A stretch of 64,000 nucleotides of DNA from a bacterium (lineage in GTDB: Bacteria > Bacteroidota > Ignavibacteria > Kapaibacteriales > UBA7675), in assembly GCA_030430495.1 (NCBI GenBank), contig JAUIKM010000019.1, forward strand, positions 1 to 64,000. The letters run 5' to 3'. The notes below the pieces were generated by a model, which saw nothing but the letters and a program-made list of their open reading frames with translations, searched no databases and had not been told where the DNA came from. Made by a program: the position numbers and the translations under genes. Positions 1-64,000 of this stretch are shown here, one piece after another (position 1 is the first letter of the stretch; the number at the start of each line of letters is the position of its first letter).

Positions 1-360
1 GTTTCCCAGATGCAGTTGATTGCTCTGCCTGATATAGCTTTTCATCAGGAGCGGGTTATAATCGTAAGCCGCAAAGTGAAATCGAGCAAGCACGCGCAAA
101 GAATCGAGCGAAATACTCATTGCCTGCTGTGGATCGGGGGCCGTATTTGGTGTGACGCGTGCTGCCGAATCCATTGCCAGGTATGCCACAAAGCAGTCGA
201 GACTCATGTCGCTGCGATACTCAGGCAGTGTAGAAAGTTCAAGTAGCGGGACGCCGGCTTCCAGTCGCTGCGTGCCATCACCCTTCCATTGGGCAAGTGA
301 GGCACATGGAATAGCAACGAGAATGGTCAAACCGACCACTAAGGCTTTGATTGTTTTCAT
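1..360 (-). CDS. Exported protein, N-terminal part only (runs off the window edge)
   Basis: Reading the minus strand from the ATG at 358-360 gives an uninterrupted 120-codon frame to the window edge, so the gene is cut at its 3' end. It starts with a clear signal peptide: Lys at residues 3 and 6, a hydrophobic stretch of about 15 residues and an Ala-x-Ala-like site ending SLAQ near residue 24. A Cys at about residue 19 could suggest a lipobox but lacks the usual Leu-x-x context. The visible mature part has no motif I recognise. The plus-strand frames over the same bases look like shadows. Function unknown; an exported protein is likely because of the signal peptide and the many secreted neighbours. 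Confidence 0.65.
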   Translation of the reverse strand, partial: MKTIKALVVGLTILVAIPCASLAQWKGDGTQRLEAGVPLLELSTLPEYRSDMSLDCFVAYLAMDSAARVTPNTAPDPQQAMSISLDSLRVLARFHFAAYDYNPLLMKSYIRQSNQLHLGN

Positions 361-1051
361 AGTTTCACCAGGTATCGGTGTAAGTCATGATAAAATAGTG
401 AAATATCTCAATGCCACGATGAGTTAAAAGTGGTTATCCATTGAGTTCTGCATCACGACACAGCTCAAGCAGTGGGACATAGCTGTGTGCTGCGTCAAAT
501 CTGAAGTTTAATCTTCAATCCTGCAAGTCATCAGGCAGGGCCGGCGTGACGGCTATCCGTGAACAACCAGAGTCAAAATGGCTGATTCGACTGTGAGTCG
601 GCTGTACATGGCACTTCGCATGATCGGCACTCTGCCCGGTGCAGATCGTGAAATACTTGCCGAGGCCGACGCCGGATTGAATACAACAGTTAACGCCGGC
701 TTCGGCTATCGACTCAGTGCTGTTTCTCTCCGGCTTGTCGTGTGGGGCGTAAATTTAATGATGACGGAACTCAATCAATACCAGTAATCTTCGGCTGTTT
801 CCGCTACTGCGAACGCGACAACAAAACCTTCACGCGCAACCGGAGATTTGACAACGACAGGATCGACAAAATGCATCCGCCACAGTGATTTTATCGACAG
901 CAATGCAATCTGTGTAATGGCGTAATGTGCACTGTTATCAACTTAAAAACACCGGACGCGACGTAAATAAACGGCAAGTGTTTCCACCTTTTTTGCGTAT
1001 TATGGGCATAAACATCCTGGCAATCATTTTTGTTACTTGCTATAACTCAAC
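361..1051. other. Intergenic region, no gene recognised
   Basis: About 690 bases between the divergent exported-protein gene and the large T9SS gene. Short open frames exist but have no signal peptide, domain or plausible start. The only structure I can support is the 11-bp repeat block at its right end, listed separately. Confidence 0.6.
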
Positions 1052-1095
1052 AATACGTAGTGAATACGTAGCCACTACGTACTAACTACGTAGTA
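1052..1095 (+). promoter_or_regulatory. Four tandem 11-bp repeats with a TACGTA core
   Basis: Four consecutive 11-mers run from 1052 to 1095 and each contains TACGTA at the same phase (cores at 1054, 1065, 1076 and 1087). The units are AATACGTAGTG, AATACGTAGCC, ACTACGTACTA and ACTACGTAGTA. The block ends 43 bases before the chosen start at 1139. Exact 11-bp spacing puts the cores on one face of the helix, as in operators of OmpR/PhoB-type regulators, and each core is also a palindrome. A two-unit version lies upstream of the T9SS gene ending at 9885. The regulator is unknown. Confidence 0.6.
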
Positions 1096-1138
1096 GTATT
1101 TTTCGATGTCCTTCCTCACTATTTTCAGAGATTCAGGA

Positions 1139-4100
1139 ATGATAAAACTTCTACCGCAGGTGATATTACTCATCACTCTGAGCGCGGTGACTGTGGTGAA
1201 TCTACAGTCACAGACATATTGGGAAAAAGCCGGTGATATGTCGAAAACGGTCAATGTGCTACACGTACATGGAAACGGAACGCTGTACGCGGGTACCAGT
1301 GGCGAGGGTTTGCTGGCGTCGACAGACCAGGGAAACACATGGGATTCGATTGACGGTCCTCCGGAAACCGACAGCCCCTCTGTCTTGTCCCTTGCCGAGA
1401 ACAGTCCTGGGCAGTTGGTCGTAGGCACGGATCAGGGTATTTGGCTCTATCTGACCGATCAAGATCGCTGGGAGGACAACATTCAAGGCGGATTGAAGGA
1501 AGATATTGACGTGACAAGCATTCTCGCCATTGGTGAAGAATTCTATCTGATAGGCACCGAGGACGGAATTTTTGTCAAGAAAAATCGCGATGAGAACTGG
1601 TCACCAAACAATCGCGGAATCGACTGCCAAATTGAGCAGGTACAGGCGCTGTTCTTGACTCGAACCCGAATATATGTCGGGCTTGACTGTGGAATCTATT
1701 ACACCGACCGCAATATCAACACGGAATCAGAGTGGCAAAGAGCTGACGTGAGCGGCAGCGTTTATGCAATTGATGGCTTTGACAACGGGAACGTACTTGC
1801 GGGCGTTGACAGCAGGATCGAGATGACTTCGGTTGATGATGATGGACTTCTCACCTGGGGCGATGCACCCTTTCCGCTCGATATTGGCGATGACGTCGTG
1901 CGGTCGATCTGCGTGACCGATATTGGGACGGTGTTTGCCGCCACGCGCCGTGAAGGCGTGTTTACCTCCGATAATTATGGACTTTCCCCCTGGTTGGATT
2001 TTAACAATGGCCTTGCTCCGGATGTACTAATCAACTCCCTGACCAAAGCGCCGGACGGCGTTCTATACCTGGCAACCGACACCGGTGTTTATCGCACGCG
2101 CCGAACCCAGACGGAAATTGTTGACCAGTACCTCGGCCCCGGAGATGCGATTGTTACCTGCAATGACAATCCAGGTGAAACAAACAGCTACGTCCTGGGA
2201 ATCATGAAAGTACGGAATGCCGACATACAGCCGCGCAATGAAAACTGGCAACCGCCGATGTATCACCACCCAACATGGACCAGCGACATCCTCGGTGACA
2301 TCTTTTCGATTTGCACAGACACCAACGGCAATATCTATGTGGCCGCCACAAGCATTTACCCGGGAGGCCAAACCGATGTCGGAATGGGCGGCGCGGGAGC
2401 GGTGTACAAAATTGAAGCGGTGACCAACGAGGTAAGCGTTTACATTGAAACTCTGGACTCAAGCGCTTACGACCCGAATAAGAATGCAATTCCAAATACC
2501 GGCCCCGGACTTGGCAGTATTGCATACGACTTCAACAACAAACAGCTTTTCGTCAGCAATTTTGAAGACGGCTGCATTTACAGAATTCAGGATGACCCGG
2601 AAAATCCCGGCAAAGGGAAAATTGCAGATAGAATTGATCCTTTGGAACCCGACAACAGGGTTCCAGGTCACGCTCCCAAGGGCGATTTGATCTGGGGACT
2701 GGGGGTTAACAAAGGGAGGCTGTTTTACTCCGTCTGGTCAGAGGATGAGTTCGAGAGTTTTAATGTACGGACGGAGCGCAGCAACTCAATTCGCTCCTAC
2801 GCATTGCTCCCCGACGGAACGGTTGATGAATCGTCCGACGAACTTAACATTGACATGGCCGAGTACAGCCTCGACAACGGCAACTTCACAAGTCCGGTCA
2901 GCGATATTGAGTTTAACGTCGCCGGCGATGAAATGCTGCTGGCTGAACGCAGCATGCGAGGCTTCAAATCCAATGCCCACAAATCGCGCATCATGCGCTT
3001 TGTTAAAACAGAAAACGGCTCGTGGCAAAAAAGCAGCTCCGATTTCACACCGGGCACAATTTTCACGAATATAGCCGCCGGAGGCTGTGATTTCGGCTAC
3101 GGCTCGATTGACGACAACAACAACTTCGTTGCCTGTGACAGCACCGTCTGGTTTTCAGTGGATGCCTTCCGCGCATCGTGGGAAGGCCGCGAAGAGGACG
3201 GCAACATCTACGGCTTTGCCATGATGCCGCTTGGCGGCGGTGGAAACAGGGATGCGGTTGTCATTGACGCCGATGGCGATACAACAAACAATGTTGTTAA
3301 AAGAAACATTGGCGACATCGACATCTATACCGCCCGTTGCGGTACACTCCAAATTAGTTGCGACGACATTACCAGAAACGCAGTAAGAAAAATCAGCTCG
3401 AAGGATCCCGACGACCTGCAGTGCTGCTGGGAGCTGGTCTTCTCGATGGAGAAGCCCGAATCGTTGCACAGCATGCGTCTCCGGGTTTTGTCGCCGGGAA
3501 TACGGTTTTCCGCGGGCGGCGTAGACGTGGCGGAGTGGGGTGTCGCAAGCCTGGACGAAGACGCGGTTGTGTACAACATTTTGCCCAATCCCGAAGTGGT
3601 GGCCGGGGAACAGAATAGCGTCACGTTTTGCCTGGAAACAGATCAGGACATTGACCCGACCCAGTTAATCGAGGTTCAGTGGTTTGGCATCGGCGGATCG
3701 CCTTGCCGTGATATCATTGAAGTTAATTGTCCGCCCGGCACAAACGGCCAAAATTGCGGCGAGCTGGTCGAAATATCCGAAGCGGAATGCGTCAGCAACC
3801 TCGGCGGTGTATCGCATCATTCGGTCAGATTCACAATCAAAAACAACAGCGACAGTTTAATTCGCACAATTCACGTGCGCCCGCCCGCAGGATTCGCAAA
3901 TGCCGGAATTTTTCCGCGGGACATCGTACTTGACCCTCCACTGAATGCGGGCGTGTCATACACAACCGACCCAATTGACATCTTCGGCCTCAATCTGGAC
4001 CGCGACTCAAGCATTGCATTCCGTTTTGCGATTTCGACAGACCGCGAATACTACTGCTGCGCTTTTGTGGACACGTTGCGATTCGAAAAATGCATCAGTT

Positions 4101-5782
4101 GTTGTCAAAACAGCCCCGTACGGGTTGCCCCGAGTTCGCCGCTGGAACGCGTTAACGGGCAGGTTGCGCTGCAAGTGCCGCTCAGGAGAAACTCCAGAGC
4201 AATAACACAGATGACGGCGACAGTCGTAAGCTCGATGTTAAACAGCTGCATGTTCACGGAGCGCTGGACTCCGGTTGGCGGGAACATCGTACGAGCGCCG
4301 GAACAATGGAACCGGCTCCCGCGAGTGGATATGCCGCGGCCGGAATCGCAATTGTCCGCAGGGCTGACCTTCGACAACGGCGGGACGGTTAACACGCGCT
4401 TCGACTGTGTGTCGTACGGTTACGTCCCCGGCGGAGTGTTGCCCGTCGAACCGCTGGTGCTGCGGCTCGAGTTCCCCCAGGTTGCCGATGCGGGAGGATG
4501 CAGTGAAGACACACTCTACTTTGCCATGCGCTATCAATTCACGGATGTTAACTGCGTAACTTGCGACACACTGGTGTGGTACTACCTGACGCGCAACGGC
4601 ACGGTATTCGACGACCCGCTTCTCGCCGGTCCGCCGCTGGTCACCGGCAACTCGAAGCTCAATTCCGCCGATGTGATCCAAAGCGGTCGGGGTCCTGGTT
4701 CCGATGCCGGCTTTGCGAGCCTGGTCATGCAGGACAACAACAGCGGCGTCCTGACTATTCGCACGGGTAACACGTCGGAAATCAGCATCGAAGGTTTCCG
4801 CTTCGAAACGGATCAGAACATTAGAATTGTTAATTTTGATCCTCCACCCGGAGTCTGTCCGGATTTCGAACTGATCGAATACCAAGCCACAGTCAACTGC
4901 GGCGCAATGGAAGAGGGCGAGCATGACTTTAACGTCAGGTTTAACAGAAACGGCGCAACCGCCTTCAACTGCAAACTCTATGTGCAGTTGTCGTACACCG
5001 ATGCTTTGGACGGTGAAGATGGGCCGGACATCGTCGAAAAAGAGTTCTCCGTCATTCTGGATTCCGGACGGAAAGACAGCATCCGGGACGATGTGTCGAC
5101 CGACGTCAACCGTGCACGCGTTTTGCTTTTTGCACTTCAACTTGACAATCGCAATCAATTCAACAGAGATATTCACTACGCGCGGATTAAACTGTCCGAA
5201 GGCGCTAAGATTCTCGCTGTGGGGCCCGGCGTCGCCGATTCGTGTGTTGACCTTGAGGTTGTGGCATACGAGGACAATGAATACCTTGTTCCCTGGACGG
5301 CCAATCTGCGTCGCACGGGCCTGATGGCGGGCGACAGCATTGCGCCGATCTACCTGGTCGCATCGGTGACCGATACCAATGTGCGCTCGGTCTCCGTTGT
5401 TTACCAAACGCTCGATGAGAATCAATCGGTGATTAGCGAAGTTGAATCCGAGTACACAAATCCCATTACGACGGTGAGGCAGAAGGATTTTCCCGACTCC
5501 CCCGCGTTTGTCGTCAATGACTTTGGATTGAATCTACGCCCGAACCCGGCCGGCAATTCGGTTGTTGTTAACTTTGAACTCGACCAATATCGGAACAATG
5601 TCGGCTTGACAATACTCGACATGTCCGGCAAGGTCGTGGCCGAAGTTTGGACCAACCGCAGCCTGAGCGGCGGCCTGCACGAAGTTCAGGTGCAAACGGA
5701 TCAACTGCCCGCGGGATCATATTTTGTTAACCTTCAGGTTGGCGGCATGCGAAGCAGCCGGACCCTGAGCGTCGTTCGATAA
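1139..5782 (+). CDS. Large secreted beta-propeller protein with T9SS C-terminal sorting domain
   Basis: About 1,547 residues. I chose the ATG at 1139 rather than 1106 because it places the hydrophobic signal peptide (ending near LQSQT) at the N-terminus. The first 350 residues contain repeated BNR/Asp-box-like turns (for example DQGNTW) as in two-component-type or sortilin-type beta-propellers. Residues about 370-720 look like a second propeller. The central part is Cys-rich and beta-sandwich-like, with no named family. The last 80 residues are a type A T9SS sorting domain: LRPNPAGNSV, a DMSGKVV strand, LPAGSYFV, then a final Val-Arg. It should be exported by Sec, carried across the outer membrane by T9SS and anchored or released. 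A terminator hairpin follows at once. Substrate or partner cannot be inferred. Confidence 0.85.
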   Translation: MIKLLPQVILLITLSAVTVVNLQSQTYWEKAGDMSKTVNVLHVHGNGTLYAGTSGEGLLASTDQGNTWDSIDGPPETDSPSVLSLAENSPGQLVVGTDQGIWLYLTDQDRWEDNIQGGLKEDIDVTSILAIGEEFYLIGTEDGIFVKKNRDENWSPNNRGIDCQIEQVQALFLTRTRIYVGLDCGIYYTDRNINTESEWQRADVSGSVYAIDGFDNGNVLAGVDSRIEMTSVDDDGLLTWGDAPFPLDIGDDVVRSICVTDIGTVFAATRREGVFTSDNYGLSPWLDFNNGLAPDVLINSLTKAPDGVLYLATDTGVYRTRRTQTEIVDQYLGPGDAIVTCNDNPGETNSYVLGIMKVRNADIQPRNENWQPPMYHHPTWTSDILGDIFSICTDTNGNIYVAATSIYPGGQTDVGMGGAGAVYKIEAVTNEVSVYIETLDSSAYDPNKNAIPNTGPGLGSIAYDFNNKQLFVSNFEDGCIYRIQDDPENPGKGKIADRIDPLEPDNRVPGHAPKGDLIWGLGVNKGRLFYSVWSEDEFESFNVRTERSNSIRSYALLPDGTVDESSDELNIDMAEYSLDNGNFTSPVSDIEFNVAGDEMLLAERSMRGFKSNAHKSRIMRFVKTENGSWQKSSSDFTPGTIFTNIAAGGCDFGYGSIDDNNNFVACDSTVWFSVDAFRASWEGREEDGNIYGFAMMPLGGGGNRDAVVIDADGDTTNNVVKRNIGDIDIYTARCGTLQISCDDITRNAVRKISSKDPDDLQCCWELVFSMEKPESLHSMRLRVLSPGIRFSAGGVDVAEWGVASLDEDAVVYNILPNPEVVAGEQNSVTFCLETDQDIDPTQLIEVQWFGIGGSPCRDIIEVNCPPGTNGQNCGELVEISEAECVSNLGGVSHHSVRFTIKNNSDSLIRTIHVRPPAGFANAGIFPRDIVLDPPLNAGVSYTTDPIDIFGLNLDRDSSIAFRFAISTDREYYCCAFVDTLRFEKCISCCQNSPVRVAPSSPLERVNGQVALQVPLRRNSRAITQMTATVVSSMLNSCMFTERWTPVGGNIVRAPEQWNRLPRVDMPRPESQLSAGLTFDNGGTVNTRFDCVSYGYVPGGVLPVEPLVLRLEFPQVADAGGCSEDTLYFAMRYQFTDVNCVTCDTLVWYYLTRNGTVFDDPLLAGPPLVTGNSKLNSADVIQSGRGPGSDAGFASLVMQDNNSGVLTIRTGNTSEISIEGFRFETDQNIRIVNFDPPPGVCPDFELIEYQATVNCGAMEEGEHDFNVRFNRNGATAFNCKLYVQLSYTDALDGEDGPDIVEKEFSVILDSGRKDSIRDDVSTDVNRARVLLFALQLDNRNQFNRDIHYARIKLSEGAKILAVGPGVADSCVDLEVVAYEDNEYLVPWTANLRRTGLMAGDSIAPIYLVASVTDTNVRSVSVVYQTLDENQSVISEVESEYTNPITTVRQKDFPDSPAFVVNDFGLNLRPNPAGNSVVVNFELDQYRNNVGLTILDMSGKVVAEVWTNRSLSGGLHEVQVQTDQLPAGSYFVNLQVGGMRSSRTLSVVR

Positions 5783-5799
5783 TCGATTATTCGTGTAAT

Positions 5800-5833
5800 A
5801 AAGCAGGCATGGGTTTTGGCTCGTGCCTGCTTT
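5800..5833 (+). terminator. Rho-independent-type terminator after the T9SS gene
   Basis: A 10-bp perfect stem (AAAGCAGGCA at 5800-5809 pairing with TGCCTGCTTT at 5824-5833) with a 14-base loop begins 17 bases after the stop codon at 5782. The T-run is short (CTTT then AACATTT). Confidence 0.65.
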
Positions 5834-6630
5834 AACATTTTCCACCCTGCAACATCTCGTCGATTCAAGCCCGGCATTGCACCGCCAATCACTGATGGGC
5901 GCTTTGAGTTCGCCGCCTTGCGTCGCCCTCAGGCTTGTGCGATTTTTTTGTTTGGCATTGATCCGGAAGTTTCGAGTTGCGCTGCCTCAACGTAGTTGAG
6001 TCTGAAACTGACAACTATTTTGCGCCGTGAACACAGACGAAGTGTTTACTTCTTGCAGTGCCCCCACAGTTGAGCGACAAGGGGTATTAAACGAGCCTCG
6101 CGCCTTTTTGTTCAGACCGCCGGCAACTTCAACATCAACTACTGAGAAATGAATGTCGACTCTGCGAACGTGCCGTTCGCCGCATGCCTTCGACTGAACA
6201 GGTTCACCCGGAATTAAACCTGGAGCCACTTTGCGGTCAGCGGATCGGCTGACACCCGCGCGGTTCGAGCAACAGTTACCGTCTTGCGCTCTGGTTTACT
6301 TGCTCTCCGCTTTCACCTCTCCAACTCCGGACTTGACCCAAGGGCTTTACGTTTCTCACTCTACAATTAACAAGAATTCAAAAGAGCCTGCCGCAAGTCC
6401 GCAGCCGAAGTATCAAGCCCGCAACCAAAACTCTCGCGGAATCACACTAAAAAGGCCAGGCCGCAGTGGCAAAGCGATCATGTTCCGCCGGGAAACCCCA
6501 ATGAACAATTGATCGCCGCCGCTCCAGCCTGACCTGCCTGAAGACAACACCGCCTTCCGCCGGCTGTTTGTCAACGTGCCTTGTTGTTAAACAATCACGC
6601 GCACATCAGCCGTCACTGCATCGATTTTAT
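5834..6630. other. Intergenic region, no gene recognised
   Basis: About 800 bases between convergent T9SS genes. Frames of up to 93 codons occur on both strands but lack starts, motifs or composition that would support them. I see no RNA gene or insertion sequence. Confidence 0.55.
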
Positions 6631-9600
6631 TTAATCGCGCTTAACGAGAACTCCTTCCGCGACGTTGAAAAGCCCGCTGGAGATTTTCACAAAGTACATC
6701 CCGTTAACTACGGCATGCCCATCACGGCTCTTTCCATCCCATGTAATTGTGTGCGCCCCCGCGTCAAAGAGCGCGTGCTCTGTGAGTGTTTGCACCAGGA
6801 TGCCATTGCTGTTAAAAATCTGGCAGGTAAGGTGTTGTGGGCGTTCGAGTGCAAACTGGATGGCCGCCTGATCAAACGCGGGATTTGGAACTACGTCAAT
6901 GTTAAGTTGAGAGTATTCCAAGGATTCCGCCACCGGCACTGCAATGTCAACCACGATTTCATATTCGCCTGTGTAAGCGCCGCTGGAGTCCATGACCCAA
7001 ACGGTATACGTGCCTGTTTTTTCGCTCTGGAAAAGCACTTCGGCGATGGTTTGGCCGGACTTCCGGTCGATTCTGTTTCCATCGGGATCGAACACAACAA
7101 TGGATGGCTCAAAGTCGGTTTCGGTCCTGTCGGTCATCCGCACCACACAGCCCTGGCCGGCATTGAGGTCGAAGGTATAGCTGTGGAGCGCTCCGGTGGC
7201 GGCAATTGCATCAACAACGCCGCGGCCAATTTCCAATGCGCCTGCATTGCCCGGATTCTTTGAGCGTTGAACGACAATGCCGTACTTGCCCGTGTCATCG
7301 CCGCCCTCGTCCATACACCACAGTGTGTATGTGCCAGATTTCACGGTCTCGAAAATCACTTCGGCGTTGATTTGGTCGGTCTTCCAGTCGATTTCTTGTC
7401 CGTCGGGACCGAACACAAAGATGGACGGCGCAAGGTCGGTCGCCGATCTGTCAGCCATTCTGACAATGCACCACAGGCCCGCCGCCAGATCAAAGGTATA
7501 GGTGCGGATGATCCCGGTGTCCTCGAGCCAGTCGAATTCGTCGAGTCCGAACTCCGCCGTGCGGGCATTCCCCGGTTGCCTGGATCGCTGTACAATAATG
7601 GCGAAGTTGCCGGTATCAACGCCGCCATTGTCCATCGCGCGCACGGTGTATGTGCCGGATTTGGGGGCGAGAAACACCACTTCGGCGCAGATATTGTCCC
7701 AGTCACTGCCGATACTCAGCCCATCGGAATCCAGGACTTCAATGCGCGGTGTGAAATCGCTGTTGGATCTGTCGGCCATCCTGATGATATATTTCCATCC
7801 GGCGGTGACGTCAAATGTATAGGTGTGACGCATTTCGGCGCCTGAAATCACGTCGAGCTGCATGTGCCCGAATTCGAGAACACCCGGGTTGCCGGTCTGG
7901 TTCGACACTTCAACAATGAAATCGTACTGACCTGTGTAGTAGCCCTTGTCATCCATGACCCACACAGTGTAGCTGCCGGATTTAATAGTGTTGAAGACCA
8001 GTTCGACCTCGCTGATGTTCCAACGACTGTCTATACGTTGCCCGTCCGGATCGAAGACATAGATCCGCGGTGTTAAATCTGTGTTGGACCTGTCGGTCAT
8101 TCTGACGGTACACTCCTTGCCGGCGTCGATGTCGAATGTGTATATGTCGAGCCCGCCAACTGCAGCAATCGTATTCACATAGTTGCGCCCGAATATCACA
8201 GTGCGCGCATTGCCGGGCAGCCTGGAGCGCTGGACGACAATACTATAGTTGCCTGTGTAACCACTGCTGTAGTCCGTGGCGCGCACGGTGTATGTGCCGG
8301 ATTTGGGGGCGGGAAACACCACTTCAGCGCAGATGTTGTCCCAGTGACTGCCGATACTCAGCCCATCGGAATCCAGGACTTCAATGCGCGGTGTGAAATC
8401 GCTGTTGGATCTGTCGGCCATCCTGATGATGTATTCCCATCCGGCGGTGACGTCAAATGTATAGGTGTGAAGCATCCCGGCGCTTGAGATCGCATCAAGG
8501 TGCATGCGGCCGAATTCGAGCACAAGCGGGTTTTCGGTCTGTATTGGTCCGTTAACACTGAAATCGTAATGCCCGGTGTAGTAGCCGGTGTAATCCATAA
8601 CCCACACGGTGTACGAACCTGATTTTGCGGTGGTGAAGACCAGCTCAATGTCGGTGTAGTTCCAGCGGCTGCCTATGAGTTGCCCGTCCGGATCAAAAAC
8701 GTAAAAAAGCGGACTGAAATCGGTATTCGATCTGTCGGACATTCTGACGGTAACCTCATGACCTGCGTCGACGCCGAATGTGTAGGTGTGAAGTTTTCCT
8801 GCCGCAGCAATTGTGTCCACCACTGTGCCTTCGGAAGTCAAAGCGCGAGCATTCCCCGGCCGCCTGGAGCGCTGGACGACAAAGCAGTAGTTTCCTGTGT
8901 AGTAGCCGTAGTAGTCCATCACCCAGACGGTGTGAGTTCCCGACTTTTCGGCTGTGAACACATCCTCGGCGGTCAGGTCATCCCAGTCGCTGCCGACCTG
9001 GCGACCGTCGGGACCGAAGACGTAGATCCGCGGCCGGAAATCCGTGCCGGCCACGTCGGCCATTCTGACAATGCACTCCAGGCCGGCCTCGACATCAAAT
9101 GTGTAGCTGTGAAAATTCCCCACGGTGGAAATCGAATCGAGATGAAAACGGCCATATTCGGCGGAACGCGCGTTGCCAGGCTGTTGGGAGCGTTGTACGA
9201 TCAGCCCGTACTCACCGGTGTAGTAGCCGTAGTAGTCCATCACCCAGACGGTGTGAGTTCCCGACTTTTCGGCTGTGAACACATCCTCGGCGGTGAGGTC
9301 ATCCCAGTCGCCGCCGACCTGGCGACCATCCGGACCGAAGACGTAGATCCGCGGTCGGAAATCCGTGCCCGCCAGGTCCGCCATTCTGACAATGCATCTC
9401 ATTCCCGCCTCGGTATCAAACGTGTAGCTGTGAAAATCCCCCACGGTTGTAATCGAATCGAGGTGAAATCGACCAAACTCGGCCGCGCGCGCATTGCCAG
9501 GTTGTTTGGACCGCTGAACGATCAGGCCGTACGCTCCTGTGTTTTGGTCGTTCTGGTCCGTGGCGCGAATGCTGTACTTCCCATCTTTTTCAGCGGCAAA

Positions 9601-9885
9601 CGAGACTTCGGCAGTAGTCTCATCCCAATCGCCTTTGACCGGCGATCCATCAGGATCATGCACCTGAATCTCTGGTCTTAAGGCCGTTGTAAACAGATCC
9701 GACATACGAACGATGTAATTTACTCCCGCTGAGGCGCTAAACTCATATCTATCTATTTCACCCGGTGTCGAAATAGTATGAGTTGAGAATTGACCGAAGT
9801 CCACAGGCGTCTGCGCACTGAGTCCCCCACAGAAAAATAATGACACAATAACCATCAGGCTGAACGTGTTCAGTTTTGTTCTCAT
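6631..9885 (-). CDS. Secreted protein of nine PPC-like beta modules with T9SS sorting domain
   Basis: 1,084 residues. A signal peptide (MRTKLNTFSL start, cleaved near GLSAQ) is followed by nine tandem modules of about 105 residues. Each has the same plan: an FGRFHLD-type strand, a YTFD strand, VRM(A/S)DR, a (V/L)xDPDG turn and YTVWVMD, joined by QRSRQPGNAR linkers. The pattern resembles bacterial pre-peptidase C-terminal (PPC) beta-sandwiches, which bind substrates or cations. The C-terminal 85 residues are a FlgD-like T9SS sorting domain (VPNPAFDQA, TWDGKSRDG, NGMYFVKI). No catalytic domain is visible, so an adhesive or scaffold role is likely. Modules 2/3 and 5/7 are almost identical in DNA, a sign of recent duplication or gene conversion. 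TACGTA boxes lie about 130 bases upstream. Confidence 0.85.
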   Translation of the reverse strand: MRTKLNTFSLMVIVSLFFCGGLSAQTPVDFGQFSTHTISTPGEIDRYEFSASAGVNYIVRMSDLFTTALRPEIQVHDPDGSPVKGDWDETTAEVSFAAEKDGKYSIRATDQNDQNTGAYGLIVQRSKQPGNARAAEFGRFHLDSITTVGDFHSYTFDTEAGMRCIVRMADLAGTDFRPRIYVFGPDGRQVGGDWDDLTAEDVFTAEKSGTHTVWVMDYYGYYTGEYGLIVQRSQQPGNARSAEYGRFHLDSISTVGNFHSYTFDVEAGLECIVRMADVAGTDFRPRIYVFGPDGRQVGSDWDDLTAEDVFTAEKSGTHTVWVMDYYGYYTGNYCFVVQRSRRPGNARALTSEGTVVDTIAAAGKLHTYTFGVDAGHEVTVRMSDRSNTDFSPLFYVFDPDGQLIGSRWNYTDIELVFTTAKSGSYTVWVMDYTGYYTGHYDFSVNGPIQTENPLVLEFGRMHLDAISSAGMLHTYTFDVTAGWEYIIRMADRSNSDFTPRIEVLDSDGLSIGSHWDNICAEVVFPAPKSGTYTVRATDYSSGYTGNYSIVVQRSRLPGNARTVIFGRNYVNTIAAVGGLDIYTFDIDAGKECTVRMTDRSNTDLTPRIYVFDPDGQRIDSRWNISEVELVFNTIKSGSYTVWVMDDKGYYTGQYDFIVEVSNQTGNPGVLEFGHMQLDVISGAEMRHTYTFDVTAGWKYIIRMADRSNSDFTPRIEVLDSDGLSIGSDWDNICAEVVFLAPKSGTYTVRAMDNGGVDTGNFAIIVQRSRQPGNARTAEFGLDEFDWLEDTGIIRTYTFDLAAGLWCIVRMADRSATDLAPSIFVFGPDGQEIDWKTDQINAEVIFETVKSGTYTLWCMDEGGDDTGKYGIVVQRSKNPGNAGALEIGRGVVDAIAATGALHSYTFDLNAGQGCVVRMTDRTETDFEPSIVVFDPDGNRIDRKSGQTIAEVLFQSEKTGTYTVWVMDSSGAYTGEYEIVVDIAVPVAESLEYSQLNIDVVPNPAFDQAAIQFALERPQHLTCQIFNSNGILVQTLTEHALFDAGAHTITWDGKSRDGHAVVNGMYFVKISSGLFNVAEGVLVKRD

Positions 9886-10016
9886 AGCGATGCTTCTTTT
9901 GATTGAGTTTTATGGAAATTAGCGCGGGAAGTGTGCTGTTGAAGCAACAAGGTCTATGGTAATGTTTATACTTCCGACAGCATGTGGCAAACTTAGCTCC
10001 GGTGTAACTCGAAGTC

Positions 10017-10038
10017 AATACGTAGTAAGTACGTATTC
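10017..10038 (-). promoter_or_regulatory. Two TACGTA boxes spaced 11 bp, upstream of the PPC-module gene
   Basis: AATACGTAGTA (10017-10027) is followed directly by AGTACGTATTC (10028-10038), with TACGTA cores at 10019 and 10030. Core and spacing match the four-unit block at 1052-1095. The pair lies 132 bases upstream of the minus-strand start at 9885. A shared regulator for the two T9SS genes is inferred. Confidence 0.5.
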
Positions 10039-10260
10039 GCTGCCTGTAGTCTCGTTGCCAATGTGTTAAAGACTGTGCGGCCTGATCAATGGCGAACAAA
10101 GCCGCGTCCGACAGGCATGATCTGCCGGCCTGAATCTACAAGACCGGCTTTGATCAGGCCCCATGTTTAACAAGTTGGCCGGAGGGTGGCGCAGGTTGGC
10201 ATCAAACCTTAAAACAGCGCTTCAGGTCGCGGACCTGCCGACGTGCAAAATGCGATTGTC

Positions 10261-10492
10261 CCGAACTTCCGGTTTCGAGTGTGTCGGCGATGATTTGAAG
10301 CTGGAAGGCACGCGGTCTTTTGTTGAAGTCCTGAACGTAAAAGATGATGAAGTCGCCGTGTTTGGATGGGTCGTATTTCCTTCGAAAGACGTCCGTGACT
10401 CAGCCAACGAGCGAGTCCCCAAAGACCCGCGGATGGCGGAACTGTAAGGCCCGTTGACCGATCCTGAAAGATTGATATTTGACGCCGGGCGT
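10261..10492 (+). pseudogene. Remnant of a DUF1428 (YbaA-type) gene
   Basis: The frame up to the stop at 10445-10447 reads FECVGDDLKLEG, then DEVAVFGWVVFPSKDVRD, ANERVPKDPRM. This matches the middle of DUF1428 proteins, which typically carry ECVGDD, VFxWIVxxSxxxRD and a DPRM segment. The N-terminal third of the roughly 115-residue family is missing. The expected tail is found in another frame just after the stop (PLTDPERLIFD, compare PFDxKRMIxGG), so a frameshift is also present. I judge it a decayed gene. The family assignment comes from memory of the motif pattern. Confidence 0.55.
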
Positions 10493-10602
10493 GCCATATC
10501 ATCACTCAGCCGGGCCGCGCCGGCGTTCATTGAATGAACCGGCGATTCATGTAATTCCGGACTTTGCATTTAACTGGGCCATTCTCATTTCCCGCCTGGC
10601 TC

Positions 10603-10875
10603 CCGACCGCTTTGAGCTGCTTCATTGCATTCGCATCTCAGGCTCTTTTGATGATTTTGTTTGTCACCTGGAGTTAAGTGCCGCGTCGTTCAGCGGCGGC
10701 GCGGCACCGGCGGGTTTCCGGCGCGCGGCGCGCCCACTTGTGACTTTTGAAGGCCGCGCTGGATTGTGGACTCGTGTGCGGTACAACCGTGGTCCCCCGC
10801 CATGCACGGCCAATCCACACTCGGTGACAAACGAGAAAAAAGCAAGCCGGAAGCCTGCGACGGCGAAGCGATGCC
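10603..10875. repeat. Dispersed palindromic intergenic repeat, copy A (two arms)
   Basis: Left arm 10603-10671 (CCGACCGCTTTGAGCTGC ... TTTTGTTTGTCACC) and right arm 10822-10875 (GGTGACAAACGAG ... GGCGAAGCGATGCC). The arms are approximate reverse complements separated by about 150 bases. Related copies occur at 12288, 19332, 24984, 30692, 46166 and 47254. Confidence 0.6.
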
Positions 10876-11033
10876 TTTTGTGAGTCCCGACGGCAACGAC
10901 CAGTTCCCGCTCTGCGTGCGACGGGAGACCAGCGCCGACCATCCATTGCCAAAAACCTCCCCCAATGTCCCGTTTAACACATGGAACGAGTCGCGATGAC
11001 GGTCGCCAGTTACAGCTTATTGGAGATGTGTAT

Positions 11034-11310
11034 ATGAGACGTTTGATGCGACTCCGCTTCCTGCTCTTGTTCAGCAGCGTATTAACAGTTCTGGCCGCAG
11101 ATCAACCAGCTCTTGCAGAATAGTTTAAGAATCGCGCAACCGCCGGCAAACCCCTCGACCTCGCCTTTGCGCCTGGCAATTACGGCGACAAGACGATCCA
11201 TTCGATCATGGCTACAATTGGCAGGTCATTTTTGCAACGCGATCGTTTGCAGCGTGGAAGACCTCCATATTGCACCGGGTGATATTGTTACAATTCTGGT
11301 GCGGCACTGA
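11034..11310 (+). pseudogene. Possible decayed gene for a small exported protein
   Basis: The ATG at 11034 starts a convincing signal peptide (MRRLMRLRFLLLFSS start, then AADQPALAE) that runs into TAG at 11121-11123 after 29 codons. The same frame stays open for about 50 more codons, and the sense then appears to move to other frames up to a stop near 11310. This looks like an exported protein gene broken by a nonsense change and frameshifts. It could instead be a very small exported peptide. No family recognised. Confidence 0.35.
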
Positions 11311-11457
11311 AAGTTGAAGGTCCCGGTTTAACCGGCGGAGGGCGTCCGGCAGAAAATACCCCATCAGGGCAACACGTCATTGCAGGCGCGATTTGCACAG
11401 TGCCTTTCGCGCCTGCAATCGATTTAACATCCCGACACATTTTCTCCCGGGCGACAC

Positions 11458-12012
11458 ATGAACAAATTCCTGACTTTGATCCTGATCGTTCTCGCTACTC
11501 CTTTGATCGCCGGTCTGTACGGAATTGTTCACGACCAGCTGACCTACAGCATCTCACCTGAATACTACACCGAGTTTAAGTTCTATCAGTTTGGAGTAAA
11601 ACACTACGGCGATGATTCGGCAGTCGCATTCCCCAGAATGGCTGTGGCGCAGGTCGGTTTCATGGCGACCTGGTGGGTAGGATTGTTCGGCGGCATTGTT
11701 CCTGGTCTGGTCGGCCTGCGGCACAGAGACAGCGAGCAGATGCTGCGCGCGACGGTGAAGGCGACCGCGTTGATGCTCGCCATTGCCTTTGTTCCTGGAC
11801 TCGTTGGACTGGCCCTTGGATATCTGTTTAATGTCGATTCGGGCCGGTCCTGGGGTATCCCCGACAATCTGGTCGACAGAACAGGTTTTATCGCCGTCGG
11901 TTCGATGCACAACTTCAGTTATCTGGGCGGACTGATCGGATTGTTCTGTGCCGTTGTCTACAGCATCAGGTTAAGAAAAAAAGAAATGCAGGTGGAAGAC
12001 GACACTCAGTGA
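11458..12012 (+). CDS. Inner-membrane protein with about four transmembrane segments
   Basis: 184 residues. Hydrophobic segments lie at about residues 3-22, 62-88, 97-121 and 148-170. The region between TM1 and TM2 contains HDQLTYSISPEYYTEFKF, a stretch I associate with a recurring uncharacterised bacterial membrane-protein family. The C-terminus is charged (RLRKKEMQVEDDTQ) and probably cytoplasmic. No catalytic motif is visible. The gene stands alone between gene-poor stretches. A further 41-codon membrane-like open stretch without a start follows at 12014-12153 and may be debris of a related gene. Function unknown. Confidence 0.75.
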   Translation: MNKFLTLILIVLATPLIAGLYGIVHDQLTYSISPEYYTEFKFYQFGVKHYGDDSAVAFPRMAVAQVGFMATWWVGLFGGIVPGLVGLRHRDSEQMLRATVKATALMLAIAFVPGLVGLALGYLFNVDSGRSWGIPDNLVDRTGFIAVGSMHNFSYLGGLIGLFCAVVYSIRLRKKEMQVEDDTQ

Positions 12013-13303
12013 TAATGCCCGGTTCAACAGTGGGCCGCCTGGAATCTGCTAAATATTATCCTTCTCGGCATGGCGCAATCGCTGTCTTTTTACCCTTCCT
12101 TCTTCAAAATCGACAAAGCGGGGATTCCACTTCGGTCTCTGCGGAACAACAGTTAAAACAACTTTCAGCGCGCTCATTTGTTAAGCTCAAATTTTGGGAC
12201 TGCTCCGCCTGTCGTTTAATTGCGCCGAGCCGGAAAATGACATTAAATCAACGAACAACCACACGGCAATCGGATGGAATATTTTCCAGACCGCTTTGAG
12301 CTGCTTCATTGCATTCGCACCTCAGGCTCTTTTGACTTTTTTGTTTGTCACCGAACGACAAAGGGCATGGCGCTGAGTTGCTGTGATCCCCCGATTCGTT
12401 GACAAACAAGAGGAAAAAGCAAGCCGGAAGTCTGCGACGGCGAAGCGATGCATTTTCAAGTCGGAAACAAAAGAGAAGTCATCCAGCAAGCCGGAAAACA
12501 GCGAATCACGCGCCGGGACGTAACATTTGAGGCGCGCAGTGTATGCTCAGGCAGGAGTTGCCGTGCAGCAAATAATCGGAGGGCAGACAAGGTGGCCAGT
12601 TCGCCGCCGGGCCACGCGCAGAGCGGATGCGGACCGATGTCCAACGTGAAAAAGCCCCGCGCGGCCGGCGGTGCGATCGACGGCCAATATTCGATTTTGA
12701 AACATCGCAGACGCCGGGCACGGGACGTCCACGCAAAACAACTTGATTCCGCGATGCAGGTGGTATTTTGACGCGACTGAGACGCTTGCGCTCAATGTAG
12801 TGACTCCTGTGTTTTGCGCGAAGTGCGCAGCTATCAGGTGAGAATCATTGCCGTGTTATTCGGCAAGAAGCCGATAAACAGGCGAAGCTTGCGGACGGAG
12901 CCTGCACCTTGTCCATCGCACGGACGAAATAATTTACCGCGGATGGATATTGCATTTCCGGTAGTTTATTTGTAATGTTGTCGGTGTGCGGAATTCACAT
13001 GCACCCGCGCCGCAACAACCAGATTCTGCTCTACCTGGAAAACCGGACAAATCGTTCGTTTTTTGCACAACATCATCCGACACATGCACTCCGCCGCGTA
13101 ATACCGGCAGGATAAAACAGCCTTACATCCGGACCCGCATTGCCCCGCGGCAACCGATCTGCGTCCACCGTTTTGCGGCGGCCTGTTACATCACGGAGCC
13201 GCGGCGATCAACCTCGCGGCCGGGAGCGGTCGCACGGGTTACAGCCGAGCTATAAAGCAGACCAAGGAACCAGTAAACGGATTTCATCCAAACGGACAAC
13301 ACT
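12013..13303. other. Gene-poor region
   Basis: About 1.3 kb. It holds a short membrane-like open stretch without a start (about 12014-12153) and copy B of the palindromic repeat (12288-12453). Frames at 12448-12795 on both strands have no supporting content. The promoter of the 13.3-kb operon must lie at the right end, but I cannot identify it. Confidence 0.5.
12288..12453. repeat. Dispersed palindromic intergenic repeat, copy B (two arms)
   Basis: Left arm 12288-12352 (AGACCGCTTTGAGCTGC ... TTTTTTGTTTGTCACC) and right arm 12398-12453 (GTTGACAAACAAGAGG ... GGCGAAGCGATGC). The left arm is nearly identical to that of copy A (10603-10671), and the arms face each other as an imperfect palindrome with a loop of about 45 bases. 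Confidence 0.65.
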
Positions 13304-13828
13304 ATGAGTGTACCTTCAATACCTACCAGTTATTCGCACGACCTGAACCCGAACGGGCCGCTGGACATCGAACTCGACGTAGACGGGAACCTGAACAGCA
13401 ATATCAACGCCTCGCACAGCGGAACGCTTAACACGAACCTGAGCGGCGGCGTCGATACAAACCTGAGCGGCGCCCTTTCGACCGACAGCGTGCTGACGTT
13501 AAAAGGCGACCCCAAGGCGCCGGTGAGCACGGACAGCAAAGTTGAAATCATGAACCTGCCGCGTTTTACGCTGCAGGACATCAAAGACATGATGAAGGTG
13601 CGCGTGCGGATTCCGAACTATTCGAACATCTGCTTCAAGGTGATGGGCGTGGAGTTGATGAGCCTGTGCATGGGCGGTGAGAGCCAGATCATCACCGAGC
13701 CCTATGTGCCGAACGCCGCGGAGCGCTGCGAAACCGACTGCTGCGAACCGGATACACGTCCGTTTCCCGAACGGCAGGACGGCGCCGCCAAACCCGCACC
13801 CAACCGCAAGACCACTACCAAAAGTTAA
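13304..13828 (+). CDS. Repeat-rich small protein, first gene of the prenyl operon
   Basis: 174 residues, no signal peptide and no family recognised. Residues about 18-75 alternate hydrophobic and small polar residues in short repeats (LNSNINASHSG, LNTNLSGGVDTNLSG, then ALSTDSVLTL), as expected for a beta-helix or beta-solenoid face. The middle has IPNYSNICFKVMGVEL. The end is Cys-rich (RCETDCCEP), followed by a basic Pro-rich tail. It begins a tight co-directional set running to 19321, and the next start is 30 bases after its stop. A surface or coat component of whatever the operon builds is only a guess from context. The start codon is not supported by a Shine-Dalgarno sequence. Confidence 0.6.
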   Translation: MSVPSIPTSYSHDLNPNGPLDIELDVDGNLNSNINASHSGTLNTNLSGGVDTNLSGALSTDSVLTLKGDPKAPVSTDSKVEIMNLPRFTLQDIKDMMKVRVRIPNYSNICFKVMGVELMSLCMGGESQIITEPYVPNAAERCETDCCEPDTRPFPERQDGAAKPAPNRKTTTKS

Positions 13829-13857
13829 CGATCATTTAACACGCCGCAGCTATTACC

Positions 13858-14649
13858 ATGATTACAATCAAAGCCGATGAGCAGCAGGAGAAACTGTCGA
13901 TTCTCGAAAAAGAGATCGTGTTAACAGGTCCGCCCAACAACCTGCAGGGCAGCATTCACTTTGCCAACCGGCAGAGCGAAATGCTGCGCGTCAAGTTCCT
14001 GGCGCTGAGCGGCACGGACGACAAAGAGCCCGGCGGTGCGTCGATGCGCTCGTCCTTTCGGCTGCAACCGGGCGAAGAGGCGCTCAAGCCTGTTAAACAC
14101 CAGATGCCGGCCACGACGCCGCCGGGCACCTACGAAAAACACATCCGCACGGGCAAAAGCAGGCACGTCGTCAAGCTGATCGTGCAGCCGACTATTAATA
14201 TTGCCGTGCACCCGCAGCACTTCACCTTTCAGGGCAGCGAGCCCGGCACGCGGCATACCGCGACGATCGCGCTCAGAAACCTCGGCAACATGCCCTTCCG
14301 CATACCGGAACCCAAACACGCTTCGATGCTCGACATGGACCTGCTCTGCCGCGCCTTCGGCATGGGGTTCCGGGAAGCGCCGGACAGCGGTGTGAACGAA
14401 ACGCTCGACAAGGTGGCGCAGAACATCAAAGCCAATATGGTCGACTGGGCGGCGATGAAAATCAGGGAAGCCGGACAGATTGTTGAACCCGGCGGCAGCG
14501 CCATTCTGCACGTCGATACGCTGATACCAAAGAACGCCGATCCCGGACGCGACTACGGCGGTAACTTCCGCTTCTGGGACAAGGATATTTCGATTGCCGT
14601 AAAATCACACCTTCAATCCAGCAAGGAGAAAAACCGTGGAAGAAAATAA
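13858..14649 (+). CDS. Protein with two Ig-like beta-sandwich regions, prenyl operon
   Basis: 263 residues, cytoplasmic by sequence (no signal peptide or membrane span). Residues 20-105 and 110-250 look like Ig-like domains: LQGSIHFANRQSE, LQPGEEA, PPGTYEKHI, then HTATIALRNLGNMPF and DPGRDYGGNFRFWD. The GTY and PG turns resemble NEW3/MSP-type beta-sandwiches that act as binding or assembly domains. A helical insertion lies at about 160-200. The gene overlaps the next one by 14 bases, so co-translation is likely. No enzyme motif. I recognise the fold type but not the family. Confidence 0.6.
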   Translation: MITIKADEQQEKLSILEKEIVLTGPPNNLQGSIHFANRQSEMLRVKFLALSGTDDKEPGGASMRSSFRLQPGEEALKPVKHQMPATTPPGTYEKHIRTGKSRHVVKLIVQPTINIAVHPQHFTFQGSEPGTRHTATIALRNLGNMPFRIPEPKHASMLDMDLLCRAFGMGFREAPDSGVNETLDKVAQNIKANMVDWAAMKIREAGQIVEPGGSAILHVDTLIPKNADPGRDYGGNFRFWDKDISIAVKSHLQSSKEKNRGRK

Positions 14650-15301
14650 TACCCGCGCCGCCGACTGGCCGCAGACGATTGCGGACACACTGCAACAGTT
14701 AAGCAGCATTTCGCTCGACTCGGTCAGGCCGCTGATTGACTCCGCAGTGGAAAACGCTAACAAGTTAAACAGGTCAATTGCAAACGGCACGCTGCCGCAG
14801 TTTTCGCTGCGCGACCTGTACGGCGGATATCAAAACAAGAACTGTTCAACGCCCGAAAACGAGTGCCCGCCGCACTGCATCGCCACGATACGGCGCACCG
14901 CCATGGCCGGCGAGCAGATCATCGTGCCCTTTGTGGTGAAAAACACCTGCTCCGCCGCCAAAACCTGGCGCGTCGGCCTGCGCGAACTGGAAGACATCAA
15001 TGGAGTGGCGGCGCCGTCACAGCCGCGACTTAACAAAGACGCGGTGACGCTGGCTCCGGGCCGCAGCGAGCAGGTGCTGATGGCGCTCGACCTGAGCAAG
15101 TTTCGCAACGGCAGCCGTTACACCTGCGAGATTGTTTTGCGCGAAAAAGAGATAAACCAGAACATCTGTTTTTACCTGAACGTTGGCGATCACGCCGCTA
15201 CAGTTGTCACGCCGCAGGACGAACAAAAATACAAACTCAGGTGGCAGAACTGGCAGTCGCACTTTTACTGCGAGCCGGAAGCCGACGGACGCCGGTCCTG
15301 A
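14636..15301 (+). CDS. Helical plus Ig-like protein with conserved Cys, prenyl operon
   Basis: 221 residues. The first 60 residues are predicted helical (WPQTIADTLQQLSS, LIDSAVENANKLNRS). A Cys cluster (NCSTPENECPPHC, about residues 80-92) precedes an Ig-like sandwich (GEQIIVPFVVKNTC, LAPGRSEQVLMALDLS, YTCEIVLREKEIN). The plan of helical N-terminus plus beta-sandwich C-terminus recurs in the next two genes, suggesting a diverged family within the operon. No signal peptide. The Cys cluster could bind metal. Function unknown; a structural role on a cytoplasmic body is suggested by context only. Confidence 0.6.
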   Translation: MEENNTRAADWPQTIADTLQQLSSISLDSVRPLIDSAVENANKLNRSIANGTLPQFSLRDLYGGYQNKNCSTPENECPPHCIATIRRTAMAGEQIIVPFVVKNTCSAAKTWRVGLRELEDINGVAAPSQPRLNKDAVTLAPGRSEQVLMALDLSKFRNGSRYTCEIVLREKEINQNICFYLNVGDHAATVVTPQDEQKYKLRWQNWQSHFYCEPEADGRRS

Positions 15302-15359
15302 GCGTTCAGCACACAGGTTAAACAGACATCCCGCCAATCAAATCCGGGCAAGCATCGAC

Positions 15360-16043
15360 ATGTTTTTTCTGAAAGGTTTTGAGGACATTGTCAAGAATTC
15401 GATCGAACTGCATCGGCGCTATTTTGAACGCGGCTCCGAGTTGCTCGGCCAACTGAGCCGGACGCGCAACAGCGAGGAGAACGAGAGCGATCCGGGCAGC
15501 TACGTCGGGCCGATGACGGAGCTGGCCCGACTTAACATCGAACACTATCAGAATGTCATGAAGCTGAGTCTCGAAGCCACCAGGAATGCATTCGGCGTGG
15601 CTTCGGACACATCCGACGACAGTTCGGCGGCGGACGCCGGCAAAGCGGAACCGGACGGGCCGCAGACCGACTTCCCGGACGGCTACGTCGACGAACCCGC
15701 GTTTGTTTTATCCGGCACGGGACACAACGGCGGCAAAGTCATTTTGCAGTTTGTGCTGGACAACATCAAAGAGGAAGAGGTGCTTTGCCGGCTGGTCAAC
15801 CACGCATTTGTCAACGACGAGAATCCGGCGGAGCGTTATCACCTTGCAAGCATTTTTGAGCCGCAGTCTTTTACCCTGCTGTCGAAGGAAGCGCAGAAAG
15901 TCGCGATCGTCATTGAGATCCCCGCCGACGTGAAACCCGGCGTATACAACAGCAAAGTTCAGGTCATCGGCTTTGAACCGGTGTACTTTCTGATTCAACT
16001 GCAAGTCGTCAGCAAACCTCAACAAACATCTCCCGAACAATGA
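15360..16043 (+). CDS. Phasin-like helix plus Ig-like domain protein, prenyl operon
   Basis: 227 residues from the ATG at 15360. An upstream frame reaches 15183, but it overlaps the previous gene and its extra residues look like out-of-frame sequence. Residues 1-80 form amphipathic helices (VKNSIELHRRYFERGSEL; LARLNIEHYQNVMKLSLEAT) resembling phasins, the proteins that coat polyester granules. Residues about 115-220 are an Ig-like sandwich (GGKVILQFVLDN, VKPGVYNSKVQVIG). It overlaps the next gene by four bases (ATGA). The phasin resemblance is by eye and needs profile support. Inferred role: coat protein of a storage or lipid body. Confidence 0.6.
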   Translation: MFFLKGFEDIVKNSIELHRRYFERGSELLGQLSRTRNSEENESDPGSYVGPMTELARLNIEHYQNVMKLSLEATRNAFGVASDTSDDSSAADAGKAEPDGPQTDFPDGYVDEPAFVLSGTGHNGGKVILQFVLDNIKEEEVLCRLVNHAFVNDENPAERYHLASIFEPQSFTLLSKEAQKVAIVIEIPADVKPGVYNSKVQVIGFEPVYFLIQLQVVSKPQQTSPEQ

Positions 16044-16807
16044 GTCAAAAGAAGACAAAGTACACGGCTGAAGACTTCCTGAACGGCATGAAACCCGACG
16101 CCATGTTTTCGGACGCACAAAACCTGATTTCTTCGGCCGTCAATGTGCTGGAAGAGGAAATTGCCGCCGGAATCCTGGCGGCAAAAAACATCGAGAAAGA
16201 CGTCATCGACGTCGACGATATTCGCAGCGACCCCAACGATCTGTTTAACCGCATCAGAAGAGACACACACGAAGCGGTTGATCTGTTTTTGGACGCGTTT
16301 ACGGCCATATCAAAACAGATGAACGACCTGGCGGCTCTAAACAAAACAGCGGAGGCCGGAGCCAACGGCAAAGACACAAGCCACAACGGCGCTGCGCCGC
16401 GACGGGACGCGGAACAAACCAGGACCGCTGAATCGACCAGGCGCTCAAAGACCACACAGAACGAGACCGGGGACGGCGGCGTCATCCTGTTAAAAAGCGG
16501 CCGCCCGCTCGAACCCGGCGAATCCGTCGACCTGCAGTTCAGCCTGCTCGAAGACGGCGAAACCGCCGGGAAGATCGCCTTCCGCAAAACCAACCTCATC
16601 GGCGTTGACGACCTCGTTATTCACTCCCGCGCGATTAAAATCACTCCGCAAAAACTCACGCTTCAGCCGAATGTGGAAGAACATGTCAGCGTGCGCGTCA
16701 ACATTCCCAAAAATGCGGCGGCGGGACACTACAACGCATTTATCACCGCGACATCGGAACAGAACATCAGGATTGTGTTGGACATTGAAGTCGTTAAAAC
16801 AGCATGA
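16040..16807 (+). CDS. Second phasin-like helix plus Ig-like domain protein, prenyl operon
   Basis: 255 residues with the same plan as the preceding protein. The helical N-terminus covers about residues 1-115 (DAQNLISSAVNVLEEEIA; RRDTHEAVDLFLDAFTAI) and is followed by a low-complexity linker (about 115-150). The C-terminal Ig-like sandwich has LEPGESVDLQFSL, KLTLQPNVEEHVSVRVNI and AAGHYNAFITAT. No signal peptide. Its stop overlaps the start of the prenyl synthase gene by four bases, which ties the structural proteins to the two isoprenoid enzymes translationally. No named family. Function inferred only from architecture and operon. Confidence 0.6.
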   Translation: MSQKKTKYTAEDFLNGMKPDAMFSDAQNLISSAVNVLEEEIAAGILAAKNIEKDVIDVDDIRSDPNDLFNRIRRDTHEAVDLFLDAFTAISKQMNDLAALNKTAEAGANGKDTSHNGAAPRRDAEQTRTAESTRRSKTTQNETGDGGVILLKSGRPLEPGESVDLQFSLLEDGETAGKIAFRKTNLIGVDDLVIHSRAIKITPQKLTLQPNVEEHVSVRVNIPKNAAAGHYNAFITATSEQNIRIVLDIEVVKTA

Positions 16808-17832
16808 ATGAAGATTTGATGAAGACAATGTTGGCGGCCTACGGCGCGGCGACATTAAACGGTATCAAAGACTTTATTCCCGACAAGGAGCCGCGCACAT
16901 ACCTCTACGATCTGGTAGCCGAATACCCGGAGCGCGGCGGCAAGGGATTCAGGCCCGGCCTGTGCATTGCGGCCTGCAAAGCTTTCGGCGGCGTGCAAAG
17001 CGACGCGATGAATTCCGCGGTCTGCCTCGAGCTGCTCCACAACGCCTTTCTGGTTCACGACGATGTGGAAGATGAAAGTTTAATCCGGCGCAACCGCCCC
17101 ACGCTGCACGAAGCCAACAACCGCGCCATCGCCATTAACGTCGGCGACGCAATGCAGGTCCTGGCGATGTACCCGCTTCACATGAACCGCGACCGCCTGG
17201 GCGACAGGGTCGCAAGCGCCATCTACCTGGAAGTCCGCCACCTGGCAATCGAATCGGCGGAAGGTCAGGCGATAGAACTGGGCTGGCGGCGGGACAATGT
17301 CTGCGATCTGCGCGAGACCGACTACCTGCACATGATTCTGAAAAAGACCTGCTGGTACACCTGCATCCACCCGCTCAGAATCGGCGCGATTATCGGCACG
17401 CGCGGCCGGGTCAATCCGGAAATCTTTGATCGCTTCGGCTATTTCATGGGCACGGCGTTCCAGATTCAGGACGACGTGCTCAACCTGATAGCCGAACAGG
17501 ACGCCTACGGCAAGGAAATCTGCGGCGACATCATCGAGGGCAAACGCACCCTGATGTTAATCCATCTGCTGCAACACGGCAGCGCCGAAGAACACAGCTT
17601 TGTGAAAAACTTCCTGTCGCTGCCGATTAACAAACGCAGCCTCGACGACGCCCGCGCAATCCTGGCGCTGATGAACACATACGGCTCGATTGCACACGCC
17701 AAAAAAACGGCTCAATATCTGGCCGGAGGCGCGTTAAAGGAGTTCTACAGCATTTTCGCGCGACTCCCGGCCGGCGACGACAAGACGCTGATTGAAAACA
17801 TCGTTTTGTACATGATTAACCGCACGTACTGA
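16804..17832 (+). CDS. Polyprenyl diphosphate synthase (trans-isoprenyl)
   Basis: 342 residues, normal length for the trans-isoprenyl diphosphate synthases that condense isopentenyl diphosphate onto allylic diphosphates. The first Asp-rich motif is DDVED (residues 86-90) followed by Arg-Arg-Asn-Arg. The second is FQIQDDVLN (Asp223, Asp224, with Asn at the fifth position, as often seen in GGPP synthases). GKGFRPGLC near residue 47 matches the GxKxxRP diphosphate-binding loop. Product chain length cannot be fixed from the sequence. It sits between phasin/Ig-like genes and a geranylgeranyl-reductase-like gene, so its product is probably used locally rather than for general quinone synthesis. Confidence 0.88.
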   Translation: MNEDLMKTMLAAYGAATLNGIKDFIPDKEPRTYLYDLVAEYPERGGKGFRPGLCIAACKAFGGVQSDAMNSAVCLELLHNAFLVHDDVEDESLIRRNRPTLHEANNRAIAINVGDAMQVLAMYPLHMNRDRLGDRVASAIYLEVRHLAIESAEGQAIELGWRRDNVCDLRETDYLHMILKKTCWYTCIHPLRIGAIIGTRGRVNPEIFDRFGYFMGTAFQIQDDVLNLIAEQDAYGKEICGDIIEGKRTLMLIHLLQHGSAEEHSFVKNFLSLPINKRSLDDARAILALMNTYGSIAHAKKTAQYLAGGALKEFYSIFARLPAGDDKTLIENIVLYMINRTY

Positions 17833-17836
17833 CCGC

Positions 17837-19321
17837 ATGATTCGCATTAAACCACTCCCGCACTACGACTGTGACGTGTTGATTGCCGGCGGCGGCCCTG
17901 CCGGCAGCGGTCTCGCGTTTCACCTTGCATCCGCCGGCGTTAAAGTCATCGCCGTGGAATCCGGTATTTTCCCGCGTGACAAAGTCTGCGGCGACGGCGT
18001 CAGTCCGATCGCGCTGGCGGAACTCGCCAACATGGGCATCGCCGAAGCCGCGCAGTTTAAACAGGCCAACGAAATCACACGCGTCGGACTTTTCCTTGAG
18101 AACGACAAAGTGTCAATTAAACTCTCCAAGCCCGAGCACCTGCCCTACCACGCCCGCATCATTCCGCGCCGGGAACTCGACAACTGGATCTACGAAGCGG
18201 CCGCCGGGGCCGGAGCCGAATTCCTGCTGGGCACGCGCGTTACGGATTACGCGATTAACAGTGAGGGCGCATTGGTTTACCTCAGGTCAAAAAATCGGGA
18301 ATTCACACTCAGAGCCAGAATGGTTGTCGGCGCGGACGGCGGCCGGTCCACACTGGCCAGGCGCATGCACGGCGCTAAACCGCAGGAAAGCGATCAACTC
18401 CTGGGCCTGCGCGCCTACTACAAAAATGTTAACGGCCCCACCGATCAGGTCGACATCTACTTTAACGACAGTGGTTTTCCCGGCATCATGTGGCTTTTCC
18501 CCAAGGGACCGCACGACGCCAATATCGGCATTGCAATGGTCGCCAAAACATTCCCCAAAAAACCCGAGCACATCAAAGAGGTTTTGCTGGCGCACATCAA
18601 CAACAACCCCGACATAAAACGCCGCATCGGCGATGGCATCGCCGACGATAAAATCCGCGGCTGGCCCATCACGATTTACAATCCCGACAATCGCGTCAGC
18701 GACGAACGCATTGCACTTGTAGGTGAAGCGGCGGGGCTGATTAATCCACTCAGCGGCGACGGCATCCAATACGCCTTGTTAAGCGCCCGCTGGGCGGCGA
18801 CGACAATTGTCGATTGCGTGCAACGCAACAGCTTCACGCGGCAGGACCTGGACGCCTATGCCCACAAAGTTAAACGGGAAGTGTCCTACGACTTCGCCTT
18901 GTCCAACCTGCTGGTTCACGTGCCGCGCAACAAGACATTCAACAGAGTCTGGCTGCGGGTTTTAACAAGTATGATTTCACAGGCGCGGGACGACGGTGCG
19001 TACGCCGACACAATTGCCGGCGTTTTTGAAGGCACCTACCCGTCCTACAAAGCCGTTAATCTCTCGTTCATTCTCAAGTCGCTCACACAGTTCGGGCTGG
19101 GGGCCGGCAGGGACCTGGCTTCCACTATGCAGAATCCACAGCAGGCGCTGCTTTCCGGCACGGAGCTGGCGAAGGACGTGTTCACTATTCTCGAAGAGTT
19201 AAAAGACAATCCGCGCGACAATATCAGCTGGCTGAGCGGCGGCCTGACACAATCGGCTTCGGTGCTGGCGCATCTGGTTAAAACGCTCGACGCACGCAGC
19301 CTGAAAAACATTCTTTCCTGA
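17837..19321 (+). CDS. Geranylgeranyl reductase family FAD-dependent enzyme
   Basis: 494 residues. The N-terminus has the Rossmann FAD motif GGGPAGSG (about residue 17) followed by ESG and FPRDKVCGDG, typical of the geranylgeranyl reductase (GGR) family. MWLFPKGPHDANIGIAM matches the family's W-x-FPK ... NIG segment. GEAAGLINPLSGDGI is the second FAD motif. The family reduces isoprenoid double bonds in chlorophyll phytyl, archaeal lipid or menaquinone side chains. Lying 4 bases after the prenyl synthase, it probably saturates that enzyme's product. The C-terminal 110 residues, beyond the usual core, are helical and may bind membrane. Substrate unknown. Confidence 0.85.
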   Translation: MIRIKPLPHYDCDVLIAGGGPAGSGLAFHLASAGVKVIAVESGIFPRDKVCGDGVSPIALAELANMGIAEAAQFKQANEITRVGLFLENDKVSIKLSKPEHLPYHARIIPRRELDNWIYEAAAGAGAEFLLGTRVTDYAINSEGALVYLRSKNREFTLRARMVVGADGGRSTLARRMHGAKPQESDQLLGLRAYYKNVNGPTDQVDIYFNDSGFPGIMWLFPKGPHDANIGIAMVAKTFPKKPEHIKEVLLAHINNNPDIKRRIGDGIADDKIRGWPITIYNPDNRVSDERIALVGEAAGLINPLSGDGIQYALLSARWAATTIVDCVQRNSFTRQDLDAYAHKVKREVSYDFALSNLLVHVPRNKTFNRVWLRVLTSMISQARDDGAYADTIAGVFEGTYPSYKAVNLSFILKSLTQFGLGAGRDLASTMQNPQQALLSGTELAKDVFTILEELKDNPRDNISWLSGGLTQSASVLAHLVKTLDARSLKNILS

Positions 19322-19331
19322 CTTAACACTA

Positions 19332-19399
19332 TCCGACCGCTTTGAGCTGCGTCGTTTCACTCGCATCTCAGGCTCGCTTGATTTCTTGTTTGTCACCGG
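19332..19399. repeat. Dispersed intergenic repeat, copy C (single arm)
   Basis: CCGACCGCTTTGAGCTGC ... CTTGTTTGTCACC, nearly identical to the left arms at 10603 and 12288. It starts 11 bases after the reductase stop and even supplies the stop codon (19393-19395) of the convergent minus-strand gene. Confidence 0.6.
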
Positions 19400-20985
19400 G
19401 AACCCGGCGGCCGGTCACCCGGTGATTCGTCGCTCTCAAGGCGATCCTTTTCGGCTATAAGCGAGGCGTAACTGCGGCCTTCGATCTTCGAGCGGATCCA
19501 GTCGCACACATTAAAGTACGCAAAGGCATAACGCTCGAGCGGTTCCTGAGCTCTTATCGCCGACATCTCACTTAACAACTTGCGCAGTTCCCGTGTCAGT
19601 TCGCCGTGCAGCCAGTAGTAATCGACACGACGAAAGAATCGCAGCATTGCCGCTTCCGAGGCGTGCAGTCGGTCCAGACGTTTGAACTCCCGCCGATAGC
19701 TCTCTGCCAGATACTCCAGCGCGCTGAATTCTTCCAGCTCGTATTGAATCAACAGATGCAGCATGCGCAGTGAGAGATAGATGTCCAGCCGCGAAACCGA
19801 CGCGCCCGCGTTGCAGCCGTCCAGCACCCAGTTTAACGACTCCGCAAAACGTCCCTCGCCAAACAGCGCCAGAGCGATACGATAATATTTGGAATAGACA
19901 TTGACGTTGTGCATCGACTTGTCATAGGCCCGCAACTCCGGCATCATTGACGAAACAAGAGTAAAAGCCTGGTTAAAGCGGCCACGGCGGATGTGCATCT
20001 CCAGTTCCAGAAAGTTGGCCGTTTCAAAAACCGCCACAATCGATGGCGCGCCGTTTCGGCTGCCGGTCTCGTCGCCCAGCGCGCGCAATTGCGGCAACAT
20101 CTGCTCCGCGTCGGAATACTTACCGAGGACTATCTGGCTGATAATACAGCGATTCAACACGTAGAGAAATTGAACCGGCTCGTCGCGGCTGATAAAGTCT
20201 TTCTGCCGGAACAGATCCAGTTGTTTAAGTGACAGCGCGAGCGCCTGTTCAAACTGGCCGGTTAACTGAAAATAGTGGTAGAGGGCCGTGTTGATGTGCA
20301 CCGACTCCCAGAAACCGGCGTCGCCGCGGTCGTAGCGCTCCTGCAGCGGCAGCAACTCCCGGTGCAGTTCCGCCGCGAGGTCGGCGCTGCGCAGCACGCG
20401 GCCGCTGTGAATAAACAGAGCGTACATGCGCGTTCCGAGCTCTTCGGCCGCAATGGTGTTGGCCAGCAACTTATTGACCCGTTGCTCTTCCTCCATCATC
20501 GTGCGGTAGGCGCTGCGCGTGTTGTTGGTTCGGATGCGCAGGACGAGCCGCCGCTTCTGCCAGTTAATTATTTCAGGCAGCATGTGAATCAACTCGTTGT
20601 CATACGCCAGCGACTTACACTTCTCCAGCAATTTCCAGCAGGAGTCGTACAGTCCCTTGCGGTAGAGGATCTCCGCACTTTGCAGATGCTCGCGAATCGC
20701 CACCGCCGCGTTGTCACCTGCATAAAACATCCGCAGCGCCTGCAGCAGACGCTCGTACAAGCGCCGTTTGGCATTCGGCAATGTGCGGCGGTTCAGTTTG
20801 GGGACGGTCGCCAATAATTCATCTTCGTCGAAGCTGTCCATTCTGTCGATTGCCGCAAACAGGACGAGCAGGCCCGACTCGTTTCCCGCCGCACTGCGCT
20901 TCAGAAACAGGGTGCAATAGCGCTTTTCCGCCTTGCTCAGATGTTTTATCAATTCAAAAATGTGACGTTCGCCAGCCTTGGGCAC
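19393..20985 (-). CDS. Helical-repeat (TPR-like) protein, paralogue 1 of 3
   Basis: 530 residues, almost all alpha-helical, with tandem helix pairs of TPR type (ILYRKGLYDSCWKLLEKC; LSLKQLDLFRQK) and no catalytic motif. The N-terminus (FELIKHLSKAEKRYCTLF) matches those of the proteins starting at 44529 and 62837 (LVKSLNEREHSLYREF; LIRAMNKQEKRYFKLY), so the three are paralogues. Conserved LYNKGLYxxC-type helices recur at about residue 110. No signal peptide, so it is probably cytosolic. It converges on the prenyl operon and is divergent from a T9SS protein. A scaffold or regulatory role is possible. No family name known to me. Confidence 0.7.
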   Translation of the reverse strand: MPKAGERHIFELIKHLSKAEKRYCTLFLKRSAAGNESGLLVLFAAIDRMDSFDEDELLATVPKLNRRTLPNAKRRLYERLLQALRMFYAGDNAAVAIREHLQSAEILYRKGLYDSCWKLLEKCKSLAYDNELIHMLPEIINWQKRRLVLRIRTNNTRSAYRTMMEEEQRVNKLLANTIAAEELGTRMYALFIHSGRVLRSADLAAELHRELLPLQERYDRGDAGFWESVHINTALYHYFQLTGQFEQALALSLKQLDLFRQKDFISRDEPVQFLYVLNRCIISQIVLGKYSDAEQMLPQLRALGDETGSRNGAPSIVAVFETANFLELEMHIRRGRFNQAFTLVSSMMPELRAYDKSMHNVNVYSKYYRIALALFGEGRFAESLNWVLDGCNAGASVSRLDIYLSLRMLHLLIQYELEEFSALEYLAESYRREFKRLDRLHASEAAMLRFFRRVDYYWLHGELTRELRKLLSEMSAIRAQEPLERYAFAYFNVCDWIRSKIEGRSYASLIAEKDRLESDESPGDRPPGSR

Positions 20986-21208
20986 GACAGCAACTCCCGC
21001 GAATAATCGCCGATTTCAGGCCATAATGGCCGTTTTCACCTACCCCGTTGAATTTTGGGAGCGGTAGAATACAAAAATTCTCCATTAACCGATGTGTATC
21101 TCGAGTTTTTATGTGGTCAGCCTTGCTGCACACTCCGAGCAAATTCTCGGTTTGTTGAACAACAATTTTCAGGTGACTATGATGCATTTGCGACAAAGCG
21201 GAGTGCGT

Positions 21209-22798
21209 ATGACTTTTTTACATCTTCGCCGGCTTGGATTGTTAACTATTGCGACGTTGCTGTTGCTTGCCGGCAAGCTCACAGCGCAGACTCCCGAATG
21301 GACGAGTATCGCTACCGATCCGGAACGGGACGGCATGTATTCGGGCGTTCTTGACGGCAAAGAACTCTGGTACTGGTACGACCAGGATCTGGACAACATT
21401 GTCTTTAAAGTGGATGTGTACGGCACGATCGATCCGAATACCATCGGCATTAACATTGTCATGAACATTCCCGGCGATCCAACCGTCGCCTCCTGGTGGG
21501 GCGCCAACAGTTCCTTCCGGTTTAACCGCCTTGTGACGCTGTGGATAACGGGCACGCCGCCCAGCGACTACAGCGGAACGGTGGGCATCTGCAACGCCGC
21601 AGGCGCGCAGGCGATGAACTACATGAATCTCGCCCGCGGCAATATCGGCATTGCCGTGCAGCCCGGAACCTCATCGTATGTGTTTTCCTTTCCGCGCGAG
21701 GACCTCATTTCCGACGAACTGCTGGAAGCGGGACCGGTTAACATTTCGGCTATTGCGGCAGTCGGCACCAACCAGTTCTGGAACGACGACATCCCCGACA
21801 ACGGCAGCGGCATGATGGTGCTGGAAAAAGCCGAGGAAGAAATGTTTCCGGACATCCAGTTGTCCAACTCCGCACTTAACTTCGACCAAACCAACGTGGG
21901 CGACCGTACGGATAGAACGTTTACGATCAGCAATACCGGTGAAGCGATACTGCTGGTTGAAGACATGGCGATTGAAGGCGACGGCGTGGATCAGTTTTCA
22001 CTGATTGACAGCGCACCGTTTGAAATCGAAGTCGGTGAAAGCCGCCAGGTAACGGTGAGTTTTCTGCCGCAGGGCGAAGGTGAATTCGACGCAAAAATCC
22101 TGATCGTCTCGAATGTACCTGCACCTGGAAACGTGCAGGAGATCACACTCTCGGGCACGGGAGCGGTCGAAGAGATCGATCCGCCGGCTATCACCCTGCT
22201 CGCGGCGACCATGGATTTCGGCTCGCTCATGGCCGGTGAAAGTCGAACGCAGAGTTTTGAAGTGTTCAATACCGGCGGCTCGACGCTGATTGTCAACAAC
22301 ATCACAATCCGCGGCGAAGGCTCGGAGTTTTTCACGCTCGACAGCCCGGCCCAGTTCACGGTTGAACCGGCCAATTCGGCTCAGGTCAGCATTACCTTTG
22401 CGCCGACGATCGCCATCGAGACACTTTCGGAAGTTGTAATTGAATCAAACGCCCCCGAGCCGGACAACTCGGTTGTTCTGTCCATGACCGGCGTCGGGCT
22501 TGTCGAAACCGGCGTGCGTCCGGAACTGATCGTAGAAAACAATTTTGCGGTCTATCCCAACCCGGCGCACAACGATGTTAACATTTCCTGCTCCCTGAAA
22601 ACGGGCGGAGATGTAACCCTTCGCATATTCGACCAACGCGGCCGCGTACTGCACACCGCGCCGTTGGGCTATCGCGCGCCAGGCGAATTCAACCATCGGT
22701 TGAACCTGGACGAAGCAAATCTTACGGGCGCTATGCTGTTGCTGCAGCTTGACATCGACCATAAGCCGGCAGCAACAGTTACATTCATGGTACACTAA
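21209..22798 (+). CDS. Secreted protein with two choice-of-anchor-D/ASH-like Ig domains and T9SS tail
   Basis: 529 residues from the ATG at 21209, chosen because it begins the signal peptide (basic LHLRRLG, hydrophobic LLTIATLLLL, cleaved near KLTAQ); earlier ATGs at 21092 and 21179 add residues before it. Residues about 30-210 form an unassigned beta domain beginning PEWTSI. Then come two repeats of ASH/choice-of-anchor-D type, each with LNFDQTNVGD or MDFGSLMAGES, then FTISNTGE or FEVFNTGG and VTVSFLP or VSITFAP. The last 75 residues are a T9SS sorting domain (VYPNPAHNDV, IFDQRGRVL). Outer-surface or extracellular protein, function unknown. A strong terminator follows. Confidence 0.82.
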   Translation: MTFLHLRRLGLLTIATLLLLAGKLTAQTPEWTSIATDPERDGMYSGVLDGKELWYWYDQDLDNIVFKVDVYGTIDPNTIGINIVMNIPGDPTVASWWGANSSFRFNRLVTLWITGTPPSDYSGTVGICNAAGAQAMNYMNLARGNIGIAVQPGTSSYVFSFPREDLISDELLEAGPVNISAIAAVGTNQFWNDDIPDNGSGMMVLEKAEEEMFPDIQLSNSALNFDQTNVGDRTDRTFTISNTGEAILLVEDMAIEGDGVDQFSLIDSAPFEIEVGESRQVTVSFLPQGEGEFDAKILIVSNVPAPGNVQEITLSGTGAVEEIDPPAITLLAATMDFGSLMAGESRTQSFEVFNTGGSTLIVNNITIRGEGSEFFTLDSPAQFTVEPANSAQVSITFAPTIAIETLSEVVIESNAPEPDNSVVLSMTGVGLVETGVRPELIVENNFAVYPNPAHNDVNISCSLKTGGDVTLRIFDQRGRVLHTAPLGYRAPGEFNHRLNLDEANLTGAMLLLQLDIDHKPAATVTFMVH

Positions 22799-22877
22799 TA
22801 CCCTCGGCAGGAGCACGGCCATAACTCCGCAGTCCTCCAGCCCCGGACGTTGACTAAAGTCCCCACACAACGTCCTG

Positions 22878-22919
22878 ACAGCACCCGTTGTTAACGCGAC
22901 GGGTGCTGTTATTTTTTTT
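22878..22919 (+). terminator. Rho-independent terminator
   Basis: An 11-bp perfect stem (ACAGCACCCGT at 22878-22888 with ACGGGTGCTGT at 22899-22909) with a 10-base loop is followed by TTATTTTTTTT. It lies 80 bases after the T9SS gene stop. Confidence 0.88.
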
Positions 22920-23029
22920 GGTTAGAGCCCTCTTCTCCCCCTTTTCCCTATATTCCCCCTTACCGCTCACCGGCAGTTGGATGCCTGCCCAATTTCCCTT
23001 TTTCTCTTTTTCAGGATTACTATCGTATC

Positions 23030-23452
23030 ATGAAAACTCTCCTGATCTGCGCCGCGGTCCTCGTGTCCGCTTCCGCCGCTCTCCATGCAGGCGACGCCGA
23101 TACAAACGTCGCCCTCGTCGAGCAAATGTTCGAAGCCTTTAATCAGCACGACTGGAAGAAAATGGCAAGCTACTACGCCGACAACGCCGCCTTCCTCGAT
23201 CCGACCCTCGGCGCCGAAGAAGTCAAACAGTCCCATGCCGATATCGTCAAAAAATATTCGAACCTCCAAAAAATGGCGCCCGATATCCACGACGACATCC
23301 AACACATCCACGCCGCCGGCAACACCGTCGTCGTCGAGTTTGTCTCTTCCGGCTCCGCCCCCGACGGCACAAAATGGAAGCTGCCGATCTGCACCGTCCT
23401 GACGCTCGCCGACGGCAAGATCATCCGCGATGCAACCTATTTTGACAAATAG
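23030..23452 (+). CDS. Exported SnoaL-like (NTF2-fold) protein
   Basis: 140 residues. The signal peptide (MKTLLICAAVLVSASAALHA) is cleaved near residue 20. The rest has the SnoaL/NTF2-like plan: a helix VEQMFEAFNQHDWKKMASYY, AFLDPTLG, a long helix, then beta strands ending TVLTLADGKIIRDATYF. Proteins of this fold bind small hydrophobic ligands or act as cyclases/isomerases, but many exported members have unknown roles. No operon partner: 111 bases follow the upstream terminator and 430 non-coding bases follow. Fold confident, activity unknown. Confidence 0.8.
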   Translation: MKTLLICAAVLVSASAALHAGDADTNVALVEQMFEAFNQHDWKKMASYYADNAAFLDPTLGAEEVKQSHADIVKKYSNLQKMAPDIHDDIQHIHAAGNTVVVEFVSSGSAPDGTKWKLPICTVLTLADGKIIRDATYFDK

Positions 23453-23881
23453 TCCCCGCGGCCGGCCCCGGACGCGCAGTCGATAAAGTCTTTTTCCGCG
23501 ACTCCACACCCGCCCCGCGCCGGGCGCTCGGCCGCCTCGCCATTGTATCATAAGTCCCGCTCAAAACCGGTCCGGCCGTTGCTCGCTTTACGTGCGGCGG
23601 CCGCCGATCCGCATTCCCCGTCCGCTTGCCACTTTTCCGCCCCTTCCGTGTTATCAAGCTCAACGCCCGGCGACGTCACCTTGCCCATTTGAATCCGCTG
23701 CGGTTATTATTCGCTGCTCCGCTGCCCGCGGATAAACACATGCCGTCGGCTGCCGCATGCAGTCAGGCTGTATCTCTTCCCGCGTTCGGCGGTTGATCTG
23801 CACAATCCAACAATCTGTCTCCCGGCCCCGTCGACGTCTTCCCCCTGACGCCGGAACCGGCCCCATCCCGTACTGCGCCTC
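23453..23881. other. Intergenic region, nothing recognised
   Basis: About 430 GC-rich bases between the SnoaL-like gene and the esterase gene. Long frames on the minus strand are out-of-phase continuations through the neighbouring genes and have no motif. No hairpin with a T-run was seen. Confidence 0.5.
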
Positions 23882-24985
23882 ATGCAACGCCTTTTGTTTG
23901 TTCCGCTCCTGTGTTCCCTGCTGTGTTTTGCCGCGCCCTCCGTCCTCGCGCAGAACGACCTCGAATTTGAGCACGACGGCCTGACCCGCGAGTACAATCT
24001 GTATCGCCCCGCCAATCTTCGGCCCGATGCGCCGCTCGTCTTTGTCCTGCATGGTTTCTCCTCCAGCAAGGAAAACGTCCAGGACAGCCTCGGTTTTGAC
24101 GCCCTCGCCGATCGTTTTGGCTTTGCCGTCTGTTATCCGCAGGGACGCCGCATCACAATTGGACCGCGCCACTGGAACGCCGGGCTGACGCTCTCCGAAG
24201 TCGACGATGTCGGTTTCCTCTCCTCCCTCGCTCTTCACCTGCAAAATGAGTTTAACTTAAACCCCGACAGAACATTTGCCTGCGGATTTTCCAACGGTGG
24301 TTTCATGTGTTACACCCTGGCTTGTGAAGCGCCGCACGTCTTCCGCGCCATCGCTTCCGTTTCCGGTCTCATGAGCGGTTTAACATGGGAAACCTGCGAC
24401 CCCGCTCGCCCCGTGCCTGTTTTACAGATTCACGGCCTCGACGACGACTTTGTACCCGTCGACGGCACGATGGCTTATCCCGGCGGATGGGGCGGCGCAC
24501 CGCGTCTCGACAGCATCGTCAGTTTCTGGGCCCTGTTAAACAACGCCACCATGCCGGAGGTTAAACTGGAGTCCGCCTTTGCCGCCGCCACCTATTTCCG
24601 CAATCCCCTCGGCGGCAACGAAGTCTGGTACGTCCTTATTTCCGGCCTCGGACATTCCTGGCCCACGCCCGAACGCACCGGCATCGATGCGGCGGACATC
24701 GTCTGGGACTTCTTCGACCGCTACGATCCGCCCTCCACGTCCGTGTTAACATCTGCGGATTCACCCGACCTCCGTGTATTTCCCAACCCGGCTTCGACGC
24801 TTGTCAACATCCAGCTCAGCGATCCGCGCCTGCTGGACTTTCGTTTAACCGATCTGCTGGGTTCTCCGATTCTTCAGGGCAACCTGGCGGCCGACAACAC
24901 GTCTCTCGACCTCTCCGGATTGCCGCGCGGCGTCTACTTTCTGCATGTCGGCGCTTCGGTTCGCACAATCCTGAAAACCGACTGA
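23882..24985 (+). CDS. Secreted esterase (polyhydroxybutyrate depolymerase/feruloyl esterase LpqC type) with T9SS tail
   Basis: 367 residues. Signal peptide ends SVLAQ (residue 24). The alpha/beta-hydrolase core has FVLHGFSSS (oxyanion region), nucleophile Ser137 in GFSNGG, an acid residue in LDDDFVPVDG and His in GLGHSWP, in the order found in LpqC-like PHB depolymerases and feruloyl esterases. The C-terminal 75 residues are a T9SS sorting domain (VFPNPASTLVNI, LPRGVYFLHV). It should hydrolyse ester bonds in polyesters or plant aryl esters outside the cell. Which ester cannot be told. A repeat arm begins at its stop codon. Confidence 0.85.
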   Translation: MQRLLFVPLLCSLLCFAAPSVLAQNDLEFEHDGLTREYNLYRPANLRPDAPLVFVLHGFSSSKENVQDSLGFDALADRFGFAVCYPQGRRITIGPRHWNAGLTLSEVDDVGFLSSLALHLQNEFNLNPDRTFACGFSNGGFMCYTLACEAPHVFRAIASVSGLMSGLTWETCDPARPVPVLQIHGLDDDFVPVDGTMAYPGGWGGAPRLDSIVSFWALLNNATMPEVKLESAFAAATYFRNPLGGNEVWYVLISGLGHSWPTPERTGIDAADIVWDFFDRYDPPSTSVLTSADSPDLRVFPNPASTLVNIQLSDPRLLDFRLTDLLGSPILQGNLAADNTSLDLSGLPRGVYFLHVGASVRTILKTD

Positions 24986-25032
24986 GCGCTTCGCCCCCCC
25001 AAGGGTGGCTTGCTTTTTCCTTTTGTTAATCA
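24984..25032. repeat. Dispersed intergenic repeat, copy D (single arm)
   Basis: GAGCGCTTCGCC ... GGCTTGCTTTTTCCTTTTG, matching the left arm of the 30692-30862 copy. It overlaps the stop codon of the esterase gene. The final T-rich part could help terminate transcription. Confidence 0.5.
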
Positions 25033-25218
25033 TCGAGCTTCAGGCGTCAGGCCTTCGAGGTGCAAATCCTGATCGTCAACAAGCTCCGGGCCGCAAACCA
25101 CCGAGTCCGCCGGAAGACGTCAAACGCCAATCTGCAAGCGACGGCAGACCCACGGCACAAGGCCGCAATCCCCACAGAAAACCCGGACCTTGGATGAGAT
25201 TCAGAATATGCCTACATT

Positions 25219-25246
25219 GCATAACTGACTGCACAGTCAGTTATGC
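25219..25246 (+). promoter_or_regulatory. Perfect 13-bp inverted repeat, probable TetR operator
   Basis: GCATAACTGACTG (25219-25231), spacer CA, then CAGTCAGTTATGC (25234-25246) form a perfect palindrome 32 bases upstream of the TetR gene start. Position and size fit an autoregulatory TetR-family operator. The regulon probably includes at least tetR and the following GNAT gene. The effector is unknown. Confidence 0.8.
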
Positions 25247-25277
25247 AGATCAATGAACTACAACGCACAACAGCACA

Positions 25278-25838
25278 ATGCGCCCGCCCAAAGGCAAACA
25301 AAAACTCTTCGATGCGGCCATGCGGCTCTTTGAATCGCAAGGCTACTTCGCAACAACGGTCGAACAAATCACGCTGGAAGCCGGAGTGTCCAAAGGTCTT
25401 GTCTACAACTACTTCAGCAGCAAGGAGGAACTGCTCGCTGAATTGATCAGAACAACGACCGCCGGAATGGAATCGATTGCCGCGACGTTGGTTCCCGGCG
25501 AATCGCTCGAAACCGCGCTGGAAGTGTTCATCGGGAACTACCTGGCTTTCCTCAAACGCGAAAAGAAATTCCTCAGACTTCAGCTCACTCTTATGTTAAT
25601 GCCCGAACTGCGGGAAGTCGTATCGGGGCCGCAGCAGGCGCGCGCCAAATTGCTGCTGCGCCACGTGGAAAGGTGGTTTAAATCGGCCGGAGTCGCGCAG
25701 GCCGGCAACAGAGCGCGCCTCTTTGTGGCAATGCTCGATGGAACCGCGCTGCACTACCTGGCCATATACGAACGCTATCCGCTCAACTCCATGAAGGCCC
25801 GGCTCATCCAGGCCGCACGCGATCTTTGCTCCAATTAA
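25278..25838 (+). CDS. TetR/AcrR family transcriptional repressor
   Basis: 186 residues. The N-terminal helix-turn-helix is clear: LFDAAMRLFESQGYFATTVEQ, then AGVSKGLVYNYFSSKEEL (about residues 10-55). The C-terminal ligand-binding domain is helical and not assignable to a known subgroup. A perfect 13-bp inverted repeat sits just upstream and is its probable operator. The GNAT gene begins 18 bases after its stop, so the two are likely co-transcribed and co-regulated. Inferred role: ligand-relieved repressor of its own small operon. Confidence 0.9.
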   Translation: MRPPKGKQKLFDAAMRLFESQGYFATTVEQITLEAGVSKGLVYNYFSSKEELLAELIRTTTAGMESIAATLVPGESLETALEVFIGNYLAFLKREKKFLRLQLTLMLMPELREVVSGPQQARAKLLLRHVERWFKSAGVAQAGNRARLFVAMLDGTALHYLAIYERYPLNSMKARLIQAARDLCSN

Positions 25839-25855
25839 CATTCGGATACAACACA

Positions 25856-26674
25856 ATGATAAAGATAAAACCGGTCGATTCAATCGACGCGCTCAAACCT
25901 CTCAAACTCGCTTACATTGAACAGTGCACTGCGCCGCTCGACGGCATGTGGCTCCAGGGATTTGTGCCCTTCGCCAGACACTACGCTTTGTACGCGGACG
26001 CAACTCTCGCCGGCTTCTGCTGTGTCAATGAAGAAGGATACATGCTGCAATTTTACCTGCTGCCGCGGTATCGCGAAGAGGCAGCATCGACATTCAGGCA
26101 GTTGTTTCGCTCCGGCGATGCGCCGACGGGAACAATCAATGGCGCATTCGCAAGCACAGCCGAACCGCAGTACTTCTCGCATTGCCTCGATCTCTTTTCA
26201 ACTTTCAGCGTCAACGCACTCATGTATCAGTTGCTCGACAAAGCGGCTGTACAACCGGCGCGGAGTCCATTCATTGAGTTAACAGCCGCCGACACGGACG
26301 AACTCGACAGCCTTGTCGACTTTGTGCACCGCAATCTGGGCGCTTCGCGCGAGTGGTTAACAGCCTACTATACCAACCTGCTCAATCGCAATGAAGTTTT
26401 CTGCCACTGGAATGACAGCGCTCTGCTGGCTGTCGGAGAGTGCCGCGGCTACGACGAATACCAGACCGACTACGTCGATCTCGGCGTCATCGTCGATCAG
26501 TCCGCGCGCGGCCGCGGTCTTGCGACAAATGTACTGCGACAACTTGTCGTGTACAGTTCGGAACGGGGACTGACCCCTATCTGCTCAACCGAGAGCGGCA
26601 ATATCGCGGCGCAGAAAGCAATCAGACGCGCCGGATTTGTTGCGCCTCACCGCATCGTAAAATTTGACGTCTGA
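25856..26674 (+). CDS. GNAT family N-acetyltransferase
   Basis: 272 residues from the ATG at 25856; the frame extends upstream into tetR but this start gives normal spacing. The C-terminal half carries GNAT motif A: DLGVIVDQSARGRGLAT, the acetyl-CoA pyrophosphate loop (Q/R-x-x-G-x-G/A). It is followed by CSTESGNIAAQKAIRRAGF, typical of motif B. The N-terminal half (about residues 1-130) is a less conserved, possibly degenerate second GNAT-like domain. Co-transcribed with TetR. The acceptor substrate is unknown; modification of a small molecule that TetR senses is plausible. Confidence 0.8.
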   Translation: MIKIKPVDSIDALKPLKLAYIEQCTAPLDGMWLQGFVPFARHYALYADATLAGFCCVNEEGYMLQFYLLPRYREEAASTFRQLFRSGDAPTGTINGAFASTAEPQYFSHCLDLFSTFSVNALMYQLLDKAAVQPARSPFIELTAADTDELDSLVDFVHRNLGASREWLTAYYTNLLNRNEVFCHWNDSALLAVGECRGYDEYQTDYVDLGVIVDQSARGRGLATNVLRQLVVYSSERGLTPICSTESGNIAAQKAIRRAGFVAPHRIVKFDV

Positions 26675-26917
26675 GCTACCATCCATCCGCCTGCGGTAAA
26701 ACAAGCGCTCCCCCGCCGCAACCGCGCCCCGGCCGCGACTTGCAGTTGGAATTCCTCCGGCCCGTCACCCGAATTTCATTCGCAGTAGATTAAAGTATAT
26801 CTTTCAGCAATCCTGTGATCAGGTGCTCGGCATGTTCTTGCGCTCCGTGGCTTTGGGACCGCTGCGCCGTCGGGCGTTGTCATACTTTCTTCCAACATTT
26901 CTTTCCGAGAGATTCTC

Positions 26918-27220
26918 ATGGCTGTTTATATCGTATCGCGCTACAACATAACCGATCCGGAAATGTACCAGAAATATGTCGGCAAAGCCGTTCCTCTGAT
27001 CGCCAAATACGGAGGTGAGATCCTGGCCGTCGACAAGGATTCCGAGGTCCTTGAAGGCTCGGGCAACGGTGTGGATGTTCTGCTGAAATTCTCCTCGCGC
27101 GAAGCCGCGCAGGGGTGGTACAACGATCCCGAATATGTTGAAGCCGTTAAACAACGCCACGCTTCGACCAATGACGGCCACGTGATGATAGTCAATGAGT
27201 TCGTCCCGCCGTCCGAATAA
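26918..27220 (+). CDS. DUF1330 family protein
   Basis: 100 residues, the full size of this family, which has a ferredoxin-like alpha/beta barrel (dimeric alpha+beta barrel superfamily). Characteristic features are YIVSRYNITDPEMYQKY at the start, GGEILAVD in the middle, and SREAAQGWYNDPEY followed by VKQRHAST near the end. No catalytic residues are established for the family. It is a single gene with a strong bidirectional terminator 36 bases downstream. Cytoplasmic. Confidence 0.88.
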   Translation: MAVYIVSRYNITDPEMYQKYVGKAVPLIAKYGGEILAVDKDSEVLEGSGNGVDVLLKFSSREAAQGWYNDPEYVEAVKQRHASTNDGHVMIVNEFVPPSE

Positions 27221-27256
27221 TTTTCTCGCACACCTTATCTTGTGCACGCACGGATT

Positions 27257-27295
27257 CACACACCCGCGATATTGACATCGCGGGTGTGTGCAGTT
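27257..27295. terminator. Bidirectional terminator between convergent genes
   Basis: A 14-bp perfect stem (CACACACCCGCGAT at 27257-27270 with ATCGCGGGTGTGTG at 27277-27290), 6-base loop, followed by CAGTTTT on the plus strand. It separates the DUF1330 gene from the convergent LytTR gene. Confidence 0.8.
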
Positions 27296-27330
27296 TTGCC
27301 GCGTTGATCCCGGTCGCTCCGCCGCCGGCG

Positions 27331-28050
27331 TCACCCAATCTTCAGCTTGTTGATTTCCCGCAGAAAGTGGTTTTTATACAGCGCCCCGACGCTGATTTTT
27401 TCATCGAGAATATTGATCGCGCCGCCCTTGATTGATTCGATCTTGCCCGCCGCCACAATGTAGGATTTGTGCACGCGGATGAATCTGCTGCCGGCCAGCA
27501 ACTGTTCAATTTGTTTAAGGTTGTCCCGCACCATCAGCGTTTTGTCCGCCGTCCGGATCCCGATGTAATCGCCCATGCCCTGAATGTAATACACATCGCG
27601 CAGATCCAGCCGCTCAATCGAACCGTTGTTGTTGACAAAAATGTAGTCCAGCGACGCCGCAACGTCGCCCGTCGGAGCGGCGGAAATTGCATTCGGCGCC
27701 TCGGATGATAGTTTGTCTACTGCTTTCAGGAAGCGCGCAAAACTGAACGGTTTGAGCAGGTAATCCACCACGTTGAAATTGTAGCTCTCTACCGCAAAGT
27801 CGTCATATGCCGTGGTCATGACCACGCGCGGCGGTTTGTTAAGTGAACCGAGCAATTCAATACCGTTGATCTCCGGCATTTGAATATCCAGGAACAGAAC
27901 ATCAATGCTCCGTTGTTGCAGCAGCGTCAGAGCTTCCACAGCGGAAGTGCAGGCCTTTACCAGTTCGAGTATTTCCACGCGCGCAATGCAGTCCTCCAGG
28001 AAACGGCAGGCCAGCGGTTCGTCGTCGACAATCAGACATTTGTAGTTCAT
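27331..28050 (-). CDS. LytTR-family response regulator
   Basis: 239 residues. Receiver domain: Asp9-Asp10 acidic pair, phospho-acceptor Asp55 in FLDIQMPE, Thr in MTTAYDD, Lys in LLKPF. The C-terminal LytTR DNA-binding domain (about residues 140-235) has IFVNNNGSIERLDLRDVYYI, GDYIGIRT, and RFIRVHKSYIV. Its gene overlaps the sensor kinase gene by four bases, forming a classic AgrA/LytR-type pair. LytTR regulators bind short direct repeats. Two T9SS propeller genes lie upstream and divergent (29381, 31010) and are possible targets, but I see no clear site. Confidence 0.93.
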   Translation of the reverse strand: MNYKCLIVDDEPLACRFLEDCIARVEILELVKACTSAVEALTLLQQRSIDVLFLDIQMPEINGIELLGSLNKPPRVVMTTAYDDFAVESYNFNVVDYLLKPFSFARFLKAVDKLSSEAPNAISAAPTGDVAASLDYIFVNNNGSIERLDLRDVYYIQGMGDYIGIRTADKTLMVRDNLKQIEQLLAGSRFIRVHKSYIVAAGKIESIKGGAINILDEKISVGALYKNHFLREINKLKIG

Positions 28051-29069
28051 GTTAACTCCAGCTCCAGTACAACGCGGTAAAGACCTTCCGTCTGCTCTAT
28101 GTCCAGTTTGTGTTTACCGGGATACAACAACTCCAGACGCCGCCGCACATTGTGATTCCCGATGCCTGTCGTCGGCTCTTTGCTGCGCCGCGCCGGCCCG
28201 TTCTCCACTTCAAAATGCAATCTGTCATGTGAAACCTCCGCTCGAATGTTGATGCGCGCCGTTTCCGAACTGACATCGCCGTGTTTAAATGCATTTTCCA
28301 CAAAGGAAATCAGCAGCAGCGGTCGGATACGACGTCCCTCGCAATCTCCTTTAACAACCATATGCACGATGTCCGGCCTGCTCAGGCGCAGACTCTGCAA
28401 CTCGACAAAATGCCCGATGTAATCAATCTCTCCGGTCAGCCTGACATAGTCCATTTTGACAGTGCGCAGCATGTAGCGCATCAACTCAGACAGCCTGATG
28501 ATCGACTCTTCCGCCTGCCGCGGATGCGCCCCGACCAGATAGTGGATGTTGTGAAGTGTGTTGTGCAGAAAGTGCGGACTGATCTGATACTTCAACATTT
28601 GCAGTTCGGAATCCATTTTGTACCCTTCCAACTCCTCCCGCAGCCTTTTGTCGCGTATCCAGTCCGACGTAAATCGCGCTCCGCTGCTCACCAACAGGTA
28701 AAACACGTCCTGGAAGAGGTAGTACAGCTTGTTCTGCTCGAAACTTATGAGATAAGTTTCGCAGTCGACCAGCAATTCCGAAATGAAAATCGCATAGAAA
28801 TATTGCAACGCAAAAGTCAGACCGATCAGAAGCGCCGCACACAGTCCATACCAGCCGTACCTTCCCCGGCGCAGCAATCGCGGAATCAGCAGAACATAAT
28901 TGCAGTAAAACAAGACCAGAATAACGGCAATGTCCGTGATGTTAACCAGAAATGCCACCAACAGACCGTAGTCCGAGAGATAATAGCGGTACACGCTGTA
29001 ACTGCGGTCTGCGTAAAACAGCAGCCAGAACAACACGTGCACCCAGATTTCCAGACGATTCCGTTTCAT
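28047..29069 (-). CDS. LytS/YehU-type membrane sensor histidine kinase
   Basis: 340 residues from the ATG at 29069; an upstream start at 29144 would add residues with no function. Four hydrophobic segments fill residues about 8-100. The His_kinase domain has the phospho-acceptor His166 in QISPHFLHNTLHNIHYLV, then VENAFKHGD (N box) and TGIGNHNVRRRLELLYP (G box). It phosphorylates the overlapping LytTR regulator. The signal is unknown; the short sensor part has no extracellular domain, so it probably senses within the membrane. Confidence 0.92.
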   Translation of the reverse strand: MKRNRLEIWVHVLFWLLFYADRSYSVYRYYLSDYGLLVAFLVNITDIAVILVLFYCNYVLLIPRLLRRGRYGWYGLCAALLIGLTFALQYFYAIFISELLVDCETYLISFEQNKLYYLFQDVFYLLVSSGARFTSDWIRDKRLREELEGYKMDSELQMLKYQISPHFLHNTLHNIHYLVGAHPRQAEESIIRLSELMRYMLRTVKMDYVRLTGEIDYIGHFVELQSLRLSRPDIVHMVVKGDCEGRRIRPLLLISFVENAFKHGDVSSETARINIRAEVSHDRLHFEVENGPARRSKEPTTGIGNHNVRRRLELLYPGKHKLDIEQTEGLYRVVLELELT

Positions 29070-29380
29070 TGTACCAACTGCTCCGCCGTGGCCGAAAAAC
29101 CAACTTTCTACGTCAAATTCAGCCAAATGACGCGATTCCAACATAAGAAAATCTGCGAACCTGTGTAATGTTGCTGCGAACTCCCGTATTCACGCGGTGA
29201 ATAGCCTGCCCTCCCGCTCTTCCACGTTCATCGCGACGCCTGCGCCGTTCACAGATAAGTCCCCGATCACAAGCCGGATAGTCGTAACCACAGCATTTTT
29301 CACGCGTCTGTGAGCATTCATTCAGGCGGGCTACACTCCTCACGTCCTGAATGCAGGCATATTATTTATCGGAGAAAACA

Positions 29381-30646
29381 ATGCGACTTTTGTGTGTACT
29401 TTTAACGGCTTTCTTCGCGTTTGGCTCGGCGGCGCTGGCCGAACTCGATCTGGAAACGATTTACTCGCCACAGGCCGGAACCCAGATACGCGACATTCAT
29501 TTTCTTAACAGTCAGTTCGGCGTGGCTGTCGGATTCTGGGCGGCCTCGTCCACGCAATTCACCGGCGTGCTGGCCATTACGCGCGACGGCGGCGAAAACT
29601 GGGAAATCGGCACGCTCGACAATACGCTCTTTTTCAGCGTCGACATACTTAACGAAAATGAATTGACAGTTGCCGGCATCTTCCTCGGCAACGGGCGCGG
29701 TCTCTCACTGCGCAGCGTCGACGGCGGCACAACCTGGACCTCGGTCATGTTTACCGGCGCGGATGGCCCCGAAGTCGTCAGTCTCTACTCCGTCGAATAT
29801 CTCGACGACACGCACCTGATTGCCGGCGGTTTTAACGGTGCAATTCTGCACTCGACCGACAGCGGCGCAAACTGGACCTCAGTGCATTCGGATGAGGATT
29901 GGTCCATCTGGAACATCGTCCACAAAGACGATCTCTTCCTCGCCACCGGCATCACCCTGGACGAAAACGACGAGGAACAATACAAACTCTACTCCAGCAG
30001 CGACGCCGGCATGACCTGGGCCGAACTGACGCCCGACAAACCCGAGGACTTAAACATCGAGCGTCTGCGCTACGCGTCCAACGGCGACCTCTACGGCTTC
30101 GGCAATGTCGATGGTTCTTTTGCCGTCGCCCGCTCGCTTAACAACGGCGAATCCTGGACAAACATGCACACCAGCAACCACAACGGCAGCCTTAAATGTT
30201 CTTACATCGACGACGAGGGCGCAATCTATGCCGCCGGAGATCAGGGCAAGGTGATGTACAATCTGGACGGAACAAACTGGGAGGAAATGTATGTGCCCGC
30301 CGAACAGTTTATGTGGGACGTGGACGGCTTCGGCGACGTCGTGTGGCTGACCTCTTCCTCGGGTCGCATTTACGAATACAATCCGCTTTCCACGTCCGTT
30401 CACGAATTTAACAACAGCAACACTTATGTTGTTTTTGTCATGCCCAACGGCGACAACTTAAACATCTCCGGCCTTATCGCCGGCCACGATTACAAGCTGC
30501 AAATCGGCTCTGTCGACGGACGTTCAAACAAGCTGAGCGTTCCGACGGACGGCGCAGTTGCAATTGATTCGCTGCCGCGCGGCGCCTACGTCTACTCGCT
30601 GATGGAAGACGGCGTGGTCGTCTCACAGGGCAAATTTGTTAAATAA
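29381..30646 (+). CDS. Secreted BNR/Asp-box beta-propeller protein, probable T9SS cargo
   Basis: 421 residues from the ATG at 29381, which starts the signal peptide (RLLCVLLTAFFAFGSAALA). At least five Asp-box motifs are visible (DGGENW, DGGTTW, DSGANW, DAGMTW, NNGESW), the signature of sialidase, sortilin or Ycf48-like propellers. The Asp-box is structural and no sialidase catalytic residues were found. The end (LPRGAYVYSLMEDG, final GKFVK) resembles a short T9SS sorting domain, though the usual PNP start is missing. Related to the next gene in the same orientation. Confidence 0.78.
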   Translation: MRLLCVLLTAFFAFGSAALAELDLETIYSPQAGTQIRDIHFLNSQFGVAVGFWAASSTQFTGVLAITRDGGENWEIGTLDNTLFFSVDILNENELTVAGIFLGNGRGLSLRSVDGGTTWTSVMFTGADGPEVVSLYSVEYLDDTHLIAGGFNGAILHSTDSGANWTSVHSDEDWSIWNIVHKDDLFLATGITLDENDEEQYKLYSSSDAGMTWAELTPDKPEDLNIERLRYASNGDLYGFGNVDGSFAVARSLNNGESWTNMHTSNHNGSLKCSYIDDEGAIYAAGDQGKVMYNLDGTNWEEMYVPAEQFMWDVDGFGDVVWLTSSSGRIYEYNPLSTSVHEFNNSNTYVVFVMPNGDNLNISGLIAGHDYKLQIGSVDGRSNKLSVPTDGAVAIDSLPRGAYVYSLMEDGVVVSQGKFVK

Positions 30647-30691
30647 TCCAACCTGCTTCAGACTGACCGACACTCTCGCATTTTGACTCTC

Positions 30692-30862
30692 TGACCGCCT
30701 GAGCGCTTCGCTGCCTGCGTGACTTCGGCAGCTTGCTTTTTACTTTTGCTCGTCACTGTGTTGCCGGTCGCCGGTAAGTGAGCGACCCGCGCTTGCGGCA
30801 CAGTGACAAACAAGAGAAAGAGCAAGCCGGCGCAATGAAATGCAGCGGCGAAGCGCTCATGT
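30692..30862. repeat. Dispersed palindromic intergenic repeat, copy E (full, two arms)
   Basis: The clearest copy. The left arm from 30692 (TGACCGCCTGAGCGCTTCGC ... CTTTTGCTCGTCACTGTG) and the right arm to 30862 (CACAGTGACAAACAAGAG ... GGCGAAGCGCTCATG) can fold on each other as an imperfect hairpin of about 60 bp with a loop of about 40 bases. No transposase or target-site duplication was noticed. Confidence 0.7.
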
Positions 30863-30945
30863 ATAAGGTCCGCAGCCCCTCCTGCCTTTGCAACTCTCCG
30901 GACAGGCCCGCGCGGTCCCACTGCCGCCCCACCGCGACTGTAACA

Positions 30946-30998
30946 ATTGTAGCCGTTATGTGTCGACTTGGATTGCACAACAGTGATCCGGCTACAAT
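30946..30998 (+). promoter_or_regulatory. 9-bp inverted repeat upstream of the propeller gene
   Basis: ATTGTAGCC (30946-30954) and GGCTACAAT (30990-30998) are perfect reverse complements, 35 bases apart, ending 11 bases before the start at 31010. It could be an operator or a 5'-leader hairpin that hides the start. Chance occurrence is possible. Confidence 0.3.
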
Positions 30999-31009
30999 GG
31001 AGTTGCCCA

Positions 31010-33118
31010 ATGCTCAGAAAATACAGACTCGTCCTGACTGCGATAATCATTTGCATCACAACATTCGCCGTCAGCGACCTTGCGGCGCGCGACATCAAAG
31101 CGCCATGGGAACCGCTCAGTCTGCTGCCCAACGGCGACGTGTGGTCCATCGTGGAGTTAAACGGCGATCTGTTTACAGCCGTGCGTTTGTCCGGTGTTTA
31201 CAAGTCGAGTGATGGCGGAAACAGCTGGTTCAGATTAACAAATGTAGAAGCGGCCAACGTGTTTGAATTGCACGTCTTTGGCAACAACCTCTTTGTTGCG
31301 GGCGCCGGTGTGTTGTTGCGTTCGCAGGACGGCGGGGAGAGCTGGGAAGATGTCTCCGAGGGAATTAACAAAACCGCATTCTGGCTGATCACGTCCATCG
31401 TTTCCGACGACAGCGTCCTGTATCTGACGACGCTCGACGGGCTTTACACCAGCACCAACCAGGGTTTAACATGGGAAGCGACTGACAACAGCCTTCCGCA
31501 GGATGAATACAATTACACCAGCCTGAATGAGTCGACGGTGTTCCTGGGCGGAACAGACAACATCGTCAAGTACGACCGGACAACGGGAAGCTGGAACTTC
31601 ATTGTCACGCCAATCCTGCGCCCCAACTTTGGCCTGCACGTTAACGGCTTTCTGTACGCGTCCAGCTCTGTTGGCGGAGAAACAACAGAACTTTGGCGCT
31701 CCGTCGATGAAGGCCAGAGCTGGGAGAGCGCCGGCAGCGGCCTGCCGACCGGAACAATTTTCAACGACATGGTTTTTTCCGACGGCAAATACTTACTGGC
31801 GACGAGTCGCGGAATGTTTACATCCGGAAGCGGCGACACCTGGACGGCTCTTGCACCGAATTCCGGAGAACTCGACGTGCACCGTGTTTTACCCCGCGGC
31901 AATGACTTGATCGTGGGCACGCGCGGTTACGGCGTTTTCCGACTCGACTCCGGCGCGGACGACTTCACATCGATTAACAAAGGCATAGAATTCTGGTGGG
32001 TGCTCAAGGCGTGGTTGACGGATTCGCGCATATTCACGTCTTCCGCTTTTGTCGAACTGCACTACAGGAACTACGGCATCGACGGTGAGTGGCAGCCCGT
32101 CAACCCTACATTCGACCTGGATCAGGCAGTTTACGACATTAAACAAAACGGCGACGAAATCCTGATCGGGACCAACAGCCTTTTTCGCTCCCTGGACAAC
32201 GGCGACAGCTGGACCGAACATCCGGCCGTGGACAACTGGGGCGCAATACACAGCATTCTGCCCGTCGAAGGCGGCACACTGTGTTTTACCGACACGCATA
32301 TTCACACAATCGATGCCGACGGCCAGGCGACATCCGTTGCTTACGAGTTTGAATCCTCCGTCAGCGCCTCCGTGCTGCACAAGGGCGTGCTGTTTGTCGG
32401 TACGGAGAACTCCGGCAATTTCCGCAGTGACGACGGCGGCCGGACCTGGGAAGCCGTCAGCAACGGTATGTTAAATGCCAACACACGGACGTTTCTATCG
32501 GACGGCGACGTCCTGCTCTCGGGAACGGCCAAGGGCGTCTATCGTTCGGTCGACATGGGTGACTCCTGGCAGAATGTCAGCGGCGGCAACACCATCAACA
32601 GCAGTCCGATCATCGGCTTTGGTTTATTGGACGACATCATGTACATGGGCTCGCAGTTTAACATCTGGTACTCGACGGACCAGGGCATTAACTGGCTGCC
32701 TCTTTCGCTGGAAGGACTGCCTCAGGACACCTGGCTGTCGAGCCTTGTGATGCGTGAAGATCAGCTCTACCTCGGCACTCATCGCATCGGCATGTTTACA
32801 GCCCAGATCCAGGACAAACCGACCGGCGTCGCCGCGTCGGAGGGCCTGCGCAATTCAGTCATCGGCGACCTTGTGGTCCAGTTTCAAAACGACGGGCGCA
32901 ATATAGACGTGAGCTTCAGCATGAATGTCAACGCGACCGCTGAATACGGCGTTTACGACTTGCGCGGACGCCGTATAACCACAGGACAGACGGCACACTT
33001 AAACAGCGGCAGGCAGACAATTTCGCTGCATACACCCGCGCTCGAATCAGGCGTCTACATCGCCACGCTCCGGGTCGGCGACGAACTTGTGACGCGCAGT
33101 TTTGTTGTTGGACGTTAA
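31010..33118 (+). CDS. Secreted BNR/Asp-box beta-propeller protein with T9SS tail
   Basis: 702 residues from the ATG at 31010, which begins a signal peptide (LRKYRLVLTAIIICITTFAV, cleaved near LAARD). Nine or so Asp-box motifs are spread through the protein (DGGNSW, DGGESW, NQGLTW, DEGQSW, DNGDSW, DGGRTW, DMGDSW, DQGINW), enough for two propellers. The C-terminal 80 residues form a T9SS sorting domain-like unit (EYGVYDLRGRRITTGQT, LESGVYIATLRVG, final VVGR). No catalytic site seen. It is probably a surface-exposed binding protein. Transcription ends at the bidirectional hairpin at 33180. Confidence 0.83.
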   Translation: MLRKYRLVLTAIIICITTFAVSDLAARDIKAPWEPLSLLPNGDVWSIVELNGDLFTAVRLSGVYKSSDGGNSWFRLTNVEAANVFELHVFGNNLFVAGAGVLLRSQDGGESWEDVSEGINKTAFWLITSIVSDDSVLYLTTLDGLYTSTNQGLTWEATDNSLPQDEYNYTSLNESTVFLGGTDNIVKYDRTTGSWNFIVTPILRPNFGLHVNGFLYASSSVGGETTELWRSVDEGQSWESAGSGLPTGTIFNDMVFSDGKYLLATSRGMFTSGSGDTWTALAPNSGELDVHRVLPRGNDLIVGTRGYGVFRLDSGADDFTSINKGIEFWWVLKAWLTDSRIFTSSAFVELHYRNYGIDGEWQPVNPTFDLDQAVYDIKQNGDEILIGTNSLFRSLDNGDSWTEHPAVDNWGAIHSILPVEGGTLCFTDTHIHTIDADGQATSVAYEFESSVSASVLHKGVLFVGTENSGNFRSDDGGRTWEAVSNGMLNANTRTFLSDGDVLLSGTAKGVYRSVDMGDSWQNVSGGNTINSSPIIGFGLLDDIMYMGSQFNIWYSTDQGINWLPLSLEGLPQDTWLSSLVMREDQLYLGTHRIGMFTAQIQDKPTGVAASEGLRNSVIGDLVVQFQNDGRNIDVSFSMNVNATAEYGVYDLRGRRITTGQTAHLNSGRQTISLHTPALESGVYIATLRVGDELVTRSFVVGR

Positions 33119-33179
33119 TATTCGGCGCAGCGCGGAGATTAAACTGACAGTCCACGCGAATTGGCGTCAGAACATTAAG

Positions 33180-33213
33180 ACCTGTCAGGCCGCGCGCCTG
33201 ACAGGTTTTGATC
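33180..33213. terminator. Bidirectional terminator between propeller gene and Csm operon
   Basis: An 11-bp perfect stem (ACCTGTCAGGC at 33180-33190 with GCCTGACAGGT at 33196-33206), 5-base loop, followed by TTTGATCTTTT on the plus strand. It lies between the convergent T9SS gene and the last gene of the Csm operon. Confidence 0.85.
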
Positions 33214-33242
33214 TTTTCAGCGAATCGTGGGGAGGCCGTTGT

Positions 33243-33986
33243 TTAACCGGCCAATACTCTGCGTCGGTACTTCGGCAGGACGCTTGTAAAACGCGGGCGC
33301 AGCGCACCGGACCTCGTTCCGCGCACTTCTTCGGCGCCGCGTATCGCGCCAAAACCACGTGACGCCGATTTGCCGAGTCCGATACCATCGGGAAGTACAA
33401 CATTCGTTTTAAAACTCCCTTGAAAGGCCATCATTTTAATGTTCTTGAACGAAGTCGTACAGGCTGCAACCTGCGGCTGGGCGATGATTTCACGGTCTGC
33501 GATTTCGTTGCAGGCGCCGAGAAACACGAGAATATTGCCGACGAGTATGCTCCGTAATATCTCGATTTGCTTCGTGATTCCGGCCGCACAGTAGCGCGCG
33601 TGATTGCGTGCGTTCAGGGCCATCCACATGCTGTCAAAACAATAAGTGTGTAGTTTGTCGTCAACGCCGACACTGACGCTCCGCGTTAACACTTCGCGCT
33701 CGGTTACAGGCAGAATCCGATCGTCGATGTTAAAGTATTCAACCTTGTCGACCAGTTTCTGCAGCACGCGGCTGCCCTCGCCGACGCCCACCAGAGTAGG
33801 TACGCCGTTCAGCACTTTGTACTGGACAACCGGGTATGCATGTCGGTATGTATCGCCCTCCAGATGGTTGTGCAGCTCCGGAATGTCGCGGAACCGATTG
33901 CCAAAGAATCCGCGCAGTTTGTGCGCGTCGCGCCGTTCGAGTTGTATCGCGGGAAAACGGATGGTTGTGATGTCAATGTTACGCAT
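33243..33986 (-). CDS. cas6: Cas6b-type CRISPR pre-crRNA endoribonuclease
   Basis: 247 residues, last gene of the Csm operon. FFGNRF, then LHNHLEGDTYRHAYPVVQYK and TLVGVGEGS match the N-terminal RAMP domain of the Bacteroidota Cas6b family. FKTNVVLPDGIGLGKSASRGF near the C-terminus is the Gly-rich RNA-binding loop. Cas6 cuts CRISPR repeat RNA into crRNAs, here presumably for the Csm complex encoded upstream. The catalytic residues vary in this family; His at about residues 39 and 41 are candidates. No array lies in the window, so its repeat substrate must be elsewhere in the genome. Confidence 0.85.
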   Translation of the reverse strand: MRNIDITTIRFPAIQLERRDAHKLRGFFGNRFRDIPELHNHLEGDTYRHAYPVVQYKVLNGVPTLVGVGEGSRVLQKLVDKVEYFNIDDRILPVTEREVLTRSVSVGVDDKLHTYCFDSMWMALNARNHARYCAAGITKQIEILRSILVGNILVFLGACNEIADREIIAQPQVAACTTSFKNIKMMAFQGSFKTNVVLPDGIGLGKSASRGFGAIRGAEEVRGTRSGALRPRFTSVLPKYRRRVLAG

Positions 33987-34002
33987 GGGAGTGGCCCCTG
34001 TG

Positions 34003-35328
34003 TTAATTATTACTGTTTCTGGCTCTGTCGTCGATGACGCGAGGCAATTGAAGCGCTAATCCCTGACCATCGAATAAATCCTCAAGTTGGCTGCGGATGA
34101 AACCTCCAATCACGGCGTCGACTTTCTCGTAGGTATTTACATCAATCGTGGTGACTCCATGCGCAAGAATGGAATCATTACGATAACAAAGCGTCCCGAT
34201 GAAGCGAGAGCGCTTTTCATTCCAGGCTGTTCCGAGTTCATCGTTTAAATCGGCAAGCAAATCGTATCCGCGCACAAGATCGATCTTATTCCGACCGTCC
34301 CTCAGGTTATACTTTTGCTGCAACTCCTCCGGCAGTTGACTTGCTCGTACGTTGGAGGTAATAATCCCAAATTGTTTCACAAGCCTGAGTTGCATCAGCA
34401 TTTCAAGCGAGCGGTAAAGACGGGCAACGGCATCGTCGAATCGTCCATTTTCGGCGCGACGCTGCGCATTAAATAGCATATCGCATACGATTTCAGCCGA
34501 CCCTTTGACTTCGACTTCTTCATCACAATTTACACGAGACTCCAACAGTTGACGTTGTGAAATCACTGCTTCCAGATAGAGCTGATACCTTCCACGCTCT
34601 TTGAATATGGGTAAGCTCAGCAGATGTTCCAAAGCCTGTTCGTGGTCAAACTTGTCCCATGATGTAAAAGTGCGTGACCACTTTACATAATCAAGTAGTC
34701 GTCGCTTCAACCAACTATTCAGTCCCGATTCATTCCGGCGCAGCTCATCGATATTGACCAGGACTGCTTCGTAGTCATATCTGGAAAGCAGTTCATCACA
34801 GATCAACAAATGCCCAACTGAAAACATGGCCTGTCGGCTGTGCCTGTTAAGCACTTCCGAATCAGGCCGCACCTCCGTTTTGTCTCCTTTCTTACGATCT
34901 CCGACCAAAATCGATAATTCAACATTGGGGAATACATGCGAGGCAAAATAGAGTCCAAAGGCCATGGATTTTGTCGCCGGCGTTACATCGGTAATAATTG
35001 TACAGTCGGGGAATTCTTCTCTCAAAGCATTGAACAGGTTTGTTGATACTCTGATACAGTGCTCCAGATCGTCGGGATGATCGATCTCGGTCACTCCGTA
35101 TCTGTCTGTATCACGCAGATTGCATTGGTCAATGATACTCGGCATGGACTCGAATTCGCCATTGTCGTCTCTTCGTTTGCAGCAGGGCGAATCTCGTTCG
35201 GCCACAAATTTACGCGAGTCTACACTCACCAGGAACTGCACAAAGTCTGGTTCATTCTTTCTAATGCTTTTAACCACTAAATCGCAGGCAAATCCAACAC
35301 ACATTACGAGTACAGTTTTTGATTCCAT
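34003..35328 (-). CDS. CARF-HEPN ribonuclease, Cas02710 (TIGR02710) family
   Basis: 441 residues. The N-terminal CARF domain (about 1-180) starts TVLVMCVGFACDLVVKSI and has DVTPATKSMAFGLYFAS, the conserved (D)xTxxTKxM loop that binds cyclic oligoadenylate. The C-terminal half (about 270-400) is HEPN: RFDDAVARLYRSLEML and the catalytic R-N-x5-H motif as RNDSILAH (Arg383, His390). Such proteins degrade RNA when activated by the cyclic oligoadenylate Cas10 makes on target binding. It lies 3 bases after csm5 and 16 before cas6. By eye it is AT-richer than the Csm genes, so it may be a later addition. The specific ligand ring size is unknown. Confidence 0.85.
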   Translation of the reverse strand: MESKTVLVMCVGFACDLVVKSIRKNEPDFVQFLVSVDSRKFVAERDSPCCKRRDDNGEFESMPSIIDQCNLRDTDRYGVTEIDHPDDLEHCIRVSTNLFNALREEFPDCTIITDVTPATKSMAFGLYFASHVFPNVELSILVGDRKKGDKTEVRPDSEVLNRHSRQAMFSVGHLLICDELLSRYDYEAVLVNIDELRRNESGLNSWLKRRLLDYVKWSRTFTSWDKFDHEQALEHLLSLPIFKERGRYQLYLEAVISQRQLLESRVNCDEEVEVKGSAEIVCDMLFNAQRRAENGRFDDAVARLYRSLEMLMQLRLVKQFGIITSNVRASQLPEELQQKYNLRDGRNKIDLVRGYDLLADLNDELGTAWNEKRSRFIGTLCYRNDSILAHGVTTIDVNTYEKVDAVIGGFIRSQLEDLFDGQGLALQLPRVIDDRARNSNN

Positions 35329-35331
35329 TTT

Positions 35332-36543
35332 TCATCCTCGTGGAGTAAAGGTTAATTTCACCCAGCCGAAGGGTTCGTTGGGGCGTTCCTTGAGTTCGGT
35401 AAAAGAACGGGTTGTCGGGAAGTCAAACGATTTGCGGACTTCGCGGCGGCCCTTCCTGTCGGCAAAGGCCAGACTGATAAGCTCGCACAGCAACTTTTCA
35501 TTTTCTTTTGCCTCGACGTCAAAACCCAGACCAATTGAGTTGTCAAACCAGGTCTTGCCGGCTCCTATGCGCATGTAAGCTTCCATGCTCCCCGCATTAT
35601 CAATTTTGTCCATCATTCCGGAGCAAAAGACTTTGGGAACGTTAAACTTTGATTTCCCGCGCAGGATTGCCTCGTCCCTGGCGGCGCTTTTGAAGGACAT
35701 TTCGTTAATGATATCGAGCAGGGTCTGCAAGTCATTGTCATGCAGAAATGAAAAGTAGTCCTGGTGTTTGAGTTTGCGCTGATCTATAGCAGCCGATTCG
35801 CGGTGACGCTCGTAAATACGGAACTCGCCTGTCAACTTTGCACCTCGATTGATCGCCTCACATGGAATCGGAATTTCCTTGGCAGTACTTTTAATCGAGA
35901 ACCGGGGGCGTGACGTAATCACTACATCTATGTCGCCTTCAGGCTCGAAGTCGCTTACGTGCAGGTATCTGAATTGATCGTTGGAAATTGGACCCAGACA
36001 ATCCCTGCCAACATTGATGCGCTTCAGGGCCTTCCGGGCGAAATTAATCTTTGATTCCTGCGTAGCACTTCTGAGTGCGTGCCGGGTTTTTTCGGCCCCC
36101 GAGTGGTTTGCCATCCAGTCGACCATCACCGCCGTCCGCACCGCGCCTTTCAGGGAACTGCCGGGAATATAGGCTCTGTCGTTGCTGCTTATGCAGCGAT
36201 TAATTTCTTGTCTGCCGGGGTCAACGTGCGATTCTACCATTGACGCCGTTACATCGTCCAGGTGGCACTTAAGCGTGTCATTGATATAGCGTTTAAGATC
36301 GAAATTCGAACGATTGTTGTCCATCCCGCCGCGGATTCCGCGCACGTACTCCTCCATCAATTCCGGCGCTTCGTTGATCTTTTGCATCAGCTTTTTTTGA
36401 TCGAGAATGCGCACGTTGTTGCCTTCGTAGAGATAGTCGGTGTATGCCGACAACTTCTCTGTTTCTCCCGCTCCAATCGCAACGGGCGAAAGGACTTCCA
36501 GCCCCACATCGTAGACGTGCAGGGGAACTGCCATAGATTGCAT
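35332..36543 (-). CDS. csm5: Csm5, type III-A Cas7-family subunit
   Basis: 403 residues. LEVLSPVAIGAGE near the start and AYIPGSSLKGAVRTA at about residue 125 are RAMP-fold features of Csm5 (the substrate-like crRNA-capping Cas7). YMRIGAGKTWFDNSIGL near residue 330 is the second Gly-rich segment characteristic of Csm5. The subunit caps the crRNA 3' end in the Csm complex. It lies 13 bases after csm4 and 3 bases before the CARF-HEPN gene, so it is part of one operon. Confidence 0.9.
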   Translation of the reverse strand: MQSMAVPLHVYDVGLEVLSPVAIGAGETEKLSAYTDYLYEGNNVRILDQKKLMQKINEAPELMEEYVRGIRGGMDNNRSNFDLKRYINDTLKCHLDDVTASMVESHVDPGRQEINRCISSNDRAYIPGSSLKGAVRTAVMVDWMANHSGAEKTRHALRSATQESKINFARKALKRINVGRDCLGPISNDQFRYLHVSDFEPEGDIDVVITSRPRFSIKSTAKEIPIPCEAINRGAKLTGEFRIYERHRESAAIDQRKLKHQDYFSFLHDNDLQTLLDIINEMSFKSAARDEAILRGKSKFNVPKVFCSGMMDKIDNAGSMEAYMRIGAGKTWFDNSIGLGFDVEAKENEKLLCELISLAFADRKGRREVRKSFDFPTTRSFTELKERPNEPFGWVKLTFTPRG

Positions 36544-36556
36544 TGTTTAACCTCGT

Positions 36557-37651
36557 TTAGATTGGAATGGTAAAAGCCGTCCCGTTGCGGTAAATCGGAT
36601 GGAAGATATTTTTGTCCGGACTGACGTCGACAACACGACCGCGAACGTGCGCACTTAACAATGCGCCTTCGTGCACCAGCCGCACCTGTTTGCGGTGGAA
36701 TTCGCGAGGGATGTTTTTCTCCGTGTCCTCCTCATAGTCCTGGCCCAACGTCCATGCACCGCGCAGTGTCAGGTCATAAGCCTCAAGATGATCAAACTCT
36801 TCCTGATTGCGCGGCGACAGCATCGACAGCGACAGAAAAAGGTTCGAACGATCGGTTCGATTCTGCAGTTCGTCCGGCAGGTTTTCAAGCTGAACGGATT
36901 CGAAGCGCCCCTTGCCCGTTGAACGCTCGCCGCCCACGCCCTCGTCGGCCAGAATGCGGAAACAGGCCAGCAGTTTCTTCCAGTCCGCATCCGGCAGCGA
37001 GTGATCGACTAACACGTAAAAATGACCGCGCAGGTATTCGCTCCCGTTAATGGGCACATCCCTGAACTGCAGATTGGTTTCCGTGTAAAAAGCGTCTTTG
37101 TCTACGCGTTTGTGCACGTGAACTTTGGGCGCATTCGGCGTGGAGGTGAACATTGCCAGTGGTCTGTTATTCTTGTCCACGTTCGTGAATCCGCCAATTT
37201 CGGCGTCCGTGCACAAACACCGCCCTCCAATATTAACGTGCTCAAGCAATTTTCCAGCGGCATTGTACAACCCGGGTTTATCGGATGTCAGCCGGCCCAA
37301 CTGTTTGTAAACGCCCAGGGAGATGAAGCGAATCTTCTTCCAGGCTTTAACGCCGGAGTCGGGATCGAGGTCAATGTCGATGGGCGGACGCGGCAGGAAA
37401 TAGATCGTGTTTAACACTTTGTCCGTTGTGCGCCGCTCGACGGCGTAAAAACCGGACGACATCCGGACTTTGGGCGTCGCGCCGTCGAACCAGTCGCGCA
37501 GTGTTTCAACATCGCCGAATGTCATGGCCCAGATGTTGGCCAAACCGGAAAACAGCGTGTCCGAGTGGATAATCGAGTCCGTCCGATCCAGCGAGCGCGC
37601 GCCCAGCCTGAATTGCGCGCCCGGTTTACATCGCAGTTTTAACAATTGCAT
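36557..37651 (-). CDS. csm4: Csm4, type III-A Cas5-family subunit
   Basis: 364 residues. The start (LLKLRCKPGAQFRLGARSLD) and IIHSDTLFSGLANIW at about residue 27 are typical of Csm4, as is the Gly-rich loop GVGGERSTGKGRFE at about 235. Csm4 holds the crRNA 5' handle and contacts Cas10. Its gene starts 1 base after the csm3 stop. The length is somewhat above the usual 300 residues, with an insertion of charged residues before the C-terminal beta strands. Confidence 0.9.
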   Translation of the reverse strand: MQLLKLRCKPGAQFRLGARSLDRTDSIIHSDTLFSGLANIWAMTFGDVETLRDWFDGATPKVRMSSGFYAVERRTTDKVLNTIYFLPRPPIDIDLDPDSGVKAWKKIRFISLGVYKQLGRLTSDKPGLYNAAGKLLEHVNIGGRCLCTDAEIGGFTNVDKNNRPLAMFTSTPNAPKVHVHKRVDKDAFYTETNLQFRDVPINGSEYLRGHFYVLVDHSLPDADWKKLLACFRILADEGVGGERSTGKGRFESVQLENLPDELQNRTDRSNLFLSLSMLSPRNQEEFDHLEAYDLTLRGAWTLGQDYEEDTEKNIPREFHRKQVRLVHEGALLSAHVRGRVVDVSPDKNIFHPIYRNGTAFTIPI

Positions 37652-37652
37652 G

Positions 37653-38375
37653 TCAGCCTCCCAGTTTGTACTTGGTCTCTGATTCCGTGGGAGTCTCTTT
37701 CATGTATTCGCCGACTGATTTCTCCGTTATTTCGACATCGACAAATTTAACTTTCCCGTAGCCGCGCGAACCCTGCCCGCCGAGATAGTCGTCCTGCAGA
37801 ATGCGCATGTACGAGAGGATGTTTTCAACGTCTTCTTTCTCTTCATCGAGGTTAAACACGTTGTAGATGAACTCGAATGAAAACTTCGCGCCGGCCGGGA
37901 CGCGCTCGATCTGCCGCGGGTGCTGCGCCGCACCGGACTTGCGGTCGATCGAGTTTTCCGTTTTCACCTCGGTCCAGAGAGCGCCGCCCAATATCGCAAA
38001 GTCTTGTTTAAACTGCTTCTGATCAAGTGAACTGTCGCTTACCTGCAGACGCGTGGGATTTTCGGCTTCGCGCTTGTCGCCGCCCTGACCAAAAATCCTG
38101 ACGACTTCTTTGCTGTCATCCGCAACGTCCACGGCTCCATTGTGTTTGCGCGCCGCCAGCGAACGCAGTTTGCCTTTGATCGAGCTGCCGGGAATAAAAG
38201 GAATACCTTGTGGCGTTTTGATAACACCCAGACCGAGACCGCCGATATCCAGCGTCGTACCAGAGCCGCCAATATGCAGCCCGGTTGCGGCTTCGATTTT
38301 ACCGCGGATAAAGATCTTTTTGTGCAGCTTCACTTCACCTGCACCAGTTCCGTTTGTTGTTGAGTTTGCAGCCAT
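37653..38375 (-). CDS. csm3: Csm3, Cas7 backbone subunit lacking the RNA-cleaving Asp
   Basis: 240 residues. The RAMP fold is clear: KIFIRGKIEAATGLHIGG, then FIPGSSIKGKLRSLAA and YLGGQGSRGYGKVKF. In active Csm3 an Asp in the loop after GLHIGG (Asp33 of Streptococcus thermophilus, in I-G-A-I-D) cleaves target RNA. Here the aligned loop reads I-G-G-L-G with Gly48 at that position, read directly from the minus strand near 38230. The rest of the protein is intact, so it can still form the crRNA backbone and bind target, but slicing is predicted lost. Its start overlaps the csm2 stop by one base. Confidence 0.92.
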   Translation of the reverse strand: MAANSTTNGTGAGEVKLHKKIFIRGKIEAATGLHIGGSGTTLDIGGLGLGVIKTPQGIPFIPGSSIKGKLRSLAARKHNGAVDVADDSKEVVRIFGQGGDKREAENPTRLQVSDSSLDQKQFKQDFAILGGALWTEVKTENSIDRKSGAAQHPRQIERVPAGAKFSFEFIYNVFNLDEEKEDVENILSYMRILQDDYLGGQGSRGYGKVKFVDVEITEKSVGEYMKETPTESETKYKLGG

Positions 38376-38878
38376 CAGGATTTGCCTCCGTAGTATTTGT
38401 GATATGCAATGATTGCTTCAAAGAAGTACTGAAATGCCTTGAGCTGGTCAGCGGATGTGATGTTAACAATCATCTGATCCAGCAGGTAGATCAGCTTGCG
38501 TTGTTCGTCCTTATCGGCCTTGCCGCTTATATACGCCAGTTGCGGGCGTAGTCGCGCCAATTGTTGATAGTCGGTCTCTGTTTTGATCGCCGGAAACACA
38601 TTGCGCAGTTGTGAGGTCGAGATGTTGTCACCGACACTTTTAACAAAGCTCTTGATTCCATCGATGTATTGGGACAACTTTTGTTTGTCCGAATTGAGAA
38701 AAAACGTGACGTAGTCTTCCGTTTGCAGTTCCTTGGCCAATTGAATCTTGAAATCTCTTTCAAGTTCTTCAATGTTTTTTTTCTTATTGTAGCCACCACG
38801 CTCGTCACGGCTACGCGCCCGGTTGCCGCCGTCGCGTCGGCCGCCAGTATTTTGGTCGCGATTGTCGTTATACCCCAT
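38375..38878 (-). CDS. csm2: Csm2, small subunit
   Basis: 167 residues. The first 35 are Gly/Arg/Asn-rich and probably disordered, possibly RNA-binding. The helical core has ISTSQLRNVFPAIK, LARLRPQLAYISGK and FQYFFEAIIAYHKYYGGK, the standard Csm2 segments (the AYHKYYG end is especially telling). Csm2 lines the target RNA along the Csm3 filament. It lies between cas10 and csm3 in the operon, with 2 bases from the cas10 stop to its own start. Confidence 0.9.
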   Translation of the reverse strand: MGYNDNRDQNTGGRRDGGNRARSRDERGGYNKKKNIEELERDFKIQLAKELQTEDYVTFFLNSDKQKLSQYIDGIKSFVKSVGDNISTSQLRNVFPAIKTETDYQQLARLRPQLAYISGKADKDEQRKLIYLLDQMIVNITSADQLKAFQYFFEAIIAYHKYYGGKS

Positions 38879-38880
38879 TG

Positions 38881-41271
38881 TCAGTCCTCCAATGTTAAGT
38901 GTTCAGGTTCGGAAATCTTTTCGCCTTTCTGCAGCGAAAACTCGGCCCAGCGCGCCGCCACGGCAAACAACATCGGATTAACCGTTGAATGGCCGGCAAT
39001 ACTGCGCAGGAATATCTCTTCAAATTTTTCAATCAGCTTTGTGACGATTGCATTCTTTTCCTCGGCCTGTTTTGTCTGCGGATTGCGATCCAGAAGATCG
39101 CTCAGGAACCAGGCGAGGCGATAGACCGGCGGTACTTCGGTGTGATTACTCTTGTCGAGATAGTGTTTCAGGTCGTGGCAGAGTCGGCGCACCTTAAACA
39201 GGATATCGCGCCCGGCTCCGTGGTCATTGATCAAGTGCACCAGTTTATCCCTGATCTCGGCCGCGTAGTTGTAACAATCCCAGGAGAGCGTCTCGCCGAG
39301 TACATGCACGGCATCCTTGATCGTATTGCCTTCTTTATCCTTGCGACTTTTGGCATGCTCGAGCGCTTCTTCGGCCAGCGGAGAAAAACGCGAGACCGAG
39401 AATTTGGCGGGTATCATGATGATGCCGGCGGACAGCGTCACATCGCGGTTGCCGCCGCAGAATTGTTTAAACTCGTCGTGCAGGCATCGTGCGAATTCAA
39501 ACACCGTATCCCAGGGGCCCAGCAGGAAAACGTCGTCGCCGCCCGAAAACACCATGTAAATGCGATTGTCAAACTTCTTCCATTTCATCAGGCGGTTTAA
39601 GTAACCCTCAAAAAACCACTGCAATTGTTCCGACAAACCGATGTAGTCGGCCAGGCCGGGATGTTCACCCAATCCATCGCGGAACAGCAGGCCCAGGTTG
39701 TCGACATCAAGTTTAAGCACTGCAATTTCATCGCGACCGCTGTTTTCAAGTGCAAAGTTCCCGAGGTGCGCAAATTCGATCGGGTGGCCGACCTTCAGAT
39801 CGCCTTTATCCATCTTTCCGGATTCTATATCCGCATCCCAGCGCTGTTTGTATTTCTCCAGCGCTTCCTCCTCCCAGACCGGCACGTCTTTGACCATAAA
39901 GCGAAAATCGCTGGCGCGTTTGGCGTACTCGGTGCTGTTAAACAGGATTGTTTCGTCGATGAGCGGCTTTTTGTAATCGACGTGGTGTTCGAGTCTGTCG
40001 ACGTAACGTTCCCAATCCTGCACTTTCCGCTTGCTGTTTTTGTTGCTGATCGAGTGCGTCAGCGCGTAGAGCTCCCACGCGGGCAGTGTTTTTGCCAGTT
40101 TGGCAAATGCACCACGCCGATCTTCCTGTTTGAGCGGTTTAAAAACGTCGGCCCAGTCCAGACTCTTGAATTTGCGCGATTTAACGGCCTGGCATTCTTT
40201 GGCGACCTTCGTCATCACGCTCGGCAAGTCGTCACGCAATTCCTTCAGACTCGCCGGCACCCAGCCAAGCGCGAGATAGAGACCGGTGTCCGTTACTGCT
40301 CGCTCCAGCTTCTTGCGACATTCGCACAACTCCTGCGCTCGCGACGCGGGGACAAACAAGGTGAAGTTGCCGCCGCCGTCGAGCAGGATGCAAGTGCGCG
40401 GAATATCGAGTTGTTTAACGATCAGTTCAATCGCGGTCTGTCCCACCAGCTGCACCAGAAAAGAACGGCTCTTGAGTTGACGTGCGGCCCTGGACGACAC
40501 GATGTTAAATATAAAGTCCTGGATGCCGGAAATGTCGCCGCGAACCACGAGGATCGGAGCGGCCGTCGATGAAAAAGGCTGCTCCAGATACTTCTCAACA
40601 TCGTCGCCCAGCGCACCGCTGTTAAACTCGTGCGCCAGGCACCAGGCAATTGCCGCCGTCAGACGCGACTCCTGATCAAGGCTGTTTGTCGGTGAGTTCC
40701 CGGAAGCGATGATGTGCAAGTACTTGCGCATCATTGCCAGGAGCGAACGTTCGTTGCAGGTATCTTTTAACTCGGCGAGAAAACTGTCGAGCAGCATTTT
40801 GTGCTCGCGCAATTCTTTTGCATTTGCCTGCTCATCGGATTCCAGCGGGAATCCAGCTTCGCGTTCAATCGACAGTTTGACGTTTTGTTTAAATGCCTGC
40901 CGGCGACGGCGCGTGCCGTTTTTCCCCAGTACGACAATCGGTGAACAACGTCGAATGTCGTATTTGGCGTCATCGATGCGACGGCCGCGCACACATTCGA
41001 GCGACGCATTCACAATGTTTTGCGCCACGGCGGATGACGGACGATCCGCCAGAAGTTCAAGAGCCGCCAGCGGAAAGAGTGTATCGCTCCGACGGTTGTG
41101 ATATTTGCGACAGGTTTGAATAAACTCCGCCGCATCGCGTTTGGCGGTTTGCGCCGACTCGGATTGCAGGTCCGGCGGTGACTCGTCTGCCACGTCCCTT
41201 GAGTGCAGTCGCTGCAACACGCCCAGCGGCGCAAACAAAGCCGCGGTGTGCAAGTGTTTGAGGTTTAACAT
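38881..41271 (-). CDS. cas10: Cas10 (Csm1) with active cyclase motif but lost HD nuclease motif
   Basis: 796 residues. Palm/cyclase domain: KLDVDNLGLLF (about 520-530), then FSGGDDVFLL with GGDD at residues 577-580, the active site that makes cyclic oligoadenylates from ATP. A palm-like N-terminal half has RGDISGIQDFIF (about 244). At the N-terminus, the helix that normally reads ALLHDIGK-x-x-QR reads AALFAPLGVLQR (residues 10-21), so both the His and Asp of the HD DNase motif are replaced by Ala and Pro. DNA cleavage is predicted absent while signalling is kept. The preceding SAVED gene ends 93 bases upstream. Confidence 0.93.
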   Translation of the reverse strand: MLNLKHLHTAALFAPLGVLQRLHSRDVADESPPDLQSESAQTAKRDAAEFIQTCRKYHNRRSDTLFPLAALELLADRPSSAVAQNIVNASLECVRGRRIDDAKYDIRRCSPIVVLGKNGTRRRRQAFKQNVKLSIEREAGFPLESDEQANAKELREHKMLLDSFLAELKDTCNERSLLAMMRKYLHIIASGNSPTNSLDQESRLTAAIAWCLAHEFNSGALGDDVEKYLEQPFSSTAAPILVVRGDISGIQDFIFNIVSSRAARQLKSRSFLVQLVGQTAIELIVKQLDIPRTCILLDGGGNFTLFVPASRAQELCECRKKLERAVTDTGLYLALGWVPASLKELRDDLPSVMTKVAKECQAVKSRKFKSLDWADVFKPLKQEDRRGAFAKLAKTLPAWELYALTHSISNKNSKRKVQDWERYVDRLEHHVDYKKPLIDETILFNSTEYAKRASDFRFMVKDVPVWEEEALEKYKQRWDADIESGKMDKGDLKVGHPIEFAHLGNFALENSGRDEIAVLKLDVDNLGLLFRDGLGEHPGLADYIGLSEQLQWFFEGYLNRLMKWKKFDNRIYMVFSGGDDVFLLGPWDTVFEFARCLHDEFKQFCGGNRDVTLSAGIIMIPAKFSVSRFSPLAEEALEHAKSRKDKEGNTIKDAVHVLGETLSWDCYNYAAEIRDKLVHLINDHGAGRDILFKVRRLCHDLKHYLDKSNHTEVPPVYRLAWFLSDLLDRNPQTKQAEEKNAIVTKLIEKFEEIFLRSIAGHSTVNPMLFAVAARWAEFSLQKGEKISEPEHLTLED

Positions 41272-41364
41272 TAATCATCCTGCGTTTGTGTTTGACAACG
41301 CTTTGTTTTGTAAAATTTCGGCATTACTTAACGCACATTCGTACGGACAGGATACCGGGGCCGA

Positions 41365-41931
41365 CTATCGTTTCAGCGTGCGACCGACATCAAGCACGGG
41401 ATGGTAACTCCCCTCGGCCCAATGGTACAAGGTGGCGTTGTTTACCGTGCCCCACATGGCGCCAAGTCCAAAGCTCAGAACAACCGGTGCTGAAATGAAG
41501 AAGTGCACTTTGGCGCCGCCGAGTTCGCGTTGAATGTTGTTAAGCAGTCGGTAAAAACCGCGGACCTGATCGGCCCACTCCGCCGGTTGCGAGTGCTCAA
41601 GCACACCGATTCGTCCATCCCCGTCGAGGGAGGTAATTATGAAGGTGTGATCGATGTCCCCCTTTTCCTGCAGGTACTGTTCAACAGCTGTCCGGATCGG
41701 CCGCGTGATTTCGATGATAACGGCCACGTCCTGAACCTTTTTTGTCGGCTCTTCTTCCGACTCGTTGCGCGGTCTGCTTACCAACAGACCAACCAGACGC
41801 CGCCCACCTGCGATCACGCGCAGAATCAGGTTGCCGCCGAGTTTCACATTAGAGTTGAGGCTCTTTATGCTCCGCGCTCCATCATTAAACTTGTTGACCC
41901 AGTCATTGAGATTCTCAAACATATCCTGCAT
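41365..41931 (-). CDS. Stand-alone SAVED-domain protein, probable cyclic-oligonucleotide sensor
   Basis: 188 residues. Residues about 65-188 fit the SAVED fold: VQDVAVIIEITRPIRTAVEQ, then VHFFISAPVVLSFGLGAMWG (residues 142-160) and ATLYHWAEGSYHPVLDVG at the C-terminus, the segment that in SAVED domains carries the nucleotide-binding pocket. SAVED is a CARF-related sensor found in CBASS and type III CRISPR effectors, normally fused to a toxic domain. Here the N-terminal 60 residues are too short for a known effector and hold an amphipathic/hydrophobic patch (LGGNLILRVIAG). It lies between cas10 and a deiminase-fold gene in one operon, suggesting it senses Cas10's signal and acts on that enzyme. 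The assignment is by motif reading. Confidence 0.68.
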   Translation of the reverse strand: MQDMFENLNDWVNKFNDGARSIKSLNSNVKLGGNLILRVIAGGRRLVGLLVSRPRNESEEEPTKKVQDVAVIIEITRPIRTAVEQYLQEKGDIDHTFIITSLDGDGRIGVLEHSQPAEWADQVRGFYRLLNNIQRELGGAKVHFFISAPVVLSFGLGAMWGTVNNATLYHWAEGSYHPVLDVGRTLKR

Positions 41932-41975
41932 GAATTTTCTCCAGTTGGTTTCCGTGTAATAATGTGTGTAAGTTG

Positions 41976-43148
41976 TTAAATGGCTCTGTCCAGCACCTTT
42001 GACGCACAGCGCAAAGCGCCGCGATCGCCGAGGTTTGCCGGAAAGTGTCCGGCAATGAATCGCACGTCAAACCCGTGCGAGGTGTAAACTTTGTGGACAA
42101 CTTCACGTGTTCGCAGGTAGGTTTCCATACAGCCTTCCATGCCCGGATTTTCAACGTAGTCCGGCAGATAAACTCGTCGCTCAGTACCGTCAACTTCCAC
42201 CAGCCCGTTGTTGAAGGACTTAAACTGGACTCCCTTTGCGCGGGCATCGACAAACATCGGCAGCCGTTCAACTTCAAAGCAGATGTCGCCGCAGCGCGTT
42301 TGGGCCAGTTCTTTGGCGATAAAATCCAGAACGCGCGCCCGACTGAACACTTCGGAGAGCGACTCCTTCTGGGCGGGCGCACAGAACTCCCCGCACACCT
42401 GCGCCACAAATACCAGATGAGTCCCGGGCTTGCCTTTAACCGGTCCGCCTGGTGTAATTATCATATCAATGTGGCCGAAGTCATCTTTAATCGCCGAGCG
42501 CCGCAGACCGTCGTAGCCGTGGTGGCCGCGTCGCATCAACTCGTCGATCCAGACGATGTGTTTAACTCCCAGAGTTTCCCGCAGCGCCTCGGTAGTTGCT
42601 GTACGCGTCTCGCGGTTCGTTCTGGCACGGCCGTTCTCTGTCGGCAGCAGGTCATTACCGCAGAAGACATAGTCGCCGCCGCACAGAATTTCACCGCCGG
42701 TAATCTTGTGTTCCACCGTGCGGCGGTCGTAGCCGTAGCGGGCCGCCAGTGGAACGGACAAATGCGGCGGCATTCCCGCAGTCGCCATGGCCGGATCGGC
42801 CAGGCAATTGGTTAAACAAAGCCGGTCTGTGCTACTATTCTTTGTTACCGCAATCTGATCCTGCAACCAGCGCGACGTATCCGGGCGGGATCTGCCGCCT
42901 TCAGACAAATCCACAATGCGAACATTGGGCCCGCCCGAATTGTCGCTGTTTTGTCGCTTCCCGGCGACCGGAGAGGGACTCAGCACCGTAATCAACGGAC
43001 TGCGATCTGCAAACGCCCGGAACACGTTTCCAAAATAGTTGTGTACATCGGCGTGCGTCAGATTCTGGCTGCCGGTACTTAACAGAAGGTGCGTAATACG
43101 CCCTTCCCAGTCCGAAAGCAGCCTGTATTGTTCCGTTGATTTGGGCAC
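41976..43148 (-). CDS. Guanidine-modifying enzyme (agmatine/peptidylarginine deiminase fold) in the CRISPR operon
   Basis: 390 residues. It follows the motif order of the PAD_porph/agmatine deiminase family: Asp97 in RWLQDQ (family W-x-R/Q-D), GGEILCGGDYVF (151-162, family GGN-x-x-x-DG), His226 and Asp228 in HIDMIITPGG, NNGLVEV ... VYLPDY before the end, and the nucleophile Cys381 in GALRCAS (family GGxHCxT). Such enzymes deiminate or hydrolyse guanidino groups of arginine, agmatine or protein arginines. The His and Cys needed for catalysis are present; the GGN Asn is Glu and the sequence around the Cys is unusual, so the substrate may be new. It precedes the SAVED gene by 44 bases and is transcribed towards cas10. 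Confidence 0.72.
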   Translation of the reverse strand: MPKSTEQYRLLSDWEGRITHLLLSTGSQNLTHADVHNYFGNVFRAFADRSPLITVLSPSPVAGKRQNSDNSGGPNVRIVDLSEGGRSRPDTSRWLQDQIAVTKNSSTDRLCLTNCLADPAMATAGMPPHLSVPLAARYGYDRRTVEHKITGGEILCGGDYVFCGNDLLPTENGRARTNRETRTATTEALRETLGVKHIVWIDELMRRGHHGYDGLRRSAIKDDFGHIDMIITPGGPVKGKPGTHLVFVAQVCGEFCAPAQKESLSEVFSRARVLDFIAKELAQTRCGDICFEVERLPMFVDARAKGVQFKSFNNGLVEVDGTERRVYLPDYVENPGMEGCMETYLRTREVVHKVYTSHGFDVRFIAGHFPANLGDRGALRCASKVLDRAI

Positions 43149-43168
43149 AGTTCCACTCCGACGTCAGT

Positions 43169-43675
43169 TTAGTTTACAGGTTCGATATTTGTAGTCACCA
43201 CGTGCTGCACGCCGTTGCTCGAATTGCCGTCGTATTTAACCGTCAGATTACCCAGGTTGTCCATTTCCATCGTGATGTCCGTCGTCGTAATGTCGATGCG
43301 GTAGGCGCGGCGCGGCTTGCCGATGCCGACGAGTTCACATTCGTCGCGATCGTCCAGGGTGCCGAAATACTCGAGCCGGTAAGCCTCGTCGTCCATCGTC
43401 GTGTCGTCGGCGGAGTCGTCGATCACGTGAATAAAGTAAGCCTGCGTCTGCGTTGTCCCCAGCGCAAATGTCGAGGGCAAACTTGTTGAATTGCTGATCG
43501 ACACACCGTCGCCGATGACCAATGCGCCGCTGCTGATCTTGAGACCGACTTCGGTGTTTAACAGATCGTAGTCGTCGTTGGTACTGTTGACACAATTGCG
43601 GACGCGAATCTTTTTGCTGCTTTCAAGCAGGTAAACCCGGATTTCGTTCAAGGGATGAGTATCCACGTCAGGCAT
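43169..43675 (-). CDS. Small beta-rich protein upstream of the deiminase gene, function unknown
   Basis: 168 residues from the ATG at 43675 (MPDVDTHPLNEIRVY); a start at 43708 would add 11 residues. No signal peptide or membrane span. The sequence alternates strands and turns (VGLKISSGALVIGDGVSIS; DDEAYRLEYFG; YRIDITTTDITMEM), consistent with an all-beta fold. Its stop is 20 bases before the deiminase-like gene on the same strand, so it may be co-transcribed with the CRISPR operon. It also resembles in size and character the small genes at 61.4-62.5 kb that sit next to the third helical-repeat paralogue. No family recognised. Confidence 0.6.
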   Translation of the reverse strand: MPDVDTHPLNEIRVYLLESSKKIRVRNCVNSTNDDYDLLNTEVGLKISSGALVIGDGVSISNSTSLPSTFALGTTQTQAYFIHVIDDSADDTTMDDEAYRLEYFGTLDDRDECELVGIGKPRRAYRIDITTTDITMEMDNLGNLTVKYDGNSSNGVQHVVTTNIEPVN

Positions 43676-43777
43676 GATCTTTACTCCAAAGTATAGATGT
43701 AATTTCACGAACAGAGGTATCCTGTCCCGAGCGGCGGATGCGCCGGAATTGAAACCCCTGCATTGTTAATTTCTGGA

Positions 43778-44188
43778 TCAGTCTATTGGACAACTCCGCA
43801 CGCAGAGCAGCTCGTCGTCCACTTTTAACTCAACAATCGCAGTTGTTAAGGTGTGAGAAATCACCTGGTATTCTCGATCAATTCCAATTCCGTGTATTTC
43901 GGTTTTCCAGCCCTGTTCAGGACCGGACATCACAATACGCGGTGGTTTCCTGCGGTCCAGCAAAAAGCGGCTGGTCTCAGGCGCTCGGAAAAACGAAACG
44001 TTGCCGGCGAACAAAACACCGTTGTCGGCTTTGATAGCAACGGCATTGACGAGCAGGTTTTCACGGAGCTCAATCCGTTCCGAGAGTTCATTGTAAAACT
44101 CAAGCTCAGTGCGTCGCAAACGCATGCGATAAGATTCGCCGAAGTGGGCGACCACCCTGAACCAATTACCCGTGTTTGCCTTTGCCAT
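43778..44188 (-). CDS. Small beta-rich protein, function unknown
   Basis: 136 residues from the ATG at 44188 (MAKANTGNWFRVVAHF). The frame is open to 44281, but the extra residues look like leader DNA. Strand-rich (LRRTELEFYNELSERI, LLVNAVAIKADNGVLF, AIVELKVDDELL), no signal peptide, no motif recognised. It is divergent from the helical-repeat gene at 44529 across an AT-rich stretch and lies 102 bases before the next small gene on the same strand. Pairing with the helical-repeat paralogue is echoed at 62.5-62.8 kb. Confidence 0.55.
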   Translation of the reverse strand: MAKANTGNWFRVVAHFGESYRMRLRRTELEFYNELSERIELRENLLVNAVAIKADNGVLFAGNVSFFRAPETSRFLLDRRKPPRIVMSGPEQGWKTEIHGIGIDREYQVISHTLTTAIVELKVDDELLCVRSCPID

Positions 44189-44528
44189 CGCAGTTCCGTC
44201 CGTATTCGTCAGCTTCGACGTGATTGTTGATCGAATCGATGCTGCGAATCTACGCGCCGGACCTTCTGTGCACAATCGCAATGTTAGCGATAATATATAT
44301 CACTATTGAGATATAACGGCGGAAATATATTATTTTCTCAGAGTCAATGTCAAATAATAATTTTCGATATTCTCTTTCGGCGTTCGCCTTCCTCGCGATA
44401 AATACTGGATCGACAGCGTCCTGAGCGTCGTTTCCTCACGATTTCTGCGTAATTTGTAATTCTACAAACACAGGTGGGTAATCCTGCCGATGCAATCAAC
44501 CGCCCCGTAACCCAAGCCGGATTTTTGA
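44189..44528. promoter_or_regulatory. AT-rich divergent promoter region
   Basis: About 340 bases between divergent genes. The block 44286-44370 is strikingly AT-rich (runs such as TAATATATATCACTA and AATATATTATTTT) in an otherwise GC-rich window. It probably holds promoters for both directions, including the start of the transcript that may run through the CRISPR operon. I cannot fix -35/-10 or -33/-7 elements with confidence. Confidence 0.45.
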
Positions 44529-46088
44529 ATGGCACGCCCCAACGATTACATACATCGCCTTGTAAAATCGCTGAACGAGCGGGAGCATTCCCTTTATCGC
44601 GAATTTGCCGCAACGTCCCAATTCGGCCGGTCCTGTCTGGACTTTCTGGATTTCATCGATTCAATGCAGGAGTACGATGAACAACGCGCAAAATCTTTTT
44701 GCCGCGACACTCTTAAAGTCTCGAACTATTCACAATTCAAACGGCGATTCTTTGAAACTCTGTTGGCCAACCTGGAACTTAATCGCCACAGTAAAAACGA
44801 GCACGAAGAAATCGACCGGCAGATCCGCGAAGTGGATGTGTTAATCAACAAAGGACTGCTGGACGTTGCCGGCAAACACATCGTCACGATCAAGAATCGC
44901 GCGGCAAAAATCGGCTACCACCACGGCAAGATCGAAATTCTTAATCGCGAGGTTCGCATTCTGCAAGCCAGGCCCGGCAGCAAAGGGGATCAGAAAGTGG
45001 TGGTCCTCAACGAAGAGTTGGACCTGTATTTGAAGGACTACCAGACAAGCAACCGCTACCGCACTTTGTATCACCTCATGTTTATGCTGTCCCGCACAAC
45101 CTACAACGGTGAGATCACAGCGGCAAACATGGCGGAAATTAACAAGATCATGCAACACCCACTTCTGCGGTCGGGGGCCGAGTGGCCGGACGTTCGCAGT
45201 CATCGACTGTATCACAGCATTCACGCCAAACACGCCCGCATTACCGGCCGCACCGACATGGAACTGCAACATCAACACAAAATAGTTGAACTCTGGGAGC
45301 GGGACCGCGATCAGATCGAAGCCAATCCCTCGGGGTATATCAAATCGCTCAGCATCCTCGCCGGTCTGTTTCGCGTTCACAGAAGTTATACCAGGAAAAC
45401 ATTTCAGGCTATGCTGTTCGATCTGGAGTCCACTGTCGTCCACACGTATCGCGATGAAACGGAGCAGTTTGCCGCCGTTGCACTTTTGCGCCTGTTCGAT
45501 GGGCTGAACGGCACACCCGCTGATTTTGAACATCTGATTGCCGAATACATACCCGGTCTGTTAACAGATATGACTTCGCGCAAAGCGCCTCTCCCCCAGG
45601 CCCGCGAACTGGCGCTGTACTTTAACATTGCTGTAGCCTACTTTGTGCACGGCGACTTCAGCAAAGCCGTTGAGATCACCAGTTTAATCGGCAACTTTGA
45701 AAAAACCGTCAGTCGCCAGGACCTTCAAATATTCGCTTCTATCCTGACAAATATTCTGATGTTCGAGTTGTACGGCGATACCACAGCCGAGACGTTTACC
45801 CACAGCAACGAACGCAAACTCAAAAAATCTTCGCTTTCTTTGGTACTTGAATCCATCTGCATTCAACATCTCAAGAAACTTAAAACAACACTCCCGGGGG
45901 AGGAAACTCAAAAGGTTTTCATACCCTGGCGGGATGAACTTCTCAGCCTTCTGGAAAACCACAGTCATAGCCAGAAACTCGGCATCGAAGAGATCATCTG
46001 CTGGCTCAACGCCAGAATCTCCGGCAACAAGATCTATGCGGAATACCGCAAATACATTGATAACTCTTCTGTTTCCGCAGCGCAGTGA
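44529..46088 (+). CDS. Helical-repeat (TPR-like) protein, paralogue 2 of 3
   Basis: 519 residues, all helical, no signal peptide. The N-terminus (LVKSLNEREHSLYREF) matches the paralogues at 19393 and 62837. A conserved INKGLLDVAGKHI helix at about residue 103 corresponds to YRKGLYDSCWKLL and YNKGLYEHCRKVV in the others. Later helices (ELALYFNIAVAYFVHGDFSKAVE) are TPR-like. No enzyme motif. It is divergent from two small beta-rich genes (43169-44188). Its role could be a scaffold or chaperone for the small proteins, which is a guess from the recurring arrangement. Confidence 0.72.
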   Translation: MARPNDYIHRLVKSLNEREHSLYREFAATSQFGRSCLDFLDFIDSMQEYDEQRAKSFCRDTLKVSNYSQFKRRFFETLLANLELNRHSKNEHEEIDRQIREVDVLINKGLLDVAGKHIVTIKNRAAKIGYHHGKIEILNREVRILQARPGSKGDQKVVVLNEELDLYLKDYQTSNRYRTLYHLMFMLSRTTYNGEITAANMAEINKIMQHPLLRSGAEWPDVRSHRLYHSIHAKHARITGRTDMELQHQHKIVELWERDRDQIEANPSGYIKSLSILAGLFRVHRSYTRKTFQAMLFDLESTVVHTYRDETEQFAAVALLRLFDGLNGTPADFEHLIAEYIPGLLTDMTSRKAPLPQARELALYFNIAVAYFVHGDFSKAVEITSLIGNFEKTVSRQDLQIFASILTNILMFELYGDTTAETFTHSNERKLKKSSLSLVLESICIQHLKKLKTTLPGEETQKVFIPWRDELLSLLENHSHSQKLGIEEIICWLNARISGNKIYAEYRKYIDNSSVSAAQ

Positions 46089-46392
46089 GAGAGTCGCATA
46101 CGCCGCGACAACTCACCATACGCGCTGTGACTGTCCATAGCCGGCCGACGCACAATTTTAAACGCGCTGACAAACAAAAGGGAAAAACAAGCCCCAAATG
46201 CAATGCGGGGGCGAAGTGCTCTTCCCCGCCCGGTGAGGTATTCACCAGTGATGTTTCCGCCAAAGAATGCGCGCAGATGCGGCGCTCTACAATAGGAATC
46301 AGCCTGAAACGAGTTATTACCCTTGTGGTCGACCGGCCGCAGGGCTTGTACTTGTTATAACTCCTCTGTTCAACATTAACACGCACTCCCAC
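46089..46392. other. Intergenic region holding repeat copy F
   Basis: About 300 bases between same-strand genes. It contains the repeat arm 46166-46221. No gene recognised on either strand. Confidence 0.5.
46166..46221. repeat. Dispersed intergenic repeat, copy F (right arm)
   Basis: GCTGACAAACAAAAGGG, then AAACAAGCCCCAAATGC and GGGGGCGAAGTGCTC, matching the right arm of copy E (30803-30862). Together with copy G it brackets the protease gene. Confidence 0.55.
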
Positions 46393-47256
46393 ATGGACCC
46401 GATAGTCAAGATTGACATACCGCAGCGCATTGAATGCGAATTCGAACCCAACAACGGCATCGTCCTGATACAGGTTTTGTTAAACGGACGCAAGCGCGTA
46501 TTTTTACTCGACAGCGGCGCACCGTTTATGACGCTTAACACGCGGCACGTACATCCCGACCACATCGAAGCCGGCTTGCTGGAATTCAAAGGCATTGGCG
46601 GCAGCGTGCAGTCCGCCCGCACACGGATTAAAACATTCAACTGGCAGGGGCTTAAATTCCGCAACAGCCTGGTGTACGCCATGGACTTGTCCCATCTTGA
46701 GCGGGAGCTCGGCGTTGAATTCCACGGACTCCTCGGCTACCGCGAACTGATGCACTTTACTTTAAACATCGACTACAAAACAAACCGCCTGACGCTGTGG
46801 CGCGAGTTTAACCCGACCGACTTCACAGTGCTTGCGCGCATTCCCTTTGTTTTACACAATCACCTGCCTGTTATTCGTGCGAACATCGGACAGCGCCGCG
46901 TAAAACTCGGCCTGGACAGCGGAGCGGCAATTAACCTGCTGGACATCAATCTGTTAAACTCCGTCGACGGTTTTATTCCCGCCAAACGCGAGGAACAACT
47001 TCACGGCGCGGGCAGTACCAGCGTCAGGGTGCAGCACGGCAAGTTAAGTTCGACGTCTATCCACGGCACGGAATTCAACAACATGCGCGTTGTCTGGTCC
47101 GACGTCAGCGTGATTAAACAGTCGCTGGGGGACATCGACGGGCTGTTGGGCTACGAATTCCTGTCCAGGCGCCGCATGGCGATCAGCTTTACGGACAACT
47201 GCATTTATCTGATCCGCAGGAAGCGCGGCAAAACTTCTGCTCCAACCGCCGCCTGA
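46393..47256 (+). CDS. Two-lobed retropepsin-like aspartic protease
   Basis: 287 residues from the ATG at 46393; the open frame extends upstream to 46267 but through repeat-derived sequence. Two homologous lobes each carry an active-site triad: FLLDSGAPFMTL (Asp40) and LGLDSGAAINLL (Asp175). Each is followed by a hydrophobic-hydrophobic-Gly motif (HGLLGYRELM, DGLLGYEFLS). A single chain with both aspartates would form an active site as in pepsin, while retropepsins dimerise. No signal peptide and no PDZ domain, so it is probably cytosolic. The substrate is unknown. It is flanked by arms of the dispersed repeat. Confidence 0.82.
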   Translation: MDPIVKIDIPQRIECEFEPNNGIVLIQVLLNGRKRVFLLDSGAPFMTLNTRHVHPDHIEAGLLEFKGIGGSVQSARTRIKTFNWQGLKFRNSLVYAMDLSHLERELGVEFHGLLGYRELMHFTLNIDYKTNRLTLWREFNPTDFTVLARIPFVLHNHLPVIRANIGQRRVKLGLDSGAAINLLDINLLNSVDGFIPAKREEQLHGAGSTSVRVQHGKLSSTSIHGTEFNNMRVVWSDVSVIKQSLGDIDGLLGYEFLSRRRMAISFTDNCIYLIRRKRGKTSAPTAA

Positions 47257-47325
47257 CCTGGCAGAGCGCTGCGCCGCCTTCGCCTTGCTTCGGTGGCTGG
47301 CTTTTTTCTTTTGTTTACCACCGGA
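47254..47325. repeat. Dispersed intergenic repeat, copy G (left arm)
   Basis: TGACCTGGCAGAGCGCTGCG ... GGCTTTTTTCTTTTGTTTACC, matching the left arm of copy E. It overlaps the protease stop codon. Faces copy F (46166-46221) across the gene. Confidence 0.6.
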
Positions 47326-47340
47326 TGAGAAATCTCCGAA

Positions 47341-47377
47341 TAAAAAAAGAGCTGTGAACCCTTAAAGCACACAGCTC
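47341..47377 (-). terminator. Terminator of the giant T9SS gene
   Basis: Read on the minus strand, GAGCTGTG (47377-47370) pairs with CACAGCTC (47356-47349), a loop of about 12 bases, followed by TTTTTTTA. It lies about 30 bases after the stop of the minus-strand gene. Confidence 0.8.
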
Positions 47378-47405
47378 AAACGTAGTTCTACGTACTCCAG
47401 CCAAA

Positions 47406-50400
47406 TCACCGAACCACAAGCACCTGAGTCACCGAGTCCTCAGTCCCGCCGTCGGCGCGAATAAACAGCTCAACCACGTACACGCCGGCCTCCAGCTGCA
47501 ATCCCGTCGCCTCGCGCAGCAGAAGCTCAAAACGCTGGTCACCCGCCGCAAGAGTACCCAGGTCCTGCGCTGTGCGCCGCACGCCGCGCATATCCGTGAT
47601 CTCAACGCGCGCCGCCGCGGCGGCCTCAAGTTTAAAGTTTAACTGCACGCGCTCGCGCCCCGGGTTGGGCGTCAGTTGCAGGTCCCAGGCAGAGGCGTGA
47701 GCAGCCGCGGCGCCGGAAGCGCCCGACTTCGTTACCGCAACGTTCACAGTCACCGTCGCCGTCGAACTGCCGCCGTGGCCGTCCTCCACCGTGTAGGTGA
47801 ACTCATCCGTCCCGGTCGCCGCACCGGCCGTGTAGTCGATCGTTGTGCCGCCGCCCGAAATTGCCGTCGTACCCAGCGTTCCGTCCGTGGCCGAGACAAT
47901 CGACAACACGTGGTCGTCGACGTCGTCGTCGTTGTTTAACACCGTGATGGTCGTTACGGCCGAAGCGTCTACATTGCCTTTGACATCCGCTTCGGCCTGC
48001 GGCCGGCGGTTGCGGAACACAACGGCCAATGCGTCTTCGCCTGCGCCCGCCACGTATGCGTGGTCGCCCGCAGGTGAGAGCGCCGTCATCAGCGCGCCGC
48101 GCAGGCCGTCGAAGCCGGCAAGGCCGTCCACCGCGTTCTCGATAAACGTCACGTCTCCGTCTTCCAGCGAACGTTCAAACACCGCCACCGAATTGTCGAC
48201 CGGCGAAGACGTCCAGACGTGACAGGCGTCGTTGCTCGACTGGACGGACCGCACCGCGGCAAGTCCTTCAACACCGCCCACACCGTCTTCCATGACGTCG
48301 TCAAATGTTAAGCTGCCGTCAACCGCGTTGCGGTCGAATGTGGCCAGTTTGTTCTCCCCGCTGCCCGCCACATACACGTTTTTGCCGTCGGAACTGACGG
48401 AAACGTCGGATGCTTTGTCCAGTCCGTCGTTGCCGTCAATGCCGTCGCGGTAGGCCGCCACAAATGTTAACGCGCCGTCGCCGGTGTTGCGGTCGAACTG
48501 CACCAACGCGTCGTCGCGCGTTGAAGTAACGTACACCTGCGCGCCGTCTTTGCTGACGTCCAGACCGATCGGCTGTCGCATGCGCGATACGCCGCCCGAG
48601 CCGTGTTTGTACACGCCCTCATAGGCCACACTGCCCGCCGCCACGCTGAAGTGCGCCAGTGAATGATCGTCGTAGCCGGTCACGTAAATGCTGCGGCCGT
48701 CGGGGCTGACGCTCAAAGCACGCGGCCGTTTAAGTCCGCTGATCTGCAATCCGCCGTCCATAGTGCCGCGCTTTTTACATTCCACATAACTTAACAAACC
48801 GGTTGACGAATCGCGGTCGAAAATGGCAAGTGAATTGTCGCCGTAACCAACGGCATATACCTGAGCGCCGTCGGGGCTGACCGCAATATCGCTGACGTAT
48901 TTAAGTCCTTTAACGCCGCCGCGCTGGTTGCGCACGCGCCCTTCGTAGCTCAATGCGCCGCTGTTTTCATCGCGCGTGAAAATGGCAATCGAATGGTCGG
49001 ACCGTCCGGCGGCGTAGACGTGTTTGCCGTCGGGCGAAACGACGGCCGATTCAACGCCATCCAGACCGCGTACGTCGCCGCTGCGGTTTTTCTGGCGTTC
49101 CACATATTCAAGATTTATCGGCAAACACTCGGAGTTGATCACACTGACGATGATGGCCGCGGTAGCGCGACAGCCGGCGTCATTTTCAATCGTATAGTTA
49201 AACAGGTCCGTGCCCGCATATCCACCGTCGGGCGTGTAGGTCACAACGCCGTTGGCATGTGTGGCCGAGCCGTTTGCGGGCATCTCCAGGTTAACAATGT
49301 TCAAGCCCGTTCCCGAGTCGTTTGTCAGTACGTTTGTGCTGACGCTGCCCTGCGTGCTCGTCATCAGGTCGGCGGCGGCGGCGATGAACGCTACCGTTCC
49401 GGCACTGAAGGAAGCCGAGGTTGTGCAATTAACTTCGTAGCTTCGTTCAACAGTCAGTTCACCGGAGTTGCCGGCTTCCCACAGCACTTCCACTGTGTGG
49501 CTTCCCTGACCACTCTGGATTGTCCCGCCGGTGACGCTCCACACAATTGTTGCGCCGCCAACGACAGGTTCGGCTGAGTACACGACAGGTTCATTGCTGC
49601 ACTCGCCCGCCGCACCGCTGATACTGATGCCCGGATATACCGTCAGATTGGCGCTCGTCGCGCCCGCGGAAGTAAACAGCGTCAGCGTCAGATTGCCGGC
49701 CGTGCTTGTTAAACCGGCGGGGATCGTTGCAAGAATTTTTTGCGGCGTTAACTGCGAGGTTCCGATACTCGCCGTGCCGACGCTCGCGCCCGAACTGTTA
49801 AGCGTCGTAATCGTCGCACCGGTAACGGCCAGATCGATGCCGCAGAGTGTAACCTGCTGTTCTGCAGAGCTCGCCACAATGCAGGTCGGCGTCACGTCCG
49901 TAAGCTGCGGCGCTTGCAGGTTCAGCCAGATATCATCCGCCTGATTCAGTGCATTGGCGATGATCGCGTCAAGATCGCCGTCGTTGTCTACGTCGCCGAT
50001 GGCCACGCCAAAGCTGCTGCCGCTGCCCAGCGAGCTGGACGCAAATGTTCCGTCGCCGTTGTTTAACCAGATGCGTTGCGCGCTGCCGAAAGTATGCCCG
50101 ACAATCGCGTCCAGATCGCCGTCACCGTCGAGGTCGCCGAGATCAACTGCTTCACCCTGGTTGTGGCCGAAGCTGGAACTGTTAAACGTGCCGTCGCCCT
50201 GTCCGATCCAGATACTCTGCGGTCGGCCGTAGTGCGCCGTCACAGCGTCCAGATTGCCGTCGCCGTCAAGATCGCCCAATGCCACGTCCTGGCTGCGATC
50301 CGTACCAAAAGCCGTACTCGTGAACGTGCCGTCCCCGTTGTTTAACCAGATGCTCGCGCCCTGGTCGTAATTTGTGATGATTGCATCCAGATCGCCGTCG

Positions 50401-53400
50401 TTGTCAAGATCGCCAAGATCGGCTTTGCTGCTGTTGCCGGTGCCGAAGGCCGTGCTCGTGAACGTGCCGTCGCCGTTGTTTAACCAGATCTGGTTGGGCG
50501 CGCCGCTGCCGCCGGCCCCGATCGATACAATCACATCCAGATCGCCGTCGCCGTCCAGATCCCCGATGGCCGCGTCCTTGCCGTTGCCCGTGCCGAAAGA
50601 CGAAATGCTGAACGTGCCGTCGCCGTTATTCAACCAAATATCGTGCGAGTTAAATCCGGCCTGTATCACATCCAGATCGCCGTCGCCGTCGAGGTCGCCC
50701 AGGCCGTTGCCGGACTTGACGCCGCCGCCGAAGCTTGTGCTGTTAAACGTGCCATCGCCATTGCCCAGCCAGACCTGGCTGCCGTAACTTTCCGTGAATA
50801 CCGCGTCCAGATTGCCGTCCCCGTCCAGATCGCCGACTTCGACGTCGAAGCTGGTCCGCCCGCCGAAGCTGGACGTGGTAAACACGGCCGAACCGGCATC
50901 CGCCGCGGCGCGGAAGGTCCAGACGGACGCGCTGCTGATCGGCACGCCGGCGCTGCTCTGTGCATTCGTCACGGTCACATGGATGCGTTCGCCGGCCTTG
51001 AAATCGGCGGCCGGATCGACGACAACTTTACTGCCGCCGTTGAGCGTCGAAAACGCCGCGCTGGTTGTCAACCGGCCGGTTTGTGCACCGTTGACAATAA
51101 AGATGGAATTTGTTGCAGAAGTCGGGTCAAGCGCTTCGCTGAAGGTCACTTCAATATTGTCGCTGCGCACGGCCGCCGTCGTAGCGGGTGCGGGCGAACG
51201 ATCGGTGATCTGCGGCACGGAGACGTTCAGCCAGATTTCGTCCGCCTGATTGAGTGCATTTGCGATGATCGCATCCAGGTCGCCGTCGTTGTCAATGTCG
51301 CCCATGGCCACGCCGAAGCTGCTGCCGCCGCCCAGACCAAAACTCGTAAACGTGCCGTCCCCGTTGTTTAACCAGACCTTTTGTGCGCTGCCGAAGGTGT
51401 GCGCCACGATCGCGTCCAGATCGCCGTCGCCGTCAAGATCGCCCAGGTCGACGGCTTCGCCCTGATTGGAACCGAAGGTCGAACTGTTAAACGTGCCGTC
51501 GCCCTGTCCGATCCAGATGCTCTGCGGGCGGCCGTAATGCGCCACCACCGCGTCCAGATTGCCGTCGCCGTCAAGGTCGCCGATGGCGACGTCCTGGCTG
51601 CGATCGGTTCCAAAAGCCGCGCTCGTAAACGTGCCGTCGCCGTTGTTTAACCAGATGCTCGCGCCCTGATCGTAATTTGTGATGATCGCATCCAGGTCGC
51701 CGTCGTTGTCAAGGTCGCCCAGGTCGACCTTGCTGCTGTTGCCCGTGCCGAAGGTCGTGCTTGTGAACGTGGCGTCGCCGTTGTTTAACCAGATCTGGTT
51801 GGGCGCGCCGCTGCCGCCCGCCCCGACCGTCACAATCACGTCCAGGTCGCCGTCGCCGTCGAGATCGCCGATGACCGCGTCCTTGCCGTTGCTGGTGCCA
51901 AAGGACGAAATGCTGAACGTGCCGTCGCCGTTGTTTAACCAGATGTCGTGAGAATTAAATCCCGCCTGTACCACGTCCAGATCGCCGTCGCCGTCGAGGT
52001 CGCCCAGGCCGTTGCCGGACTTGACGCCGCCGCCGAAGCTTGTGCTGTTAAACGTGCCGTCGCCATTGCCCAGCCAGACCTGGCTGCCGTAACTTTCCGT
52101 GAAGACCGCGTCCAGGTTGCCGTCGCCGTCAAGGTCGCCGACCTCTACGTCAAAGCTGGTGCGCCCGCCGAAGGTGGACGTTAAAAAGGTGAAGTTGACA
52201 TCGCCGCCTGCCGCGGCGGTAAAGCTGTAAACCAGCGCGCTCGTAATCGGATCGCCGCCGGCATTACTCGCGCCGGTGACCGTCACGTAAACGCGCTCGC
52301 CGGGTTTGAAGTTGTTCGTCGGATCAAAATTGCGAATCGGGTTGCCGCTGAACGCGCCGCTCTCGGAAATGAATCCGGTCTGCGCGCCGAAAATGCGAAT
52401 GTTCGAGGCCGTCACGGTCGCCACGCTCATCGTCGTGCTGAAGGTGATGTCGATGTCCGCGTCCACCGGCACGGCGATGGCGTTGGTCGCCGGACTGAAA
52501 GAGCTGATCCTCGGCGCTGCCGGCGCGGCGGCGCCGCCGGTGTTTATCCAGATGTTCTGAGCCTGTCCATTGTTGGCGATGATCGCATCCAGATCGCCGT
52601 CCCCGTCCAGATCGCCCAGCGCCACGCCCGTACTGTTGCTCCCGCCCTGGCTGCTGCTCACAAATGTGCCGTCGCCGTTGTTGAACCAGATGTCTTCGGC
52701 AAACGTGAGGCCGTTGGCCACAATGGCGTCCAGATCGCCGTCGCCGTCGATGTCGCCAAGCGCAACGCCCTGGGCCGGCCCGCTGCCGAAGGCGCTCGTG
52801 GCAAAGCTGCCGTCGCCGTTGCCCAGCCAGATCCACGGCCCCCCGTATCTCGCAATAACGACATCGAGGTTGCCGTCGCCGTCGATGTCGCCGATGGCCG
52901 CCCCTCTCATGTTGCCGCTGCTGCCGAAGGTCGCCGCGCTGAACGTGCCGTCGCCGTTATTTAACCAGATGTGGTTGGCAGAGGCCTGGTTGATGATCAC
53001 AATATCCAGGTCGCCGTCGTTGTCCAGATCGCCGATGACGGACTGGCGGCTGTTGCCGGTGCCGAAGGTGCGGCTGCTGAATACAAAGTCGCCGCAATTG
53101 AGCCAGACCTCGTTGGCGCTGCCGGTGTTGCTCATCAGCACGACGTCCAGATCGCCGTCGCCGTCGAGGTCCGCCATATTGACGTCCATCGTTGCGCCGC
53201 TGCCGAAACTCGAGCTGCTGAAGGTCCCGTCGCCGTTGTTGGTCCAGATTTCCTGCGGCTGATTGTAATTTCCGACGATCGCGTCCAGATCGCCGTCGTT
53301 ATCCAGATCGCCCAGCGCCACGTCCTGCGAATTGCCGCTGCCGAAGGTCGATACGCTGAAGGCGCCGTCGCCGTTGTTCAGCCAGATGTCCTGCGGCTGT

Positions 53401-55388
53401 CCGTAGTTGGCAACGACCGCATCCAGATCGCCGTCCCCGTCCAGATCGCCGACGGCCACGCGCGTGGAAACTCCGCTGCCGAAAGCGCTCGTGTTAAACA
53501 CGCCCGTGCCCGCATTGACGTCGGCGGTAAAGCTGTAAACCAGCGCGCTCGTAATCGGGTCGCCGCCTGCATTGCTCGCGCCGGTGACCGTCACGTAAAT
53601 GCGCTCGCCCGGATGAAAGTCGCTGTCCGGATTAAAACTGCGCAGCGGGTTGCCGCTGAAAACGCCGCTCTCGGAAATGAATCCCGTCTGCGCGCCGAAA
53701 ATGCGAATGTTCGAGGCCGTCAGCGTCGCCACGCTCATCGTCGTGCTGAAGGTGATGTCGATGTCCGTGTCCACCGGCACGGCAATTGCGTTCGTCGCCG
53801 GACTGAACGAGCTGATCCTCGGCGGCGTTGCGACCGGGCCGTTGTTCAGCCAGATGTTCTGCGCCTGGCCGACATTCGCAATGATCGCATCCAGATCGCC
53901 GTCGCCGTCAAGATCGCCAAGCGCCACGCCCAGACTGCCGTTCGCGCCAAGGGCGCTGCTCACAAATGTGCCGTCGCCGTTGTTGAACCAGATGTCTTCG
54001 GCTTCCGAACCGGTGTTGGACAGAATGGCGTCAAGATCGCCGTCGCCGTCAAGATCGCCAAGCGCCACGCCCGCAGATTGTCCGCCGCCGAAGGTGCTCG
54101 TCGCAAACGAACCGTCGCCGTTGCCCATCCAGATCTGTTCGGCCCCATAGGTCGCCACAATAATGTCGAGGTTGCCGTCGCCGTCCAGATCGCCGATGGC
54201 CGCCCCGCGCGAGTTGCCGCTGACGCCAGAAGTAGCAGCGCTGAAAGTGCCGTCGCCGTTGTTGGTCCAGATCTCGGCTGTCTGATTCTGATTGGCGATG
54301 ACAACGTCGAGGTCGCCGTCGTTGTCCAGATCGCCGATGACGGACTGGCGGCTGTTGCCGGTGCCGAAGGTGCGGCTGCTGAATACAAAGTCGCCGCAGT
54401 TGAGCCAGACCTCGTTGGCGCTGCCGGTGTTGCTCGTCAGCACGACGTCCAGGTCCCCGTCGCCGTCGAGGTCCGCCATATTGACGTCCATCGTTGCGCC
54501 GCCGCCGAAACTCGAGCTGCTGAAGGTACCGTCGCCGTTGTTGGTCCAGATTTCCTGCGACTGATTGTAATTTCCGACGATCGCGTCCAGATCGCCGTCG
54601 TTATCCAGATCGCCGAGCGCCACGTCCTGCGAATTGCCGCTGCCGAAGGTCGATACGCTGAAGGCGCCGTCGCCGTTGTTCAGCCAGATGTCCTGCGGCT
54701 GTCCGTAGTTGGCAACGACCGCATCCAGATCGCCGTCCCCGTCCAGATCGCCGACGGCCACGCGCGTGGAAACTCCACTGCCGAAAGCGCTGGTGTTGAA
54801 CTCACCCGTGCCCACATTGACGTCGACGGTAAACTGGTAGACCAGGGCCTGCCCCAGCGGGTCGCCGCCCGAGCTCGTCGCGCCGGTCACCGTCACGGAC
54901 AGCAATTCGCCTGGATGAAAGTCGCTGTCGGGATTAAAACTGCGCAGCGGGTTGCCACTGAAAACGCCGCTTTCGGAAAGGTATCCGGTCTGCGAACCGA
55001 AGATATTAATGTGCGCCGCCGTCAGCGTCGCCACGCTCATCGTCGTGCTGAACGTGATGTTCACATTCGCCGCGGCTGCAACCTGCGTCGCGTTCGTGGC
55101 CGGAGAAAGCGCCGTGATTTTGGGCGTCTGCGCCGCAAGCTGCGGAACGAGCCCGCCGCCGACGATCGCCATGCCCGCCGCCGCCAGCGAAGCGGCAATC
55201 CGCGGGCTCTTCAGCGGGTTGAGCAGCGCCGCCAGTTTTTCGATGCGCGACTGCAAAAATGCCTTGCGGGCGGTGAGCCGCGGCGAGGCATAACGCTCCG
55301 CCATGTCGCCCGTTTTGCGCAGGCGGCGGCAGTACTTTTTGTAACGGCGAATCAGTTCGAACCGATCGGCACGAGGTCGAAATTTCAT
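47406..55388 (-). CDS. Giant FG-GAP/Ig-like/lactonase-propeller surface protein with T9SS tail
   Basis: 2,660 residues from the ATG at 55388. The signal sequence is unusually long: about 65 basic, helical residues (RFELIRRYKKYCRRLRKTGD) precede the hydrophobic core (IAASLAAAGMAIVGGGL, cleaved near QLAAQ). Four modules follow, each a Big_5-like Ig domain (ISSFSPATNAIAVPVD, ITFSTTMSVAT) plus seven to nine VCBS/FG-GAP blades (LGDLDGDGDLDAIV, IWLNNGDGTF; DxDxDGxxD is a Ca-binding loop). Then an IPT-like and a PKD-like domain, a cadherin-like domain, a YVTN/lactonase-type propeller (VSPDGKHVYAAG), another cadherin-like domain and a T9SS sorting domain (LTPNPGRERVQL). Probably a large Ca-binding adhesin. 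Confidence 0.88.
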   Translation of the reverse strand: MKFRPRADRFELIRRYKKYCRRLRKTGDMAERYASPRLTARKAFLQSRIEKLAALLNPLKSPRIAASLAAAGMAIVGGGLVPQLAAQTPKITALSPATNATQVAAAANVNITFSTTMSVATLTAAHINIFGSQTGYLSESGVFSGNPLRSFNPDSDFHPGELLSVTVTGATSSGGDPLGQALVYQFTVDVNVGTGEFNTSAFGSGVSTRVAVGDLDGDGDLDAVVANYGQPQDIWLNNGDGAFSVSTFGSGNSQDVALGDLDNDGDLDAIVGNYNQSQEIWTNNGDGTFSSSSFGGGATMDVNMADLDGDGDLDVVLTSNTGSANEVWLNCGDFVFSSRTFGTGNSRQSVIGDLDNDGDLDVVIANQNQTAEIWTNNGDGTFSAATSGVSGNSRGAAIGDLDGDGNLDIIVATYGAEQIWMGNGDGSFATSTFGGGQSAGVALGDLDGDGDLDAILSNTGSEAEDIWFNNGDGTFVSSALGANGSLGVALGDLDGDGDLDAIIANVGQAQNIWLNNGPVATPPRISSFSPATNAIAVPVDTDIDITFSTTMSVATLTASNIRIFGAQTGFISESGVFSGNPLRSFNPDSDFHPGERIYVTVTGASNAGGDPITSALVYSFTADVNAGTGVFNTSAFGSGVSTRVAVGDLDGDGDLDAVVANYGQPQDIWLNNGDGAFSVSTFGSGNSQDVALGDLDNDGDLDAIVGNYNQPQEIWTNNGDGTFSSSSFGSGATMDVNMADLDGDGDLDVVLMSNTGSANEVWLNCGDFVFSSRTFGTGNSRQSVIGDLDNDGDLDIVIINQASANHIWLNNGDGTFSAATFGSSGNMRGAAIGDIDGDGNLDVVIARYGGPWIWLGNGDGSFATSAFGSGPAQGVALGDIDGDGDLDAIVANGLTFAEDIWFNNGDGTFVSSSQGGSNSTGVALGDLDGDGDLDAIIANNGQAQNIWINTGGAAAPAAPRISSFSPATNAIAVPVDADIDITFSTTMSVATVTASNIRIFGAQTGFISESGAFSGNPIRNFDPTNNFKPGERVYVTVTGASNAGGDPITSALVYSFTAAAGGDVNFTFLTSTFGGRTSFDVEVGDLDGDGNLDAVFTESYGSQVWLGNGDGTFNSTSFGGGVKSGNGLGDLDGDGDLDVVQAGFNSHDIWLNNGDGTFSISSFGTSNGKDAVIGDLDGDGDLDVIVTVGAGGSGAPNQIWLNNGDATFTSTTFGTGNSSKVDLGDLDNDGDLDAIITNYDQGASIWLNNGDGTFTSAAFGTDRSQDVAIGDLDGDGNLDAVVAHYGRPQSIWIGQGDGTFNSSTFGSNQGEAVDLGDLDGDGDLDAIVAHTFGSAQKVWLNNGDGTFTSFGLGGGSSFGVAMGDIDNDGDLDAIIANALNQADEIWLNVSVPQITDRSPAPATTAAVRSDNIEVTFSEALDPTSATNSIFIVNGAQTGRLTTSAAFSTLNGGSKVVVDPAADFKAGERIHVTVTNAQSSAGVPISSASVWTFRAAADAGSAVFTTSSFGGRTSFDVEVGDLDGDGNLDAVFTESYGSQVWLGNGDGTFNSTSFGGGVKSGNGLGDLDGDGDLDVIQAGFNSHDIWLNNGDGTFSISSFGTGNGKDAAIGDLDGDGDLDVIVSIGAGGSGAPNQIWLNNGDGTFTSTAFGTGNSSKADLGDLDNDGDLDAIITNYDQGASIWLNNGDGTFTSTAFGTDRSQDVALGDLDGDGNLDAVTAHYGRPQSIWIGQGDGTFNSSSFGHNQGEAVDLGDLDGDGDLDAIVGHTFGSAQRIWLNNGDGTFASSSLGSGSSFGVAIGDVDNDGDLDAIIANALNQADDIWLNLQAPQLTDVTPTCIVASSAEQQVTLCGIDLAVTGATITTLNSSGASVGTASIGTSQLTPQKILATIPAGLTSTAGNLTLTLFTSAGATSANLTVYPGISISGAAGECSNEPVVYSAEPVVGGATIVWSVTGGTIQSGQGSHTVEVLWEAGNSGELTVERSYEVNCTTSASFSAGTVAFIAAAADLMTSTQGSVSTNVLTNDSGTGLNIVNLEMPANGSATHANGVVTYTPDGGYAGTDLFNYTIENDAGCRATAAIIVSVINSECLPINLEYVERQKNRSGDVRGLDGVESAVVSPDGKHVYAAGRSDHSIAIFTRDENSGALSYEGRVRNQRGGVKGLKYVSDIAVSPDGAQVYAVGYGDNSLAIFDRDSSTGLLSYVECKKRGTMDGGLQISGLKRPRALSVSPDGRSIYVTGYDDHSLAHFSVAAGSVAYEGVYKHGSGGVSRMRQPIGLDVSKDGAQVYVTSTRDDALVQFDRNTGDGALTFVAAYRDGIDGNDGLDKASDVSVSSDGKNVYVAGSGENKLATFDRNAVDGSLTFDDVMEDGVGGVEGLAAVRSVQSSNDACHVWTSSPVDNSVAVFERSLEDGDVTFIENAVDGLAGFDGLRGALMTALSPAGDHAYVAGAGEDALAVVFRNRRPQAEADVKGNVDASAVTTITVLNNDDDVDDHVLSIVSATDGTLGTTAISGGGTTIDYTAGAATGTDEFTYTVEDGHGGSSTATVTVNVAVTKSGASGAAAAHASAWDLQLTPNPGRERVQLNFKLEAAAAARVEITDMRGVRRTAQDLGTLAAGDQRFELLLREATGLQLEAGVYVVELFIRADGGTEDSVTQVLVVR

Positions 55389-55755
55389 GGGGAGCTCCGG
55401 AAGCAGACTTTCATGCGGAATGGAAAATACGACTTGCGACAAAGCGGCGTTTCAACTACTGGTGCGTTCAAACGCATTGACAAACAGAAAATAGCCAAAA
55501 GCGGCAAATAATCGCCTGTTCGCCCGTAATTCGTCGGATTGCCGGGAACCGGGACGCGCCTGCGCCAACGCACTCAACACCTTTCCGAAGCCGATCGCGC
55601 GCCGCGGCGAGGCAGACCGCGACGAAGATCGCGCCCCGACAACAGGGGACCGTTTGCATGCATTTCGTAATTTGACGCCAGTCCACTCCCCCCGCGCCCG
55701 GCCTTTGGCCGTGGGATTTTGTGCACGCGGCCCGGATCCCAGCCGGAAATTCTGA
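55389..55755. other. Divergent intergenic region, nothing specific recognised
   Basis: About 370 bases between the giant minus-strand gene and lpxD. It must hold promoters for both. I see no TACGTA boxes, palindrome or terminator in it. Confidence 0.5.
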
Positions 55756-56712
55756 ATGAAACTAGCTCAAGATCTTTGTGCCGCCGACATCCTTGCCGCC
55801 CTGCGCGCAATCGGTATTCAGGCTCAACTGCACCGCGGTGCGGCGGATACAGCCATCCGTGGATTAAACCTGCTGCCGCTGGCCCGGCCGGACGACCTCG
55901 TTTTTGTGGATGCGCCCAAATACTTTGCGGCGGCGCTGCAATCCCCGGCCGCCGTGATTCTGTGTCGCAACCTTCCGCCGGACGGGGCGGAGTCACAGAC
56001 GAGCCTGATTATCACCGACGATCCTTTTGCTGCATTCGGCCGGCTCATTGATCATTTTGGCGCGCGCGCCGGCGCGGAGGCAATCATCGGCGCGGGAACG
56101 CAGATCGAAGCCGGCGCGCACATCGGCAAGGATGTTCGGATCGGTCGCAACTGCGTCATCCGCGCCAATGCCGTCATCCATCCCGGCACGACAATCGGCG
56201 ACAATGTAATTATTCAGTCCGGCAGCGTCATCGGCGGCGACGGCTTTTATTATCAACGCCGGGCGGACGGCCTGCTCAGGTTGCCCTCCGGCGGCGACTG
56301 CATTATTGCGGACGACGTGGAAATCGGCGCGGGCTGCACGATCGACCGCGGCGTCACCGCTGCCACGATGATCGGCGTCGGCACAAAAATCGACAACCTC
56401 GTGCACGTCGGGCACGACACCGTCATCGGCGTGCATTGTTTAATTGCGGGCTGCGTCGGCATTGCGGGCACGGCGGTGATTGAAGACGAGGTGACGCTCT
56501 GGGGACAGGTCGGCGTCGGCAGCCTGGTAAGGATTGGCCGCGGTGCTGAAATCCTGGCCAAAAGCGCGGTGTTGCAGAACGTCCCGCCCGGCGAACGCTG
56601 GTTCGGCACGCCCGCACGCGACGCGCGCCGACACATGCGGGAACTGGTGCTGCTTAAACAGATGACAGCAACGGACAAACAATCAACACCCGCTCAACAC
56701 GACAATGTTTAA
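55756..56712 (+). CDS. lpxD: LpxD-type acyl-ACP-dependent N-acyltransferase
   Basis: 318 residues. The N-terminal LpxD domain (about 1-100: GLNLLPLARPDDLVFVDAPKYF) precedes a left-handed beta-helix of hexapeptide repeats (IGAGTQIEAGAHIGKDVRIG ...). His220 in HVGHDTVIG aligns with the catalytic His of E. coli LpxD (IAHNVVIG). The enzyme N-acylates UDP-3-O-acylglucosamine in lipid A synthesis. It is somewhat shorter than the usual 340 residues and is not next to lpxC, fabZ or lpxA; instead an ABC exporter gene follows 27 bases after the stop. It could be a second, specialised LpxD acylating another sugar-amine substrate. Confidence 0.85.
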   Translation: MKLAQDLCAADILAALRAIGIQAQLHRGAADTAIRGLNLLPLARPDDLVFVDAPKYFAAALQSPAAVILCRNLPPDGAESQTSLIITDDPFAAFGRLIDHFGARAGAEAIIGAGTQIEAGAHIGKDVRIGRNCVIRANAVIHPGTTIGDNVIIQSGSVIGGDGFYYQRRADGLLRLPSGGDCIIADDVEIGAGCTIDRGVTAATMIGVGTKIDNLVHVGHDTVIGVHCLIAGCVGIAGTAVIEDEVTLWGQVGVGSLVRIGRGAEILAKSAVLQNVPPGERWFGTPARDARRHMRELVLLKQMTATDKQSTPAQHDNV

Positions 56713-56739
56713 TCTGTCAACTGCCGGAACAGAAGCGCA

Positions 56740-58398
56740 ATGCAGGTACTGAATTTAATTAAACGCGAATCCAATATGTCCTTCCGCGGCCTGATCGGTC
56801 TGGCGGCGGTGAGCGGCATTGCCAACGCCGGCCTGCTCGCGCTGATCAACAACATTATCGGCAGCGAGGACAACTCGGCAACGGGGTTCAGCAGTCTGCT
56901 GCTCTTTGCGGTCGTCATCGCCGTGTTTTACTTCAGCAAAAAATACATCCTGCACCGCTCCACGATCATTGTTGAAAAAGTGGTGTCCAAACTGCGGATG
57001 CGCATCGCCGACAAAATCCGCAAGTCCGAACTGGCCGTGATTGAATCAATCGGCCGCTCCGACATTTACGCGCGCGTCACGCAGGACGCCAACTACATTT
57101 CACAGACGGCGGCCTACCTGATCAACGCCTGTCAGGCCGCGGTGATGATCGGCGCGAGCGTGCTCTACCTGGCCTGGTTGTCCGTACCCGCATTCCTGAT
57201 TACGGCCGTGGCGGTGGGCGGCGGATTTGTGTTTTACACCAATCGCCAGAAGTTAATCCGCAGCGACATCCGCACGATGTTTAAAAAGGAAACCGAGTTT
57301 TTTGAGTCGCTGAACGAGATTCTCTCCGGCATCAAAGAGCTCAAACTGCATCACCGCAAAAACGAACGCCTCTACGAGAGTTTTGTGCGCCTGGCGCGCG
57401 AAACGGAGGAAGTTAAAATCCGCACCGGTTTCCACTACGTGCACAACTTCAGCTTCTCGCAGATGTTTTTCTACGTGCTGATCGGCATCATGATTTTTGT
57501 GCTGCCCAAATTCGGCGGCGGCGAGATGGCCACGACGACCAAACTCGTCACGGCGCTCCTGTTTATTGTCGGCCCGATCGAATCGCTCGTCGGCAGCGTG
57601 CAGTTGTTTACAAAAGCCAATGTCGCCGCACAGAACATCGAAACGCTGGAGCGTCGGCTGGAGCAGGCCGCCGACCCGCGCCAGGCGGCCAGGCAGACTG
57701 CGGCGCCCTACCCGGACAATCCGCATTCCATCGAAGCGCTTGCGTTTAAACACTCAATTGAGCTGCGGAATCTCGAGTTTGAATACGCCAACGGCGCCGG
57801 CGGCGAATCGTTCCGGGTCGGCCCGCTCGACCTGAGTGTTAAAAAGGGCGAGCGCCTGTTTATTGTCGGCGGAAACGGCAGCGGCAAATCGACTTTGTTA
57901 AAACTTGTCGCCGGGCTGTACTTTCCGGCGGGCGGGCACATCGCGGTTGACGACCGGGTGTTGATGCTGGACGACTACCCGGCTTACCGCGAACTTTTCT
58001 CGGCGGTCTTCACGGATTTCCACTTGTTCAAGTTTCTCTACGGCGTCGAACAGAGCGACCCGCAGGTATTCAGTCGTCTGCTGGAGATGCTGCATCTCAA
58101 CGCCAAGACGTCGTTTACCGACGGCAAGTTCAGCGAGTTGAATCTCTCGACGGGCCAGCGCAAGCGCCTGGCGCTGATAGCCGCGATCGTGGAGGACAAG
58201 GAGATTCTGATTTTCGACGAGGCCGCGGCGGATCAGGATCCGGAGTTTAAGCGTCACTTTTACGAAACGCTGCTGCCGGAGCTGAGCGCGCGCGGCAAGA
58301 CAATTATTGCGGTAACGCACGACGACGTGTATTTTGACCGGGCGGACCGCGTGGTGAAGATGGAATTCGGCACGATCAGCCGCGAGGCGGACGTTTAG
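56740..58398 (+). CDS. ABC transporter, cyclic-peptide/siderophore exporter type (PvdE/SyrD/YojI-like)
   Basis: 552 residues, membrane and ATPase domains fused. Six hydrophobic segments lie in residues about 18-290. The nucleotide-binding domain has Walker A GGNGSGKSTLL (about 376), signature LSTGQRKRLALI (the TGQ in place of SGGQ is typical of the PvdE/SyrD cyclic-peptide exporter family) and Walker B ILIFDEAAADQD with a switch His (AVTHDD). It acts as a homodimer in the inner membrane. Following lpxD by 27 bases, it may export an acylated product, though no peptide synthetase is nearby. Confidence 0.85.
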   Translation: MQVLNLIKRESNMSFRGLIGLAAVSGIANAGLLALINNIIGSEDNSATGFSSLLLFAVVIAVFYFSKKYILHRSTIIVEKVVSKLRMRIADKIRKSELAVIESIGRSDIYARVTQDANYISQTAAYLINACQAAVMIGASVLYLAWLSVPAFLITAVAVGGGFVFYTNRQKLIRSDIRTMFKKETEFFESLNEILSGIKELKLHHRKNERLYESFVRLARETEEVKIRTGFHYVHNFSFSQMFFYVLIGIMIFVLPKFGGGEMATTTKLVTALLFIVGPIESLVGSVQLFTKANVAAQNIETLERRLEQAADPRQAARQTAAPYPDNPHSIEALAFKHSIELRNLEFEYANGAGGESFRVGPLDLSVKKGERLFIVGGNGSGKSTLLKLVAGLYFPAGGHIAVDDRVLMLDDYPAYRELFSAVFTDFHLFKFLYGVEQSDPQVFSRLLEMLHLNAKTSFTDGKFSELNLSTGQRKRLALIAAIVEDKEILIFDEAAADQDPEFKRHFYETLLPELSARGKTIIAVTHDDVYFDRADRVVKMEFGTISREADV

Positions 58399-58600
58399 GA
58401 TTTCGCCCGGGGCGCTGGCGTCTCACTTTGCCCACTCGCGGACTCGGGGCTGCACTGGCCGCTGGACACCTTTTTTGTTTGTCACGGGGATTGGAGTTGA
58501 GAGCTGAAGCACTATTGACAGACTTGCAGTTTGCGGCTGCGGTGTTTGAGGTTGGCTTGAGACTTCTGACTCAATGGCAAACAAGAGAAGGCTGTTAAAA
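58399..58600. repeat. Intergenic region with a degenerate repeat copy (H)
   Basis: CACCTTTTTTGTTTGTCACG (about 58468-58486) and GGCAAACAAGAGAAGGCTG (about 58577-58595) resemble the inner ends of the dispersed palindromic repeat, facing each other. The outer ends are not recognisable. Uncertain family member. Confidence 0.3.
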
Positions 58601-59053
58601 ATGGAGAAAATAATCATGGATCAGTTTATGCAGGCGGCCATCGACGAGGCCAAAAAGGGAATTAACGAGGGCGGCATCCCGATCGGTTCGGTGTTGGTGC
58701 ACAAGGGTGAAATTATCGGACGCGGCCACAACCAGCGCATCCAGCAGGGCAGCGTAATCCGCCACGGCGAGATGGACGCGCTCGAAAACGCCGGCCGCCA
58801 ACCGGCCAGAGTTTATCGCGAATGTGTATTGTACACGACGCTTTCGCCCTGCCCGATGTGTTCGGGCACGATCCTGCTCTACAGCATCCCCAAAGTTGTC
58901 GTAGGAGAAAACCACACCTTTATGGGCGAGGAGGAATTGTTAAGGAGCCGCGGGGTGGAAGTCGTCGTGCTTAACAACGCCGAGTGCCGGCGGATGATGG
59001 AGAATTTCATCAGTTCCAGGCCGGAGGCGTGGAGGGAGGATATTGGGGAGTGA
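58601..59053 (+). CDS. Cytosine deaminase of the fungal FCY1 type
   Basis: 150 residues from the ATG at 58601 (58616 is also possible). Zinc motifs: His55 and Glu57 in RHGEMDALENAG, Cys84 and Cys87 in LSPCPMCSGT. The match to yeast cytosine deaminase Fcy1 is long and specific: GGIPIGS, GRGHNQR, LYTTLSPC, SIPKVVVGEN, SRGVEVVV, RPEAWREDIGE (yeast ends similarly in DIGE). It should hydrolyse cytosine to uracil and ammonia. This differs from the CodA amidohydrolase type common in bacteria. Stand-alone gene after a repeat-containing spacer. Confidence 0.88.
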   Translation: MEKIIMDQFMQAAIDEAKKGINEGGIPIGSVLVHKGEIIGRGHNQRIQQGSVIRHGEMDALENAGRQPARVYRECVLYTTLSPCPMCSGTILLYSIPKVVVGENHTFMGEEELLRSRGVEVVVLNNAECRRMMENFISSRPEAWREDIGE

Positions 59054-59089
59054 GGTTAACAGTCGGCCTTACAGCGTTTGTGTTTGAAG

Positions 59090-59743
59090 TCAGCATTCAA
59101 GCTCACAATTTTCGCCCCCGAAGAACAGTTCGTACAAATCCGGCGGAAAGTAGTAGTTATAAACATCCGCCGGTGTATTGGGCGGCAAGGGTACAATTAC
59201 TACAAGATAGGTAAGTTTTTCGTTGACCCAATCGTCCGAGAATGCGCGGCTTTCCAGCAAAAAGAGCCCGCATTTCCTGATGCAATTTTGAACGGCACAA
59301 TCGGCGTTGGAGAGCAGATCATTATCCATCATTAGTTCGAATATCTGCTCTAGTACTTCGCGGCGAATGTCGCGACCACCCTTAAACATTGCATCGAACT
59401 GTAGCAGTTGCAGCAGAAAAGCCGTGCATTTCGAAACCACAACTTCATACCGCTTGAGTTGCAGAGAAATCCGAGTTAGTTTAACCAAAGAGAGAAACCC
59501 GGTGTAAAACTCCCGCCCTTGATCCACTTGCTTTCCATCGTTTTGTGCAATCGTATCTTGCAAGAGTTTTTGAATCCTTTTACACGCCCTATCAAAACTC
59601 CGAGCATCCGCTTTTGGCAGCACCGAGTTCAACCACATTTCGAGGAACTTTGGGTTTTCACAGTACGCCATTCTAATCTGCCGGCGCAGTTGCTCATGGC
59701 TTGATTTATTGAGTATCAGTTCCATTGTCTCGTATTCAGTCAT
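59090..59743 (-). CDS. Uncharacterised helical protein in an AT-richer islet
   Basis: 217 residues, mostly helical (LSLVKLTRISLQLKRYEVVV; VLEQIFELMMDNDLLSN), no signal peptide or membrane span. The C-terminus has a Pro-rich stretch (VPLPPNTPADVYNYYFPP) and ends in Cys (ENCELEC). No family recognised. It is convergent with the cytosine deaminase gene and divergent from the HNH nuclease gene 357 bases away. By eye the whole stretch 59.1-61.3 kb is AT-richer than its surroundings, so these two genes were probably acquired together. Confidence 0.6.
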   Translation of the reverse strand: MTEYETMELILNKSSHEQLRRQIRMAYCENPKFLEMWLNSVLPKADARSFDRACKRIQKLLQDTIAQNDGKQVDQGREFYTGFLSLVKLTRISLQLKRYEVVVSKCTAFLLQLLQFDAMFKGGRDIRREVLEQIFELMMDNDLLSNADCAVQNCIRKCGLFLLESRAFSDDWVNEKLTYLVVIVPLPPNTPADVYNYYFPPDLYELFFGGENCELEC

Positions 59744-60099
59744 CTATCCAATCCTTGTTCCAATCGCATACATTGCAGTTCAATTGCGCTTAAACAGTCT
59801 TTTGTTTCAACGACGCACCGAGATTAAGCATATAATTAGACAATTGCCAGGTGTTTTTGCGCCATTTGAACAATGTGATCTGTTTGCCAACCAAGATTAA
59901 GCGGGGAAATATCTCAATCAGTCTGGATTATTAAGTTCGACAACCACAAAACCTGTCCCTGCCATTTGTTCTCAACTAGCCACGGTCATCTCGAATTTAG
60001 ACACGTCCTTTGTTCGTCGCCGCGAAATTGATATTATTGCCGCGATCTTTGACTGATCTCAATCCACTTTGTCCAATTGTTATATGGCAACGGCGCACC
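59744..60099. other. Divergent AT-rich intergenic region
   Basis: About 356 bases between the helical-protein gene and the HNH gene. No gene, terminator or clear inverted repeat seen. Presumably contains promoters for both. Confidence 0.5.
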
Positions 60100-61302
60100 A
60101 TGAACAATTATGTATATGCTGATGATTTTTCGGAGTTGTTGGCAAGGAAAACGGTTCCCAAATCATTTGAAATCACACTCGACCTACCGTCAATACCCAT
60201 TCCAGGGGAGAACGATCGAATATTTCTGTGGCACTACCGCAAACCGCCGGCAGACGCTAAAGTGGTGGAATCTGTTATCATCGGGTATGGCGCTTGTATC
60301 GCTGTCAACGGGAAATCCAGACCGCAAACGATGCGTGTAAAATTGCAGGAAAAGAATTTAAAGCTCCAAACTAAGTATCAACAGAAAGTTGGAGCAAAGT
60401 CTGTCAACGGTGATCCAGGATTAAAACATTCCGCACTTTCCAATTACCCCTCTGCGACGCCGAGTCTCATTCCGTTAAACTGGACACAAGCAAACCGCTT
60501 GCAAACACTCGTCCATAGTGTAGGCGTCAAATGGACGGAGGCAGAATCAATTGCCGGCCTATGGGCCTATTCTAAGGTTTATGGAGACAATCCTCCGGAA
60601 AACAAGCAGGAGTTCTATCGCTCCATGGCTTTAAAGATTGGCAAAGGCGTGAAGGCAGTCGAGCGCAAAATCGCCAACTTCCAAAGTCTCGATAGTTCAT
60701 CGTCTCAACGTGGTTATGATCACAGCAGCGATTTGGACGCGCAGATTCGCAAACGCTATCTCAATGAGTACAACGGCAGAATCGATTATTATCGACTGAT
60801 GGAAGACTATAATGCACTGTGGAATGCAGGCACTCCTCATTCCGGAATGGAATTGCCGGATACACTACGAGAAACTCCCGCCCCAAACAGTTTCTATGCT
60901 CCCCGAAGTCTTCCCAAATCTGAATTCAAGGAAGTCACAACAACGCGACGAGATAGAAGACACCAGTCTAAATTTCGGGAGGAGTTGCTAAGAATCTACA
61001 ACGACAAATGCGCAATTTCCGGTCACGGCCCGGTGGAGGTATTAGAGGCCGCTCACATTTCTGGTCTCTCCAACAGCGGCGACAACAATTATAGCAATGG
61101 CCTGATTCTGCGTGCAGATATTCACCGACTATTTGACAAGAATTTGATTACGATAGATCCAAGCCAGAAAGTGTGCATCGACACTCAATTAAAAGACACA
61201 CCTTACATGCAATTTGATGGCCATAAAATTCACTACGACTCCCAGGATCAGCCTGAGTTTCTTTGGTATTTGGGAGCCAGATTCGAACAAACGCTTTCTT
61301 AG
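60100..61302 (+). CDS. HNH endonuclease (HNH_2-type) with a novel N-terminal half
   Basis: 400 residues from the ATG at 60100; an earlier start at 60010 adds residues without support. The C-terminal 110 residues are an HNH domain of HNH_2 type: KCAISGHGPVEVLEAAHI (catalytic His near residue 318), then NNYSNGLILRADIHRLFDKNLI. The N-terminal domain (about 1-130) is beta-rich, and a middle helical part (WTEAESIAGLWAYSKVYGDN) may read DNA. Such genes are often stand-alone restriction or anti-phage nucleases. It has a different base composition from its neighbours, which supports horizontal transfer. Target unknown. Confidence 0.75.
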   Translation: MNNYVYADDFSELLARKTVPKSFEITLDLPSIPIPGENDRIFLWHYRKPPADAKVVESVIIGYGACIAVNGKSRPQTMRVKLQEKNLKLQTKYQQKVGAKSVNGDPGLKHSALSNYPSATPSLIPLNWTQANRLQTLVHSVGVKWTEAESIAGLWAYSKVYGDNPPENKQEFYRSMALKIGKGVKAVERKIANFQSLDSSSSQRGYDHSSDLDAQIRKRYLNEYNGRIDYYRLMEDYNALWNAGTPHSGMELPDTLRETPAPNSFYAPRSLPKSEFKEVTTTRRDRRHQSKFREELLRIYNDKCAISGHGPVEVLEAAHISGLSNSGDNNYSNGLILRADIHRLFDKNLITIDPSQKVCIDTQLKDTPYMQFDGHKIHYDSQDQPEFLWYLGARFEQTLS

Positions 61303-61345
61303 AGTTTAACAGTCCGCAGCAAATCATTTCACTGGCCAAAACACA

Positions 61346-61380
61346 CCCCCCCCCGCAAACTCTCATCTGCGGGGGTGGTC
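61346..61380. terminator. Bidirectional terminator
   Basis: CCCCCGCA and TGCGGGGG (61349-61356 and 61368-61375) form an 8-bp stem between the convergent HNH and small-protein genes. T-runs are weak. Confidence 0.5.
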
Positions 61381-61440
61381 TCTTCAGATATTCCAGATCC
61401 AATACTCACTCAGTGAGTGCTCAGTGGATGGCGGAACGGC

Positions 61441-61824
61441 TCACATCTTGAAGGTGTGCGTGCCCAGCGAAGTCGTGTCCGTCACGCCGTCGCTGTTAAC
61501 ATAGGAACGCACGCCGTCCAGCACCATCGTGTTGTTCTCCAGATAATATCCCACCCAGGAATCCTCGATCGTGTAAGGGCGACCGTTCGGACGTTGCATC
61601 GCCTGGAAACGAATGCTGAAAGGCGCCACGCCGTCGCGACCGGCCTTTTTGCTGAACACCCAGTAGTATTGGCCGATGTTGCCCTTCTGCTGGATGCCGC
61701 CCTCGGGGCTGTTTTGCGCCTCGTACACCGCGTCGATCTGGCTGTTGGAGGAATTGGCCGAGTTGATCTGGATTTTGTAGGCGCCGTCTTCGGAAAGGTA
61801 TGCACCAGGAACAGGAACAGACAT
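61441..61824 (-). CDS. Small beta-rich protein, possibly avidin-like
   Basis: 127 residues, no signal peptide. The order of features recalls avidin/streptavidin beta-barrels: an opening G-x-Y ... YKIQI strand, IDAVYEAQN (compare the G-x-Y-E strand), SIRFQAMQR, DSWVGYYLENNTMVLDGVRSYV (compare W-x-G followed by an L-rich strand) and a final LGTHTF (compare VGxDTF). The biotin-contact Trp pattern is incomplete, so biotin binding is not claimed. It is in the minus-strand pair facing the third helical-repeat gene. Alternative: an unrelated small beta-barrel. Confidence 0.5.
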   Translation of the reverse strand: MSVPVPGAYLSEDGAYKIQINSANSSNSQIDAVYEAQNSPEGGIQQKGNIGQYYWVFSKKAGRDGVAPFSIRFQAMQRPNGRPYTIEDSWVGYYLENNTMVLDGVRSYVNSDGVTDTTSLGTHTFKM

Positions 61825-61970
61825 AATAAACTCCTGAAGTTAAGTTGAAAAAGGTAAATAGGGTCCCGTTTCGTCGCTGCGCGACAAAATGAGATGGTTA
61901 AACAATTTTTCTGTGTTAAGTGGAAGGCAAACGTCGCAGAGTTGATTCAACCGCAGCGGTGAACACAAAA

Positions 61971-62008
61971 GCGCGGGCACGTTATGTGCACCAGTCACGT
62001 GCCCGCGC
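61971..62008 (-). terminator. Terminator after the 62060 gene
   Basis: GCGCGGGCACGT (61971-61982) and ACGTGCCCGCGC (61997-62008) make a perfect 12-bp stem with a 14-base loop. On the minus strand it is followed by TTTTGTG, consistent with a terminator for the gene ending at 62060. Confidence 0.75.
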
Positions 62009-62059
62009 GTGGAGATGAGCCCGGAGACTCAGTTGCCTTCATTTGTTAATTTTGCTCGC

Positions 62060-62524
62060 TCACGCAGGATTCTCAGTCGGTTGCAGCCGGGCGATGATCG
62101 GCGGGTCCAGCAGCTCCATGTCGACCGCGCCGACGGTCCACTTCGTGCTGACCTCGCCGTCGATCCGCACCGCCTTGCCGCCGTTGCTGGATACCAGGCT
62201 GACGTTGAGGTCATACGAGATTTCGTTTGCGACAAAACCCTCCTGCACCGGACCGCCCGCAATGGTCGGCGTGATACTCATGTTAATCGAAGGGCCGTCG
62301 AGGAAGAGGCCCATGCTGCCCAGGTCGTAGGCCTGATGCGTCGGATTGCTGCTCAGAAACATTTGCAGCGACACTTCGTGGCTGCCGTCGGGATTCTGCA
62401 GGCCGACCGTTGCGTGAAACTGACAGCCTATAATTGAACTGAGACCAACGTTAATATTCAGCGGAATTTCGGTCGTATTCAGTCGATTTCCGTCGCCGTT
62501 TAAGGCATTATTGGTTTCCGGCAT
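62060..62524 (-). CDS. Small beta-rich protein, function unknown
   Basis: 154 residues, no signal peptide or membrane span. Strand-rich (IPLNINVGLSSIIGCQFHAT; NISYDLNVSLVSSN-like patterns), with conserved-looking GPSINMSITPTIAGGPV in the middle. No family recognised. It has its own terminator and lies divergent from the helical-repeat gene at 62837, mirroring the 44.2/44.5-kb arrangement. A ligand-binding or structural beta-sandwich is likely from composition only. Confidence 0.6.
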   Translation of the reverse strand: MPETNNALNGDGNRLNTTEIPLNINVGLSSIIGCQFHATVGLQNPDGSHEVSLQMFLSSNPTHQAYDLGSMGLFLDGPSINMSITPTIAGGPVQEGFVANEISYDLNVSLVSSNGGKAVRIDGEVSTKWTVGAVDMELLDPPIIARLQPTENPA

Positions 62525-62836
62525 GATTCATCTCCACAATGATCAATTAAACACCAGTGGTTCGCGGATTGCCGGCCGGCCGACTTTGTCGATCCGGGTG
62601 GCCGCTGTTCCGCTCCGATTGACGGCAAAGTACAACCGCGCCCGTGCGCCGGAAATACAAAAGTCGCCCTGATATCAGCTTTCCAGTTGCGGACAGCGGC
62701 CAATAAATGGCTATTTTCAAGAGGAAAGTGCATATTTGACGGGATTGCCTGCGGCCGGCGCCATGCTGACGATCAGCTTTCAAGTGCGCGCCGAGGCTCC
62801 TGAAAATGCCTTTTTCACCTCGTCTGCGGATGACTC
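62525..62836. other. Divergent intergenic region
   Basis: About 310 bases between a small beta-rich gene and the third helical-repeat gene. No repeat, hairpin or gene recognised. Presumably contains both promoters. Confidence 0.5.
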
Positions 62837-64000
62837 ATGCGGCCACAATCGGAACTCTTCAGCCTGATCCGGGCTATGAACAAACAGGAAAAACGCTACT
62901 TCAAACTCTATGCCACGGCTTTTGTGCGCAATCGCGGCGGCAATAAACTGACCGAACTGTTTGACGCCTACGCCGCCCTCGACGACGGCAGGGATGAAGC
63001 CGAAGTAATTAAACGCCTGAGTCACGCGCCTACGCCGCGCCAACTGGCCACCGCCCGCTACGAGCTGACCAATCTGATTCTCAACAGCCTGGCAACGTAT
63101 AACGCCGGCAAGTCGGCCGATGCGGACCTGCGCGCCATGCTGGCGCACATTCAGATTCTGTACAACAAAGGCCTCTACGAACACTGCCGCAAGGTGGTGA
63201 GCCGCGCGGCCGCAAAAGCGCGCGAATTTGACTACTTCAGTTATCTGATTGAGATTCTGGCCTGGGAGCGCAAACTCCTCCTGCGCCAGGCCGGCGCTCA
63301 CTTTGAGGAATCGCTGCGGCGGTTTCACGAGGAACAACTTAACCTGCTGGAGCAGATAGCCGCCACCATTAAATATGAAGATCTGGCGGACCGCGTGCAG
63401 GAGGCGCATCGCGCCTACGCGCGTTTAAAAGGTGCATCAGCGCGCCGGAAACTTGACGAGATTGTACAATCCGATCTGTTAAACGCCGATCCCGATGGTT
63501 TGCCCTTTCACGCGCGGCTGGCCATGTTTCAGGCGCGCGGCAACTACGACTGGTTTGCCGGCAACGTGTCCGCCGCCATGGACAACTACCGGCTGGCCAT
63601 CGACGCCTGGGAGGCGCAGCCGCAGCACATTCGCGACGATCCCGACAACTATAAACGTTATCTGACCAACTTCCTCAGCTGTGCGATCGCCATTCACGAA
63701 TTCGACGACTTTCAGGAAACGCTGCGCAAAATCAAAGCGCTGCCCTCGGCGTCGGTCGAATCGGACATCACGGTTTTTGGAATTGTCACCTACCTGGAAC
63801 TCGTGTTTTACCTGCACAACGGCAAGCTGGACGAGGCGCGCAACGTGGTCAGTGAATTTGAAGCGGCGGCCCCGCGCTACGTCGGCCGTTTGCGGCCCGA
63901 CCGTTTGATCAACCTCTACTACAACTGCAGCATGATCTACTTTCTCTCCGGCGACTACCACGGTGCGCTGCGGCATATTAACGACATCTTAAACGAGAGC
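62837..64000 (+). CDS. Helical-repeat (TPR-like) protein, paralogue 3 of 3 (3' truncated by window edge)
   Basis: 388 codons are visible, from the ATG at 62837 to the window edge, with no stop. The N-terminus (FSLIRAMNKQEKRYFKLY) and the helix ILYNKGLYEHCRKVV match the paralogues at 19393 and 44529, especially the first (AEKRYCTLF, ILYRKGLYDSCWKLL). The rest is helical repeats (YNCSMIYFLSGDYHGALRHI). Expected full length is about 520-530 residues. No signal peptide. It is divergent from a small beta-rich protein gene. Confidence 0.75.
   Translation, partial: MRPQSELFSLIRAMNKQEKRYFKLYATAFVRNRGGNKLTELFDAYAALDDGRDEAEVIKRLSHAPTPRQLATARYELTNLILNSLATYNAGKSADADLRAMLAHIQILYNKGLYEHCRKVVSRAAAKAREFDYFSYLIEILAWERKLLLRQAGAHFEESLRRFHEEQLNLLEQIAATIKYEDLADRVQEAHRAYARLKGASARRKLDEIVQSDLLNADPDGLPFHARLAMFQARGNYDWFAGNVSAAMDNYRLAIDAWEAQPQHIRDDPDNYKRYLTNFLSCAIAIHEFDDFQETLRKIKALPSASVESDITVFGIVTYLELVFYLHNGKLDEARNVVSEFEAAAPRYVGRLRPDRLINLYYNCSMIYFLSGDYHGALRHINDILNES

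Follow-up and report, generated by a model that had tools for sequence, protein, structure and literature searches.

What would five small proteins of no recognised family do beside two isoprenoid enzymes? The question is raised by seven open reading frames on the plus strand at positions 13304–19321 of the window, the 64,000-nucleotide stretch of bacterial DNA analysed here, which encode five soluble proteins (P1–P5), a prenyl synthase (P6), and a protein of the geranylgeranyl reductase family (P7). The spacings from P1 to P7 are 29, −14, 58, −4, −4, and +4 bases, so the short gaps or overlaps of 4–14 bases described in an earlier, sequence-only reading of this locus hold at most junctions, but two gaps are larger (29 and 58 bases). 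P4–P5 and P5–P6 each overlap by 4 bases, the start of P4 at 15360 is supported by the starts of its homologues, and an open reading frame on the opposite strand, at 19393, comes after P7. Promoter and terminator scans gave no clear excess over shuffled sequence. No 19-residue Kyte–Doolittle window in P1–P7 exceeds 1.4 and none of the proteins has a strongly hydrophobic N-terminus, which is consistent with the cytoplasmic location previously suggested for the small proteins. Elsewhere in the window (6631–9885, minus strand) lies a gene for a secreted-looking protein of 1084 residues that contains repeated units and has a sorting-like tail at its C-terminus.

The seven-gene operon is a genuine gene set, conserved far beyond chance. 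A survey of one genome per species across 84,980 species, for which P6 aligned with two homologues served as the query, returned 231 relatives, and the best 80 of these 231 were kept, corresponding to 79 loci. The full set occurs in the same order and on the same strand in 12 of the 79 loci (11 by a strict scripted rule, plus L070 by its gene map, where the rule mislabels P5), and three further loci (L016, L019, and L027) are cut by contig ends. The synthases of all fifteen loci fall into one clade with the P6 of the window (support 97 in a quick tree), and the hosts belong to Bacteroidota families apart from one Balneolota MAG; carriers with names are Aequorivita, Marixanthomonas, Chryseolinea serpens, and Terrimonas. 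Relatives of P1–P3 are also present, in other arrangements, in L067 (Tectomicrobia) and L086 (Burkholderiaceae). No family of flanking genes is common to most of the full-operon loci. Purifying selection acts on all seven genes, as dN/dS for P1–P7 is 0.17, 0.18, 0.18, 0.28, 0.13, 0.07, and 0.13 between L012 and L015, the one of three pairs compared in which dS is unsaturated for every gene. The operon around two isoprenoid enzymes that had been proposed from the letters of one genome is therefore borne out by the same order and strand in other loci.

The full module is rare, and its distribution is patchy. A P1 profile matches 1 of 395 phylum genomes, P3 is found in 1 of 61 relatives, and P6 finds matches at E ≤ 1e-60 in 3 of 296 genomes. 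The P5 profile matches 4 of 395 phylum genomes at E ≤ 1e-5, two of them (G007 and G309) in the Ig part only, and when P5 itself was compared with 198 phylum genomes the only match besides the host was in G094, beside a synthase of 53% identity. Horizontal transfer would be a likely cause of this patchiness.

The two enzymes can be placed in families with confidence, as had been proposed. P6 (16804–17832, 342 residues) is a prenyl diphosphate synthase that scores 186.6 bits against PF00348 (cut-off 27), has a GGPP synthase as its best match among solved structures (E 9e-49), and keeps both Asp-rich motifs intact (DDVED and DDVLN). A small residue at position −5 before the first Asp-rich motif permits chains longer than C15, and alanine occupies this position before DDxxD in 81 of 81 synthases (those of the window, L009, and the 79 loci); in their commonest forms the second motif is DDxxN. 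The host genome contains two further PF00348 synthase genes, and P6 is thus an extra, third copy. P7 (17837–19321, 494 residues) is a flavoprotein that passes the cut-off of the geranylgeranyl reductase model TIGR02032 of NCBIfam (202.2 against 158.8 bits) and carries a C-terminal extension of about 100 residues. Among solved structures it best matches a digeranylgeranylglycerophospholipid reductase (E 2e-26), and the motifs FPRDK-CGD and FPG..W.FP and a C-terminal FAD-site motif are kept throughout an 18-sequence alignment. The equivalog models tried, MenJ and DGGGPL reductase, did not reach their cut-offs. P7 is a likely isoprenoid reductase, predicted from its family.

Neither Pfam nor NCBIfam models reach a cut-off in P1–P5. 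P1 (13304–13828, 174 residues) has a repetitive N-terminus (GGL/SGxL-like), a Cys-rich tail, and a conserved block, PRFTLQDIKDMMKVRVRIPNYSN..ITEPYVP; it is 57–65% identical to its homologues in 13 operons and 30% identical to that in L067, and its AlphaFold2 model (pLDDT 46) was too poor to use for a fold assignment. The other four have an Ig-like domain in common, as profile comparison (hhalign) with P5 gives a probability of 93% (E 3e-7) for a segment at about residues 32–100 of P2 (13858–14649, 263 residues, soluble), 94.8% (E 5e-8) for P3 (14636–15301, 221 residues, GTG start), and 98.5% (E 2e-15) for P4 (15360–16043, 227 residues). Three proteins had been described as a helical N-terminus followed by an Ig-like C-terminus, and that architecture stands, with the helical part judged probable from sequence for P3 and P4 and predicted by a structural model for P5; the Ig-like domain is not limited to these three proteins but is found in at least four, P2 included. 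Shared origin of the helical parts of P4 and P5 is not claimed, given a hhalign probability of 0.5% between them (30% between P4 and P3). A search of viral contigs for P4 relatives found none.

For P5 (16040–16807, 255 residues), a conserved companion of the synthase, AlphaFold2 run on 37 aligned sequences predicts a helical hairpin (residues 19–55 and 65–106) joined by a disordered linker to a beta-sandwich at residues 148–251, which is modelled with confidence (pLDDT of 91–98 over residues 151–255). Structural matches to the sandwich include GH123 N-terminal domains (Z 13.0), the PapD-like domain of CEP192 (12.2), the MSP domain of VAP-A (10.4), and MSP (9.0), so that the C-terminal domain is predicted to be an Ig fold of the PapD/ASH/MSP-like kind. 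As such folds are widespread, the match concerns fold and not function. Conserved residues in the hairpin follow the pattern LEEEIAAGIxAAKxxE ... RxRRDAHE.

Homologues of these proteins remain linked to prenyl synthases in other genomes, the opposite of what the sequence-only reading had said would refute it. Of the 79 loci, 60 have an Ig-domain gene no more than 300 bases from the synthase; at that distance the P5 helix is encoded in 39 loci and a P7 relative in 28. Among 7316 open reading frames, only two Ig hits are more than 3.5 kb from a synthase. What most steadily accompanies the synthase is an Ig-domain protein, which in the Bacteroidota versions is P5. In myxobacterial and actinobacterial loci several Ig matches are weak (down to E 9e-4), and among the locus titles two Bathyarchaeota MAGs and a Clostridia MAG may be binning errors. 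Some of the 19 loci outside the Ig rule have an Ig gene farther off (304 bases in L021, within 2.5 kb in L067 and L086, and 7.3 kb in L060); L036 has the helix without the Ig domain, and the Ig match of L084 lies within the synthase reading frame itself. Neither an Ig partner nor the P5 helix was found near the synthase in 13 of the 79 loci, five of them on contigs shorter than 5.5 kb, and the P5–P6 pairing is therefore not universal in the wider clade.

Other genes adjoin these synthases. In loci without P1–P4, the P5–P6 pair is accompanied by a protein of about 1200 residues whose conserved N-terminus runs from near GFEVVAE (L023:12616-16881, L024–L026, L030, L033–L035, L037–L039, L044, L047, L049, and L056); the one scanned, from L023, contains PKD domains, and a companion of about 200 residues is often present. 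A TULIP-like lipid-binding N-terminus, suspected in the large protein, was not borne out by profile searches against Pfam and solved structures. In a Chlorobiaceae MAG the helical part of P5 is fused to a VCIKLCEPICA-type domain in place of the Ig domain (L005:8224-8694), and the same type of domain occurs as a separate protein at L025:8488-9246 and L023:8698-9222. Near the synthase of genome G164 lies a 1080-residue protein (L009:12077-15319) that combines a ferritin-like domain (PF12902), an amine-oxidase-like flavoprotein, and a Rieske domain; a CrtC-like identity for a 330-residue neighbour in G164 was dropped, as it has no Pfam match at E ≤ 0.01.

A gene of an encapsulin cluster is present in nine loci, some of them alphaproteobacterial, and all five of the proteins scanned pass the cut-off of PF04454. 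This divergent encapsulin adjoins the clade synthase at L071:6067-9945 and in L046, L060, L072–L075, L077, and L078, all far from the seven-gene operon in the synthase tree. Some of these loci also encode a DUF3237 protein together with an amine-oxidase-like flavoprotein, and L071 has an adenylate-cyclase/AAA/TPR protein upstream. A Family 1 cargo-loading peptide motif was not seen at the C-termini of the nine encapsulin-locus synthases examined. An encapsulin in the host genome is not supported, with 0 matches to PF04454, the one shell model used.

We tentatively favour, at somewhat less than an even chance, a dedicated isoprenoid-synthesis module in which P1–P5 hold P6 and P7 in a scaffolded metabolon built on P5 and P6. 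P6 would make a polyprenyl diphosphate and P7 would saturate part of its double bonds, while P1–P5, as soluble and probably cytoplasmic structural proteins, would gather the two enzymes into a metabolon or a small body that handles the hydrophobic product. The core unit would be P5 bound to P6, with the conserved hairpin of P5 docking on the synthase, and the PapD/MSP-like Ig domains of P2–P5 may self-associate or bind other parts. The fold is no proof of scaffolding, since Ig domains of this type have many different functions. Encapsulins beside the same synthase clade are in line with bringing the synthase into a protein assembly, and by analogy they offer the best outside hint of one.

The earlier suggestion was that two of the helical parts resemble phasins. 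That resemblance did not hold up, as only P4 matches Phasin_2 (PF09361), with a score of 22.6 bits where the cut-off is 24.9 (E 4.2e-4). This sub-threshold hit is the sole Phasin_2 match in the 5.6 Mb host genome, and at E ≤ 0.1 the domain is matched, below its cut-off, by 4 of 15 members of the P4 family, the window protein included, and by 0 of 15 of the P3 family in the matches listed, and by 0 of 37 of the P5 family among the 25 commonest of 43 families listed; at E ≤ 0.01 it is not found in the genomes of the full-operon loci L010, L012, L020, and L021. When profiles of the helical parts were aligned by hhalign to 18 Phasin_2 sequences from the genomes searched, P4 scored 18.7 (probability 5%, E 0.007) and exceeded 100 of 100 column-permuted controls (maximum 14.0), P3 reached a probability of 2.6% with 0 of 100 permuted controls attaining its score, and P5 reached 0.6% with 4 of 100 doing so. 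From Pfam on family members, the genome search, and the profile controls, kinship with phasins is unsupported for P3 and P5 and weak for P4, which may be a distant phasin relative or a convergent pair of amphipathic helices. The helical parts are indeed more amphipathic than nearly all shuffles (at most 3 of 200 as high), and together with the P4 match and its lead over all permuted profiles this is what speaks for an isoprenoid granule in the cytoplasm with a phasin-like coat, in which the helices of P3–P5 would cover a polyprenyl core and the Ig domains face the cytosol. Set against the low profile probabilities, the sparse family matches, and an operon in which Pfam and NCBIfam find no enzyme that polymerises or esterifies a storage lipid, we consider such a coat unlikely.

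Some known prenyl synthases are heteromers that contain a small helical subunit, and P5, perhaps with P4, could be a non-catalytic subunit that sets the chain length or activity of P6, leaving the remaining proteins as accessories of an ordinary isoprenoid cluster without a higher assembly. The adjacency of P5 and P6 with their 4-base overlap, and the persistence of P5 with P6 where P1–P4 are missing, agree with this arrangement; however, five conserved, structural-looking families exceed the needs of one subunit, the Pfam matches of P5 at E ≤ 1 include no small subunit of heteromeric synthases, and P6 has all catalytic motifs and a GGPP synthase as its best solved-structure match, which makes a regulatory subunit on its own a rather doubtful answer. 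The Ig proteins might instead act at a membrane or the envelope, as the MSP domains of VAP proteins do, and deliver a saturated isoprenoid lipid. The likeness of the P5 sandwich to the VAP-A domain points that way, as does the best solved-structure match of P7, an enzyme that acts on lipid-bound isoprenoids, but the lack of any signal-peptide-like or transmembrane stretch in P1–P7 leaves a membrane-associated assembly quite improbable.

The scaffolded module can be extended to a bolder proposal, which we consider unlikely: that, as a widespread arrangement, this distinct synthase clade works inside an assembly nucleated by a helical/Ig partner, and that the operon encodes a shell-less bacterial isoprenoid organelle. 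Most lineages would then use Ig and repeat proteins alone, including versions with the PKD protein of about 1200 residues, and others, mainly Ruegeria/Rhodobacter-type alphaproteobacteria, would add the divergent encapsulin. Five families without a function and two isoprenoid enzymes together form a conserved gene set that is open to experiment. If the scaffolded module is real, it would show how bacteria organise the synthesis of a water-insoluble chain in the cytosol, and it would bear on why the same synthase clade adjoins encapsulins in other lineages.

Listings from open PMC searches gave no description of the seven-gene set. With phasins, P4 shares an amphipathic N-terminus, but it has an Ig-like domain attached and most of its relatives lack the match. 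P5 shares the predicted fold of PapD-like/ASH/MSP domains, yet it is bacterial, carries that fold on a helical hairpin, and is tied to a prenyl synthase; the fold is also generic, since its best structural matches include a glycosidase N-terminal domain. P7 belongs with the geranylgeranyl reductase family by score and motifs and departs from it in its C-terminal extension. In the excerpted text of PMC8346489, Family 2B encapsulins carry prenyl transferases as cargo with no Ig partners mentioned, and 90 Family 1 encapsulin systems are unassigned, with details given in a supplement that may already list the encapsulin–synthase link. P6 stays below the cut-off of the Family 2B cargo model NF041169 (159 against 450 bits), its host has no PF04454 match, and its operon partners are Ig and helical proteins; what it would share with those systems, as far as the excerpt describes them, is a match to the cargo model and a prenyl synthase brought into a protein assembly.

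Follow-up and report, generated by a model that had tools for sequence, protein, structure and literature searches.

Can a type III-A (Csm) complex do without both of its own nucleases? Target RNA cleavage by Cas7 subunits is regarded as a timer that keeps type III signalling in bounds, and the locus described here, from a draft bacterial genome of 5.6 Mb, raises the question directly: its Csm3 lacks the catalytic aspartate and its Cas10 the HD pair. The window, meaning the whole stretch of DNA that was analysed, comprises the first 64 kb of a contig 104.5 kb long. A preliminary description of it proposed a Csm complex that had lost both nucleases and kept only signalling; its coordinates agree with those of csm3 and cas10 in Table 1, and its motif readings and residue numbers were all right when rechecked against the window.

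A complete type III-A operon

The operon is complete and runs in the order cas10-csm2-csm3-csm4-csm5, followed by a CARF-HEPN gene and then by cas6b. All seven genes are open and lie close together, no more than about 16 nt apart. Cas10/Csm1 and Csm2 to Csm5, encoded together in one operon, each exceed the curated cut-offs, which makes the effector complex type III-A. Two traits are absent, neither of them strictly defining for the subtype: the Cas10 HD nuclease motif, frequent in III-A systems, and the usual Csm3 aspartate for target RNA cleavage.

The CARF-HEPN protein belongs to the TIGR02710 family (Csx1/Csm6-like), both by its score over the curated cut-off and by its R-x4-6-H motif. The latter is intact as R-x6-H (RNDSILAH, residues 383–390), and the protein is likely a cyclic oligoadenylate (cOA) effector.

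Table 1 Genes of the type III-A locus and the adjoining SAVED gene (window coordinates).
Feature	Length (aa)	Coordinates	Strand	Evidence
cas10/csm1	796	38881..41271	-	TIGR02578 384 bits (cut-off 170), PF22335 palm2, PF18211 Csm1_B; relatives aligned
csm2 (Cas11)	167	38375..38878	-	PF03750 5e-17, TIGR01870
csm3 (Cas7 backbone)	240	37653..38375	-	TIGR02582 195 bits (cut-off 90), 1e-57
csm4 (Cas5)	364	36557..37651	-	TIGR01903 6.5e-42
csm5	403	35332..36543	-	TIGR01899 1.6e-37
CARF-HEPN ribonuclease (TIGR02710 family, Csx1/Csm6-like)	441	34003..35328	-	TIGR02710 174 bits (cut-off 83.9), PF09670 6e-31, PADLOC CARF1--CARF_HEPN 1e-99
cas6b, crRNA-processing endonuclease	247	33243..33986	-	PF17262 4.5e-30, PF17955 1.8e-25, PADLOC Cas6b
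Stand-alone half-length SAVED protein	188	41365..41931	-	PF18145 1.8e-16, NF033611 4.5e-21

Cas10 has lost the HD site and kept the cyclase motif

When Cas10 is aligned with seven close relatives from whole genomes, Ala14-Pro15 falls on their invariant His-Asp: the window reads AALFAPLG from residue 10, the relatives ALLHDIG or ALLHDVG at the same site. The erosion is broader than the preliminary description saw. Other metal-ligand positions of the HD domain are changed in the same alignment (AHKRYSA to TAKRDAA; HH to EL at 72–73; IADxxAS to ASLxxVR at 89–95), and judged by it every one of them is gone. Of 46 HD-domain residues shared by all seven relatives, only 15 survive in the window; the corresponding figures are 33 of 41 for palm1 and 44 of 56 for palm2. 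Pairwise identity between the window and its relatives is 20% in the HD region (45% among the relatives), compared with 42% in palm2 (56% among the relatives).

The cyclase motif GGDD is intact at residues 577–580; it is present in 85 of 85 Cas10 rows. No displaced HD motif was found in the whole protein. Its two sole HD dipeptides, at 598 and 699, sit in the palm2 and C-terminal regions and were discarded as candidates, and no in-frame extension lies upstream of the start.

Loss of the HD pair alone is known and common. Of 82 distinct Cas10 proteins, 79 could be evaluated, the other three being truncated at a contig end, and 21 of the 79 lack the pair; the HD motif is recognisable in 65% of III-A systems (PMC11229360).

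Csm3 carries glycine in place of the catalytic aspartate

In alignments with solved Csm3 structures, Gly48 (codon GGT) takes the place of the catalytic Asp. The loop reads GSGTTLDIGGLGLGVIK in the window, and GSKTALDIGGIDLNVIK and GSKSAMDIGGIDLNVIK in its two nearest relatives. Loss of the Asp is rare: it is kept by 126 of the 129 distinct Csm3 sequences compared, the three exceptions being Glu (Vallitalea), Pro (genome G044) and, in the window alone, Gly. Ten residues conserved in the clade are missing from this Csm3, and because three of them (K39G, D48G and N50G) share the one loop, a one-base sequencing error is not the cause of Gly48. The terminal branch of the window Csm3 is the longest of its clade (1.37).

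Might Csm3 still cut target RNA through another residue, or might another subunit have taken over? The Cmr4 D27A variant of B. fragilis still cleaved slowly (PMC10600005), and Asp43 lies five residues upstream of Gly48 in the same loop. However, Asp43 accompanies the catalytic Asp in most of the clade and was therefore rejected as a newly acquired substitute; no other acid has been gained in the sequence of the N-terminal 75 residues of Csm3. We regard residual cleavage of either kind as highly improbable.

The double loss was seen in one genome

Across the 129 distinct Csm3 proteins surveyed, the window alone combines an unbroken cas10 with the loss of both sites. The double loss is absent from its close relatives, and the nearest of them, at about 53% identity, keep both HD and the Csm3 Asp.

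The sole other non-acidic case is the Pro of G044, where the cas10 of the same operon is split by an insertion. This locus was first read as HD-less, and hence as a parallel double loss, until the HD half with an intact LMHDIGKF was found at the edge of another contig. The break (G044 contigs C14 1-704 and C17 1-2089; loci L173 and L053) is marked by inverted ends of 15 bp and a direct duplication of 10 bp, as if an element had inserted itself into the gene. The acidic exception, from Vallitalea (L119 9986-10720), is a natural Asp-to-Glu swap accompanied by a Cas10 with intact HD and GGDD.

The separate ingredients are already known: HD-less III-A complexes, type III subtypes with inactive Cas7, and messenger-only defence. 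Their combination within III-A, as a double loss with the cyclase kept, appears to be undescribed in the open-access literature searched. III-A systems with an HD-less Cas10 (L061, L115, L139) have the same gene set as the window and likewise GGDD without the HD pair, but they keep the Csm3 Asp. The Cmr-NucC system of Vibrio metoecus (PMC8682760) also has an HD-less Cas10, relies on messenger-only defence and cuts its target too slowly for that cut to time the signal; unlike the window system, it is of type III-B and prophage-borne, its Cmr4 Asp26 is present and slowly active, and its effector is NucC. In III-G and III-H (PMC12669027) the Cas7 catalytic Asp is not conserved and there is no adaptation module, as in the window; III-G also lacks its own array. 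In both, however, HD remains active and the cyclase does not. The window shows the reverse, an intact palm active site and no HD motif, and was not assigned to either. At the sequence level the finding is firm; as biology it is so far a modest one.

A proposed sensor-only Csm complex

We propose that the locus encodes a sensor-only type III-A system, signalling without nuclease activity of its own, and give this reading a probability of roughly 0.55. Csm2 to Csm5 and Cas10 would assemble on crRNA supplied in trans and bind complementary foreign RNA, whereupon Cas10 would turn ATP into cOA. Since neither the HD cut of DNA nor the Csm3 backbone cut of RNA should occur, immunity would rest on the CARF-HEPN RNase of the operon, and the SAVED-only protein adjoining cas10 may bind or remove the messenger. 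The initial claim that only signalling was kept fits the complex, where both nuclease sites are gone and the cyclase is intact, but not the locus, since a HEPN RNase and Cas6b are encoded there too.

The guides must be encoded at another site, because no CRISPR array was found on the contig, within 104 kb. The same genome (G000; contigs C9, C14, C21 and C63; L068) contains a type I-B locus with cas1 and its own cas6b, and the type I-B repeat TTTCAATCCTTGTTGATCGGATAGT[A/T]GGTCTCG is present in at least 101 copies over several contigs. We infer that crRNAs may be supplied in trans from the I-B-associated arrays; such supply has been proposed for III-G systems (PMC12669027).

Outside the HD domain, the proteins of the complex are well kept. 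Of the residues invariant in the seven relatives, the window retains 67/77 in Csm3, 50/54 in Csm4, 10/11 in Csm2 and 16/20 in Csm5. Erosion is confined mainly to HD and one Csm3 loop, which counts for function, as do the intact GGDD and HEPN motifs, the tightly packed operon and the type I-B locus with its repeats elsewhere in the genome.

The same losses could instead mark early decay, with both nuclease sites lost under relaxed selection and signalling already useless or residual. The long Csm3 branch is as expected under relaxed constraint, and the whole HD domain is eroded, not just its catalytic pair. The missing array, the lack of adaptation genes adjoining the locus, the type I-B locus elsewhere in the genome, the restriction of the double loss to one genome and the disrupted state of the G044 locus all point the same way, and several of these weigh directly against the sensor-only reading. 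Random decay should not, however, have spared GGDD and the HEPN motif, seven open and tightly spaced genes, and, once the HD domain and the Csm3 loop are set aside, about 80–93% of conserved residues. We consider decay on the whole unlikely; should it be under way, the locus reveals the sequence in which a type III system sheds its activities.

A stronger form of the sensor-only reading holds that this is a functioning, selected Csm complex acting as a purely RNA-triggered cyclase, with guides from the I-B system and with the messenger switched off by SAVED or CARF, not by target cleavage. This form is doubtful, and we advance it tentatively.

Messenger control and the SAVED protein

The preliminary description had further suggested that signalling would last longer once target cleavage was lost. 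Engineered Cas7-dead complexes differ by system: the change caused lethal autoimmunity in Cmr-alpha of S. islandicus and was tolerated in three Csm systems (PMC9368842), and it barely altered Cmr of V. metoecus, where cleavage is slow anyway (PMC8682760). In S. thermophilus Csm, cleaved RNA ends stay bound for about an hour (PMC11040160). Some engineered complexes thus signal for longer, though not all, and prolonged signalling is plausible here. A natural III-A complex without the Csm3 cut and the HD DNase would make it easy to ask whether a system can do without the timer if its effectors, or a ring nuclease, are self-limiting.

Messenger-off control may have shifted from target cleavage to a ring nuclease, a role for which the SAVED-only protein and the CARF part of the HEPN RNase are the two candidates; such a shift would have made loss of the Csm3 timer tolerable. 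The SAVED gene lies 93 nt upstream of cas10 and, from this position, is probably part of the operon. There are precedents: ring-nuclease activity resides in the SAVED domains of both CalpL and the viral protein AcrIII-2, and the rare SAVED proteins that stand alone in type III loci have been put forward as further ring nucleases, named Crn5 (PMC12751052). The closest solved structure to the window protein by sequence is AcrIII-2 (9R8S), and a low-confidence model of the window protein still matches SAVED folds, including those of CalpL and AcrIII-2. Like AcrIII-2 and the proposed Crn5 (PMC12751052, PDB 9R8S), it is a SAVED protein without a fused effector, and like the proposed Crn5 it stands alone in a type III locus.

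The differences are nevertheless considerable. AcrIII-2 has 243 aa against 188 aa in the window, where the second half alone of the two-part SAVED domain is recognisable (PF18145, profile positions 68–189 of 190). In a weak pairwise alignment, with an offset of 7 inferred from published residues, the essential His128 of AcrIII-2 (CalpL H396) falls on Arg77, and for this reason we do not file the window protein as Crn5; AcrIII-2 Q178 and S194 fall on Asn and Ser in the same alignment. No SAVED homologue was found in the 293 other genomes of the class, in viral contigs, in plasmids or in the type III loci of relatives. Overall, a shift of messenger control to a ring nuclease seems improbable. 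The SAVED protein is possibly a cOA-binding accessory or ring-nuclease-like protein; it might also bind without cleaving, or have another role.

Neighbouring genes

A deiminase-like gene upstream was considered as a CRISPR effector and set aside: its three-gene cassette recurs three more times, with no CRISPR genes in the flanking 14–20 kb ORF lists. Four copies of the cassette are present in this genome (window 41976-46088; L007 6134-10383; L008 757-5077; L009 5807-10068), comprising a divergent 514–533-aa protein, two small proteins and an enzyme of guanidine-modifying fold. The enzyme is agmatine-deiminase-like (PDB 6nib, Foldseek E 3e-10), with His226-x-Asp228 and Cys381 present, and a Vibrio plasmid carries a homologue. 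Adjoining one copy (L008 5571-12193) are two proteins that look caspase/metacaspase-like by eye, one WD40-like and 1480 aa long, the other of 720 aa. Further along the window, positions 47406-55442 encode a giant protein of 2678 aa with about 26 repeats of about 138 nt, each encoding a DLDGDGDLD-like (FG-GAP/VCBS-type) unit.
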